Assembly (NCBI RefSeq): GCF_026151205.1
Contig: NC_087080.1
Span: 15,819,337 to 15,883,336 of the forward strand
Length of the DNA: 64,000 nt
Reading direction: 5' to 3'
Source: Bolinopsis microptera
Lineage: Eukaryota > Ctenophora > Tentaculata > Lobata > Bolinopsidae
The position numbers were made by a program, and so were the translations under genes. Positions 1 through 64,000 of the stretch are shown piece after piece. The number at the start of each line of letters is the position of its first letter. Position 1 is the first letter of the stretch. Below the pieces are notes generated by a model. That model ran no database searches, was not told where the DNA came from, and was given only the letters and a program-made list of their open reading frames with translations.

Positions 1-160
<160 letters not shown>

Positions 161-1903
161 ATTAGTATCCTGTTAATCCGTTTATAAGGCAGTAGGCGTA
201 AGAACCATTTAAAGTGAATTTGTGAATATTTAAAGCCTCGCATGACACTATCTAAACCATTTAAACTTGGGCTCATTTTAAATTAAACAGCGTCTACATA
301 AACTGTATATCAATCTGGGACAAAACGTATTTAATTATAAACCATACTGCTATTTGTTTAACTCTAAAATTTAGCCATTTCCTTCATCCTTGAGCAGTTT
401 ATGATAAAGTTTGAATAACGACTGCTTTACAGACAGCGGGCATTTTCTTGTATTCACTATTCAAGTTGAGAAAGTTTGAGTAATAACCGAGCTGTCGAGA
501 CAAGGATGTTCCCACCATTAACTCGGTCATTACTTCATTAAACTATACACTGATTCCAAATGTCATGAGTGTAGCAACATTTTGACAAAATTACCAGTTT
601 GAGTCTTTTGGAAAAGCGATATGATTGGTAAAGGCGATTTGAGTCGGCTTAACTATCAAGTGATTGAGCTTTCAAGTGAAAACTTTTAAAATGTAATACA
701 TTTTGATTTTAATTGCCACGAGCAAGCTTTAACTCATTTTTCCGACTTGATCATTTCAGTATAATTATGTCTCGTGATGATTATGATTATGTTTCATAAA
801 TGCTCGTGTACAGTACATGTATCCGTGACAAAATATTTAAATCTTTTGATAGTATCCGTAATCTTTCGGCAGTATTTATTGAAAATACGTAATGGTTCTA
901 AAATCGCCGATGTCTGGAAAATGGCAACATTCAAATCCTTACCGTATCATCTAACTAATAATCCCAGAATGTGTGTCTGTCTGTCTGTTTGTAATTTCCG
1001 AGCGGCTTAATCAAGAAAACGGTAAGAGTTGCGGGACTGATTTTTTCGGTAAAGTGCCGACAAAACTCTGACGAAGTTAAATGATAAAGGTTTTTTAAAT
1101 CGGTCGTTGGTAGGTGGTTTAATTGATGGTTTTGTACCACAAATGTTACATAAAATGGCTTGAGCAGAACGGTAAGAGTTACGGGGCTCGCATATATATA
1201 TATGTAGCTGCATAATTAGTGTAATTGAGTTACCCGGGTAAGATTCGCTGTCTATACTATAATCTTATTAGGGGAGGGGGAACTGTTTGGACTGCAGAGA
1301 GAGAGAGTTCATACTTTCATACGACAATGTTATGCGTGTTCACAAATATGATAGGCGGGTGTGGTGTTAAGGGTTAATTTCTATTGATTATTGTTTAAGA
1401 TACTATTACTATTGTTTAAGATACCATTGGATACGTGAGGGCACTCCGAATAGAATTGCTCACCTAATGCGGGTTCTGACTCAACGGGTAAATGCTCCTA
1501 CCCTTTTTAACTGCGGCAGTGAAATCCCGGCCGAAGGCCGGGTTACACTAGTCAATCATCATATTCTGAGATTCATAATGAAGAAACCTGGTAAATTTGA
1601 CTTTTAAAAAATAATAGGTAGCGATAACAAAGAATGCAAACAACAAGGCTTGTCTTTTTTGACAAATTTTTGCCACACCTTTAGCTGAACATTTTCTTAT
1701 TTTTGTTTAAATATTTTCGTCAAGCTTCAAATCATATCATAATCGGAATTACCACAAGTTGCTGTGATTTTTTAGTTAAATTATAATAATCGGCTTAATT
1801 GCTGTACTTTTTTAATAATTTTATAATAATCGGCTTAATTGCTGTGTTTTCCTAATAAAATTACAATAATCGGCTTAATTATCATTAACTATTTTGAAAT
1901 CAG
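161..1903. other. AT-rich stretch without a recognised gene
   Basis: I see no conserved reading frame or convincing exon here. It may be intron or 5' sequence of the plus-strand gene whose first exon I can support starts at 1904. A short ATATAT run lies near 1193-1203. Near 1780-1880 the phrase TAATAATCGGCTTAATTGCTG recurs in slightly changed form about every 55 bases, a weak tandem repeat. Confidence 0.5.
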
Positions 1904-4900
1904 GAAGAAGAAGGGACATCCATCAGCCAGGAGAGCCAACCAGCCAAAAATGAATTCCTTGTAAGAAAAATATTCAAATTATCGCTACTCCTGCCAGCTC
2001 TATTAATTTTGTGATCTGAGAACCCTTTCCTAAGTTACAATGCCAGATAGCAATCATTCTATTTACATTTCATCCCATTTTTTTATTAAAATTTAAGAAA
2101 TCGACTTATTTCAAGAACTTTTTTTGTATTTTGCCCTACTTAAACAAGTTAAGCCATGTAGCAATAATTTACATGCATTTAAACTTGATATGCTGCTGCA
2201 ATAAAACCCTGAGCTATCCTTTTTGCGATGCAAGCATAGTAAGGAGAATTAAAGAGGTCCAGTAACAGCTTTGAAGAGAATTGTTTAAGTGCTTAAATCT
2301 CCTCCCTTTACCAGTTCTACTAACATTATGCTATCCTTGTTTATTTATTGATTCATACACATTACACGTATCCAATTTTTAAAATGCACTCCCGACAACA
2401 ATTTCAATTGATATCCCTTCATGGAGTCTGTTTGCTGGATGTTAAAACAGAAGTAAAACAGAAGAAGGAGTTAAAAGAAATAACATTATTTCTTTTAACT
2501 CCTACATAAATAACTTTATTTCAGGTAGGCGCACTGCCGGGTGAAATAGGGTATAAATCAAGCAGTCACACTCTCTCCAAACATAGCTCAGTAGACCACG
2601 GTGAAGATGCCTCTGAGAAACACCAGAGCGGCTGGGAGACGTGTGATATCAGGTACAAACTGGCAAACAGACAAACTGGCAAACTAAAGAACTGACAAAC
2701 AGACAAACTGGCTAACAGACAAACTGGCTAACAGACAAACTGGCAAACAGACAAACTGGCTAACAGACAAACTGGCAAACAGACAAACTGGCAAACAGAC
2801 AAACTGGCAAACAGACAAACATATAGAGATTAGAAACGTACAAACTGGTTAACAGACAAACTAAAGAACTGACAAACATACAAACTGGCAAACAGACAAA
2901 CTGGCAAACAGACAAACTGGCAAACAGACAAACTGGCAAACTGAAAAACTTAAGAACTGACAAACATACAGAGATTAGAAACGTACAAACTGACAAACAG
3001 ACAAACTAAAGAACTGACAAACATACAGAGATTAGAAACGTACAAACTGGAAAACAGACAAACTAAAGAACTGACAAACATACAGAGATTAGAAACGTAC
3101 AAACTGGAAAACAGACAAACTAAAGAACTGACAAACATACAGAGATTAGAAACGTACAAACTGGCAAACAGACAAACTAAAGAACTGACAAACATACAGA
3201 GATTAGAAACGTACAAACTGGCTAACAGACAAACTTAAGAACTGACAAACATACAGAGATTAGAAACGTACAAACTGGCAAACAGACAAACTAAAGAACT
3301 GACAAACATACAGAGATTAGAAACGTACAAACTGGCTAACAGACAAACTAAAGAACTGACAAACATACAGAGATTAGAAACGTACAAACTGACAAACAGA
3401 CAAACTAAAGAACTGACAAACATACAGAGATTAGAAACGTACAAACTGACAAACAGACAAACTAAAGAACTGACAAACATACAGAGATTAGAAACGTACA
3501 AACTGGCTAACAGACAAACTTAAGAACTGACAAACATACAGAGATTAGAAACGTACAAACTGACAAACAGACAAACTTATAAAGATTAGACGGCATTTAT
3601 TGAACACTGTACAGTGTACAATTAACACAGTTAACACACTTTCTAACCACCTAAAGTACCCATAAAATTTAACAGATTTCTCTACAATCCATGAATTGCA
3701 ATATGTAATTCAACGTCAACCGTGCGGAGCGTCAACTAGGTGTTAAATGACCGCAAGCTATTACCTTGCGTAACCTGTACTTTAAACGTACATCAACTGT
3801 GCCACCTGTTTGCCAAAGACAGTTTACATTTCCCAAATCTTATACTGTATCAGTTGCTTACATAGCACGAGCTAGTGGCCCCCGAGAGGATAGCGTCTAG
3901 CATTTTACCTACCCTAGATTTGGCACATAGAATTGTTATAAGTGCTATAAAATACAGGGTTATAAAATATAAAATGAGGAAGACAATTTCCAATGAGATT
4001 ATAAACCGCCATAAACTTGATTCCTGAGCGCCGAAACAAGTGTCTTTTATCATATCTTACTAATAAATGAATTAATGATACTCCTTTGTTAAAATAGTGA
4101 CTGTTTCCCTCAGAAAACGTCCGGAGTACACTCGCACGTTGAAGGAGATGGCGGAGGAGTTTGAGGCGCAACGAGATGCGGAAGAGGCGCTGAGACTACA
4201 ACTGCTGAGGGTTAATAAGAAGGAGGAGGGAGAGGAGGATAAGCTCCTTACTAAGGATCAGAGTTTTGTGACCACAGGTGAGAGAGAGGCTTCCAGGCTT
4301 CCTGCTTTTTTTGTTTTTTTTTCATTCTTGCTGATGCGGATTTTTGATGCGAATATAAATCAGGTTAGATGCAGATTTTTTAGTCTCTTTCATACTTTTT
4401 CGACTGATCACCCCTTTAGCTTTTTCTCCCTGCAAAATCCGACCAGTCTCGCTTACACTTGTGTGAGCTTGGAAAAGTATCATGAGCGGTCGTTGCCAGG
4501 TTTTTTTTTCTAGGAATGCAACCTGCAAAATCATTGTTTACTGTATTAAAAATCTTTATGTGCTGGTATCGCTTCTGACTACTGATTTCGTGACCTCTTA
4601 CCTGAGTTCATAACAGAACTTCAGGTATGGGTCCCGTCTACAATCTAATCAAAATTTCTGCATTTTAAATTACGAATTTCCAAATTATGAAAAAACATTT
4701 TTACCAATTTATCTTCAGATGGGGATGATGATAGCATGGATTTGCGAGCCAGCAGTTTCTGCTCAGTGAGCTCTAACAACATGTTACCAGTAAGTAATGA
4801 CCCGCTAATTACCCGCTAATTAACCGCTAATTACCCGCTAATTACCCGCTAATTTCCCGCTAATCTGTTAATTTATTGATAATTTCTTAATTAATGGATA

Positions 4901-7900
4901 TGCTTGTAAAAACGTTATCTATTTTTCTCATAAACTAAAACGGTGTTGAGCTTCTAAGATGACTGCTTTTAGATTACTTTCAACCCATGAGAACACACAC
5001 GAACATCATATGGACTAAAAATTGCATAACTCTTCCATCAAAAAGTAACACCATCCAGTCAGCTTTAATTAAGAGGCCGATCAGCATGGTTCCATTACCG
5101 ACAAGATAGTGGCTGCTCCTCAATATATATCCTTGACGTCACAATCCACTTTCAGACTGCCTGCCACGAAGTTTTTATTGTATTTTCGGTTAAAAGAACG
5201 TCTCAGCGTTCTGCATCACCATCATCAGAACTGGCCACCCCTCTCTCGCGATGAAGAGCTACCAAGCTGCTTTATTGTGTTGCCATTTACCGATTTATGC
5301 GTGCTGGTAATCAGCGATCTTTTAACAACAACTTGTAGTCTGTACAATCGTTACAGGCACAACCATATTACTGCCATGCCGTCACTACAACGCAGATTAG
5401 AACTGAAGGAGTCGAGACAGGGTTCGATACTCGAGCAACCGCTTAGTAATAAAGGTGGATAATTACTGGAACTATGAGACTATGAGAAATTAATCAAGAC
5501 GTAGAGAGAGTAGTAGTACGAGTTACGATTGTCCGCGGTTGAAAATGGTGGTTTTACTGAAGTTTTATAGGTCATCAACCAAAAAATGAACGCCATCTTC
5601 TTAATAAGGTCTGGCGGCTAGTTAATAGGGTTGCCACTTCCTTCAAGTTCAAGTTTCAACGTATGACGATCGCCGATCATTGGTTGATATAAATTTTTGA
5701 GTCCACTATTAATTGAAATAAACAACATTTTACAAATCATTTATCCGATTGACGTCAGACGTGCATGTGTCTCGACACCAGTTTAAGTGATGCAATTGTA
5801 CCATTTTCTTAAAGTAATTTTGTCTGTAATAGGTTGAGATTGTTCGAGAAGGATTCGGTGAAGTGGAACTAAGTTTCTCAGCCTGCGATATAGCATATCA
5901 TTAACATTTAGTCATTGACGTCAGAGGTCGGTTAAGTGTTTGAGAGTTCCCAACGTTCAGCAAATTAGAACCGGACAACTAAATGTTCGTACTGAGAATC
6001 GCATGGGTCGACGTGGTTGAAAGTTCGTGGACAACATACAGATACGTAGGTTTTATGAAATGCTGAATAGCTAACCAGAACAACCAGTGAAGGCATGGTG
6101 GATGGTGGATGGTGGATGGTGGATGGTGGATGGTGGATGGTGGATGGTGGATGGTGGATGGTGGATGGTGGATGGTGGATGGTGGATGGTGGATGGTGGA
6201 TGGTGGATGGTGGATGGTGGATGGTGGATGGTGGATGGTGGATGGTGGATGGTGGATGGTGGATGGTGGATGGTGGATGGTGGATGGTGGATGGTGGATG
6301 GTGGATGGTGGATGGTGGATGGTGGATGGTGGATGGTGGATGGTGGATGGTGGATGGTGGATGGTGGATGGTGGATGGTGGATGGTGGATGGTGGATGGT
6401 GGATGGTGGATGGTGGATGGTGGATGGTGGATGGTGGATGGTGGATGGTGGATGGTGGATGGTGGATGGTGGATGGTGGATGGTGGATGGTGGATGGTGG
6501 ATGGTGGATGGTGGATGGTGGATGGTGGATGGTGGATGGTGGATGGTGGATGGTGGATGGTGGATGGTGGATGGTGGATGGTGGATGGTGGATGGTGGAT
6601 GGTGGATGGTGGATGGTGGATGGTTGATGGTGGATGGTGGATGGTGGATGGTGGATGGTGGATGGTGGAATGAGAGACAAGCCTGTCACATTATATTGTG
6701 TGAACATAATGATTGGACGATGTGATGATAGTCAATGGTCATTGGTCATCCAAGGTGCAGGTTTCCAATTCAATATGGTCGAATAACTGTATTTTCATAT
6801 GATGTAGATCAGCTGCATACTATGCCACTATGCCACTATGCCACTATGCCACTATGCCACTATGCCACTATGCCACATTACCATTACGCTACTATACCAC
6901 ATTACCACTACCAACAACGATGGATTGGAAAAAATTAGGGTTAACCACGTGATGCTTTGTGATCCACACCGAAAATGTGTTTCATGAATAAAGGGTGGCA
7001 GTGACTATAATAGTCTGCTAATCTCTAGTTTTCAATTTATTTGGCTCCCTCAACCTCATAAACCCCAATTAACCCCGTGGAACAAAGAGAGTGTGATATC
7101 CGAGTATGTTCCTATATTGATCTAAAAGATCAGTTGAGTCATAGTCATACATTATAACAGACAAGATATGTCTTGCTCGAGGTAGGATCTTAACCCAGGT
7201 ATTCTGTAAATTTGCATATTATTATACTAGCGTGTCTTAGTCCGCTCACACTAAAGAATCAACTAAAGAATTTGATAGTGCAACTGCACTATCGTTAACC
7301 CATTTGCTTACTACGCTATCATCTACCTATGTCACCTATGTTGAGTTTCGTAAAGCTTCAACAGGGTCATCACATGAACCGTGTGAGCTGTGATTTGAAA
7401 TACACCTGGTCACCGATAGAATGCAAATCATAGGGCATAGCATTTCACAATTTCGAGCCTTTGATGACTGCAAATAAATAACCATATAGGGACTGGTGAG
7501 CTGCTGAGGTGTATATGCATAGTTGTGGACACAACAAGAAAATTGAGAATAATCTTGTGCGAGGGTAGGGACCCAGATGTCGTTTCTAACCCAAATAAAC
7601 TTTAAGGAGGCTTCTCATCAGTAGCCGCACCTCCTTACTCGGTTTCTGAACTGGAATTCTATGGGCTTCCAGACGGCCAGACCGAGTATTACCACCCCAT
7701 CCTTCTAGAGTTCATCACAAGTAGCACCCACCTTGAAGATCTTTGACACCCAGACACACCCCATTGGCGAACAAACTTTGGATATAATCTTACATGCTCC
7801 CGAAGGAATCCCTGGTTTATGGTCTTTCTCATCGTCACCAGCACTTTCACTAGGTCACCAGCTCTTTCACTGAAGTCATCAGCCCTTTCACTGAAGTCAT

Positions 7901-10900
7901 CAGATGTGACTCTGATCAGTTGAGTCATAGTCATACATTATAACAGACAAGATATGTCTTGCTCGAGGTAGGATCTTAACCCAGGTATTCTGTAAATTTG
8001 CATATTATTATACTAGCGTGTCTTAGTCCGCTCACACTAAAGAATCAACTAAAGAATTTGATAGTGCAACTGCACTATCGTTAACCCATTTGCTTACTAC
8101 GCTATCATCTACCTATGTCACCTATGTTGAGTTTCGTAAAGCTTCAACAGGGTCATCACATGAACCGTGTGAGCTGTGATTTGAAATACACCTGGTCACC
8201 GATAGAATGCAAATCATAGGGCATAGCATTTCACAATTTGGAGCATTTGATGACTGCAAATAAATAACCATATATGGACTGGTGAGCTGCTGAGGTGTAT
8301 ATGCATACAGAATACAGATGGAATCACTACAAGGTTTCCTAAACGTGACCTGGAACGAACAAAATGTTAATGTGGAATTTGTTTCAAAACATATAATTTT
8401 ACATATAATTTTACTAATTTTAAATATAATTTTACATATAATTTTACATATAATTTTACATATAATTTTACATATAATTTTACATATAATTTTACATATA
8501 ATTTTACATATAATTTTACATATATGTTTTAAACACAAATGTTAATTTTGCATGCTGAGGTAACTGCTCCCTCTAATCCTGTACAAACATCAGGGATAAC
8601 TGTTGTCATGGAGATCACGCATTCTAGTAATCCTTGCGGTGAAATAATTTTGTATGCTTTCATATTCACGCTTCTGATTGTCACCTATCTTAGAACTGTT
8701 TAAAGGGTACCATATCGGGCAACAACATCCTTATTCATCATTTTCGAGACATCATTATCTCAAATATTCAAGAGTCGCAGTAACGAGAACCAACATTGAA
8801 ACATGGAATTTGATGATTAATTATTTTCCAGATCGATCAGAGTACCAAGAAAGATTCTTCCAGAGAGATGTCATGCGACGATATGGAGGATCCCGTTAGA
8901 CCTAGCTCAAAACTGGAGGTAATTTGGAATAAAACTTTAATTTTATCATGCGATCTTTATCATGCGAAGTTATTTATACTAAACTTATATAACCAAGTTT
9001 AATAATTAGCGATTGTTTGTTAGTACCTTGGAATGTGTTCAATGTTGATTTATTTCTTATAGGGACTAGCGTCCTGACTGTTGAACCAACTAACAAATGA
9101 GTACAAAAACAAACTTATAAGGAATATTAGTCGATTGATTTCCCTGTAACCACAGCTCCATCACAAACCAAATATTAGAATCACAATTTTGTAATCTGGT
9201 TCTCAAATAATATTAATATGATCTATGATACATGTAAGTTAAAAAGTTGACTAAAAACTATAATAAATCATTACAGGACATTGTTTTTCCTTTTTTTTAA
9301 ATCACAAAACTGAAAACATCGACCATTCTACATACCCTGTCTTAGGCTGTCATTTGTCTCCTAAAATCAGCTGCACTTTGATTTTGTGTAGCTCATGATA
9401 GCCGAAAGGTGTTAATACGTACGTTTTCCCTTCACGAGAACGATAAGAATGCCAAATTTAGTCAAAAAATATTGAATTTTCTTCCTTGACGTCACGTAGG
9501 TTTATTATTAAGCTACGATTATTAATTATATGGGGGACAGAATCCAGAACTAGGAATGCCCAAATATGGTATCTTTTAAATCGACGAAGACACAGTTCAC
9601 ACGTCATGAAATATTATTATACCGGAGTCGGTATTTGTTTTTGAAGGCGTAGCCACAGATGTCACAACATTTATTAAATTAACTGTTATGACATCTGTGC
9701 TACGTATTCACCCTTAGTGGGTGGTTTTGCAATGCAAAACGTACAATGGTCAAATTTGATCATCCGATGTTACGTAAGCCAGCCAAGGGGAGGGGGTTAG
9801 GGTTAGGGGTAGGGTTAGGAATTGTTCACATGTTACGTAAGCCAGCCAAGGGGAGGGGTTAGGGTTAGGGTTAGGAATTGTTCGCATGTTAGGTAAGCCA
9901 GCCAAGGGGAGGGGGTTAGGGTTATGGTTAGGAATTGTTCACATGTTAGGTAAGCCAGCCAAGCTGGGAGGGGGTTAGAAATGGTTAGTTACGCCATCAA
10001 TTAGATTCAAATTGACTGAATGAACTATTAACCTATACTACTATGACTACTTGCAACTAACCCGTGAAATCGATTCAGGCTGTTTCTCCAGAATGTCCCT
10101 TTTTCCAGGAGCCCATAAGCCCGATCCCTATGAGAACGATGTCTTGTGACCATCATAATATAAAGAGTAGAAGAAGAAGAATCAGTGCATTTTTAGGATT
10201 GTAAAAAGAGAAGCTGGATAGAGCCTTAACGTTGATGGGACATAATGTGGTTAACGTAGGCAATGCCAGAGAAACGATGTTTAAATTCTAAATACGAGTA
10301 TCTTAATATATTAAGAGAAAATATATTAAGAGAAAGATATTACGAGAAAGGATACCTATAACGAGAAAGGATACCTATAGAAAAATATTACGAGAAAGGA
10401 TACCTAAATACAAGATCCAAGCTTCTGTTGATATGTGTCCTAGCGAGACCTTATAAAATCTCCAGCTTTACGGTTGTGTTTTCTAGATTTGTGTAATAAA
10501 TTGTCGAAATAGTTTAGCGCATGTTGTTGGACCTGTAGGTCATAGTTTTTGTGGACTATTAAGAATAACGATGTACTCGTCTTCAGTAATGACTGAATTT
10601 TTGTGCTTTGTCTTGAAGTGTGTTATTTTTTGTGTCCGGCAAATAAAATATTTGTTACTTGTTCCTTGTATTGATATTGTATTAGTATATAGACCAAATT
10701 TCAATGTATTGGTAAATAGCAGTGACTGATTGTTCATGTATTTCAATTGAAGGTGTTTTTGTTGTTTTTTGTTATGCTAATCTGATTGTCCTCACAAGTG
10801 TGCTCAGTAAAAAAATAAGCCTGATCAGGGAAGTTACTTGCGCTTTAGTCTCCCTTATAACGCTAGAAGAAGCTCTTGTCTGTGAAAACTAAACTTGTCT

Positions 10901-13900
10901 TAAGACTCAAATACAACGGTCACTTGGTCAGTGGTCACTTGGTCACTTGGTCGACTTCAATGCACGAGGATGTACATAAGCTGTTACATTTTGTGATATG
11001 TCAGTAACATACAGCTGTATACAGCTGTATACTTACTTTGTGGTAGTGGTATATCACTTACCTGACACTAATTTTGTAACCCGCAATTTATAAATAGATA
11101 TTTATTAATAGATACAATTACGAAAAGGAAGGTAAATGCATATATAATATATAATATATACCTATATATTTATAATTTATATATTAAACAGTTTAATTTG
11201 ATGCAAATAAACTCGGTATACCTTTGAACTTTGGTTAACAGATTGCTCGGGAAGGTTTATTACAAATACAGACATATAATAAGTTTGACTTTGACATATT
11301 CAATCGACCTAGCCTCAAATTCATTAGCTATCAAAAGAGAAATTTAGCCAACACAATTAAGGCCAAAAGGAAAATTCCTTGTACAAAATTTCATCAAAGC
11401 TGTTCTATTTCAGACGGACAGTAAGGACAGTGGGTATGGAGCGGAGAACAACCGATCAAAGAGGAAATTTGTTAAATTCCCGGAACATCACAGATCACTC
11501 GACGGTGATCATGGATTTAATCTTAGGTACGAAAACATTAAAATGATCCAACAGTCAATAAAGTTCGCATTTTCACATCAAAGACAGTATTCACAATTCA
11601 CAGCATCGCACTTGTTATAAATGGAATCGTTCGTATTTGTAGTCAAGAGAAACGCCACCCTTGGCCTTGCACCGTATACGCAATTTTTTGACGAGAAGAG
11701 AATTTTTGATTCCTCAAACATCAAAGATAACAGAAATCAAAAAAGTCATATTATTATTAAGAATTTTATGGAATTTGCACTAAATTCGCGCCAGCATTGT
11801 TGTAAGAAAATTTGTTTCTTAAATCGAAATCCCCATATTAAGTGTTAAGGCATGCCTTCGCTACACGTTATATATACGTTACTAATTATTTATTTTCAGT
11901 AAAAGATTTGCGCGAAAATGGAAAAAGAAAATGCAACTTGCCTAAAACGCAAAGGTTCCTAATAGTAATACCCATGTTAATATTGAATTAGAAATCTAAA
12001 ATGTTGCAGAGCTTCTAGAACTTGACCTAGTGTGTGTGTAACTGTTTGTATGCATGTTTAATGAAATGACGGGTTAGGGTCAAACAATTGTTTCAATCAT
12101 AAACATAGTCAGGCGTGAACACGAATACAGAGTAGGCCAGGACAGCTGTGACCTTTATACCGCGGGGAAACTAAAGAATCAGCTACTCCAATTCTCCAAA
12201 CTCCGCCTGCTCAACTTCCGTACAAGTGGAAATTCCTACTATCACTTTTTGTCTTTTCCCAAAAAAAATTGTATTTTCTCAACTTTAATATTTGAACCTG
12301 TCCAACTGTCTTAAAGTTAATTTCTGTTAAAGTGTTTTTTTCAAAATCCTTGTTTACATATTTGTTGATTGACAATGTCAACCCTTCCAGATCGTTGCTC
12401 TGTTTTGTAGATGTAAACAATCTCGAGAGGTTAATTTGAGGATTAGTTAAATAAGAGTCCAACTGTCTTAAAGTTAAATTCTATTATAAAATGTTTTTTC
12501 AAAATCCTTGTTTACATATTTGTTGATTGACATTTGACAATGTCAACCCTTCCACTTCCAGATCGTTGCTCTGTTTTGTGAATGTAAACAATCTCGAGAG
12601 GTTAATTTTAAGAAAAGCATACATATTTTGGTAACTAACATGTTTAATATGCCACATACGCAATACGCATACATTAAAGAAATAATAAAATTTTAAAAGT
12701 AACGTAGCCACCCAGTCAAATTAGTCAAAGTTTCAAAAACTTTAAAAAGTGTGTGCTTTTTGCGTAAATTTTGTGTAACTTTTTGTACTACTTTTATCAA
12801 ATCATGAATAAACCTTGAAATATTTTTATCGTGTTGGTTGCAGTTTTTTCCGAAAAGCAACCCCTTTTATTGTTTGTTATACTTATATTAGTTGATTTTT
12901 TTCTCCGCAGGCGTTTTTTTCAGAATTTACTGCGCGCAAAAAGCATATATTGTTATCACTCTGCTCTTAGTCTTGCGCGTACTGCAAAAAACTTTAAACA
13001 TCCATAACTCAACGGCTTATTTTTTCACAATGACTTTTATAATGCCCAGTTGAATTCATATAAAAAATTCATATCCAAAGTAAATTATATTTGCTGCGTC
13101 AATTTGATAATTGGTATCATCGCACAAAATCATCAAAACACATATCACCAACTTATACTAAAACACAACTACTATTAGTACACAACATTTTGAAATTGTC
13201 GATTTTCATGATGAAAGGTAATTATACCAATTAAAAATGTTAACTTTAATTTCAAATTTACTCAAATCTACTATAAAGTTCCAATATCACGAATATTCAC
13301 ATCTGACACTAAAATCAAAGTTTTGTTCAGTAAGAATAGTAAGGGGTCGTTCACATTTTACATTATTACTTTTTGGTCAATTTTAACGCCTCATCCCCGT
13401 CCAAAATTAGTTTAACTTTAAGTTTAACACCTCCCCTCTCAGTTTGAGTTATTAATATGTGAACGACCCCTAACCTTAAAAGCAAACAAAAAAGTTTCAT
13501 TTACAATTTCTAATCATTAACATCATTAATAATGGTTTTACTACCTCAGTACAAGTCCACAGCCGTTTGAGTGTGACCCTGACGTCTGTTATGATGGTCT
13601 GCCACAACGCCCCAACACTTCGTGTGATGTTTCAGAAGGAAAAAAGAAAAATGGCGGGTTTTTCAGCTCTTTCCGATCAAAGAAGAACCACACCGAGAAA
13701 GACCATAGTGAAGAAGAACAGTCCTCCACTACAAAGAAGAAGAGAAAGAAGAAAAGTTCGTCGTCAAGTTCGAAGGGCGGAAATAACCTTCAGGTAAATA
13801 TAAATTTGATGAATATGTTGACATTTTATTTCATAGTTTATTTCATACCCAAAGGGCCTTTTCCATTTTCACAAGAATTTTCTTAAAATTTGGGCGATTG

Positions 13901-15662
13901 AATTTAGTAGGACTAGGACTAAAAGCGATTTTATAGGACTAGGAGCGATTTTATTGTCCTATAGCATAAGATCGTAGTTATAGTTTAAGCAGAATTGTTG
14001 CGGAAGTTTTGAGGATTACTTAAACAAGTTAAATAAGAGTCCAACTGTCTTAAAGTTGAATTCTGATATTGTCGTTTTGTTACACAGAAACTGGTAGTGG
14101 TACTGGTAGTAAAACCTGTACTACTACTACTACTACTAGCAATAAAAATACAGACGCTTAGATGACCGTACGCGTATATTATTATTATTTGCGCCGCGAC
14201 AGTGGACAGGTAATCAAAGTTCAATTTGATTTGAAGATGTGAATTTTTAGGGAACCAGTGTAGTTGTAACAGCAAACAGAGATTTGATTTAAAATTATAC
14301 AGGTGGTAGTGGAACTTTATGTCGAAGTGAGTTCAAATAATTTACATTCTGCTCAGAACTGTTGCCTCCCTCCAGGTAACCTCCAAGCAACAATTCGTCT
14401 TGAGAGGAAAGAAGAACCCTAACTCTACAAACGGTGGGAGAGTACCTGGACACAGCTTCGATAATGGAGACATGTGAACTGGGAACCATAGAGACAAGTC
14501 AGAGTTTTCTCACTGATAGATTGACCACTGAACCATAATAGTTGCGGATATTACCCACTAGAATCTGCTGGCTCGACCCAGGCTTCCGCTTCAAGTTCAA
14601 ACACAGACCAAACTCACCAAACTCACCATATCATACATTGCGGCTCATTTCGTTAATTTATGTTATACTTATAGTTATAGTCATCTCCATTAAATTCTTG
14701 TAAGATCATGAGCTCAACGAATTTACGGTCAAGAGGTAATATTATTCCTCAAATCATTATAATTTTCTCACAGCAGTTGATTTTAGGCAGAGATTTTCAA
14801 GAGAGGTTCTTTTGTTTAAAAGAATTCACATTTTCTTTGCAATGCTCGACTGAGAATGAATCATCCACAAACCGGCAAATATATTACGATGATTTATTTA
14901 TTTTTGAAATGGAACTATAAGTAAATGTTAATGATACTGGGTTGGAATAATTATTGTATGTTTGTTTTAAGCGTTTAGCGTGTATATAGATTTCTTCAAA
15001 TTGCTGCATATTTCTAGTTTCTTGATTCATGTTGTTTGTTTTTAATGCCTTCATTTAGTCAGACGCCAATAAAAAACGAATATCGTTGTAGAACCTTGAC
15101 CAGCAAGTTTTATAAATGTATATTACACAAAATAACACAAAATATACATTACTTAATGCTTCCACCACCCAAATTTGGCTTTAAACATAAACTTATTTAC
15201 TAAAGCAAATTGGACTCATTATAGGCGATCCGTATTTTCATTTAGACCAAAAGTGGGAGTCCGTTAATGGAAATTTACATGATCTTAAATTCGTCAACAG
15301 ATCCTACCTGTATATTCCCGGTAGAATAATTAAAATAACATGACCAGGACCTATCTTCATAATTATTCGTAGCTTCTGTCATGGTTCCAAATGTCAATCT
15401 GTTATTCCAAGATCAAGATTCAGTAGTAAATACAGTCGTAAATACTCAGTAGTAAAAATAACTAAATTTTAGAATTCAGGGTATCTTCAATCTTGGAGGA
15501 CTATAATTCCCACGTTTTGATAATGTAAATAAAACTTAAATATATGCAAACCTTCATTGTTTCTATTTTTAAATGTCAGCTGTTACAAACATTTCAAAGA
15601 TAATTCATTGTTTTACATTATTAATGCAGGACATCTCCGAGTTACGCAACGAGAACGAATAG
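1904..15662 (+). CDS. Unrecognised multi-exon gene, 3' part (8 exons, 298 codons)
   Basis: Eight exons with AG/GT borders join in one frame: 1904-1960, 2525-2652, 4114-4277, 4719-4789, 8832-8918, 11414-11526, 13550-13793 and 15630-15662 (stop TAG). Intron phases are 0,2,1,0,0,2,0 and every junction restores an open codon, which is the main evidence. The first exon found begins in phase 0 without an ATG, so the 5' end is missing or lies left of the window. The product is hydrophilic: a charged, probably helical stretch in the third exon ([20 protein letters not shown]), then Ser/Asp-rich sequence. A strongly basic segment late in the seventh exon holds a [15 protein letters not shown] patch like a membrane- or calmodulin-binding basic-aromatic effector. 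No enzyme motif or membrane span is seen. I do not recognise the family. It converges on the syntaxin gene, 225 bp away. Confidence 0.72.
2653..3580. repeat. 57-bp minisatellite with 16-bp subrepeats
   Basis: The intron after exon 2525-2652 is largely made of units built from ACAAACTGGCAAACAG followed by ACTAAAGAACTGACAAACATACAGAGATTAGAAACGT. The full unit is about 57 bp and repeats about ten times from 2960 on. The left part (2655-2960) is a simpler array of the 16-bp module. Long minus-strand reading frames here are by-products of the repeat. Confidence 0.93.
4790..4866. repeat. Short TTACCCGCTAA tandem repeat
   Basis: Directly after the splice donor at 4790, five to six copies of the roughly 11-base unit TTACCCGCTAA follow one another. 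It lies inside an intron of the plus-strand gene. Confidence 0.75.
4870..6090. other. Intron sequence without a recognised gene
   Basis: The only sizeable open frame (5109-5462, plus) begins with GTG, has no recognisable domain and lies inside an intron, so I treat it as chance. The sequence is unique as far as I can tell. Confidence 0.55.
6094..6668. repeat. GATGGTG heptamer satellite (about 82 copies)
   Basis: A nearly perfect array of the 7-mer GATGGTG runs for about 575 bp, with one variant unit near 6622 (GGTTGATGG). Because 7 is not a multiple of 3 and no phase produces a stop, all three plus frames and at least one minus frame stay open, which creates long false ORFs. It lies inside an intron. 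Confidence 0.98.
6823..6904. repeat. CCACTATG octamer repeat
   Basis: Six to seven perfect copies of CCACTATG are followed by degenerate units (CCATTACG, CCACATTA). It is an intronic microsatellite. Confidence 0.9.
7128..7521. repeat. 394-bp direct repeat, copy 1
   Basis: This stretch recurs at 7914-8307 with the same length and only about three substitutions seen. Read on the minus strand, the section near 7180-7260 looks tRNA-like (A-box-like AGCGGACTAAGAC, B-box-like GGGTTAAGATCC), so a tRNA-derived SINE may be included. It is intronic. Confidence 0.9.
7914..8307. repeat. 394-bp direct repeat, copy 2
   Basis: Second copy of 7128-7521, starting 786 bp downstream. The 392 bp between the copies is unrelated to them. 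I see no primer-binding site, polypurine tract or flanking duplication that would make the pair LTRs. Confidence 0.9.
8390..8526. repeat. ACATATAATTTT 12-mer array
   Basis: About eleven tandem copies of the AT-rich 12-mer ACATATAATTTT, the first ones degenerate. Because 12 is a multiple of 3, both strands stay open and give false ORFs. It is intronic. Confidence 0.95.
9635..9715. repeat. Imperfect foldback hairpin
   Basis: GTAGCCACAGATGTCACAAC and GTTATGACATCTGTGCTAC form inverted arms around an AT-rich loop. It may be a small foldback element. No target duplication was identified. Confidence 0.55.
9765..9990. repeat. Roughly 60-bp tandem repeat with TTAGGG-like cores
   Basis: Four copies of a unit made of TTACGTAAGCCAGCCAAGG, then GGAGGGGGTTAGGGTTAGG, then AATTGTTCACATG. 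The inner part contains telomere-like TTAGGG hexamers, two or three per unit. It is intronic. Confidence 0.85.
13343..13470. mobile_element. MITE, PIF/Harbinger-like, 128 bp
   Basis: The inverted ends GGGGTCGTTCACAT and ATGTGAACGACCCC are flanked on both sides by TAA. A 3-bp TWA target duplication is typical of PIF/Harbinger elements. A relative with the same ends lies at 21567-21729. It is in the last long intron of the plus-strand gene and carries no coding sequence. Confidence 0.82.
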
Positions 15663-15887
15663 CTTAATCTTAACTCCGTGTGAGCTTATTATACTTAGTA
15701 ATTTTAATTCTATCAAGTATTATTAACAGCAATCATCATCACTTCATTATTAACAATTAAACTTCAAATCCGACAACACAAATTCGATAACACATACAAT
15801 TTCGCAACTAAATCATCCGCAGAAGTAATAATATTCGCATCAGAAAATCAGCCAGTTTGTAGCACTTCAGAGTAATCTGAGAAACGA

Positions 15888-18800
15888 TCACTTTTTGAAC
15901 TTGGTGGCGAAGAGAGCCACAACCATACACAAGATCACTAGAGCTAGAAATATAATAAATATACACTTTCTCCCTCGCTTTTGGTGTTTCTCCGCTTTTA
16001 TCAATTCTTGGTAGCCGTCCTCAACCTGCGACATCACATAAACAGATAAAGTAAGGATACATTTCAGTTATTCCAGGTTTGGTTTTGTAGGGTGAGAAAT
16101 ATAAATATGTCACAAAATCGAGATAATTTATATCCTCCGATGCTAACATTCGTGACCCCCGAATTGGTCGTGAACCTTTTCATGATCTAAGGTAGAAGAG
16201 TATTCTTTACTTATAATCTAAAGAACTAATTAATATTATTTTACCTTTACGACAGTTTGCTCCATGTTATAATCGATCCTATCAAGTACTGTCCCCTGAT
16301 CGGCCACCAGACCAGCCAGATCGCTGAATATACTCTGCAGTTCTGCTATACTCTCCACAATCCGCCGTATTTCCTCGTCTCTCTGTTCCACCTGCCTGCT
16401 GTTTTGTTCTACCATCTGAGGATAGTTAATTTTAAATAATAATTAATCTGTAATATTATGAATTGATGATAGACTTCAGCTGAGAAATTTGGCAGTCCTG
16501 GTCAGAGGATCAGCAGATAAATTGTTAACAGTTACAGTACCTAAAGTAAGTAGTTGATTTGACAGACTTGTAATATGATTATTTCACCTTGATAAGTGGT
16601 AATTAATCATGATAGACTTCAGCTCGCGAGACCTACGTGATATAGGTATATTACTAGTGATATAATAGGAGAGCTGTGACTACAGCTTAACAGTGAAGAT
16701 AACAAGGCTATCCATACCAGTACCTGAATTTGCTGGTTGGTGAACTTTGAGTCGATGTACTCCTGGTCATCATCACCACCGAATAGGTCCTGGTAGTCGT
16801 CCCCAACTCCTAACATCCGCTCTCTTTCTTCCCTGCCTTTTAATCTGAAAAAGAGATTTACTTTCATAACATACTTTTGAAGTAAAAGTATTATGTAATC
16901 TAACTATGAGGGCGAAAATAAACAAATTCCATGTATTCGACTACCTTTTTCGATTTTAGAATACGAATTTCTACTCCGAGAAGAAACAAACCTGTTCAAA
17001 TAGTCACTCTGTAGTTTCTTGAAATCTGAACTTTCTTCCTGAATTTAATAACATAATGAAATATTTAATAATAATATTCAATAATGTTACAAAATTTAAT
17101 AATACGTGTCAAAAACTTTGTCAATAATATAATTATAATCTAATAATACGTGTCAAGAACTTCGTCGATATCAGGTATCGCAAATTTGATTTGTTGAGGG
17201 TTAAGTCTACCTCTATATATAATATAATAAGTTGAAGGTTAGGTTTACATTCTAGTTTTAAGAATCACGCATACCTGAAGAGTGGAAGCTAAAGATGACA
17301 TGATGTTGGTGGCCATCCTAAGTTGTTGAGTACTGGAATTCCGAGCTCTTTGTCCAATCAACTTTATACTATTTTGACACTTATGGAATCCTCTGGTTAT
17401 TTGCTTGGTAAGAATTTCTATCTCATTCTCTTTCTCTCTGTCGTCATCAAACGCGTTCCTGTAAGAGATTATTATATGTTATTCTCCATAATATTTCTAG
17501 AAATGAAAAAGTAACTACCCGACCTGGGCTATAATTTATGATTATTTCAGAATTTCGAATTGTTCTATTAGAAATACGTTTATTTGCATTATATAAGTAA
17601 TTAAGGAAATTGGTAATCTTTTTTTGCTCTTATGAGTGGGTCAATCATTTATTTTGAATTGTAGTTGACACACTGAGTGGAGACTCTCACTTCGTCAACT
17701 ACAATTCAAAATAAAATTAAGGAAATTGCTTATAATGCACTGTTGTTAAGTTTATGAAGGAGCAAACTGTCTTAAGAGAATATTCTTTATCTAATCTAAG
17801 TTCCTGACGATTGCTGTAGTTTAATTGCTATATAGTCTGCAACTTGCCATTTGAACTTTGTTTCATTTGTTCAGTTCTATAAGTTATATATATAAGTAAT
17901 ATTCAAAATAAAAAAACCTTTCATCGTTCAAAATTATCATTCAGGAGCAAGTAATTTCTACTATATCTTAAAACCATTCCTAACTTTATATTAAACCAAA
18001 ACATTGACACTACCGCGAAGTCCTAAATAACGGGTAACAGGGGTAATAACAGGGGTAATAACAGGGGTAATAACGGGTAACAGTCTCAGCAGTTCCCACA
18101 AGAAATAGCACAGCCCTCCTCCATAAAGTCCTGGTACTGGGAAGTATCCTGACAGTACCCAATCTGACTCCACATCTCACAGTCGGCCCCCAACTCCGTG
18201 TTCCTGCAGATCCCACCGCTGTTGGGAGACAGAACAGGAACTATCTTCTCCTCAAGTTGGGCGATCTCTATTTCTCCATCACTTGTCACTTCAATAATGT
18301 TTAACTCCATGTAGTCGTGTAGGTGGGGAAACACTTTGAGGGGCTGGTCGTTGAGAAAAGCGGCAAAAAAATGTTCATCTACCCTTATCCGAACCACAGT
18401 CCTGTCGGGTGAGGAGTCAGGGGAACGCATTTCTTCAGTCAACTCATCGGATATACCGAGAGATGATTGGGGCAGATGTGCGAACTGGTGAACTAGCTTC
18501 TTCTTGAAATTAACCACTATTTTGTAGTAAATGCTAGTAGTATGAGTGAGGATGGTGAATGCGGTTTCTAGATATCTGAGTTTCACATCTACAGTTGAGT
18601 TGGACCGGATCTCAAAGATATGTCCTTCTTCGAGGCCATGATCAATATAAAAGTCTTCGTAGTGGCGAGCGTATTGTTTATCCCAAATTTCAAAGTGTGC
18701 AAACCGACTAGTAAGTTGCACTTCCTTGTATTTCAAAACAGGGTAAAAAATGATGAATTGATCTATAGGATATTTAACAATACTATTCCTATTGATGGCC

Positions 18801-21800
18801 ATTTTCCCCTTCATCCCCCAATCTATTCCCCATGAATTTTGCACCAGATAGTGATCATCTGCGTAGCTCACAAAGATAACGAAATGATTGCAGCTCACAA
18901 ACAAGTTTCCTGTTACTATGTCCGTAAAAAGTCCAGATTGGTAAAAGAAAAATCCGATATGATCGACCTCTACATGAATACAGACGGTCAGCGGAGCTCT
19001 TTTAAGACTCTTCTCCATTGTATCTTTCCCTAAGCTAATCATGTGGAAAGAGGTTAGATCCATCCCTTCTTCTAGTGCATTGGGAGGAGTATCCTTGCAT
19101 TCTTGTTTAACACCGCTCCACTTCATCTCATCCTCCAGACCTATAAAGGTATGATCCCGCAAGGTCTTCCATACTTCGTGAGGGAAAGATGGACGATAAG
19201 ATTGATCCTGGCCTTTAATACAGTTCAGGAAGTATTGGGACGAGAATATGGTGACGTCAGATGTTGGTATGTGCAGCAATGATTTGTAGAGGTATTCAAG
19301 ATGCATGACAGCGGCCATGATGCCCCAGGAGGGATAGGCTCCGCTGTGCCGAGTATTCACTACCACTGCAGAGAAATCGCCAAGATCTATTGGAGCTAAA
19401 TTACCGGGAAGTGAGGCGTAACAGGCAAGTAGTTCCTTGAATAGTGTAAACTCGTCCAAATTAGGAGCAGACAGATATCTAACCCACTCAGTCTGGTCAA
19501 GCAGAGCAAAGAAATTTAGTTCTGTCTCGTATGTCTTGAATGGTGCCACTTCCTTTAGGGTATCTTTATTCTTCTTAAATATTTGCAACCGCTTCGATTT
19601 TGATTCCGGGCCGAATTCGTATTCTGCATTTTCAAAAGGACCGATTCCAGCATCTTTAAAATCAAGTTTTAAGACAACTTCATTCCAAAGTTGTTCAAAA
19701 TGTGAATGGCAATATACTTGAGTGAGCAAAAAGCACAGGACGAGAAGCTTCATCACGAGGATTGGAGAAAATGTACTACTACTAATAAATTGCCACGTTT
19801 CCGACGTGCTTTGTTTTTGGTCTCGTATGTGTTTTGGTCTGCTGTTAAACAAACCAGAGGTAAGAGTTTTAACACTTCGTCTTCAACAAACTTTCGTGTT
19901 GCACTCTGTCAAATCACCACTGTGGTACACGTTCGCAGTACAGTAACGGGTGATAACAAACAAAATTAACTTTTTTTCAAATCCTTTTATCGCGTGATCA
20001 ATTCATTTGTTGTCAAAATCGATGAAACAGTGTTAAAATTTGGACAATTTTGAACAAAAAAGTCAATGGCAAACACTCAGAAGCCTCTTGTTGTAGGCTT
20101 GGAGCAATTTCTTTCTTACAGCCACTGAAGTACAGTTTGCATCTAGGATTTTTTTAAAGTTCCATTTTTGTGTAATCACCCGTAACACACACCATACTTC
20201 TGTCGAACTAGAGTGCGCTACCTGGACTCTAGTTCGACACGCACCCCAGTTCGGCACGTACTGTAGTTCGACAAACCCTAACGTGAATCTAACGGTGCTA
20301 CCTGGACTGTATATGTTTTAACTGACTGTTTACTCTACTCCTCAGTTAGAGAAAAACTTCCATCCCAAAAATATCACTGACCTAGCCGGTTTGCTATCTG
20401 ATAAAACTCTAGACCCTACAAAATTTACTGCCACAGCTAGAGCAATCCATTCAATTCTCTCTATGAACGAACAATTTACAGCCAGTACTGTAAGAGCCCA
20501 GATTTCCACTCAAATACTGCCAGTGCATAATGCTATAGGACCTCAAAATAAGATATAACTCTACAAATTCGATCTATTCAAAGAAAAATAGTATTATAAA
20601 ACATTTCTATTTTATCCCTACACATTTGTAAATAACTAGAATTGTGTAACTTTAAATTATTCCAGAATTACAACTATTGTGAACTCAATAAAATAATTAT
20701 CACTTATGTATCCTTGTATCCTTGTATCCTTGTATCCATGTAGGTCGAAAGTTTGAAAAGAGAGGTATTTCCACATTATTCATTTCAGATTACATAAATT
20801 GTAAAGGGGGCACGGGTTGTACGAATGACATCCTGATATTAAAATTTGTGCACTCATAAAGCAGGATTTTTAGTTTAAATTGACCCCGGACTTGCTTGAA
20901 TTTGCCAGGGCTAGTAGGGTGTCCTTACTTTTGACAGATAAAGTTACTAACCATTCAACCATAACCAATAAATGCACCAGCAGATGCGCGTGACCACCCT
21001 AAATATATAGGGCTCTCTGATGATTGCTATAATATTAGAGGTCACATATTCCCACCATTCTCACCATTCTCACCATTCTTATCATTCTCGCGCTACATTT
21101 TAATTTAAAGTGTCAAGGGTGAAAATAAATAAAAAGGGCGGAATAATCTGCTACTGTTGCAGTAATTACAACGGGCATTCGTTACAAGGTGTAAGTTTGC
21201 AAAAGAGCTAATTTCACGTAGCTGTCACATGATGATGAATAGCTTGAATAGTGTAAACTCGTCCAAATTAGGAGCAGACAGATATCTAACCCACTCAGTC
21301 TGGTCAAGCAGAGCAAAGAAATTTAGTTCTGTCTCGTATGCGGTATGTCTTGAATGGTGCCACTTCCTTTAGGGTTTATGTATTCTTCTTAAATATTTTC
21401 AACCGCTTCGATTTTGATTCCGGGCCGAATTTGTATTCTGCATTTTCAAAAGGACCGATTCCAGCATCTTTAAAATCAAGTTTATAAACAACTTCATTTC
21501 AAAGTTGTTTAAATTGTGGCTGGCAATCTACTTGAGTGAGCAAAAAGCACAGAACGAGGAGCTTTAGTGGTCGTTCACATATTACGTAATCAGCTGAGGG
21601 GGGGGGGGTTTCCGAATGATTATGCTAGTGTAATTTTGACTGCAATAGCTATATGTAAAACTGATTACGGAGGGGGGGGGGGTGTAAGTGTGTTCCAAAA
21701 AATAATTACGTAATAATGTGAACGACCCCTTATTATGAGGATTGAAGAAAATGTACTACTACTAATAAATTGCCGCGTTTCCGACATGCTTTGTTTTGGT

Positions 21801-24071
21801 CTGCTGTTAAACAAACCAGAGGTAAGGGTTTTAACACTTCAACAACACTTCGTGTTGCACTTTGTCAAATAACCAGTGTGGTTTATTGTACAGTAACGGG
21901 TGATAACATAAAAATATAACTTTTTTTTCAAATCCTTTTATCGGGCGGAATAAGCGGATCAATTCATTTGTGGTCAAAATCAATGAAACAGTGTTAAAAT
22001 TTGGACAATTTTGAACAAAAAGAGTCAATGGCAAACACTCAGAAGCCTCTTGTTGTAGGCTTGGAGCAATTTCTTTCTTACAGCCACTGAAGTACAGTTT
22101 GCATCTAGGATTTTTTTAAAGTTCCATTTTTGTGTAATCACCCGTAACACTAGTTCAACACACACCATACTTCTGTCGAACTAGAGTGCGCTACCTGGAC
22201 TCTAGTTCGACACGCACCCCAGTTCGGCACGTACTGTAGTTCGACAAACCCTAACGTGAATCTAACGGTGCTACCTGAACTGTACATGTAGGTCGAAAGT
22301 TTGGAAAAAGAGAGGTATTTCCACATTATTAATTTCAGAATTCAGATTACATGAATTGTAAAGGGAGCATGGGTTGTACGGATGACATCCTGATATAAAG
22401 ATGTTTGTACTCATAAAGCAGGATTTTTAATTTAAATTGACCCCGGACTTGCTTGAATTTGCCAGGGCTAGTAGGGTGTCCTTAATTTTGACAGGTGAAG
22501 TTTACTAACCATTCAACCATAATCAATAAATGCACGAGCAGATGTCACGTGGTAAGACGTAGGAACACCACCCTCAATATACAGGGTCTGATGATTGCTA
22601 TAATATTGGAGGTCACATATTCTCACCATTCTCACCATTCTCACCATTCTTACCATTCTCACGCTACATTTTAATTTAAAGTGTCAAGGGTGAAAATAAT
22701 TAAAAAGGGAGGAATATTTTGCTACTGTTGCAGTAATTACAACGGGCATTCGTCAAAAGGTGAAAAGGTGTATGTTTGCAAAATAATTAATTTCACGTAG
22801 CTGTTCTATATCACATGATGATGAATAGCTATGTATAAACTATAATATGTATATTGTATAATAATTATATAATATACATTGTATAATGCATATTTATATA
22901 ATAGACGGTGAATAGACAATATTTTAAATATAATAGACGGTGAATCACCGGGTTATTTTGACTAGGGTAGTCAAATAATCCCACCTGAGATGATCTCCGT
23001 GCAGGGATTCCAAGTGGGTCATTTTCCTCCGGATATCTGACATTTCGAACTCTATGCTTGTTAGTTCGTCAGTGAAAGCAGGAGGCAGGATTGCACTGGA
23101 GTCGCCACGCTCTGAGTCAGTATTGAGGAGTGTGTCCACATCCCCACCAGACTAAGGGATATGGAGTTTTTAAAAAGGTTAAAGGTTAATAATTGTTAAT
23201 AAGAAGTTTGATGTGCAATGTGCAATGAGCATAGAACTCAAGACTCAAGAGAGATGGAAACTGTGTAGGACCTACACGAAAGATAGTGATATGTCATATC
23301 TAAATTCCAGAAATCAGCAACCGAAAAACTGTGCCAGCACATCCCAAGAAAGCGAAACAATAGTTCGCCGGAGCAGTTAACAGCGCTAAAACCTATGATG
23401 CACAACAGTTACTAAAGAGGGCTCATGTTAGCAATAAATCCATTATATTGTAACATTAAATAACATGCTCAATCGATGCACAGTAAGAATGTTAGATCAC
23501 GATTTTGTTACGGAACGAGTGATTGATTTCCCATTTATTCCATCATATTGTGATTTATTTATTGTTTAGAAGAACGGTAAACGAATATATGGAAATTGGT
23601 ACGAAATTCCAGTTTTTACGTGTTCAATCCAACGGAATCCGGTGGAATGATCACATGACTAGTTTTGTTATGTTGTCACATGATCTAGTGTATCATAGAA
23701 TATTAGCACAGTTTTACAAGCAATTATTGGATAGCAGCACATAAACAAGTTTCATACCTTTGCAACAATGTTAACAACTACAGGTTGGCTCTTCTGAAAG
23801 CAACAAACTAAACAATCAGCGCTTTTCCAGCACAACAATAGCTTCGAATTTTTATGTAACCATCAAAGCTAGATCATGAAAAATTAAACTGTGTAAAAAG
23901 CAAGAGGTAAAAGCAGAAAACCAAGAAAAAATGGCAGTAGATTTGACTCACGTCGTCTTGTCGATAGCTGACCGGACCCTGGAGTCTCCGCTTAGCACTC
24001 CTGTTGCGTTCTTTGCTGAATAGATTCCAGTGATCCGTAGTGACAAGAGGAAACTTTGGTACTCCGCTCAT
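15888..24071 (-). CDS. STX16: Syntaxin-16 (Qa-SNARE), complete, 7 exons
   Basis: Tail-anchored Qa-SNARE of the trans-Golgi network and endosomes, where the family drives retrograde endosome-to-TGN fusion. Exons on the minus strand: 23952-24071 (ATG), 22985-23151, 17275-17458, 16992-17038, 16724-16844, 16245-16415 and 15888-16025 (stop). They sum to 948 nt, 315 residues, close to vertebrate STX16. All junctions are GT/AG and in phase. Residues about 75-96 (FTDELTSIEFEMSDIRRKM, SLHGDHLR) match the family's N-terminal helix after PPKW. The SNARE motif covers about 219-285 (IVESIAELQSIFSDLAGL, DQGTVLDRIDYN) with the zero-layer Gln at 253. The membrane anchor is about 291-311. Intron 2 (17459-22984) contains another minus-strand gene. 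The first exon differs from the usual N-terminus, but its ATG and phase-0 donor are clear. Confidence 0.93.
17645..17720. repeat. Perfect foldback inside STX16 intron 2
   Basis: ATTTTGAATTGTAGTTGAC and GTCAACTACAATTCAAAAT are exact inverted arms of 19 bases around a loop of about 24 bases. This may be a minimal foldback transposon or a structured intronic RNA. There is no coding content. Confidence 0.8.
18027..18082. repeat. AGGGGTAATAAC short tandem repeat
   Basis: Three to four copies of a 13-base unit directly downstream of the stop codon of the nested peptidase-like gene, within its probable 3' UTR. Confidence 0.8.
18086..19753 (-). CDS. Secreted papain-family pseudopeptidase with ShKT tail
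   Basis: A single-exon gene of 555 residues. I start it at the ATG at 19753 because the next residues form a clean signal peptide (MKLLVLCFLLTQVYCHS); the open frame continues 33 codons upstream. Residues about 20-95 resemble the I29 inhibitor prodomain (RLQIFKKNKD, LNFFALLDQTEW). Residues about 125-340 are papain-like: HSGAYPSWGIM replaces the usual QGxCGSCWAFS, so Ser142 sits at the catalytic Cys and the oxyanion-hole Gln is lost. The His (CNH, residue 290) and Asn (QNSWG, residue 306) of the triad remain. Residues about 516-555 carry six cysteines in ShKT spacing (CEMW, GYC, SCGNC). It probably binds rather than cleaves; Ser-substituted relatives such as silicateins are known. It lies in STX16 intron 2 on the same strand. 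Its 5' half is duplicated upstream. Confidence 0.88.
   Translation of the reverse strand: MKLLVLCFLLTQVYCHSHFEQLWNEVVLKLDFKDAGIGPFENAEYEFGPESKSKRLQIFKKNKDTLKEVAPFKTYETELNFFALLDQTEWVRYLSAPNLDEFTLFKELLACYASLPGNLAPIDLGDFSAVVVNTRHSGAYPSWGIMAAVMHLEYLYKSLLHIPTSDVTIFSSQYFLNCIKGQDQSYRPSFPHEVWKTLRDHTFIGLEDEMKWSGVKQECKDTPPNALEEGMDLTSFHMISLGKDTMEKSLKRAPLTVCIHVEVDHIGFFFYQSGLFTDIVTGNLFVSCNHFVIFVSYADDHYLVQNSWGIDWGMKGKMAINRNSIVKYPIDQFIIFYPVLKYKEVQLTSRFAHFEIWDKQYARHYEDFYIDHGLEEGHIFEIRSNSTVDVKLRYLETAFTILTHTTSIYYKIVVNFKKKLVHQFAHLPQSSLGISDELTEEMRSPDSSPDRTVVRIRVDEHFFAAFLNDQPLKVFPHLHDYMELNIIEVTSDGEIEIAQLEEKIVPVLSPNSGGICRNTELGADCEMWSQIGYCQDTSQYQDFMEEGCAISCGNC
19437..21240. repeat. Tandem duplication, copy A (functional 5' end)
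   Basis: This segment covers the first part of the pseudopeptidase coding region, its start codon and upstream DNA to about 21240. It is repeated next to itself at about 21241-22835 with small substitutions and indels. Copy A alone carries an extra block at about 20311-20737. Confidence 0.88.
20311..20737 (+). mobile_element. Retrocopy-like insertion with a (TATCCTTG)n tail
   Basis: This block is absent from the duplicate, where flanks matching 20310 and 20738 are directly joined near 22283. It has an open frame of about 78 codons ending in TAA at 20556-20558 (TDLAGLLSDKTLDP, FTATARAIHSI), an AATAAA at about 20689 and three copies of TATCCTTG at its end. A short 3'-end copy plus microsatellite tail suggests LINE-mediated insertion of a transcript. 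The alternative is a genuine terminal exon, since CTCCTCAG precedes the frame. I do not recognise the protein. Confidence 0.5.
21245..21740 (-). pseudogene. Fragment of the pseudopeptidase gene, start codon destroyed
   Basis: Minus-strand copy of the first third of the gene at 18086-19753. Compared with the intact copy, it has a small insertion near 21340 (a repeated GTATGCG) and other changes. The bases at the start codon are altered and split by the MITE at 21567-21729. There is no downstream catalytic region, so it cannot make the protein. Confidence 0.85.
21567..21729. mobile_element. MITE, PIF/Harbinger-like, 163 bp, in pseudogene start codon
   Basis: The ends GTGGTCGTTCACAT and ATGTGAACGACCCC are flanked by TTA on both sides. 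Internal sequence includes ATTACGTAAT-type motifs near both ends and two G-runs. The parental copy near 19750 lacks it, which shows the empty site. Confidence 0.88.
22836..22984. other. AT-rich intron end of STX16 intron 2
   Basis: Mostly TATA/ATAATTATAT low-complexity sequence between the duplicated block and the second STX16 exon. No gene is seen. Confidence 0.5.
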
Positions 24072-25073
24072 GTTGTTGTGATTTGAAAAATGGAGTTTAC
24101 ATTCTAATTCTGGGAGTCGATATGTTACACTGGGTGGGTTTTTACACTAATGTAATGTCTAAATATCTCTAACCAGCTTTTAGATGTTCAAATCATCTTA
24201 ATAAATATATAAATTATAACTTGTGATGTTCGTAAAATTAAGAAATGGTTAATGGAAGGCATGGTACAGAAAAGAAAGAGGAAGGTATATTACCTTTAAA
24301 CGTATCAATTATTTCATTCAAAACTATCGTAAATTTAGCTTCATCTAAAATAAATAAGTTCTACAAACAGAGCTTAGCAAAAGTTAACCATATTTTGAAA
24401 GAAACTTGTTTATCATGTTTCAAATCTATGACTGAAATAATGACGTTTATTGCAAATGCAAACAAAACATGCAACAGCAAAATAAAACATTTACCGTTGA
24501 AATTCCTAACTGTCCTCGAGAAATTACCATATTTTCTACAATATTAAAATTAGGTAAAATTGGCATGCTTCACAAAAAATAAAATTATACCATGATAATG
24601 TTTTTACAGAACCAGCAGTGTATGAAAGACAGTTAAGTAATTGTTATTTATATTATTAATAAGGAAATATATTATGACCATCATTTAATTCTCAAAATAG
24701 TTCCCTTGATTGAATAAAATCAAAATAAGTCTGTCGTTCTTACATCTTTCCTCTATACTTGTGGACTCTCGTATGTATCATGGGGGGATTACCAAATAAG
24801 GTTATATAGGAAATAACTTTGTACTGATATCGGGTAGTTTACCAATTCTTTCTAGTCTATTTTAACCGTGGCATAGATCTTGTAAATGAATATCCTGCAT
24901 GCTAGATATCCGATTGTTCCTGAAATTTTTTGGTGATGATAGAAAATATGGATGGGAAGCTATAAACAGATGATTTTGATCAATGTTAAAAACAAGCACT
25001 CCAAAACTTCCTAGCTAGGTAATAATCATTAAGGTGACGGTCGGTTAAATAACTTTCACGACCCTTTACTTAC
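24072..25073. other. Region between STX16 and the last TM9SF3 exon found
   Basis: AT-rich. The final short TM9SF3 exon (about 25 codons after the IMCG motif) should lie here or beyond, but I could not identify it. The plus frame at 24245-24547 has no recognisable domain and I do not call it. Confidence 0.45.
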
Positions 25074-28000
25074 CACACATGATACCAAAAGCAAGACTGA
25101 AAACGAACATGTTGGCGAAGTAGAAGACTGTCTGGAAAAGACCGTACATTCTGAAATACATTGCCATTAACCATACATAATGTTCCGCAAATATACACGC
25201 GTCAAAATCTACACGAAATACAATTTAAACTCGCGTGCGCACCAGATGATGTACGACGTAGCTCATGAAAATATCGATCGCGCGCTCCATTCAGTCCGAT
25301 TTTAATGTGATAAACTCAAAGATCATCGCCACGTTAGCTCAGAGCGAATTATCCCGAATTATCATCCAATATCCGGCATAAAATGCATATCAAAGCGATC
25401 CGATCTTACTTGGTCTTGAAAACGAAATAGTAGATAGCGTAGAGGTAGATGTAGAAACCAGTAGATGCTGCACTGAGAAAACTTGTCCACTGCCTGGAAA
25501 ATATCGATGTTTAGTAACCGAAGTCTGGGAATAAATCATTCAATTGTTTTGTTCTTCTTCTATATTCGGGAAAGGGTGTGCCCGCCGATTATTTCAAGAA
25601 GGAATTTCCTCCAGAAATTCATAATTCAGCACTTTCTTGAAGACTAAATCATAAAATTTCGCATACATCATATTATAGCAATACAGAGCAAGAAGAGGTC
25701 ATTGGCCAACTCAAATAGAACTTAAAACTTATGCTATATTTTGTAAATTTGTGACCATTCCAGGGGAAATCCCGATACACTTAAAAACGATGGGAAAGAT
25801 TGACTTACCATCGGTAATCCTCGCTATTAAGAAGGAAGTAGATGCAGACAATGGTAATGCAGATTGTAACAGCCATCAAGATGAGATAAACGAGCAACAT
25901 AAACCCGTATACATAGTAAATCTTGTACGCCCAAAATGATGTGAATATAAAGTACCTGGGGATTTTAAAGTTACCCTTGCGTCTCAAATACAGATAAAGA
26001 ATCTGGACAGTTCTTATTGTGATCTAAGATCACTTACATTTATTTATTAGTGCTTTAGGGGTACCGAACTTTCGGAGGAGTAAGTGAATTATAAGAGTTG
26101 AAGAATGATATCGTTATATTTTCGTACATTTCGATGAAAACTGAACCAAATGGTAGGATTCCTCCAGCGCACCCAATAAAACTTGGCTCCATAAACCACT
26201 TCTTCTCCGGAATTTGCCTGAAATAAATCCAATAAAAAACCAAGAAAGAATGTAATGCAGAATTTGTTCACCCAGATTTCGTGGGCGTGAAATACAAAAA
26301 CATATACAGTTTCATTTTACAAATCCATAAAATCTCGTCTTAAAGAAATATAACGATTACGATTGCTCTATCCCCGGCAATCATTACACCAACATGACAA
26401 CAGATGATGGATATTTCAAACCTGGGTACAGGGTTGATTCTACAGGGAGGTTTAGGAGTACCGGAGACGTTCCTCCCAAACACCGCCCCCACCATCGTCA
26501 GGGGCAGGATTATAAATAGACAGATTGACGCTATCGCTATCTGGCAATAATAAAGGATCACTTTTTTGGAAATATGTAATTTTTTCCTGTTATGATTGGA
26601 AAATGTGTAATGTGATACGTGCGCATGATACAATATAGTGTGTAATATATAGTACTGCGCCACTGTTATTTGTTTTGAAACTTCCCGCCAGCCAGTCTGA
26701 GGTGACTCGCAGTCTGTCCTCATAATCTCTGGCAACCCTCGCGAAAAATTATCGGTTACCAGAGTCCAGGACTTTTGGGGGAAATAATTCCCGGAAAATA
26801 TTATAAGCCCTCTAGAACTGTTCTGTTTACGAGTAACCAGAGAGGGACTACAAAGGAATTTAGAGACAATAACTCTACATTTAACTAGAGCACTAGATTC
26901 CGACATTCTAATTTTTATCAAACAATTGAAATTAAGGACCAGATACAAGGTTGAACGATTGTTTATCTTAGCTACATGAAATTAGGAAAGTTTCAGTATA
27001 ATATCCTCTAGCTGCTATTTTCATTCTTTTATTTTAGTTAAATTCCATTAATTGATCATTATATCATCTTGTCACTAATTAAGTAATTAAGCTACTAATA
27101 GTAATTAACAGGTACTTACCATACTGGTGAATGGGATTGCTTTGGCACTGTGGTAGGAGATAGCAATGAAGTTGATGAAGAAAGAAGTTGAGCACACAAC
27201 ACCAGGAAACAGACTCGCTCCAACTAACGACTGTCTGATCCACCGGCGACCTGGTTTTATATCGATTTATTGTCATGAGACTCGTCGGCTATAGTCGGCT
27301 ATAGCCGGCTAATTGTAGATATTTTTTAAAGAATATTATCTAACTTGGACTATAACCTCCGGTTCCATCAGATGATGTAGAGTCGAAGCCGCCAACTTAC
27401 ACTGTAAAGATTTGAAAGCGCGAACAACGAAAACCAACATAAAGCTCAAGCCAAAGAAAATACCCACCTCCGAGTTGAGAATAAAGTGCACCGCCGGTGT
27501 ACCCATTAATGGGGGAGGTAGCAGCGTACACGAATATTGCAGTAGAGAGGATACTACCTCTCTCCGTCCACAACTTCTCTGTAACAGCCAGGAGGATGAT
27601 TACGAGTGCTGCACAGGAGAGCTGACAGCCAGTGCCGATCAGGGTGCTGAAGAAGAGAGAGTGTGCGCTTGGTCTGAACACGTCACCGTGGATCTGAGAA
27701 GGGTGCATGTTTTAGTTAATGTTTTTATCTAATGAGACTTTGTGTACTTCCAATATATCTGCAAAATTAAATAACAAGGGAATGTGACAGTTAGAGGGCC
27801 TGTAAGTACTGGAAAACTTAATTTGAAGAAAATGAAAGACTTCTAATCAATATACGAAAAGATAACATTACATTTACAGCTTTAAGAATTGATATTTTGC
27901 ACATGAAAATCACCTGTTTCCATCCATACTCGTCACCCAAATCTCTCTCAATATCGTCCAAATCATCATCTTTACTGTACCTCTGGTAATCTTTCCTTAA

Positions 28001-29329
28001 CGTTCTCATCAATATCATGGCCACCAAACCGACCAGGAATATCACCATCATGAAGGAGTTGAAGATAGAGAACCAGTGAATCTGTAATCCATGTCATTAT
28101 TATATCGTTTTAAAATTGTCAATTTCGCAAACACATACTTGCTTAGTGTAAATATGAAGTCTCAATTCATGGCTTCCAGGTTCAATCTTGATAATTGAGC
28201 TTCAACAATAAGTTTCAAGATATAACCTTGTGTTTGAAGAAAGACGCGTCCAAGTATTTATCGTATCTATCCTTAAACTCGACACTACTTTCAGTCCATG
28301 TGACTTCATATGACATTTCCAGGGTGGTTCCCTCAGCGACCATAGTTTTCTTCTCAGTTGTCACAGAAACATCCACAATCCTGTTACCGTTGTATGCAAT
28401 CTCAATTTTCCTGAAAACGTTATATATAGAAATAGAGTGGGACACCATACTACAACAGCAGAGAATATGAAAGGAGGTGACCTTTTTTGTGCCCAGAATC
28501 TCCGAGGGGATAAAATTGCCGAAAATTAAGCTCTCCTCCCATAGTAATTTGGAGATTGAAGTGTACAGCAATCGTAGCTAAATTACCTGTGAGTCCAAAC
28601 AGTATACTCCTTCTCATTCTTCTCTCCGACAATAGCCCATATGGGCAGATCATCAAGATACATCTGATACCAGTAGTGGTTCTTGATAGCGTACACCAAC
28701 AATTTGTGGTCCTTTTTCGTCAGGGGCTGCCTACAGTACACATTACTCGCTACATTCTCTGAAAGTAAAAGTTTTCTTTAGTTTTTCTAAGAGATTCTTG
28801 TTCGAATAATGACAAAAGGTATTATGATTCCTCCTACAAGCTTGATAAAAATGAAAAACTAAAATTAGAACTTTAATAGCATAACCTACTTTTGAACTGA
28901 ATATCAAGTCCGCTGAAAGCTAACTCGACCCCTAAAATATTCTCTCCCAGAGTTTCGTGGTAATGTGATATTCCCTGTCTGGGCCCCTTGCAGAAGGGCA
29001 AGGAAAAGTACTTGTAAGTTTCTTGTTGGTTGTGATAGGGCCCCACTGTGTTCATCCATAGTACTACTTCTTCCCCATCTTCGTACTGAGACACCAAATT
29101 GTTATTGACATATTTTGATAATTGTGGTAAGTTCACTAATTTAACCTTTCGGTAAAATGTATTATCTAGATCTCAAAATATTTCATAAAAGCTCATTATA
29201 CAATATATACACTATACAGTATACATATGAGTAATACACAGTATACATATTACATACCTTGTGATCATGCTCATCTGCAAGAACAAAATCTGCAAAGATT
29301 AAAAAGCATATGATTATAGCATTCCACAT
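25074..29329 (-). CDS. TM9SF3: Transmembrane 9 superfamily member 3 (12 exons found, 3' exon missing)
   Basis: Nonaspanin, a nine-helix Golgi/endomembrane protein. Minus-strand exons: 29258-29329, 28890-29085, 28587-28758, 28227-28410, 27914-28081, 27468-27693, 27120-27250, 26422-26540, 26128-26217, 25809-25955, 25410-25493 and 25074-25150. They give 1666 nt (555 residues plus one base); all GT/AG junctions keep frame. The start at 29329 gives a signal peptide ([18 protein letters not shown]). Family hallmarks in order: [154 protein letters not shown]. These match TM9SF3 rather than TM9SF2/4. The last exon, about 25 codons, was not found. CNOT9 starts 620 bp upstream on the same strand. Confidence 0.94.
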
Positions 29330-29949
29330 AACCGATTCTGATAACAATCACAATCACAAGCACCAAGCAATTACCACTTCAGCATGTCATCATCTACAAG
29401 AAGAATGGTTAAAGAAACAACATAATCATTGTAGCGTGATCGATAAAATTATGGTTTTGTCCGGTTTTTCATTAAGAACTTTATGTTTTGATTCATTTTG
29501 CATGTAAATATGACATCTTGAAAGAATTTTTGTCAAAGAAAACATAATTAATAATAATAAACGACACATAAATACTTATTTTAAAGTTAAGATATTATTG
29601 AAAAAACAAGTTATATATCATCAATAGTATACATTTACAGTTATCATAATATGTGTAAATCCTGTTTGTGTCATGAATATCACATCTATCAATCTCAAAC
29701 ATGAATATTAAGAGAAGTTTGAAAGATTTAATGTGATATTCTACCCTCACTTGTCAATTGTAACATTCTTTAGGGTGAAAACTGGCTCTTCAAATGCTTA
29801 AATATTTCAACTTCCACAAATGCACTTCCTATCGGTCAAATGTCAGCTAATGATGCCTTGATCGTTGACAGGACTAAATACACCAAGGCCATATAAAATG
29901 TCTTCTGTGAAAAGAATGGAGAGTATCATGAGTGTCCATCATTAGATTA
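29330..29949. other. Intergenic, CNOT9 3' side to TM9SF3 5' side
   Basis: AT-rich, about 620 bp. It must hold the CNOT9 3' UTR and the TM9SF3 promoter, but I see no clear poly(A) signal or core promoter motif. Confidence 0.5.
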
Positions 29950-30813
29950 TTAAAACTGCTGTGGGGTGTTTTTGGAATTGCTGAGATTGCGTTGCAGCAT
30001 TTGGACCCACCTCTTGGTGCTGTTATCATCCTGCTTGATCATCTTGTTAATGCTTCCATCTTTCAATTGCTCTGGCATGAGAGTGCGATTTAGTGCTTCT
30101 TTGGCCCTTGGGTTGTCTGTCAAGCGCAAGTAGCACCTCACTACATGCTTTAAAAGTCTCCCAGAGGGCTCTCTGACTAGACTGTCAACCATTGACTGTA
30201 GAACACTCGTGACACTCTTGAATCTCTCATAGGTATAACAGATGTAAGCAAGTCCATGATCATCAAGCAAGATCTTTTGAAGGATGAAAGTAGCAACAGT
30301 TTTGCTGAGTTCACTTCCGTGCTCCATGATTCTTAGCAGCAATGGAATTATTTCAGTGTTTAACAAGAACTGAATAACCTCCTTGTCATCAGGTTTAACC
30401 AAAGCACCCACAACACCAAGACTAGTCAGTCTCAGATACTCAAACTGACGGAGTTTAGATGTGGTGTGTAAGAAAGGATACAAGAACAGTGGAATATTAG
30501 CCATCAGGAAGTAAGATCTTGTCTCCTGATGAGAAGCAACACATTGCAATAGAGCAAGAGCATTGCATACGCTGTTACTCTGCTGAGCAGTGAGTTGGGG
30601 AGGTGATATAAGGGGATAAATTGCAATAATTTCTTGTAATAGAGCTGTTATTGTTCCAAATGAATGCCACAGCAAAGGAGCAAGATCTGGAACTAATTCT
30701 CGTTTCTTGCTCAGTTCTGCAAGTGATTGTTCCCTTGTTTCTGGATTCAAAAGGTTCTGTACCCATTGATAAATCTGCTCCCGGTCGACAGTTGCTTTTG
30801 GACTGCTAGTCAT
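29950..30813 (-). CDS. CNOT9: CCR4-NOT complex subunit 9 (RQCD1/Caf40), intronless
   Basis: Armadillo-repeat subunit of the CCR4-NOT deadenylase; it docks tryptophan-containing mRNA-decay factors and helps recruit the complex to targets. The single exon encodes 287 residues with no break, near the usual size of about 299. Hallmarks: [20 protein letters not shown] near residue 15, [17 protein letters not shown] near 46, [17 protein letters not shown] near 81, [16 protein letters not shown] near 127, [20 protein letters not shown] near 173, and [15 protein letters not shown] near 225. The ATG follows in-frame non-coding sequence, and the family N-terminus (DREQIYQWV) begins ten residues in. Neighbouring genes are intron-rich, so an intronless copy may be a retrogene, although its frame is intact and conserved. 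Confidence 0.96.
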
Positions 30814-30947
30814 AACTGAAGCAAATTTTGGAAATTTAGTAACATAAAATCTTTAAATCAACAACTATTGTATGTGCAGGTTATAGATCTGGAAACTGAT
30901 TGAGAAGTGAGCCATTCCCAACACGTGACAGTGATTTTCCTTTCAGC

Positions 30948-31539
30948 CAGAGGCGGCTCGTGGGAGCTGGCTGGCAGTTTTGTTGGGGGTCCAATCGATG
31001 GACTGGGGGGAGGGAGGGGGCTTGGGAGCCGGCTCAAGCTGATCCCTCCAAACTACCGATTACATTACACACAGGGCCTTGTAAATGTAATGTGTAACAC
31101 TTTACAGGCGACAGCAAACAAACACAAATACTTATAACATGGGTGAAACAGGACACCAGTCCACACGTGTACGATCTCAGCCGCGCAGTATCATATAGCA
31201 GTCAAATTGCAAAGGGTCCTGGACCCCCAAATCGAGGCAAATCATAATAGATTACCTATAGTGGGATGCGCACGATGTGCTTTGTACCGTTTACAATTAA
31301 CTATGTGTTAAAACTGCGCGGCTGAGTGGTCCAGGACTCCCTACAACTAAACACAAAATATCACGAAGATCACGCGTGCGCTTACATTAAAACGTATGAT
31401 AGTAAATGAAGACCTTTATATTGCGATTTGTTATTTCCTAACACTATTACTAATTACTATTTCTATTTTAAGCACCAGCCACCAGATAATAATTTTAAGG
31501 CGTCCACGGACGCCTGGACGCCCTCAATAGCCGCCTCTG
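30948..31539. mobile_element. Non-autonomous hAT element, 592 bp
   Basis: The terminal inverted repeats CAGAGGCGGCT and AGCCGCCTCTG are flanked by a perfect 8-bp direct repeat CTTTCAGC (30940-30947 and 31540-31547). Eight-bp target duplications with CAG-starting ends are the hAT signature. No transposase frame is present. It sits 135 bp upstream of the CNOT9 start codon. Confidence 0.92.
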
Positions 31540-31547
31540 CTTTCAGC

Positions 31548-32690
31548 TTCAATATTGAACAATATTGTTTGATGCAACCTCCCCAACAGTATCCATATTC
31601 GTAAATTAGACCTCATAAATTTTTGACGTTGCATTAAACTATTAACTAAAGGTTTTCAATAATGCAAGAAAAGAACACACTAGGAAAGAAAGTAATACAA
31701 TTTAGAAATTGAATTACTGTACAACGATTTTTATACATTTTCATAAATTGAGGATGTTGTTATAAATATAGAAGGATGAGGGTAATGGGCACTATGTGTA
31801 ACCTATGTATCGACTAAATGTTTTAATATCTATCCAATATTGGGCATATGAGTGAACTGGAATAAACTATAACATTAACATACGTTTCATTTCCCTTTTC
31901 AAGCGTATAATTGCATACCAGCTAGCCATGCCAGATGGCCTGCATGTTTTGTGTGCAGAAAAGGGATCTATGCCAAGCATAGCTAATAAACTTTCGGTTT
32001 AATCATTTAATTACAAACAAACAATCTAATAACATTTATGGGCTCCCATGCCATGTTGATAAGTTTAAGAATTGATCAAATATATTCTATATCGTAAATT
32101 TGTCCACCTTCACCGTAAATCAATATGAATTTCGAAACAATCTGTGTGCACTGAAAGAGACCCTGAGTGCTAGTATCTTTTTGTAGCGCCCATCCCTTTT
32201 TTCAAACCTTAGGGGTACCCTTTGAATTTTGATCTTTTGGTAGGGCCCCTCATTTAGCCCTCAATTACGATTTTCTGATCATTTCAATGAGTGATTTCGC
32301 ATAAATCCAACGAATCCTTATAGCTATTCTATTAGCTATCTCCATAAACTAAGTTACAGTTAAATTTGAAGCCTGGACCTTCTGCTCAGAAAGCGAATGC
32401 TCTGACTAGGCCATCCAAACAATAAGCCCCGGATAGGAGGAGGACTACACCAGATATTGGTGGCACCAATGACCAATTCGAGCAGTAGTTAACTAGTCAT
32501 TAATCAAAAATCATTAAACAGCTTTAATAATTTTGTACATGGTTATTGGGCACCAAAGAAACATTGCATTTTATGATTAATACTGTTACTGTTCGCATAA
32601 AACACCCCTATAATTAAAGAGTATTTTGGTAGCGCTTCTTTTTTTTATCTAGACACTTATTTTACTTCGGAGTATTCCAACAGCCATATT
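31548..32690. other. Gene-free stretch
   Basis: No exon recognised. Near 32365-32435 the minus strand reads as a degenerate tRNA-like sequence (GGCCTAGTCAGAGCATTCGC, later GGTCCAGGCTTCAAAT), possibly an old tRNA-derived SINE head. Confidence 0.45.
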
Positions 32691-32739
32691 GTTACACAAG
32701 TGCAACCAGCCAATTACAGGAAGCCGAAGGATTTGTTTT

Positions 32740-32996
32740 TAGCCAGTGACGGTTAAGGTAGTGTGTACCATACTTTCTTCGCCCGAGACTTTGCTGCAAT
32801 GTGCAGCTCCTCATTTAACCCTCACACCCGATTTCTCGAGTATTCGGCTGAGTAGACCGGGGGGCTGCATAGACCACTCACGATCCTTAGCTGAATGTCA
32901 ACGACACTCACCCCACGACCAGGCAGGCAGTGGGATTTGAACCCGCAATCTCACGATTGCAAAGCTGGCTAACCAACTGCGCTACCTGGCCGTTAA
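32740..32996 (-). mobile_element. tRNA-derived SINE
   Basis: On the minus strand the 5' end reads GGCCAGGTAGCGCAGTTGGT with an A-box-like core and then, about 40 bases on, GCGGGTTCAAATCCCAC with a B-box. Both are typical of an RNA polymerase III promoter of tRNA type. The acceptor ends do not pair properly, and about 180 bases of non-tRNA body follow (to about 32740), so this is a SINE rather than a tRNA gene. The 3' limit is uncertain. Confidence 0.72.
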
Positions 32997-33174
32997 AAAT
33001 AATTTGTATAATAATTTGAAAATAATTTGTAATCGAGTACACTTTACACGGTGGTCAGAAAATGGAAAAGAATTAATCTTTTTTATCCGGCGCCATTCTT
33101 TTCATGTTTAACATATATATTATTTAACTTACTGGTCTATTGCTCGATTTTCTCACTGTTAATTGACGGTCGTT

Positions 33175-33610
33175 TCACTAGGTTACGATACAGGGGAGCC
33201 GCGCATTCGTGCGCTGCGGTTCATGCAACGTATGACAAAGCGCCGCCCAGTAATGCATTGTTTGTTGCTCTAACCAGAGCCCTCTCGCTTACAGTAGCGC
33301 GCGTATACACATGGCTATGTGAACATTGTTTGTAGCGCGATGCACTGCTCAAAAAACTTTACCGCCTGTCAGGCTCGCTAGAGGTGATCGATTTTTACTG
33401 GGCCGCGCTCAGCCTGTCATTCCGCCTAATTGTCTATATGTTAATGAACATAATAGCCTGGGGTCCCCAGGTAAATCGATTTTCAACAGCGCGTTTGTCC
33501 TCGTGCGTCACGTCAAGTTTTGTCATACGTTGTATGACCCGCCGCGCACGAATGCGCAGCTCCCCCTGTATCGTAGAAACTCTACAGGGGTGTAACGATA
33601 TAGTGAAACA
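33175..33610. mobile_element. Foldback element with inverted arms of about 60 bp
   Basis: The left arm at about 33187-33240 (ATACAGGGGAGCCGCGCATT, then CGTATGACAAAG) is the reverse complement of the right arm at about 33513-33574 (TTGTCATACGTTGTATGACC, then CCCCCTGTATCGT). The outer flanks also share GTTTCACTA inverted. The centre carries the dispersed CGCTCAGCCTGTCATTCCGC family core at 33405-33475. The GGGTGTAACGATA end resembles hAT termini, but I could not fix target duplications. Confidence 0.72.
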
Positions 33611-34186
33611 ACGATGGGGGTCACGACGTGATACAAGTCAAGTTTACTTTTTGCACGCTGCATTCAGCCTAGTAGTCATGACAACCACATTAATTTGCAA
33701 AATTAAAAAGCTGTGATCTTTTATTTGGCCCAAAATCAAACTTTTGGTGTTGATTCAAAATCTCGCTCCTACTAAATTGGGTTAGGGTTAAGGTTGGGAT
33801 CAGATTAGAGGGTTAGGGTTTCGAAAAGTCGTTCAGAACTAGCTAGAGAACGGGTTGAAAAAGTCACGTGACAGTCGAGTGTAAAGTGATTAATCATCAT
33901 CCTAAATCGCTCGCCCAAATTTTTAAAAAACTCTTGTGAAACGGCCCTTTGGTTGTGAAATTGCATTGATTTACATCGGTGTATTTTTGGATGCTGATTC
34001 CGATACGAATCGAAATAGAATCACTCCCAGATAGATAAATGTATAGACGCTTTGGCAGTCAATTGTAGCCTACATTTAAGTGTCCGTAGATTCAAAAGTA
34101 TAAAAAATACAGTCATTTCGAACCACAGGTTTCAAAAATAATTGCTTATGCTTTAGTTTACATTATATTGAAAAATAATTTGACGT
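33611..34186. other. Gene-free stretch
   Basis: No exon recognised. A short GGTTAGGGTTAAGG run occurs near 33779. Confidence 0.45.
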
Positions 34187-34194
34187 CATCATCA

Positions 34195-34323
34195 CTTGAT
34201 TCACGATGTCAATCCTTCGCAGCTCGGTGAGGCACAGTGGTGCATCTCGCCGATCTACCGAAGCATTATTAGATGCGCATTATTGGATGCGCGCGCGCGA
34301 CCCAGTAGTGCATCGCGCTACAA
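34195..34323. mobile_element. Miniature element, 129 bp, 8-bp target duplication
   Basis: It begins CTTGATTCACGATG and ends CATCGCGCTACAA, and is flanked by the direct repeat CATCATCA (34187-34194 and 34324-34331). The same ends occur inverted at 44132-44228, again with an 8-bp duplication. The ends are weak inverted repeats of each other (TTGnnnCnCGATG). It is internally GC-rich and non-coding. Confidence 0.82.
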
Positions 34324-34331
34324 CATCATCA

Positions 34332-35221
34332 CCACTTGATAACGTCATCAAATTAAGTCTTTTTAAAACTTGATTTTTGAAAAAATAACAATTTTTCAAA
34401 TCAATTTTACACCATTAAGGAGTAATTTTATTCAAAATGTGAGGAAATTTTCACCTTTAACAATTGTTCAAGCATTCTGAAAATCTACGGGAAAGTTTTC
34501 CTACCTTGCTCCTTCATAAAAGATATTCGCTATTGAAGTTAGTGCTTTTTTGGAGAATAATTTTATAAAAGCACAAAAGTTGTGAATTAGTATTCTCTGG
34601 GGTTGGGCTATCCCAATTGGGTTGTGGAGCTCAATTTTGCTTCCTAAAGATCGAAATTGTGTTATATAGGCTAGTTTTAATGTTTAAAGTTGAAAATCGA
34701 AAAGTTGCAACGTGAGGACACGCCCAAATTGATTTAAAATTGCTAAAATCACTGAAAATTGTTATTTTCACGATTTTTATCAACTTTGGAGTCCCGTTGT
34801 GATCCAAGGTTCTATTTGAAATCTTCTGAAACTTTGCATGCTTATCGAACTATATATAAAATAACACTATGCTAAAATTTACGGTGATTCAATATTGTCT
34901 GCGTACGCAACGTCCGCTCAAAGTTTGCACGTGCGAAAGGTGATAATTTTTATCATTCGTGATTTCGAATAAATTCTGCTCTCCCACGATATTTTAAATG
35001 GCATTATATATTAATGTAATGCCAACTTGAATGCGTAAAAAGTGCCATATTCAGTTAGTTATCGACAGATATGCCTACGCTACCTAAACACAAGGAAATG
35101 TTTTCAAAGGTAAAATTTCGGAATTGTTGAAATTACCTCCTTATTAATATCAGTATTAATGAAGTTATAAGTTTACATTTCGACTTTGTTAATTATTCTG
35201 ACATTATATTCAAAAAGAGAT
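34332..35221. other. Gene-free stretch
   Basis: AT-rich sequence with no exon or repeat structure that I recognise. Confidence 0.45.
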
Positions 35222-35522
35222 GATATTTGACCAAACCCATAATCATGGGTAGAGTGGACCGCTGCCAGTGTCTCTCTTTTCCAAACAAAAGGAAATTATA
35301 TTAATTTGAACCGTCCGCAAATGCAAATTGATATCGAGAATGAAATCCGTCGCTCGCTTTTCCTATTCATTCACGGCTTACGAATTGTAATAAAGCTTAT
35401 TGAATGGGAAAAGCGAGCGACCGATTTCATTCTCGATATCAATTTGCATTTGCGGACGGTTCACTGAGAACACTGGCAGCGGTCCACTCTACCCATGATT
35501 ATGGGTTTTGGTCAAATATGAT
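35222..35522. mobile_element. Long-arm foldback MITE, copy 1
   Basis: The two halves are inverted copies: CATAATCATGGGTAGAGTGG, ACCGCTGCCAGTGT and AATGCAAATTGATATCGAG on the left reappear reversed on the right. The left arm has an extra block of about 35 bp near 35275-35310. A second copy lies at about 43982-44275. It is non-coding. Confidence 0.88.
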
Positions 35523-36426
35523 GTAATATAAGTCGCAGGAAAAACAAAAAATTAAATTCACTAGGAGGAAGATTTTTCACATGTCTGCACTTAGAATATC
35601 AAATATAATAGCTTGTAAAATAGTCAAATAAATCGTCATGATTATAGTATTAATTGTATGTTAAACTCAGACATCGTTTTGTGAATATAATTGAGTTATC
35701 GCAGTAATGGAAAATGCTGGTGTTAGAATTACAGAGATCATGACTAATTGAGTTAGAAGCTAGTTTGATAAATCACTGTAATTATAGTGCGAATATTAAA
35801 TATTATGTACCAGCTTAGTCTTACAGCCAGGGTGTTTTCTGTATATACTTATACGTATAAATATAATTGAGTTGTCGAAGTAAAATAAAATCTCACAAGT
35901 TTTAATTTCAGGTGGTATTTTTTACATGTCTGTTCACTGATGAGGTGATACAGTATAAAATATTGTCCTCACAACTGGTCTATAAGTATAAGCAAAGCCT
36001 CACAAAATTCATAATGTGGCTGTGCTGTTTAGTGTTTATCAAGCAGCTATGTCCAGTCCGGATGAATCCGTACTACTGAGATCAGTAAAGAAGGATCTTT
36101 TCTCTGTGATCTTTTTAGAGACCATTTACTCCGGACTTCTGAATTTTCAGAAACCATTCTGCGCCTTTTTTTCTATTTAATACGTTATTATTCTTTTGTC
36201 ATTGTTTTTGCTATCAATATCGTGCAATTATTTTTCTACATATTAGGTAATCCTTGAGGGGGGTTCACATATTAGGTAATCCCTGAGGGGGGTTCACATA
36301 TTAGGTAATCCCTGAGGGACTGACTTACTTTGATGAAAAATTATCGTTCAAGCAATATACTTAGCGGGAAGAAAATTCATTTTCAGTGATTTTACGATCG
36401 TTTTACCTACTGTTCAAATAGTTAAG
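35523..36426. other. Gene-free stretch upstream of the secreted-protein gene
   Basis: Holds a three-copy tandem repeat of about 34 bp near 36240-36312 (TTCACATATTAGGTAATCC, then CTGAGGGG), related to the ends of the TWA-flanked MITE family. It should contain the promoter of the gene starting at 36427; no clear TATA box is seen. Confidence 0.5.
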
Positions 36427-39400
36427 ATGACAAGCCTCCATATTATCATTGGTCTTGGACTCCTCGGACTCTGCTCAAGCGGTAAGCTAAAGATATCAAT
36501 TAAATTCTAATTTTCAATTTTTAATACTTTTAAACCTGTGTCAGCAGTGCAGGTGCAGTGAGGTGGGCCTATTTTCTAAACTTCAATAATATAACGATTT
36601 GGATTTTACTCGACTATCACGTGACTTACTTAAACACACTTTCTAGATGGCCCTGGGGACTATTCAAAACCCTATGGCCCTCTATTCTGATGTAGGCTAC
36701 TATCCTTCAATTGCATCTATCCAAAATCTCCCTACGATGTTGACTTATCACAATGCTGGCAAGCATAACCGTAGTAATACTAGCAAATACTCGACACAAT
36801 AATCAAACAAGAGTCACACAATAATCACACAATAATCAAACAAGAGTCACTGAGTAGAGCTCCGAGTCTTTGACTACCAGCACCAAACCAACGTACCTAC
36901 TGACCCTATTTGTATTTTGTATTTGTATCAGATGCCATCGTGGAGTATGTGGTCTCCTGCACCTTTTCGGCCCCCTTGACATAAAAGAAAAAACCTAGAT
37001 ATGCAACCTGCAATTCGAAGGTGAATGCAGCCCTTACGGAAGACTATAAGGTCTTCATGCTTATATAATTAAATGATTATTAATTAATTAATGATACATA
37101 ACGATAACTTGTAAACCCAAGACGTTTCCAGTATCATCATGAATCGATATACTCACTGAGCTTGGTGTCACTTGGTCATGAGAAAAAGCTGCTAGCTGGG
37201 ATTGACCGTAAAATTGTATCTAGAAATAAATGCCCTTCGTAACATCTATTCCTCTGAATTAAAAACCCGGTGCTGTAAATTTTGAACCAGTATGAATTCA
37301 TACTTTATTAAAACGTGGTGTGTAGTAATATGGTGTAAAGAGTGCATAATAACGAAGTTTATAAAAGCATGAAAACAGATATCGTAGAGTCGAACATCAC
37401 GTCGTGTGGTAGGTGTTAAGGCGGAAAAAAATTAATGGAGGCAGTTAAACAAGCGAAGAGAACATAATTGGCGGGCAATTCAGCCGGGAACCAGTTTTAG
37501 TAGAACATAATTATAGGCTCTGGTGCTCTGGTTAAATATTGATTACGTAATATGTGAACGACCCCATATTAAGATAACTGTGTTAAATTATGTATAGACA
37601 GATATGAATTATTTAAGGAGCAATTGGTGCTGGAGGATAAGTTACCAAATTATCTTGGAGTAGCATCTTATAATGATTGATATTTGATATAGACTGACAC
37701 GTCATAAGTGACAGAATGACACTAAATGACTGGATGACACTAACTATGATGTTGTAATATTTTGGTGAAGCCGAAAGACTGAAACTTAAAGTTGTGAGCG
37801 ATAGAGTTGATTTAAAACAACACTGGAATATTCAGATCTTTAATGGGGTCTTTGTTGTCTTTATCGTAGTAGTTCCATCATGATGTCTGGTAGGACTCTT
37901 TCTTCATTTTATTACGTCGTGTCGCCATTCAAGATACTATCTAAGGGTGTCTCAAAACATAGTGCTAATATACTTAGCCAAAATCACTCTCTCAAAAACC
38001 GCTCTCTCCGTTGGGCGTGGACCGAAATTATAGAGAGGGAGTCACAATTAGAGAGCACTGAAAAACGCAACGCACTGAAATTTACAAATTGGAACTTCCG
38101 CAGTTCCGCCGTCACTGGACTAATGTATATTTCAATCCTTCGGCTTCCTGTTATTGTAACAAATATGGCTGTTGGAATGTCCGAAGTAAGATAAAAATGT
38201 GAACAGTAGTAGTGCAGTTGTATATTAGTGTCTTGTGCACCAGGTTCAGTATTAAAATTACAATTAATCACACTGTTTCAGAGTGGACACCCATCTTCAA
38301 CTCAACATCCAACATGGTCGGTCCCTTCACCTCCTCAAACCTCCCAGTATTTAAGTTGAAGTTCACTGAAAATAAAGTGGCAGACCAGTGGCTATACCAG
38401 AGTGTAAACGTCAACCTGTACGATGGAAATGGAACAAGACTTGGTCTTACAAACTTCATTATCTATGCCACAATTGTGGATGAAGAGGTTCAGGTAACGG
38501 GTTACAAACGGTTCTATTTCAGTGGACCATGGTCAGGAAGCAGAAGTTGCTCAAAAAAACTCAACTTGGATTATCTTAAAGATTTCAACTTCGAGATGGT
38601 TACTTCAGTTGGATCGGAAGATATGTTCCAGTTCACAACATCTAGCGGAGAGAGAAACAGTGAGAGTATGGGAGTCTGCAGCAGTTACTCTACCTGGCAG
38701 GATATGTTGCTTGAGGCTGAGAGTGCTGATTTGGGGATGAGATCCTGGCTGAGCGACCTGCCCGACTACTTTACTACTGAGTACACCGTGACACCAGATT
38801 ATTCAACTGATAGCCAGTCAGGTAAAACTCCTTCTAGATAGATTTAGCGGGATATAGGGCACAGTCCTCTCTGGTAGATTTAGCGGGAATATAGGGCACA
38901 GTCCTCTCTGGTAGATTTAGCGGGAATATAGGGCACAGTCCTCTCTGGTAGATTTAGCGGGAATATAGGGCATAGTTCTCTCTGGTAGATTTAGCGGGAA
39001 TATAGGGCATAGTCCTCTCTGGTAGATTTAGCGGGAATATAGGGCACAGTCCTCTCTGGTAGATTTAGCGTGAATATAGGGCATAGTTCTCTCTGGTTGA
39101 TTTAGCGGGAATATAGGGCATAGTCCTCTCTGGTAGATTTAGCGATTTAAATAGCGAGGATTGTCATCAGAAGTTGTCCAACCGTCCATGTAGTATCAAT
39201 ACTTTGATCGAAGCCGAAGTCTCGCGAGTCCTTACTGTTTATCTTACTATATATTATTATATAAGTATAACTCGACTTACTCGACTTAGGGCGGCTTCAA
39301 CGTCCGAACAGAGATAGTTTTCTTCCAAATCTGTCTATCCAGCATGAGTTTGTTTATCTCCGTGCTGTCGTCAAGCCCCGTGTTCTTCCGAAGAATGTCA

Positions 39401-42085
39401 ATATATGTGAGATGTGGTCTTCCCCTTCGACGATGTCCTTGAAGGGGTCCCAAGAAGAGAAGTTGATGACTCAATAGTTCTTCATGTCTGGCTAAATGAC
39501 CTGCCAGTCTCATCCTCCGTGCAGCTATCTTATCAGATGCTCTGATGAGGTGTCCATACACCTTGGCGTTAGTCTGCCGCTCTTTCCAGTCAATGTTCAG
39601 TGCCATCCTCAGCATTCTCGTATAACATCCATCAATACGTTTTGCGAGGGTCTGGCTGACAGTCCATGTTTCAGAGCCATATAGAAGGATGGACTCGACT
39701 GTAGCCAGGAACAGTCGTATCTTGAGATCTCTACGCATATCCGACTTCCATACAAGCTTCATCTGGTGACACGCTCCCCATGCCTTAGCTTTCCTCACTT
39801 CGAAGTCCTTCTCCGAACTCTTCATTCTACTACCCAAGTATACAAAGTCATCGACTTTCTCAATGTTCTTCCCACTCCCAGCAACCAGAGTCGGGTTATC
39901 ATCATCTCTTATGTTGATTCCCATGTACTTAGTTTTCCCCTCGTTGAGGTGGAGTCCAACTGAGTTGGCCGCCAGTTCCAGACTCCTGAGGAAATCTTGT
40001 GCCTCCGCAACACTATCTGTTTTAAGAGCAAGGTCGTCAGCAAAGTCCGCATCAGTGACCTTGACAGCCGGATAGCGACGACTTCTTCTAGGGTGTAGAG
40101 TAAACCCAAAGTCCCTACCCTCTAAGGACAGTGGACACTCTCATAATGTAGTCAATTACGATTATGAATAGGTAGGGCGCCAAAGTGTCTCCCTGCATCA
40201 CTCCTGCTAGAATGAAGAATGCTTCACTCAGACCATCCTCGGTAATCACACGAGCAAATGTATCTGCATACATTCTTTGTATCAAGCCTACAATCTCCTT
40301 AGGAATTCCATATGCCAGGAGGATCTTCATGAGGAGTCCACGGTGCACGCTGTCGAATGCCTTTTTGAAATCAATGAAGAGCATTACCGCGGTCAGATTA
40401 TTATATAAAGCGAGACGATATATTTTAATACTTTCAATACTTTCAATACTTTCAACACTACTATATAACAAATAATTTGAGGAAACGATGTAACAGAGTC
40501 GATCTATTTTAATGTTGCCATGGGGTGGTAAGTCCCCATACATCGTGGTCCGGTAGTTTTATTGCGTCCTAATATATGGGGGGTTCCGTACCATTTTACT
40601 GACACCACGGCATCAACTTTAACGCGACTTTCCGCAAAAACCGTAAAAGATATACAACTGAAACTTTTTTGACTGGGTCAAATGCTTTAATGGCCTCCAA
40701 ATCAGCATGAAAAAATAAAAAATTGACCAAGAAATAGGAGTTTTAGATCCCAAAATTTGGACCCCCAAGTGGTGTCAAAACCGCGAATTAAATAGGTAAT
40801 AATTATTTTAGTCTCTTGAGTCATGACACCATTTTAGGGTTATACGGGTTCCTGCTAGTTACTATAATGCTAGAGGTAATGGAAATATTTACTTCCAGGG
40901 ACTTGGAGCAAGAACGCTGGTAAATATCTGAGCGGCTACAGCGTAGGAACCGCCAAATACGACAGTCTTCTGAAGGCTCAGAGCGAATGTCTCATACGAT
41001 CCGGTCAGTTCAAACTTGCAGTTAATTTGATGATAAATTAGAAAGTTTATTGGTTATCTTGAAATTGAATACACAAAAGATATACAAAATCTCTGGTAAA
41101 ATATTAATTCACCTTAAATGCCACCTTCTCCTACCAGACTGTGGAGGTATCACATACGAGACCCTATCCAAAAAGTTCACTCTGCGAAGAGGAGTCAACC
41201 TCAAGGACAGTCCCTCCAGTGAAATCTCCTGGATGGCTATCTCAAGCGAAGGTAACCAATTATTTTTGGCGCTACATATACTAGCTATCGATAGGTAATA
41301 CTAGTGAGCGCTAGTGAACATAATAGCTTGGGGTCCCCATGTAAGCGAGTCCTTCCTATCTCTGGACTCTGTCTAATTCGCTTTTATTGTCATAAACGTT
41401 GTTATTGGATGAGATTTTCTCGGCTTCTAAAGAGCTTAACAACCACTTCTTTATTATCATTAGATAGTGACTATTATCAAGTAAACAAATCCAAACTGTC
41501 AAAGTCACGTGAGTCCTCCCGTTCAGTGGCGTAACGTTACCTGTTACCCCCCCCCCCACTGCTCCCGTTCAGTGGCGTAACGTTACCTGTTACCCCCCCC
41601 CCCCCACTGCTCCCGTTCAGTGGCGTAACGTTACCTGTTACCCCCCCCCCCCCCCCACTGCTCCCGTTCAGTGGCGTAACGTTACCTGTTACCCCCCCCC
41701 CACTGCTCCCGTTCAGTGGCGTAACGTTACCTGTTACCCCCCCCCCCCCCCACTGCTCCCGTTCAGTGGCGTAACGTTACCTGTTACCCCCCCCCCCCCC
41801 CCCCCACTGCTCCCGTTCAGTGGCGTAACGTTACCTGTTACCCCCCCCCCCCACTGCTCCCGTTCAGTGGCGTAACGTTACCTGTTACCCCCCCCCCCCC
41901 CCCCCCCCACTGCTCCCGTTCAGTGGCGTAACGTTACCTGTTACCCCCCCCCCCCCCCCCCCACTGCTCCCGTTCAGTGGCGTAACGTTACCTGTTACCC
42001 CCCCCCCCCCCCCCCCCCCACCCCCACTGCTCCCGTTCAGTGGCGTAACGTTACCCCCCCCCCCCCCCCCGTAACGTTACCTGTT

Positions 42086-42121
<36 letters not shown>

Positions 42122-44335
42122 ACTGCTCCCGTTTCTTTTCCTGTATCTGGTTAACTTCAAACAGCTTAAAAATCCTTACTGGGCGGCGCTCAGCCTGTCA
42201 TTCCGCCGAATCTTTATTCGGGCTGAGTGAATTACGACCTCCATCGCCCTGAAAAAAAGTGCGAATGCTCATTGGATGTTAAAGCGCAAGTGACTAGCAT
42301 TCAGGTGATCGTTCAGAACCAATTACACCTTACTGGGCGGCGCTCAGCCTGTCATTCCGCCGAATCTTTATTTATGTTTATGAACATAATAGCCTGGGGT
42401 CCCCAAGTAAAAAATCCCTCCGATCGTGAGATATATATATATGAGTAGGTAGTGCGCCATCGACAGTGAGCCGCGCGTGCCGACTGTAGGATGGTTTTTT
42501 AGCGCTTATTTCGGCCAGCACAATTTTCTTCAAACAAATAGATATTAAGTATCTTTCCCGACCTCTGATTGCAACAAAAATTGGTAAGCTTACTCATAGA
42601 CTTACAAGGAAAGTGTCCGAAAAGTTTAAAGCATATCCAACCATCAGACATTATGTTACAGCTAAAAGCAGCGTATTTTGCCCCATTTTGATCACTATAT
42701 CAACTCCGATATCCACCAAATTTTTCGGACAGTTGTGAAAGCCCTATCGGAAGGTCGTCGCCAATTTTCAGAATGATCTCATTCAAGGAACTGAAGATAT
42801 ATCCAAATAATACGACAAAAATCAACGAATTTGGTCAAATTTGGTCATATTACGCGACTTTCACAGCTAATTTTGCTCCAAAAGCCGCGCACCATCAAAT
42901 ATGGCACCTAGGCGAAACTCACTGATCTTTCCAAAAAGGTATGACAAATTTGGTATTGTGAAAATTCTCACAGTCTCTAGAAAACAATGGTACAAAAATT
43001 TTTAAAATCCGAGCAAGTTTATTTTTATGGTGCACCCCCTAATATGAGTCATGAGTATGACAAGTTTGTCATTGTCATAAAGTCAAATTAACCTATCAAA
43101 TAAACAGGCTCGAACATTTGACCGTCAAATTGTCTTAAAGTTAAACAAATCTTAATTAATAAATAAAAACTTAGACCAACTTCCTTATGTTATGTAGTCA
43201 AGTAATGTGATCAAACAGATTTTCGCCGATATCTCGCGGCCAGGGGAGCATATTAACCCTATGTAATCTTATCTAGGGTGATTCGGTATCACCGTTCAAA
43301 AATACGTACAAAATTTGGTGATATTATTTATATTTAATGTAAAACTACTGTGCCAATTATATACCAGAGTAACTTGTACTTCGCCGCAATAATGTCACCT
43401 TTAGATTTGCCGCTGTGGCGGCACTTTAAAGTTTTGAAAATACCCAATCCCACATCCACATATAATATACTCGAGATATACAGCTTTAAATATTTGTTTT
43501 CTTTTTATTGTAGCTGCTTTCTGTGTTGGAGAATATTTCATTTAGTCGACTATTAACAGCTTACCTAGTAGGATCCCTATTTCCAATTAAGGAAAACAGT
43601 ACAAGTACATGGAACTGGGCTCATGATGGTATAACTAATAACGGGGTCCTTGAGTTGCTTGGTGACGGGGCTGTAAAGTGGAACAATGGTGACAGACAGG
43701 GTAGTTGGGGACTCAGAGACAATGGCACAATCCTGGGTACCACCTTTAACCGTCGTTATCATGAGCTGAGGTACGAAGATGGGATAGCGACCCTGGTAAT
43801 CCCCAAGAGATCCCCTCCCAGTACTATGACACTGATATCAGTTATAACAGGTATTCATCAAATATTTTCCACCCTGTAGTAAAATTTAAGCATTTTAGTT
43901 TTACCAGATTACAGTATAACATGAAGTAACAGGTATTGTGATTCACTCACATGTCACAGCCACAAGGTTCGGTTTAGTAAATTTGACCAAAACCCATAAT
44001 CATGGGTAGAGTTGAGAGTGGACCGCTGCCAGTGTCTCTCTTTTCCAAACAAAAGGAAATGATATTAATTTGAACCGTCCGCAATTAATGCAAATTGATA
44101 TCGATAATGAAATTGGTCGCTCGCTTTTCCCTTGTAGCGCGATGCACTATTGGGTCGCGCGCTCATCAAATAATGCTTCTCGCAACCACAGATCGGCGAG
44201 ATGCGAAGGATTGACATCGTGAATCAAGCTTTTCCCATTCATTCACGACTTACGAATTGTAAATCAATTTTCTTTATAAATAATTGATAATACCCTAATA
44301 TCTTTTCAGGTGTAGAGGTCGGGCCGAAACTGTAA
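36427..44335 (+). CDS. Secreted multi-module protein, 6 exons, all introns phase 1
   Basis: Exons: 36427-36481 (ATG, signal peptide MTSLHIIIGLGLLGLCSS), 38282-38821, 40899-41003, 41138-41251, 43560-43850 and 44310-44335 (TAA). They give 1131 nt, 376 residues. Every intron interrupts codons after base 1, and each junction restores the frame. Exon 2 (about residues 19-198) is a beta-rich-looking region with N-glycosylation sequons (FNST, NGT) and two cysteines. Exons 3-4 hold a small module with a Cys pair (SECLIRSDCGGITYE). Exon 5 has a Trp/Gly-rich module (WNWAHDG, GDGAVKWNNGDRQGSWGL, FNRRYHELRYEDG). There is no membrane anchor. I do not recognise the family; extracellular binding or matrix function is inference. 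A poly(A) signal follows the stop by about 45 bp. Confidence 0.75.
36482..38281. other. Intron 1 of the secreted-protein gene
   Basis: 1.8 kb with no internal gene supported. Near 37540-37565 the phrase GATTACGTAATATGTGAACGACCCC is one decayed end of the TWA-flanked MITE family; its other end is not visible. The plus frame 37880-38194 has no recognisable domain. Confidence 0.5.
38838..39148. repeat. 37-bp minisatellite
   Basis: About eight copies of a 37-bp unit (CTCTCTGGTAGATTTAGCGG, then GAATATAGGGCACAGTC) start 17 bases after the splice donor of exon 2 of the secreted-protein gene. Units differ mainly at CAC/CAT and CC/TC. Confidence 0.95.
39286..40416 (-). pseudogene. 5'-truncated LINE reverse transcriptase relic
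   Basis: A non-LTR retrotransposon fragment antisense to its host intron. The upstream piece (40416 to about 40125) shows FIDFKKAFDSVHRGLL and AGVMQGDTLAPYLF of the reverse transcriptase palm. One frameshift near 40120 leads into the frame that carries the catalytic DADFADDLAL motif (about 40050) and continues to the stop at 39286 through LLYGSETWT, typical of the LINE C-terminus. Homology stops abruptly near 40416, a usual 5' truncation. It resembles RTE/CR1-type elements, but I cannot fix the clade. Confidence 0.88.
41319..41345. repeat. Fragment of dispersed GAACATAATAGCYTGGGGTCCCC repeat
   Basis: The phrase GAACATAATAGC, then TTGGGGTCCCCA, recurs at about 33446 and 42380 and inverted at 61645. 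It is a short remnant in intron 4 of the secreted-protein gene. Confidence 0.7.
41512..42132. repeat. Poly-C minisatellite with GTAACGTTAC palindrome
   Basis: About eleven units of CTCCCGTTCAGTGGC, then GTAACGTTACCTGTTA, then a cytosine run of about 9 to more than 30, then ACTG. The unique part is almost invariant while the C-run length differs between units. It lies in intron 4 of the secreted-protein gene. Exact C-run lengths may be assembly-limited. Confidence 0.95.
42178..42420. repeat. Dispersed GC-rich repeat, two copies
   Basis: ACTGGGCGGCGCTCAGCCTG, then TCATTCCGCCGAATCTTTAT, appears at 42178-42219 and again at 42331-42372. The second copy continues into ATGAACATAATAGCC and TGGGGTCCCCAAG. 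Relatives occur at 33400-33475 and, inverted, at 61640-61715 and 61845-61890. Confidence 0.8.
42421..43559. other. Intron 4 remainder, secreted-protein gene
   Basis: AT-rich with no exon recognised before the acceptor at 43559. The open frame 43350-43556 has no recognisable domain. Confidence 0.45.
43982..44275. mobile_element. Long-arm foldback MITE, copy 2, interrupted
   Basis: Similar to the left half of 35222-35522 (CCCATAATCATGGGTAGAG, ACCGCTGCCAGTGTCTCTCT, GCAAATTGATATCGA). The right arm is largely missing, and a 97-bp miniature element is inserted at 44132-44228. It lies in the last intron of the secreted-protein gene. Confidence 0.82.
44132..44228. mobile_element. Miniature element, 97 bp, inserted in the foldback MITE
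   Basis: It begins TTGTAGCGCGATGCAC and ends CATCGTGAATCAAG, with an 8-bp duplication CTTTTCCC on both sides (44124-44131 and 44229-44236). The related MITE at 35222-35522 shows the uninterrupted site (GCTCGCTTTTCC, then ATTCATTCACG near 35353). Same family as 34195-34323 in opposite orientation. Confidence 0.87.
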
Positions 44336-44378
44336 TCAGACACTAAAGAGAACCAATTATTCTACAACTTCAATGATG

Positions 44379-44384
44379 AATAAA
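44379..44384 (+). terminator. Poly(A) signal AATAAA of the secreted-protein gene
   Basis: AATAAA lies about 45 bp after the stop codon at 44335, a usual distance for a short 3' UTR. Confidence 0.6.
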
Positions 44385-46348
44385 GATCTCTGAATCCTGA
44401 TTGCTATTAATTATGCAAATTTTAACCAATTTTGTTCATTATTTCAGAATATTATTTAGTAGACAAATTACTTTCGAACTGTGTCCATATTATTTATTCA
44501 AATCTAAAACAAAAAAAATTATTTGACTTCAAAATTTTTCAATCTGTATAAGAGCTAATTATGACGAAGGGAGGTCACAAAGCTTCGTGCCGGGGTGTTT
44601 ATGTAAATTCTAAACCCTAACCCTAACAGTAACCCCGAAGCCATCCCATATCCATAACCTTAATCACAACCCTAACCGGGTTAGAATTAGGGTAACCCTT
44701 TGTTACCCTTATATACCATGACCCTTATAGTCATGGTATGTTGACGCGTAGCAGGGTATTTTAGTTTAAGACTTTAAATTAGAATCGCAAAATTAGCCGT
44801 ATTATTCCTCCAAACTTACGACTTAGATGGACTGAGATTAGCCCTTAAAATACAGCTTACACTTTTTACCTTATGATTGGGTCGTTATTCTAAAAAAATT
44901 TGTCAAGAAGTGTGGCTCACCGGTCACTTAACGTCACTTGTAGCGACCAAGGTCTGCGACTGGCTGCAACAGGTGCATATGATCTGTGACACGAGATATC
45001 CTTGTGTTTGGCTTGTACTAACTCTAATTGGGTATTTCGTCACAAGTCATGCGACTCGATATACATAAAACCAATACTAGGGTGGATGGTTTTTTTTTAC
45101 GTTTTTATGGAATTGGTACCGTTGTAAAGCTTACATTATGACAGTTCAGATGGCGAAATTTTTATCGAAAATGGACCTGACATTGTTTTGGAAATAACAA
45201 TAATATCAAATGAGTTTACAATAATATCCATGACCAATTTAACCATACTTAAGCTTTTTGACTACTCCTACAAGATTAGCCTTGCTAAAAGTCGCCTGAA
45301 AAAGGCACTTCTAAAGCTGCAACATGCTTATAATGATTCAGCATGGACTTCAAGCGATTATGACATAATGCAGCTGTCATTTGAAAACAATCCCCTTCAA
45401 CAAATGTAATCCAGTGTTCTCACTTCTCGGCCCACAGGTTCCTCCTATTAAAAAATTTTTGATTTTGGTAAATGTGTGCTGACTCCACCACCTATGTATT
45501 TAACCTAATATTTAGTGTATTACAGGTAGACATTGACTTAGGTAGGTATTTTTCTCTTAAGGTAGATATTAAGAATTTGGTAAATTTCCTAATTGTATGA
45601 CTATTTCCATTATTGAGACGTTTTAAATATTTGATTTAAGAGGTTTTTTTTTATAGGACTGGTTCACAGTGCGAACAGATTCCAGATTTATATATTTTTT
45701 AAGTGATATTTAATAAATGATTAAAAGAACCAATTTTAAAGTTGCCATAGTAAAGCCTTTAGGTCCAAAAATATACCCATTATGCTCACGTAAAAACAAC
45801 TCTAAATCAGTAGGCTGTCACTCTATTAATGCACCACACCGCTTCCTCCACTGCACTAAAAGTTATACAATAAATTCTTCAATCCTAATTTTGTATCGTG
45901 ATGGAGACCGGTGTCCATACAAACATTTTACTAGGTTGCCGTTTGGTGTGAGCAATAGCGAACAGCACGAACACTCCTTTGCCCCGTCAACCTATATCTA
46001 ATCTATTTAAAGAGTGACAACCATACTACACATTGAATTAGGATTCCTTTAAATATCAAATTGATTTATTGTAAACTTGTTTACTCTGTAATAAATGGCA
46101 TAAAATTGAATTTTTGTTTAACTGAATTTTTTCCCGATCCATGACTCAAAAGTGCCGAAGGCACAAAAGAGTCAAGGACAAGGGTTAGCGATCGAGGTTT
46201 TTTTTGTATATGGTAGCTTTGCGACCGTGCCTGCGTGCGAGTGTGCGTGCGTGCGTACGTGCCTGCGCGCGTTGTTGTCGCTGGTGGCAATATTTGCTTT
46301 GTATCCTACTAAGTGTAAAATGCGCTCCCCATGGTTACATAATTCAGC
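44385..46348. other. Intergenic region before the Helitron gene
   Basis: Contains telomere-like CCCTAA/TTAGGG phrases (44610-44700), two unrecognised plus frames (45188-45409 and 45717-46001) and a neat hairpin at about 46142-46172 (GACTC, AAAA, GTGCC, GAA, GGCAC, AAAA, GAGTC). The GC-rich stretch 46220-46275 alternates TGCG/TGCC. The left end of the Helitron should lie in this region or nearby, but I could not place it. Confidence 0.45.
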
Positions 46349-46354
46349 TATAAA
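46349..46354 (+). promoter_or_regulatory. Candidate TATA box of the Helitron gene
   Basis: TATAAA, about 79 bp before the first ATG (46433) and just after a GC-rich patch. Position and context fit a core promoter. This is inference from the motif alone. Confidence 0.45.
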
Positions 46355-46432
46355 TGCGACCGGGACACGGAACTAACTCTTTTCCCTCGATATTTTCACA
46401 CAAACGTTATAAATTACATTTTGATTAAAGAT

Positions 46433-49400
46433 ATGAGATTCAAGTTATTGCTAATTGCTATTCTCGCCTTTTCTTATGATTTTGGACCTGGCCCTGGCAA
46501 TTTAATAGAAAATGAATGTTATCATGATTTAACTATTGTGTGGTCCTGTGTGGTTGATTTTGTTATGGCTGTTTTAACCCCCCTCGCTCAATTATCCGCT
46601 GGAGTGATTACAAACATTCACTGTTATGTTAATAGCATACAGTATATTTGGTTACTGTTTCTACATCACTCCGTGTATTTCTCTCACAACGGGGGTGGTG
46701 TTTGTAAAGGTTTCAGATTTAGGAGGCTGTTCTTCGTGTCAAACAGGTTGAGTGCGGTGTTAGTCACATCCGTACTCTTGTCGGCTGCTTTCGTGGACAT
46801 CCGCATGCTCTCTACTACAGGTGATGAATTTCACAATTTTATCTAGGCAACGGTATAAATAAAACACGTCATAATTTATAAAGGAATAATATTATTAAAC
46901 ACTTTTATTAAATTTTATTTACAAACACTTATCAATATCATACTAATATTTAACTAGGGTTTTATAAATTGATAATAATACTGTTTCTCTCCTAGGTTTA
47001 ACGCTCTTTGAGTGTGATACCTGGATTGTATTGTGCACACCCCAGGAATTGTTTATTGTTCGCAATTCAATTCTGCCACAATGCAATCTGTGGTCAGGTG
47101 TGTGCAGTCTGCTGTTGTTGCTCTCTGGAGATATTGAGTTAAATCCAGGACCAACCACATCATTTGTGCAAACTAATGATAGAACCGTGTTTACTGACAA
47201 GAAGGTTAATTTCTTTATAATCTTCTGTGCTCCTTTATTTCAAGTATTCGCTTTCAATGCAATTGTTAACAATTCCATTTAAGATGTTTAATTAACCCCA
47301 AATTTGATAGATGCACTTATCACTAATATTCCCTATTTATCAGGTCGTTGTTATTGGAGATTCGATACCAAAGTATGTAGGGGATAGTACCAATGAAACA
47401 GAGAAAGAAAGGTTTGTGGATTCATACAAAAGTTTAGAAGTCCTTGCATGTCGAGGCAAGGCCATCTCGCAGATTACTGACTGTGTGTACAATCTCAGAC
47501 GGGCAGTTGTAGATTTACAGGCTGATATCGTTTACGTTTTGCTGGGCACCAATAACATCTGTGGTCGCTCAGCTTGTAATCAACAACAGTTTGCAGCTGC
47601 TTTCAATGAATTCATTGATGCTGTTAACAATAAATTCAAACGTGCTCATGTTATTGTCAATGTCATAATACCTAGACTTGATATTAGCCCTACCTTAATG
47701 GACAAGTTAGCTGCTTTCAATAAGGAAATACATGGTCTTTCGTTTAGGCGTGGATGTACTGTAATTTCATCCCCCTGGGACAAAACTAGAACAGATCCTA
47801 GGGTCTATCTGGCTAAGGATAACCTGCACCTTAGCTATCGTGGCAATGTCATGTTGAAGAAAATCGTGAAAGCAAATATTCACGCTTACTCACATGGCAT
47901 CTCCTCATTGCCACATGATCTACTCTGCTATGTCGAGGATAGTTTCCAACCAACGGTTATGCCCCTTTCTTCTTTTCCCAATTATGTAAACAATTCCTGG
48001 GACTCGGCTTACACGGGGTCATCTAAACCTCCACCAGACCCTGCACCTGCTCCTATTGCTTCATTAACTATTCAACCTGTCACTGATTCTCAGGAGGAAG
48101 CGTCCCATTCACAGTACTTTCCTCAACCCGTCCAAGTCCAACTTAGGACATACGCTTCTGTAACATCTCACAGTTTATCTGTTGATCGGACCACTCGCCA
48201 TTACCATCTCAATTCAGATACTACCGTTGCTCAATCTACTCGAAGTCCTCTTCCATCTGTGGGTTCTCATACATCCATACCAGTCACTGTACCACTAACA
48301 GCTCATCAATACGATGATTCCACTCATTTGACCACTAATCCTGCTGTTTCGGCATCTGCATCGGCAACTGCTTCTGCGGCTATAGCTGTTATTCGAACAT
48401 CTACTCTACCAGCTGCCGCTCAACCTATTCTGGCTCCTGCTACATCTGCTTCACCTACCACTGCATCAGCTCCTTCTCCTGCAGACCCTCCTTGTGCTCC
48501 ACTTGCCCTCCGACTTGATTCTGCTCCATCACTTCTTGAACCAGCTCCAACTACTCCTATCCCTAATCCTGTTCCTGCTACCCCTTCATCACTTCCTGAT
48601 CCAACTGCCCAACCAGATGCTACCAATGCTCCTCCATCTGCTTCAACTGACCCTATTGCATCTACGTCATCAATTTTGTCCAAGTGCCCAGATTGGCTTA
48701 GTAAAAGGTTAAGTTATTACAAGAATTTCCTATCTGCCCGTATTGTACAGGAGGTTGAGAAACTGCTTCTAGCAAAGGTTGCACAGGGTATGTTTGTTAG
48801 ACAGGGCATCAATTCTTCAAAGGTCCTTCTTTTCGGTGAGCATAAATATATTTATAACAGGGCCACTATGCATCTTAGTCCTATCCCTATTCGATCCTAT
48901 CCTATACTGCAAACAGTTTTGTTCATGGTCAATATTAAGCTTTCATCCAACTTCAACAGCATATTGGTTAATTTTTACGAGGACCCCTCTATTATCTTAC
49001 CTTATCACAAGGATGATGAGCGGCACTTGGACAAGTCTGCAAAAATTGCAACGCTCTCAATTGGGGCTACACGTAATATGGATTTTGCTGCGTGTAAAAA
49101 GGAGCGCCCCTCATATAGTCAGCAGCTTCTCTCCAATTCTTTATTTGTCATGCATCCTGAGACACAGGTATCTTTTTTTCATCGTATTGCGCCCGGTAGT
49201 TTCTCTTGTCATTCCCTTGGCTACCGTTTCAGTCTCACATTCAGAACGCTCAAGCCAAGATCTACTTCACATCCCAGCACCCTTGATAAGAATGAAGGGG
49301 TGTCGTCTACATTTACTCCTTTACCTAATCCTATTCCTGCTACCCCTTCATCACTTCCTGCTCCAACTGCCCAACCAGATGCTACCAATGCTCCTCCATC

Positions 49401-52400
49401 TGCTCTGGCTCCTGCTACATCTGCTTCACCTATCACTGCATCAGCTCCTTCTCCTGCAGACCCTCCTTGTGCTCCACTTGCCCTCCGACCTGATTCTGCT
49501 CCATCACTTCTTGAAGCAGCTACATTTACTCCTATACCTAACCCTGTTCCTGCTACCCCTTCATCACTTCCTGATCCAACTGCCCAACCAGATGCTACCA
49601 ATGCTCCTCCATCTGCTCTGGCTCCTGCTACATCTGCTTCACCTACCACTGCATCAGCTCCTTCTCCTGCAGACCCTCCTTGTGCTCCACTTGCCCTCCG
49701 ACCTGATTCTGCTCCATCACTTCTTGAACCAGCTCCAACTACTCCTATCCCTAATCCTGTTCCTGCTACCCCTTCATCACTTCCTGATCCAACTGCCCAA
49801 CCAGATGCTACCAATGCTCCTCCATCTGCTCTGGCTCCTGCTACATCTGCTTCACCTACCACTGCATCAGCTCCTTCTCCTGCAGACCCTCCTTGTGCTC
49901 CACTTGCCCTCCGACCTGATTCTGCTCCATCACTTCTTGAAGCAGCTACATTTACTCCTATACCTAACCCTGTTCTTGCTACCCCTTCATCATTTCCTGC
50001 TCCAACTGCCCGACCAGATCCACCATCACAAGAATCTTTGCAACCAGCGTATATCAAGCTACTTCTTTCATCATCCGGTGAATTTACACCACCAGCAGTT
50101 GTACACAGTCCGCAACCTTGCCATAACATAATGTTATTTTTGTCAGCCCACCAACAGCCTGCACAGCTGGCCCACTCTCTCACTTCAACAGCTTCTCCCC
50201 TTCTCTCTCCGCAGATAAATCAGACAGTTCAATTGTCACCTATCTCTTTAAAGTCGCCTATCCCCTCAGACACACTTCCATCGTCATCACCTCATTCTTC
50301 TTCACGTATGCAAATTCAGTCCACATTACCTAACACTTTTTCATTAATACCGTTGTCGATGCAATTTCAAAATAATACGAATTTATATTTGGTTCAACAT
50401 CCCTACAAGTCCCCATACTTATCATATAACAGAAATATTATGCTATCTCTAGCATTATCAACATACCAGCAGCCGACACAGCTGGCCTTCTCGAACACTT
50501 TAAGCAGTGATTATCTTTTCTTGAAGGAACACGGTTCGGTTCAATCACTACCTTTACCTCCTGCCACTGAATTACATAGTTGTTGTAATTCATATGAGCA
50601 ATTGGGTGGTGGGACTAAAAATGAATTTATTGATAATGAAGCTGCCCACTCCTCTGACGATACCCTAGGCATTGACAGTGATACATCTGACTGCATCTTC
50701 GACGACTTTATCGACGACACCCCTATCTCACAAGAGCATGTTCCCTTTTTTGACCCGTACAATGACACTCAGACAGACGAGTCAAAACATAGAAGGCTCA
50801 ATCTTACAGAGGAGAACAAACAGAAGGAGAGAGATAGACAGAAACAGAGAAGACTGAATAAGACGCTGACAGAGGAAGAAAAACAAAAGAAAAGAGACAA
50901 GGCCAAACAGGATAGACTGAACAAGACGCTGACAGAGGAAGAAAAACAAAAGAAAAGAGACAAGGCCAAACAGGATAGACTGAACAAGACGCTGACAGAG
51001 GAAGAAAAACAAAAGAAAAGAGACAAGGCCAAACAGGATAGACTGAACAAGACGCTGACAGAGGAAGAAAAACAAAAGAAAAGAGACAAGGCCAAACAGG
51101 ATAGACTGAACAAGACGCTAACAGAGGAAGAAAAACAAAAGAAAAGAGACAAGGACAAACAGGACAGACTGAACAAGACGCTGACAGAGGAGGAAAAACA
51201 AAAGAAAAGAGACAAGGCCAAACAGGATAGACTGAACAAGACGCTGACAGAGGAAGATAAACAAAAGAAAAGAGACAAGGCCAAACAGGATAGACTGAAC
51301 AAGACGCTGACAGAGGAGGAAAAACAAAAGAAAAGAGACAAGAACAAACAGGATAGACTGAACAAGACGCTGACAGAGGAGGAAAAACAAAAGAAAAGGG
51401 ACAAGGCTAAACAGTACAGACTGAATATGACAGAGGAAGACAAACAGAAAGAGAGGGATAGACTAAAGCAAGCTCGTATTCGACGGAAGCTAACTAAAAC
51501 GGAGGGGTTGCATAACATATCAGTTGAAACCATCACACAGACAATATTTTCACCCCTCTCATCTACTCAGACTTACACCTCACCCCATGACTCAACTAAA
51601 ACAAGCAATTATGACAGACAAAAACATTCTCAGTCACCACCGCGACCGTACAAATTGTTTACTTCCCCATTACCAAATTCTGACAGAGCCACAACTCCTA
51701 CAACATCACTGCCCTCTCCCAGACTTACACAGTCTGCAGAATCTACTAACGAAGCCCCAGATGGTCATGACAAACCCGATTTTGAAGTTATTTCAGCCTT
51801 CCGTAGTATTATGAAAGAATATCCTGAATATGAATGTGCTAATTGCAATACTTTAAATTTTCGTCAAAATGTTGTCAAATTTGACAGAACATCTGCCAAA
51901 TCTGGGAAACAGCAAACTTGGATTTGCAAACGGTGTAACAGTTATCGCAAGTCTAACAAAATTTGTCCACTGGCTACTATACCCATGAAACTCGAAACTG
52001 GTTCATTACCAGACAATCTTGTCATGAATCCAACAGAGACCCGCCTTGTAGCAATGCGTATCCAGTTTATGAAGATACGGTCTTTACCTGCTGGTGGCCA
52101 ACGTGGTATTAGGGGCGCGGTTGTTAATGTCCCGATTGATGCCCAGGAAAGTTGTCTAAAACTCCCTCGGAATATTCCCGATCTTGGAGTTCTTAAGGTT
52201 AAAATTAAGCGTGATGTAAGCCACAAAACTGTTGTTTTAGTTGATGATGTGGACCCTAAGAAATGCATTAATGTCTTAATATGGTTAAAAAAGCATAACC
52301 CACTGTATACTTTCACTGTACTGAATGACGATTGGATTAAAGGCAAATACAATGACCACCAAGACTTCTTTAACGTACATTTTGCAGACAATGCTCATGT

Positions 52401-55400
52401 TATCGCTTCATCGCTGGTTGACGAAATTGTAGCAAACATATGTAATGAGGGTACATACGACCAACTGCCCTATGAGCATTGTATTCAATATAAGGATCCT
52501 CTGCAAAATTTTATCCACGAAGTTCCAGTTATGGACTTTGCACCAGGACAAGGGAAGACACCGATACCTGCCTTATCTGACTCATTAGCAGAGCCTTTAT
52601 CATTTCCGAACCTGTTTCCCCTGGGGAAAGGCCATTTTCATGACTCAGATAGGCAAGCCTTGATTGCCAGCAAACTTATCCCAAAGTTAAGTAGAAAACA
52701 ATATGCTAAACATCACCTTTACTCTGCAGATAGAAAATTTGCCATGGATCCTGAGTACATATTTTTCACGCAAGCATGTGTCGAACGTGAATCAATCTAC
52801 AATGCTGCATCAATACACCTTCAAAAGTCACGCAAAATCAGCACAGATGGTATTAGGTTGACAGCCGGTCTTTTTACTAATAAACTCATAAGCACAGAAC
52901 AATTATTGAATAATATTGATGCATTTCGTTACATGAAAGACGTTAAGGGCACACCTGCATTCTGGCAGAGGGTAAAAAGCGATGCGTTGGGCATGGTTAG
53001 TCAATTGGGTACCTTCACGTGGTTCTTAACTTTTAGTTTCAATGACTTGGTTTATTCGATTCCAGCCATATTGACTTTGATGGGGATAGAACCTTCCGAT
53101 CAATTACTAACGGACATTTCGTGGCATCGCAAACATGAGCTCTTGCGTACTGATCCGGTTATAGCAGTTCGCATGTTTGATAGATATATTCGTAAAATAA
53201 TATCGTTCCTTCTCGAGAAAAAACAAATTCTTGGCGCAACCGAGGCTTATACAGGCCGTGATGAATTTGGTGACAGGGGCTCTCCACATTTTCACATGAT
53301 GTTAAAGTGTATTGGAGCACCTATAGTTGGGGTGGATTCTATTGAAACTATAATAAAGTATATAGACAAATACATCACTACTAAAAAACCTACCCCAGAG
53401 GAGGATCCTGTGCTTAGTGCTTTGGTAAAACTCCAAACACATTCTCATACAAAAACTTGCAGAAAAGGTGTTGCTGAAGATGCTTGCAGATTCTTCTTTC
53501 CGAGGCCAATTTCCAGAAGAACTATCATTGTAGATGCTGACGGAAAAGAGATGACCAATGCTGACCTACACAATATATCAGCAGACAGGAACAAAGGCCG
53601 AAAAAGTCGTGTCATCTATATTAGGCAAATCGGTGCGGAGCTTATAAATCCGTACAATGAAACGTTGCTTCGTTGCTTGGAATCTAACATTGATGTTCAG
53701 TATATTGTGGGGATGTGGGACATGGTCAATTATTTAGTTAATTATGCGACAAAAACTGAGAAGGACGTTTGCGATGCCATGAAAGACGTCAAAAATAATA
53801 TTATGCATGATGAAAACAAGAATGCTCGAGACAAATTAAAATCACTAGGAAATGTTTTCATTGACGCAAGGTCTGTTTCCATACAAGAGTCTGTATTCCG
53901 AACAACTGACCTACCCATGAAATTCTCGTATCCTAAGGTGATTTTTGTGCCATCAGACATGCCTGATCAACGCCATGGTATGTTAAAGTTCCGTCGTGAC
54001 ATGGAAAATATGCCTGAAGACTCTGATGACATATTTATGAAAGGGTACATTGATCGTTATCCACAGAGGCCTGATTCTTTGAAGGAAATGTGCTACAAAG
54101 AATTCGCTGTAAATTATGAAAAATGTTGTAATATTACGAAATCTAATGTTGACCGAACTATTCAGTTGAAGGACGCAACATTGGGAACAATGATTAAAAG
54201 GACTGGTCCTCAAATTGTTCGTAGTCACACACCATCTAGAAAAACAGATCCGGAGAAATACTACTATAGCAAGATTTGTTTATACTTTCCTTGGACTGAT
54301 GAGGCACAAATATTGGGGAATTATACTACAGTTGAGGAGTCATTTGTTGCAAAATACGACGTCATAAAATTAAACATGCAAAAATTTGAACACATTGATG
54401 AGGCAACCCTTGATTCTATGATAAGTGAAATTACCGAAGATATTTTAAATTCGCACGTGCCCATTAATGTTCACGATGACAAACTTGATCCGCGTGGTCT
54501 CGCAAGCCATCCACCAAACAATTTGAAACGTGAAGAGGATACTGAAAACTTCAAGTTCACTTACGAGGAGCCACCAATTACCGAACAAGAATACAACAGT
54601 ATGGTCAGCTCTCTCAATGAAAAGCAACGTGACATATTTTCTATGATTCAGACTCATGCTCAGAACGCGAACGATGGTAAGAAAGTAAACCAACTTATAC
54701 ACTTCATAAGTGGAGCTGGTGGTGTTGGTAAATCATTCCTCATTACAGCTATAAGGCACTGTATAAACCGCACGTTCAAAAGAGGCTCCCACAACTCTGC
54801 TGTTTTGGTTTCCGCCAGCACTGGTGTTGCTGCCGCCCTCATAGATGGACAAACCGTTCACAAGTTACTTCAACTTGATTGCCAAGAGGGTGGTTTTTTT
54901 AATCAAAAGTCTTTAAATTCTGCAAAAAGAGACAAAATGTTCAACTCCATCTTTAAGCATGTTAGGTACCTCATCATTGACGAAGTATCTATGATAGGCA
55001 ATACAAATTTAAATCAAATTCACAGCAGATTAAATCAATTATTCGGGATGTCCGGCACCAAAGACTATTTTGGCGGAATAAACATCATTTTTGTAGGAGA
55101 TCTCTTCCAAATTCCACCCGTGCAACAAACTAAAATATTCGATCCGAGGGGCCTTGCAGCACTTGGTGTCAATTTTTGGAAAGATTTCTGTACCTTTTCT
55201 GAGCTGACTGACGTAGTTAGGAGCAAAGGGGACGCGCCCTTTACTGAACTTTGTCATCGGCTAAGGACTGGGCAGCATACCGAGAAAGATGTTAGTTTAC
55301 TACAGTCAAGAGTGATACCACAATTACCAAACGTAAGTCAACTCATGGACAGTATGCTTCTATTCTCTACAAATGCAAAATGTTCTGAGCATAACAAAAA

Positions 55401-56991
55401 GTGTGTTGACCACCTTACAGCTACCACCAAAGTTCATAACATTATGGCCCATGATAAGTTCTCTAATGAGCAGTTTAACAATAGCAATCAGACTGACAAA
55501 CGTGACAAAAAAAACATCAAAGACTATGTTACTGACGACATAAACAAGACCGCTGGACTGCCAACCTCAATTATTTTAGGGCTTGGGGCACGTGTAATGG
55601 TCCGTGCAAATATCAACGTGAATGATAAATTATGTAACGGTGTTTGCGGAACTGTGAAGCACATTAAATTCAAAAATACCCCAGACACGTCTAACAGCAA
55701 CAATGTGTCTGTGAAAGTTATAGACAAGGTATATGTTAAATTTGATATGGAAAAAGTTGGTAGAAAAATAATGCATTTGTGCAACAAATTTTGCCATCAA
55801 AATTGTACACTAGCAGGTACAGTGCCGATCAGTCCTGTAGAAAAACAGTTCAAGTGCAAAAAGGTTAAGAAAACAAATGTATGGCTAAAAAGGTACCAGC
55901 TACCACTAACATTGTGCTGGGCCTCAACTATCCATAAATGTCAAGGAGTCACCTTGCAAAATGCATACATAGACCTCTCTGGCATAAACTGGAAGGCGGG
56001 CATGGCCTACACAGCTATATCACGGCTCACTTCGATGGCAGGTTTGTTTCTCATCTCCTTCGATAAAAGGTGCATAAGAACAGACCCTCAAATAGTAAGA
56101 GAATATAAACGTCTTCGATCCTTGCCTCCTTTCCAGTTAAATGATGCAACAAGTGACATCATTAAATCTCCTATTATTCAACCGAGTGAAAGTCCACAGA
56201 GTGAAAGCTCCCTTGCAAGCACTCGATTATCTTCACAGAAATTACGAACCCCACCAAGCCCTTCAAGTAGGCCTCTTTCCAAAAAACAACGAGTTGAAAG
56301 CCCTACACTACCAAACAGTAAACGGCCTTCACCAGCATCTCCCATCATTAACGGTAACCGCAAGTGTCCTCGGTTATCTTCACCTGCAATGGCTACACCA
56401 AATTCGCAATTTAACAGCCTATTGTCAAAGGGTAAGGCCTACGTCATAGACTTCAACGATGACCCGCAATCCAGCCGTTTTGCCACACAGTTGGTCACAC
56501 TGGGTTTTAATGTCCGGAGGACAATAAATCGCTTCCAGGAAGGTGTCAGCTGTGGCTACATAGCGGCGCGGGTTATTGCTAAATTGAATGCGGCTACTAT
56601 TTCAAACGTCAACTGTTTCGATATTGATGTATTCGATTGCAATTACAATGGCAGAAACAGTGCTGAACTAGACATGGTAGCGGTGGCAAATATCCATCTG
56701 GGGTTGCCTGGTTCCAAGCCTCATTTTTTGTATGCTTCACAATGCCTTACTTTGATTACTTTTTACTCCATGCTCTATTATAACAAGTCTATAGCAACCT
56801 TAAATTTCAATGAACTCAATATAGAGCAACCGTTGAGTAAGACTAGCTTCACACATAAACTCAATCAAATTGTCGTACAAGACAAGGCAATTCCACCAAC
56901 ATTTTTTACAGTTAATGCATCGGACCAGCAAGGGACACACTGGTTTGTGGTAGTTATTGAAATACCTTTAGATTCGCAGAATGAGCAGTAG
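46433..56991 (+). CDS. Giant Helitron Rep-helicase with 2A, SGNH, AlkB and peptidase-like domains
   Basis: Rolling-circle transposase. Exons 46433-46820, 46996-47204 and 47344-56991 join in frame (phases 1 and 0), giving 3414 residues. Order: hydrophobic N-terminus (MRFKLLLIAILAFSYDFG); 2A-type GDIELNPGP at 174-182; SGNH hydrolase-like 200-390 (VVVIGDS, LLGTNN, DNLHLS); AlkB-like 2OG-Fe(II) oxygenase about 735-835 (His754/Asp756, His812, RFSLTFR at 827-833); proline-rich 70-residue repeats (one before AlkB, three after); nine charged 21-residue repeats about 1371-1558; Cys4 motif (Cys 1697, 1700, 1727, 1730) and a DUF6570-like segment (FMKIRSLPAGGQRGIRGAVV); HUH motif HFH at 2181-2183; catalytic tyrosines 2329 and 2333 (NYLVNYATK); PIF1-type helicase with Walker A GAGGVGKS near 2660 and Walker B IIDEVSM near 2745, ending IHKCQGVTL and YTAISRL; C-terminal Cys3269 (GVSCGY) and His3398 (THWFVVVIE). 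The frame is intact, so the copy looks recent. Confidence 0.9.
47127..47153 (+). other. 2A-type ribosome-skipping motif
   Basis: Encodes GDIELNPGP after a Leu-rich stretch (SLLLLLSGDIELNPGP). It fits the DxExNPGP consensus, in which the ribosome skips the Gly-Pro bond. It would release a 181-residue leader and restart at Pro182, just before the SGNH domain. It lies in the second exon and is in frame with both neighbours after splicing. Confidence 0.88.
48429..50035 (+). repeat. 210-bp proline-rich coding repeats
   Basis: A 70-codon unit (starting LAPATSASPTTASAPSPADP) occurs at about 48429, 49405, 49615 and 49825. The first copy lies before the AlkB-like domain and the other three follow it. 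Units are nearly identical at DNA level, which also creates long false frames on the other strand. Confidence 0.92.
50842..51470 (+). repeat. 63-bp charged coding repeats (9 full units)
   Basis: Nine nearly identical 21-codon units (KTLTEEEKQKKRDKAKQDRL plus N), with degenerate units at both sides. They are probably helical. The spacing and basic/acidic pattern resemble, but do not equal, the 23-residue STPR DNA-binding repeats seen in some transposon proteins. Confidence 0.93.
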
Positions 56992-57334
56992 GCCTATATT
57001 ATCGTCATTCCCAGAGAAGAAGTTTATAACAAAAGCAGTAGTATACAGTTGGACATGAAATCTTTATACACACTAATTAAGATACTTCATTACCCTAATC
57101 TTATCCAAGCCATTCAATAGTAGCATTACAATTCTGGTATACTCTGCTGAATATTATTGAGATAATTATACTTATACATCATTTATCATAATATATTAAC
57201 TTGTAATACAGTAGGCTGGGATTATACACACAGTCAGTAATCTGCCCTATGTAGGTCAGCATATCGTGCAAAAAGATCACCAAGTCGAATATTACCTGAT
57301 AAAAGTGAACTAAGGTTGTGTTAGACATTTTGTC

Positions 57335-57368
57335 CCTACATGGGCTCCCGGCCGTGCGTCCATGTAGG
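57335..57368. other. Hairpin after the Helitron gene
   Basis: CCTACATGG and CCATGTAGG form a perfect 9-bp stem around a GC-rich loop of 16 bases, 340 bp after the stop codon. Helitrons carry a hairpin close to their 3' end, but no CTRR terminus follows at the expected spacing, so a role is uncertain. Confidence 0.5.
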
Positions 57369-57759
57369 AACTGTGGGGCCTTCCGAGTGATAGGGTTACA
57401 GTGACTGTTAGTAGCGAAAGTATGAAAGTTATACCAGTAGACACAATTACCGAACACAGGGCATTGGCTCGACCTCCAAGACAGGGTATCCGTGAGGACC
57501 CTGGTCGTAATCAGCTCTGCACTACTCCAGTGTATCCTGATGCCTGAAATCTTGGACACTGTCTACGTACGGGGTAGACGGCCACAGACGATTGCCTCTA
57601 TTGCTACCTTAGTTCACTTTTTGATTACAGCCAAATATTCAAAGTTGAGATGATCTACATTTTTGACACATACCTTGTATTATCAATTCTTCCCGGTATT
57701 CAAGCTTAATCTGAACAAACTTAAACACCTCTAGCAATAATTTTTTTTGGTCATATTTG

Positions 57760-58380
57760 GTGTTTGATCTTTAGATATAAGTTTACAACAGACTTGTCTT
57801 TTACGACATCTTTTCAAGCATATTTTTCCACCCATTATCAACTATTTAAGTGAATTTCTGGTATGTTTAGATAAAACATCGCTGATTATAAGTTCACCGT
57901 AATAGTTGTATTATTACACTACAATTTATTACTAATCTTATTTAAATCATTCAGTGTGATTTGTATATTTGTATCTTTACATATAAGTTTACTACAGACT
58001 ACTATTTTACGATGTCTTTTCAAGCATATTTTTCCAGAAATTACCTACTATTCAAGTAAATTTCTGGTATGTTCAGATAAAACATCGCTGATTATAATTC
58101 ATACCGTAATAGTTCTATTATTACACTATAATTTATTACTAATCTTATTTAAATCCTTCAGCATGATTTGTATTAATTGTATATTTGTATCTTTAGATAT
58201 AAGTTCACTACAGACTACTATTTTGCGATGTCTTTTCAAGCATATTTTTCCAGAAATTACCTACTATTCAAGTAAATTTCTGGTATGTTCAGATAAAACA
58301 TCGCTCATTATAAGTCATACCGTAATAGTTGTATTATTACACTATAATTTATTACTAATCTTATTATCATCACCATGATT
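57760..58380. repeat. Three tandem copies of a roughly 200-bp AT-rich unit
   Basis: The unit contains ATCTTTAGATATAAGTTTAC, CTTTTCAAGCATATTTTTCC, AGATAAAACATCGCTGATTA and TTATTACACTATAATTTATT. Copies run about 57765-57955, 57956-58170 and 58171-58375. The open plus frame 57956-58378 is a repeat by-product with no recognisable domain. Confidence 0.9.
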
Positions 58381-60090
58381 TGTATTTTTTGTATATTTGT
58401 ATCAATAACTGTAGATTAGATGTATTATAAGGATGCAGGTGGAGGACGTCCGATTGTGCTACCCGTGGGCACAACTCGTGTAATCCGGTAACAATAGAGA
58501 TCTTCTTTGACTTCTGTTGGCAAACACTCCACATATAGGTAAGTTCAGGTAAGTTCAGGTAAGTATGACCTAATTCCTATATTTAGATGACTTCTGCAGT
58601 GGACTATATACAATACTGATGCTCGTAACAGCCACAAATGTTACCATACTATCACCTAATGTCAATATCTAAAGATAAATACTGATATGATGATATTCTT
58701 TACTTTCCTCTCACATTCTAATTCACATTATATTGTAACAACTTCAGTCCAACATTCCAATCTAGGTTAGTTTATCTCCACATACTTCGATATATTTTAA
58801 AACTTACTCACTAATATACAATAATGAGATATACCCAGTTCAGCTAGTGTGTTCTGCACTTCCACAACATTTTCCAACGTTTGCTCCTCTAAACAAGTAC
58901 GCTGTCCTCTATCATTGAATGTTCACTTCGTTGCCCAAGATTGAATCAACATTCTGCAGAGTATGTAAAGCACATCTTCCAACGGTAATGAAACCTGATT
59001 TGGAAAATTTGATATTAATTTACAAATAAATCTGCAAACCACTTCCATCTAAAAATTTCACCACATGCACATGGCATAATACCTAACAAAACTCCAAAAA
59101 TGCCATAATATTAAAGGTATGTACATGATTCAAGATTATCCTCAATACTTACCTCAATGTTTTTCAGTCGCAACAAAACTTTTGATCAGAACCACCAACC
59201 ATGCCAGCATTTTCATCCACTCCAACAACACCGGTAACTTTATATTACCCTTGTCAGTCCTTAGTTAGATACCAGGTTCAATAAAGCTTTCAAAACTCTC
59301 TGAAATTAATATCATAGTAAATACCCTCTCGAGATTATAATTTTGTCATAACAGCTCCACGAAGATACTTCAAAGACATAATGCATATTAAAACTTTACA
59401 AACCTCTTTTACAGGTACCATATAGGACGTACTCTTATACTCAGTACACAATCATCATAGGCAATATCTACCACTTATCGAAAGTATCAACCACACTCCA
59501 CACATATCGGCGATTCGGCATATAGTTCATATCAAGAAATGCTATATCCGGGAATTTCATTAATGTTAAGGTTTGTTCATTAACAAATTATTACAAGAAA
59601 TAACCGTACTGAAACAATTCCTACAAAATATGTAACAGGTCACTCGTTGTACTTGTGACATCCTACAACAGCCATTTCAAATCACCAATACTTCAGGCAC
59701 CACAACAAAGTCGGATACAACAGCAACTGAGAAGAAAATTCGAACGACTACAAATCAATAGAAAGTTATAATGTACATGTTTTTTAACAACATCACCAGC
59801 TGGTAACACTCATACTACTTCACAACAACATCAGAAAATGGACGATCAGGACAGCTCACACACTCACTTTTCAATTATATAAGGTCACCACCATCAACAC
59901 TCCAAAACACTGTGCAATGATATTGCACCCACCTTACCTTCAACTCCAGTTTAATGATTTTTCTAACCAGTCCCGCCTTTACCTTTAATAATTATTAACA
60001 ATAATATGTTGGAATATATTTGTTAATTATGGGGATTTCTGGCATGTACATACAGTTGGTCATGAAAGCCTCAATTTTCTCTCCGCATAA
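58381..60090. other. Gene-free stretch downstream of the Helitron gene
   Basis: AT-rich, with a short GTAAGTTCAG repeat near 58540-58565. No exon recognised. It could still belong to the transposon's 3' non-coding region. Confidence 0.45.
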
Positions 60091-60093
60091 TGG

Positions 60094-60149
60094 CCATAAT
60101 AGTTATCTTTAATAGTAGAGTCTACATGTATTAAAGATAACTATTATGG
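60094..60149. other. Perfect 21-bp hairpin
   Basis: The left arm CCATAATAGTTATCTTTAAT(A) at 60094-60114 and its exact reverse complement at 60129-60149 enclose a 14-base loop that itself contains GTAGA/TCTAC. Candidate transposon end structure or foldback. Confidence 0.85.
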
Positions 60150-60404
60150 TCAATTTGTAGACATATAAATGTTGCTACAAATATCCACACGAGTAACGTT
60201 CTATATCTTATTAGCTATATTTTGTTCCTGGTTTACTTACCTTCGCAATTGAACACAATTGCAATATCCTACACCTAACTTTTGTTTAAGCTACATTATT
60301 TATGATGAACTGCTTTCATTGGTGCCTGCGTGATTTTCTAATCTAACTTTTCTGCTGGTGACCTATATAATAGTTGATACAATTATGATGACTGTCAAAT
60401 ATTC

Positions 60405-60605
60405 AGTGTTTATGAACACTAGCAAAAACACCACTTCATCACTTGTCAGTGATTTTCAACTCTATCAACCACCATTTCATCATTCTCCAGTACTGCAGTA
60501 TTTTCAACACTACATCATTTATCAGTGTTTTTAAACACTAAAAACCAATACTACATCATTTCTCAGTGTTTTTTAACACTACATCATATATCACTGTTTC
60601 TCAAC
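60405..60605. repeat. Cluster of AGTGTTTnnnAACACT mini-palindromes
   Basis: Five or more imperfect copies of a roughly 40-base unit with CTACATCATTTCTCAGTGTT followed by TTTAACACTA; each unit holds a short inverted repeat (AGTGTT/AACACT). Confidence 0.75.
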
Positions 60606-61639
60606 ACTGGACCAAACAGACCAAGACTGCTACCAATCAGTGCATCAACCACAATATTCAGATAACTCTATCGATGTTCTAATCTGAACACATATACATG
60701 AAGCCAACCAACAACTCCTCATTCGTTAAACGCAGTCATCATTCTTGTATCAATAATATCAACCTGCGTCAAGAAACGGTATCGTTGCCTACACTTCGAC
60801 TCAACTTAGTCTTACAAGATTGACTAATCTCCACTGAAACAGTTCCTCATATTAAATACTAAGCTTTACAAAAAGTACAAACTGATACTCCGTATTAATT
60901 GTACACCGCCCAGTTCAAAGTATTTAACCAGATGTGAGGATATTTATAATAACATACATTCAACGGAATGTTCGCGTAAAATAAGTACGGATTTGGCATA
61001 TTTTACCCCATTGAGGCTCACATGACCAACCTTAATATATGATATTATTTAATGTAAAATAAAGAAACATTATTCACTAATAGAGTTCTCCTCGTTGCAC
61101 TAACTTTAATATTATGATACATACAAAAATTGTCTCATTGTTTACCAGAATACACCACAAATTCAAATTACCGGCCGGCTGTTTCTAATATATTCTCTAA
61201 CGCCAAACGGCAACAACACGCAAACAAAACTGTACAATTGTATAACTAAATGATCATCAATTTGTACATTCAATATCCTATCCAGCTGTATCACGCCACA
61301 TTTAGATTATTCCCACATCATTGGCTAAGATTTTCAGTATTACTATCACGCCACACTTGCGCAGTCCAATCACAAGGGTAGCATGTATCACGAGTTCATT
61401 TTTTATCCAACGCGAAACAATCTCAGGAATCTTAAGACTATGTAATCACTAGATCGCGCGGCTTTTTCAACCTTAAATGTACAATTATCTGCGCGCGGCT
61501 TTCTCCCCTTTCGAAATTTAAAATTTTATTGGCAAACGTTCATGTTCCGTTTTACACGTCAGCAACCCATAACTTTAAAGTTTAAAAGCATTTATAGCAC
61601 AATACCAGATCATTATTTGAATAACACACTTTTCGCTAT
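60606..61639. other. Gene-free stretch
   Basis: No exon recognised. Two GCGCGCGGCTTT-like phrases lie at about 61455-61503. Confidence 0.4.
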
Positions 61640-61890
61640 CATCACCTGGGGACCCAAGGCTATTATGTTCATAAACATAAAGATTCGGCGGAATGACAGA
61701 CTGAGCACCGCCCAGTATCGCTATCCCAGTTACTCACTAATGTTCAATTAATTATTTCAAACCTTGCCTCACCACGACTTAATTTTACTTTGGCGGACCT
61801 CAGGCTATTACATATTTAATATTATGTTCATAAATATATAAAATAGAGATTCGACGGAATGACAGCAGACAGGCTTAGCGCGGCCTAATA
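61640..61890. repeat. Dispersed GC-rich repeat, inverted copies
   Basis: CACCTGGGGACCCAAGGCTA, then TTATGTTCATAAACATAAAG, then ATTCGGCGGAATGACAG is the reverse complement of the family at 42331-42410. A second, more diverged copy follows at about 61805-61890 (AGATTCGACGGAATGACAGC). Confidence 0.8.
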
Positions 61891-62616
61891 AAACTTACTT
61901 GTTACTAGTTGATTGCACTTAAATTACAACAATTAATATAATTTTTAATTCCAATTTACTGCGCAGTGCAACCCAGTAGTTCAACATATTACATATTACA
62001 AACAATTTTGTCAACAAATCTGCCGCGTCGACAATTAGAATTTGTTGATATATTGAGTAAGTATTATTTAATATAGTTTAACCATTTCTATTATATAGGA
62101 AATATATATGTATATAGGAGATATCGCGGATCGGGAAATTGAGCGGTCGCCCACAAAAGAAATGCGGCCGCATTTCTTGTTGTTTAACTGATATAAAGAA
62201 ATACGGTCGGTGATCCAGTATTGAGCATATGTGCAACTGTGTGAGTTCATTATTCTAATTGCCCCCTTCGAGCAGCTAAGGTGCATCTCACTTGCAGTCA
62301 TGTGACCGAGATCACGTGATAACACCTTTAACTAACTTATAGCCCTGAGGATCAATTGGTACAATGTGTATTGAGGTAAATTGGTCGGGGTATGTTTTAT
62401 TATATATAATATCAGTATTTACACTGAAACATTCAATAGCTCTCCTTAGCTGTTGGAACAGTGAAAGACCAAAATATTAGATGTTAACCCTGAGCAAATT
62501 GTAGCTTGTAGTTGTACATTTAATATAATCAATAATACTACATACTACCTTGTCGGACTTTATTTAAACGGACTTTAGTTCATAGTTGGATGCTAGAAGC
62601 CCAAGTTTACAATTTA
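61891..62616. other. Gene-free stretch with a 22-bp palindrome
   Basis: The perfect palindrome AAGAAATGCGG/CCGCATTTCTT lies at 62157-62178. The minus frame 62068-62325 is not recognisable. Otherwise AT-rich. Confidence 0.5.
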
Positions 62617-64000
62617 CCGCAGAAATTTAGCTCGTACCGTTTTAAAACCAGATCTCGGAGAAGAGTTCACCTTAGATTATTTTAAACCTAATTCTCGGGC
62701 AGACGTTTTACAATCTCCGAACAGTGTGACTATAATTATATTATATACAATCTCCGAACAGTGTGACTGTATTATGTACAATATCCGAACAGTGTGACTG
62801 TATTATGTACAATATCCGAACAGTGTGACTGTATTGTGTACAATCTCTGAACAGTGCGACTATATTGTGTACAATCTCCGAACAGTGTGACTATATTGTG
62901 TACAATATCCGTACAGTGCGACTATATTGTGAACAATCTCCGAACAGTGTGACTATATTGTGTACAATCTCCGTACAGTGCGACTATATTGTGTACAATC
63001 TCCGTACAGTGCGAATGTATTGTGTACAATCTCCGAATAGTGCGACTATATTATGTACAATATCCGTACAGTGCGACTATATTGTGTACAATCTCCGTAC
63101 AGTGCGACTATATTGTGTACAATCTCCGAACAGTGTGATTATATTGTGAACAATCTCCGAACAGTGTGACTATATTGTGTACAATCTCCGAACAGTGCAA
63201 CTATATTGTGTACAATCTCCGAACAGTGTGACTATATTGTGTACAATCTCCGAACAGTGTGACTGTATTATGTGCAATATCTGAATAGTGTGACTGTATT
63301 GTATACAATCTCCGTACAGTGCGACTGTATTATGTACAATATCCGAACAGTGTGACTGTATTGTGTACAATCTCCGAACAGTGTGACTATATTGTGTACA
63401 ATCTCTGAACAGTGCGACTATATTGTGTACAATCTCCGAACAGTGTGACTATATTGTGTACAATCTCCGTACAGTGCGACTATATTGTGTACAATCTCCG
63501 AACAGTGTGACTATATTGTGTACAATCTCCGAACAGTGCGACTATATTGTGTACAATCTCCGAACAGTGCGACTATATTGTGTACAATCTCTGAACAGTG
63601 TGACTGTATTGTGTACAATCTCCGAACAGTGTGACTGTATTGTGTACAATATCCGTACAGTGCGACTATATTGTGTACAATCTTCGAACAGTGTGACTAT
63701 ATTGTGTACAATTTCCGAACAGTGTGACTATATTGTGTACAATCTCCGAACAGTGTGACTATATTATGTACAATCTCCGTACAGTGTGACTGTATTGAGT
63801 ACAATCTCCGTACAGTGCGACTGTACCGAGATCTGGTTTTAAAACGGTACGAGCCAAACTTCTGCCTGAGAATTAGGTTCAAAATTCAAAATACTCTAAG
63901 GTGAACTTTACTCCGAGATCTAGTTATAAATTGGTACGATTGTACACAATATAGTCGCACTGTTCGGATATTGTACACAATACAGTCACACTGTACGGAG
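62617..64000. repeat. 31-bp satellite array with inverted spacer
   Basis: About 35 tandem units of a 31-bp sequence (ACAGTGTGACTATATTGTGT, then ACAATCTCCGA) occupy about 62712-63820, with sites varying between A/G and C/T. The array is bordered on the left (62629-62659) and right (63826-63855) by inverted copies of GCTCGTACCGTTTTAAAACC, then AGATCTCGG. After a spacer, units resume in the opposite orientation from about 63940 to the window end. Confidence 0.95.

Follow-up and report, generated by a model that had tools for sequence, protein, structure and literature searches.

Rolling-circle transposons of the Helitron2 type have been described, in the part of PMC4067079 that defines them, by asymmetric terminal inverted repeats, palindromes at both ends and a RepHel protein without an endonuclease. 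The SGNH gene texim of fish occurs in association with Helitrons; a role in transposition has been suggested for it and is left open (PMC4021074), and a CR1 esterase is mentioned in the same source. In orchids, Ty3/Gypsy elements encode an AlkB protein that acts in vitro as an m6A demethylase on single-stranded RNA (PMC9289625), and sea-urchin NLR proteins have 2A sequences with signal-sequence activity (PMC4981915).

In this paper we analyse a stretch of 64,000 nucleotides from the ctenophore Bolinopsis microptera (the window), in which a Helitron RepHel shares one open reading frame with an SGNH hydrolase-like domain and an AlkB-type oxygenase domain. All coordinates are positions in the window, and all features lie on the plus strand except the two palindromes, to which no strand is assigned.

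Results

An uninterrupted frame of 3226 codons extends from 47311 to 56991, and three predicted exons, at 46433-46820, 46996-47204 and 47344-56991, can be spliced at GT/AG sites without loss of the frame to give 3414 residues and one stop. These are exactly the numbers of the initial annotation, where an exon of 9648 bp with two in-frame upstream exons had been proposed. The predicted N terminus in exon 1 has hydrophobic segments that appear signal-sequence-like by eye; a similar hydrophobic first frame was seen by eye in one copy of family B, a second family of the element. Exon 2 encodes a 2A-type motif that had not been annotated before, SGDIELNPGP (DIELNPGP at 47130-47153), which fits the consensus D[VI]ExNPGP and lies upstream of the SGNH domain, with its final proline at residue 182 of 3414. 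Copies of family B have SGDVETNPGP in the frame of an upstream exon, and no 2A motif was detected in family C, the third family. A literature search combining Helitron, 2A peptide and non-LTR found no paper, and a word search of the main text of PMC12846837 found no mention of Helitrons or transposons.

Exon 3 encodes, in this order, SGNH, AlkB, a linker, DUF6570, Rep, PIF1 and a C-terminal domain, and a Pfam search of the 3226-residue frame (whose numbering is used for the residues that follow) placed all five named domains above their curated cut-offs. The SGNH (GDSL) hydrolase-like domain (47350-47847) matches Lipase_GDSL_2 (PF13472) at residues 14-179 with an E-value of 8.7e-11 and 43.1 bits against a cut-off of 32.9, and has the Ser, Asn and D-x-x-H blocks expected of an SGNH/GDSL hydrolase; the blocks GDS, GTNN and D-x-L-H are retained in the aligned sequences of family A, to which the window element belongs, and of families B and C. 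The family B sequence also exceeds the profile cut-off, and the piece from family C reaches 31.5 bits against 32.9. Presumably the domain is an esterase whose substrate is a lipid or an acyl compound. The AlkB-type 2OG-Fe(II) oxygenase domain (48679-49266) matches 2OG-FeII_Oxy_2 (PF13532) at residues 512-645 with an E-value of 2.5e-17 and 64.2 bits against a cut-off of 31.2. It has N-x-Y, the iron triad H-x-D...H and R-x-[NS]-x-T-x-R, which we take to be the motifs of AlkB and other 2OG-Fe(II) oxygenases, and N-x-Y, H-x-D, H and R-x-S-x-T-x-R are retained in all five of five aligned sequences.

Two tandem repeats follow, one of 213-bp (71-residue) units at 49307-50019 that encodes a Pro/Ala/Ser-rich linker and one of 63-bp (21-residue) units at 50842-51425 that encodes a charged stretch, and behind them lies DUF6570 (51988-52323; PF20209, 7.9e-11). 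The HUH Rep nuclease (52702-53304) matches Helitron_like_N (PF14214) with an E-value of 2.8e-23 at residues 1798-1998 and has the motifs SPHFHM and Y-I-D-K-Y. The latter, in which the two catalytic tyrosines of a two-tyrosine HUH Rep would be expected, is F-I-D-[KR]-Y in the aligned copies of families B (n=2) and C (n=2). The PIF1-type helicase (54613-56280) matches PF05970 with an E-value of 3e-24 at 54613-55233 (residues 2435-2641), includes the Walker A motif GAGGVGKS and has its later motifs assigned by position. An HUH Rep and a PIF1 helicase thus occur in one frame, as in the Helitron superfamily, and no endonuclease family matched this frame in Pfam at E<=1. Scans of viral contigs with the RepHel region, the AlkB alignment and the C-terminal alignment found no relative.

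The C-terminal domain (56419-56988) was delimited by alignment and has conserved Cys...His motifs. It is 38-40% identical in five other aligned sequences, the motif Q-x4-C-G-Y is invariant in six of six, and N-x5-G-x-H-W is present in the five of six that extend far enough. No Pfam or NCBIfam model matched the segment at E<=10, a PDB search gave nothing meaningful (a sole row with an E-value of 0.45), and a structure model from the single sequence had a pLDDT of 38.9, too low for use. D-x-x-C is the catalytic block of OTU proteases. An OTU assignment was rejected, with G or N at that position in six aligned sequences and no Pfam match, as was a VTD deubiquitinase, whose invariant D-x-H is missing (G-x-H stands there in the five of six sequences that reach the His). 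The peptidase-like domain of the initial annotation is upheld as a conserved segment with papain-like-looking Cys/His motifs, and its designation as a peptidase finds no support in profiles, PDB or structure. For the processing of the polyprotein that the initial annotation suggested, the 2A motif would be a simpler candidate than cleavage by a C-terminal peptidase.

The whole element covers 46126-62181 (16,056 bp) and is bounded by 5' and 3' ends that recur in the genome. Among the matches listed, the 5' end was found at at least 39 other places (37 starting at the first base and 2 at base 3 or 5) and the 3' end at at least 38, with one further match that covers an inner stretch only; both tallies include a copy with 97% identity (C9:11.08-11.10M) that has the same two ends as the window element. 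Among the matches listed, seven short derivatives of 552-576 bp also have both ends. The element begins with ATTTTTTCC and ends with CTTGTT. Its asymmetric terminal inverted repeat has a 5' arm, TTCCCGATCC (46131-46140), whose exact reverse complement forms the 3' arm, GGATCGGGAA (62128-62137), and equivalent arms were seen by eye in families B and C. A palindrome near the 5' end (46142-46174) is predicted to fold as DNA into a nested hairpin (z -4.04 for 46126-46190, with none of 200 shuffles equally good). At the 3' end the palindrome AGAAATGCGGCCGCATTTCT (62158-62177), which ends 4 bp before the end of the element, is perfect by sequence, and its fold energy alone is unexceptional (z -0.81 and -1.42 in two runs). 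The termini of the element are not the 5'-TC...CTRR-3' of canonical Helitrons, which also have a 3' hairpin, insert at A/T and make no target duplication. With inverted repeats, palindromes at both ends and a RepHel without endonuclease, the locus is apparently a complete, recently mobile Helitron2-type rolling-circle transposon.

Family B has an identical domain order and is about 47% identical to the window element; three of its copies, on the large contigs C3, C10 and C12, have open frames of 3321, 3388 and 3366 codons. Family C is also multicopy, with three loci, of which two have frames of more than 2100 codons; it carries SGNH, and a Pfam scan, made on one of its copies, detected no AlkB. 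As family C is multicopy in spite of this, AlkB seems dispensable for transposition as such. Neither these two families nor the element limits nor the AlkB frames outside Helitrons described below were part of the initial annotation. In a genome as repeat-rich as this one, the fusion might be an artefact, produced by one element nested in another or by a wrong join in the assembly, which we regard as extremely improbable given that the frame is continuous in the window and in the three family B copies, that AlkB is present at 11 of 11 near-full-length SGNH loci, and that a single set of element ends encloses everything. The fusion of a Helitron RepHel to SGNH and AlkB that had been proposed for this DNA is borne out, both segments lying above their profile cut-offs and recurring in other copies within one frame and in an unchanged order, which speaks against a separate nested element.

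Between the two diverged families that share the SGNH-AlkB order dN is below dS, and silent sites are mostly saturated. This excess of dS, the recurring domain order and the long open frames of family B speak against a chance arrangement. AlkB is the most constrained domain, with a dN of 0.14-0.17 and a dS of 1.0-1.2, against a dN of 0.34-0.39 in Rep and helicase. This conservation could also stem from a more recent transfer of AlkB from one family to the other, a reading that is not supported: silent-site differences were 35 of 66 in AlkB and 226 of 345 elsewhere in one comparison (p 0.07), and 37 of 61 and 229 of 346 in the other (p 0.47), and the slightly smaller value for AlkB in the first leaves room for such an exchange.

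Outside Helitrons, AlkB is fused upstream of SGNH at 29 of 137 scored loci, in frame at 28, in an order that is the reverse of that in the Helitrons. It stands in front of a reverse transcriptase at at least 23 of the 137 loci, where about 0.3 were expected, and 114 of the 137 have no reverse transcriptase behind them among the matches listed, the best 150 of 6502 reverse transcriptase candidates being considered. Among these same 150, no link was found for the AlkB-SGNH frames of about 478 codons or for the family of about 540 codons that is nearest to the Helitron AlkB. No endonuclease directly behind an AlkB locus was seen by eye among the best 150 of 1705 candidates. Elements with AlkB in front of a reverse transcriptase likewise use a single-stranded intermediate. 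The AlkB domains outside Helitrons are 29-46% identical to the Helitron AlkB. A query with the Helitron SGNH had no match at E<=1e-3 to the SGNH of the non-Helitron AlkB-SGNH frames; with the order also opposite, direct capture from the SGNH frames that the genome now has outside Helitrons was rejected, and AlkB is the only one of the two domains whose similarity supports a common source. Helitrons and these non-Helitron frames may both have obtained AlkB and SGNH from one shared pool.

Discussion

We propose that a tethered ALKBH3-like enzyme would strip methyl lesions or marks from the single-stranded intermediates of the element, a reading drawn from sequence comparison. During translation the hydrophobic N terminus would be set free at the 2A motif, and the remainder would travel as one protein. 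Rep would nick the element and remain attached to its 5' terminus, the helicase would meanwhile displace a single strand, and the ALKBH3-like domain would reverse N1-methyladenine and N3-methylcytosine adducts on the displaced strand, on a circular intermediate or on the element mRNA, keeping the intermediate or mRNA copyable. For the C-terminal domain a thiol hydrolase is one possibility, which would then fill the role of the OTU and VTD domains of other Helitrons. That this is a complete Helitron2-type element whose 2A, Rep, helicase, ALKBH3-like, SGNH and C-terminal parts act in this way has, in our judgement, about an even chance.

One function suggested in the initial annotation is that AlkB clears silencing methylation from the element's DNA. 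Enzymes with the AlkB fold oxidise the methyl groups of bases, and the expected catalytic residues are present in the window. In the PDB search ALKBH3 was the best match (1.2e-13), followed by ALKBH2 (1.4e-9), both of which are repair-type enzymes and are not known as erasers of 5mC or 6mA; since these are the closest solved relatives, lesions on single strands are favoured over epigenetic marks and de-silencing appears improbable. Slightly more improbable still is that SGNH and AlkB are chance captures without a role. Helitrons do capture genes, the role of texim beside fish Helitrons is open (PMC4021074), and AlkB was not found in the family C copy scanned; yet two families with mostly saturated silent sites have kept one order, the catalytic residues expected of AlkB are retained, and AlkB is more constrained than Rep and helicase.

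A more serious contender, though we think it unlikely, is that AlkB acts on RNA and clears m6A or m1A from the mRNA of the element that encodes it, so that this mRNA would escape epitranscriptomic control. This has been proposed for the orchid Gypsy element, whose AlkB acts on m6A RNA in vitro (PMC9289625), and the AlkB domains found here in front of reverse transcriptases belong to elements with an RNA intermediate. However, the orchid enzyme is ALKBH5-like, whereas ALKBH3 is nearest to the window AlkB and again to the one non-Helitron AlkB sequence that was read, and the window AlkB is fused to a DNA-acting RepHel.

Returning to the action of AlkB on exposed single strands, we tentatively suggest, as a view we consider somewhat less likely than not, that in this genome ALKBH3-like and SGNH domains form an accessory kit shared by two unrelated transposon classes, rolling-circle and reverse-transcriptase elements, which guards or unmarks single-stranded DNA or RNA intermediates and whose modules have been exchanged. 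If so, the passage of modules between these classes would mean that transposons and their hosts generally clash over single-strand methylation; that one genome pairs AlkB with SGNH in one order within Helitrons and in the reverse order elsewhere would point to exposed single-strand methylation as the common obstacle. If the AlkB domain works, this would be a new case, in the literature we found, of a DNA transposon with its own base-demethylating enzyme, and one fused to the machine that produces single-stranded DNA. Families with and without AlkB in the same host offer a natural comparison.

Comparison with known systems

In CR1/L2-type retrotransposons, ORF1 can be laid out with an SGNH esterase. 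The window protein resembles these ORF1s in its SGNH domain, and N-terminal 2A sequences in having a 2A motif near the N terminus (PMC4981915), and differs from both in its RepHel; no AlkB in CR1/L2-type ORF1s was found among the papers listed. The orchid Ty3/Gypsy element is likewise a transposable element that has recruited an AlkB-type enzyme, but it is an LTR element with a separate ALKBH5-like ORF (PMC9289625), while in the window AlkB is nearest to ALKBH3 and is fused into the protein of a rolling-circle element.

Among Helitrons, those bearing VTD or OTU domains are similar in encoding polyproteins with extra Cys-hydrolase domains (PMC9741609, in its passages on these elements), whereas the window protein is without the D-x-H and D-x-x-C motifs and the AP endonuclease. 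Helentrons too have a RepHel that carries accessory enzyme domains (PMC4067079); assignment to them was rejected, their defining C-terminal AP endonuclease not being found in the 3226-residue frame. The texim-associated Helitrons of fish share the link between an SGNH hydrolase and a Helitron, but texim is a separate intron-bearing gene, and the Helitron lies either in the last of these introns or behind the gene (PMC4021074), whereas the window SGNH lies inside the RepHel protein together with AlkB. With Helitron2 the window element shares the inverted-repeat arms, the palindromes at both ends and the endonuclease-free RepHel (PMC4067079), and differs from it in that its protein adds 2A, SGNH, AlkB and C-terminal domains.

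Results

The main open frame of the window element reads without interruption for 3226 codons (47311-56991). Joined at predicted GT/AG splice sites to two upstream exons (46433-46820 and 46996-47204), with the third exon starting at 47344, it gives a protein of 3414 residues with a single stop; re-joining the exons returned the three-exon gene of the initial annotation. Pfam matches to Lipase_GDSL_2 (SGNH), 2OG-FeII_Oxy_2 (AlkB), DUF6570, Helitron_like_N (the HUH Rep) and PIF1 all exceed the curated cut-offs, which bears out the SGNH, AlkB-like, Rep and helicase domains proposed there, and we hold the architecture as described to be very nearly certain. The SGNH domain is presumed to be an esterase. 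A peptidase-like C-terminal domain had also been proposed; its conserved Cys and His motifs are present (Q-x4-C-G-Y and G-x-H-W). Neither Pfam nor NCBIfam has a profile that matches the C-terminal 190 residues at E<=10, and from its sequence the domain is perhaps a thiol hydrolase.

Exon 1 encodes hydrophobic segments, and exon 2 contains the 2A motif SGDIELNPGP. SGDVETNPGP lies at the corresponding place in an upstream frame of family B, one of two further Helitron families of this genome, where the remainder of the exon is by eye little conserved; the same pattern search found no 2A motif in the stretches of family C, the other family. A study of sea-urchin proteins describes N-terminal 2A sequences that double as signal sequences and recoding elements (PMC4981915), and by analogy the 2A region of the window element may be used in both ways.

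Ten further copies were fetched, two of family A (the window element and its relatives), five of family B and three of family C. Of the family A copies, one is 97% identical but broken in its frame, the other degenerate and rearranged; three family B copies have a single frame (3321, 3388 and 3366 codons) and two have the gene over two frames; the frames of two family C copies span 2221 and 2176 codons, and the third copy is broken. Families A and B share about 42-48% identity over Rep and helicase. In the one family B copy scanned with Pfam, SGNH (4.7e-10) and AlkB (4.5e-23) both exceed their cut-offs. For family C, Pfam was run on the initial 802 codons of one frame; it found no AlkB there, and an SGNH match (3.2e-7) whose 31.5 bits fall just short of the 32.9 cut-off, the first SGNH block sitting in another frame further upstream. 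Where the Rep motif of the window element reads Y-I-D-K-Y (52702-53304), the four family B and C copies aligned (L009, L017, L022 and L023) have Phe for the first Tyr.

Genome-wide, SGNH matches covering at least 197 of the 210 residues of the window domain number 11, and AlkB adjoins every one, in two pieces at C10:4.30M. Nine of the 11 also have the C-terminal domain; the other two, C7:0.055M and C10:13.25M, gave no Helitron_like_N match in the genome search either and look truncated. At C1:17.98M the C-terminal domain is present, with no Helitron_like_N match among the matches listed. Five shorter SGNH pieces were found, one alone at C12:7.84M and four at the degenerate family A locus C11:15.49M, together with AlkB and C-terminal pieces.

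Between the window element and family B, AlkB is 72-76% identical over the compared segment, with dN of 0.14-0.17 and dS of 1.0-1.2, against dN of 0.34-0.39 for Rep and helicase, 0.61-0.64 for SGNH and the C-terminus and 0.49-0.54 for the remaining segments; outside AlkB, dS is mostly saturated and hence not computable. At fourfold sites AlkB diverges nearly as often as the other segments (37/61 vs 229/346, p 0.47; second comparison 35/66 vs 226/345, p 0.07), so that AlkB looks more constrained rather than just younger, the second comparison leaving some room for the latter. All five aligned sequences, one of them from outside Helitrons, retain the residues that an AlkB enzyme should have.

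The best 150 of 726 genomic AlkB candidates comprise 13 in Helitrons (at least 63% identity) and 137 others (29-46%), the latter for the most part in frames some 340-750 codons long; many of these have identical scores and frame lengths and are therefore probably multi-copy. Some of the 137 loci have SGNH behind AlkB and others reverse transcriptase, the two pairings being seen separately. Among the best 150 of 424 PF13472 candidates, SGNH follows AlkB on its strand after 84-184 nt at 29 loci (28 in the same frame) and lies upstream or opposite at none. Among the best 150 of 6502 reverse transcriptase candidates, 23 loci have one within 8 kb downstream on the same strand (24 pairs, 18 spaced by 2.5-2.9 kb), none upstream and two on the opposite strand; chance would give about 0.3 (computed over the large contigs, with the sizes of two approximated). 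From this layout, the reverse-transcriptase-linked loci are likely CR1/L2-like non-LTR elements whose first frame carries AlkB; an endonuclease search (best 150 of 1705 candidates) did not place them. At one non-Helitron locus, L054, 518 of the 632 codons of the frame were examined; AlkB (2.6e-18; nearest to ALKBH3, 6.7e-15) is followed by an SGNH-like start with the GTNN block and no GDS, no SGNH profile match occurs within these codons, and none of the 150 best reverse transcriptase candidates (of 6502) lies behind it.

The element spans 46126-62181. Its 97% copy, which lies elsewhere on this large contig, starts and stops at identical letters. The best 40 of 465 matches to the 5' end are the window element, the 97% copy and 38 others over the first 129-156 bases (36 start at base 1, the remaining two at base 3 or 5); the best 40 of 445 to the 3' end are the same two, 37 others that extend to the final base (matching over 59 bases in 36 cases and over 86 in the other) and one inner-only match. 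Seven end pairs among the matches listed are spaced 552-576 bp apart and thus represent short derivatives. The terminal arms TTCCCGATCC and GGATCGGGAA, which lie 5 bases inside the 5' end and 44 bases inside the 3' end, are exact inverse copies; by eye, both family B and family C carry arms of their own at matching positions. A hairpin lies at the 5' end (fold z -4.04); the 3' palindrome is perfect, its fold energy not exceptional.

The window copy is bordered by a direct repeat of 10 nt, GTTTAACTGA (46116-46125 and 62182-62191), which a rolling-circle element would not be expected to have; by eye, it was not seen at other copies with both flanks compared. A 31-bp satellite of about 36 copies (62709-63822) starts 528 bp past the 3' end. 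Elsewhere the window holds 82 near-perfect copies of ATGGTGG with several frames open (6095-6669), a tandem array of ~54 bp with long C runs (41516-42070) and, by eye on the minus strand, a 598-codon frame resembling a host papain-type cysteine protease (18086-19882) and pieces resembling retrotransposon reverse transcriptase (39286-40558).

Discussion

HUH Rep nicks DNA and binds 5' ends, and PIF1 is the unwinding enzyme. N1-methyladenine and N3-methylcytosine are removed oxidatively by ALKBH2 and by ALKBH3, the latter with a preference for RNA and single strands. With the architecture, conservation, ends and multiple copies of the window element established, we propose that the tethered AlkB domain would clean or unmark the single-stranded intermediate of the element, a mechanism to which we give roughly even chances. 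AlkB might instead relieve silencing of double-stranded DNA; the single-strand role fits better, since the same enzyme class occurs both in RNA-using elements and in those using single-stranded DNA.

Among the papers listed from an openly licensed library for Helitrons with AlkB, no title or opening of an abstract describes such a fusion, and the SGNH-AlkB-Helitron combination was not found in print, as judged from searches of that library. Fungal Helitrons with other captured domains are described in PMC4289320. A Helentron was considered and rejected, as the window element has no AP endonuclease. Its arms, 5' hairpin and 3' palindrome fit Helitron2 as described in PMC4067079.
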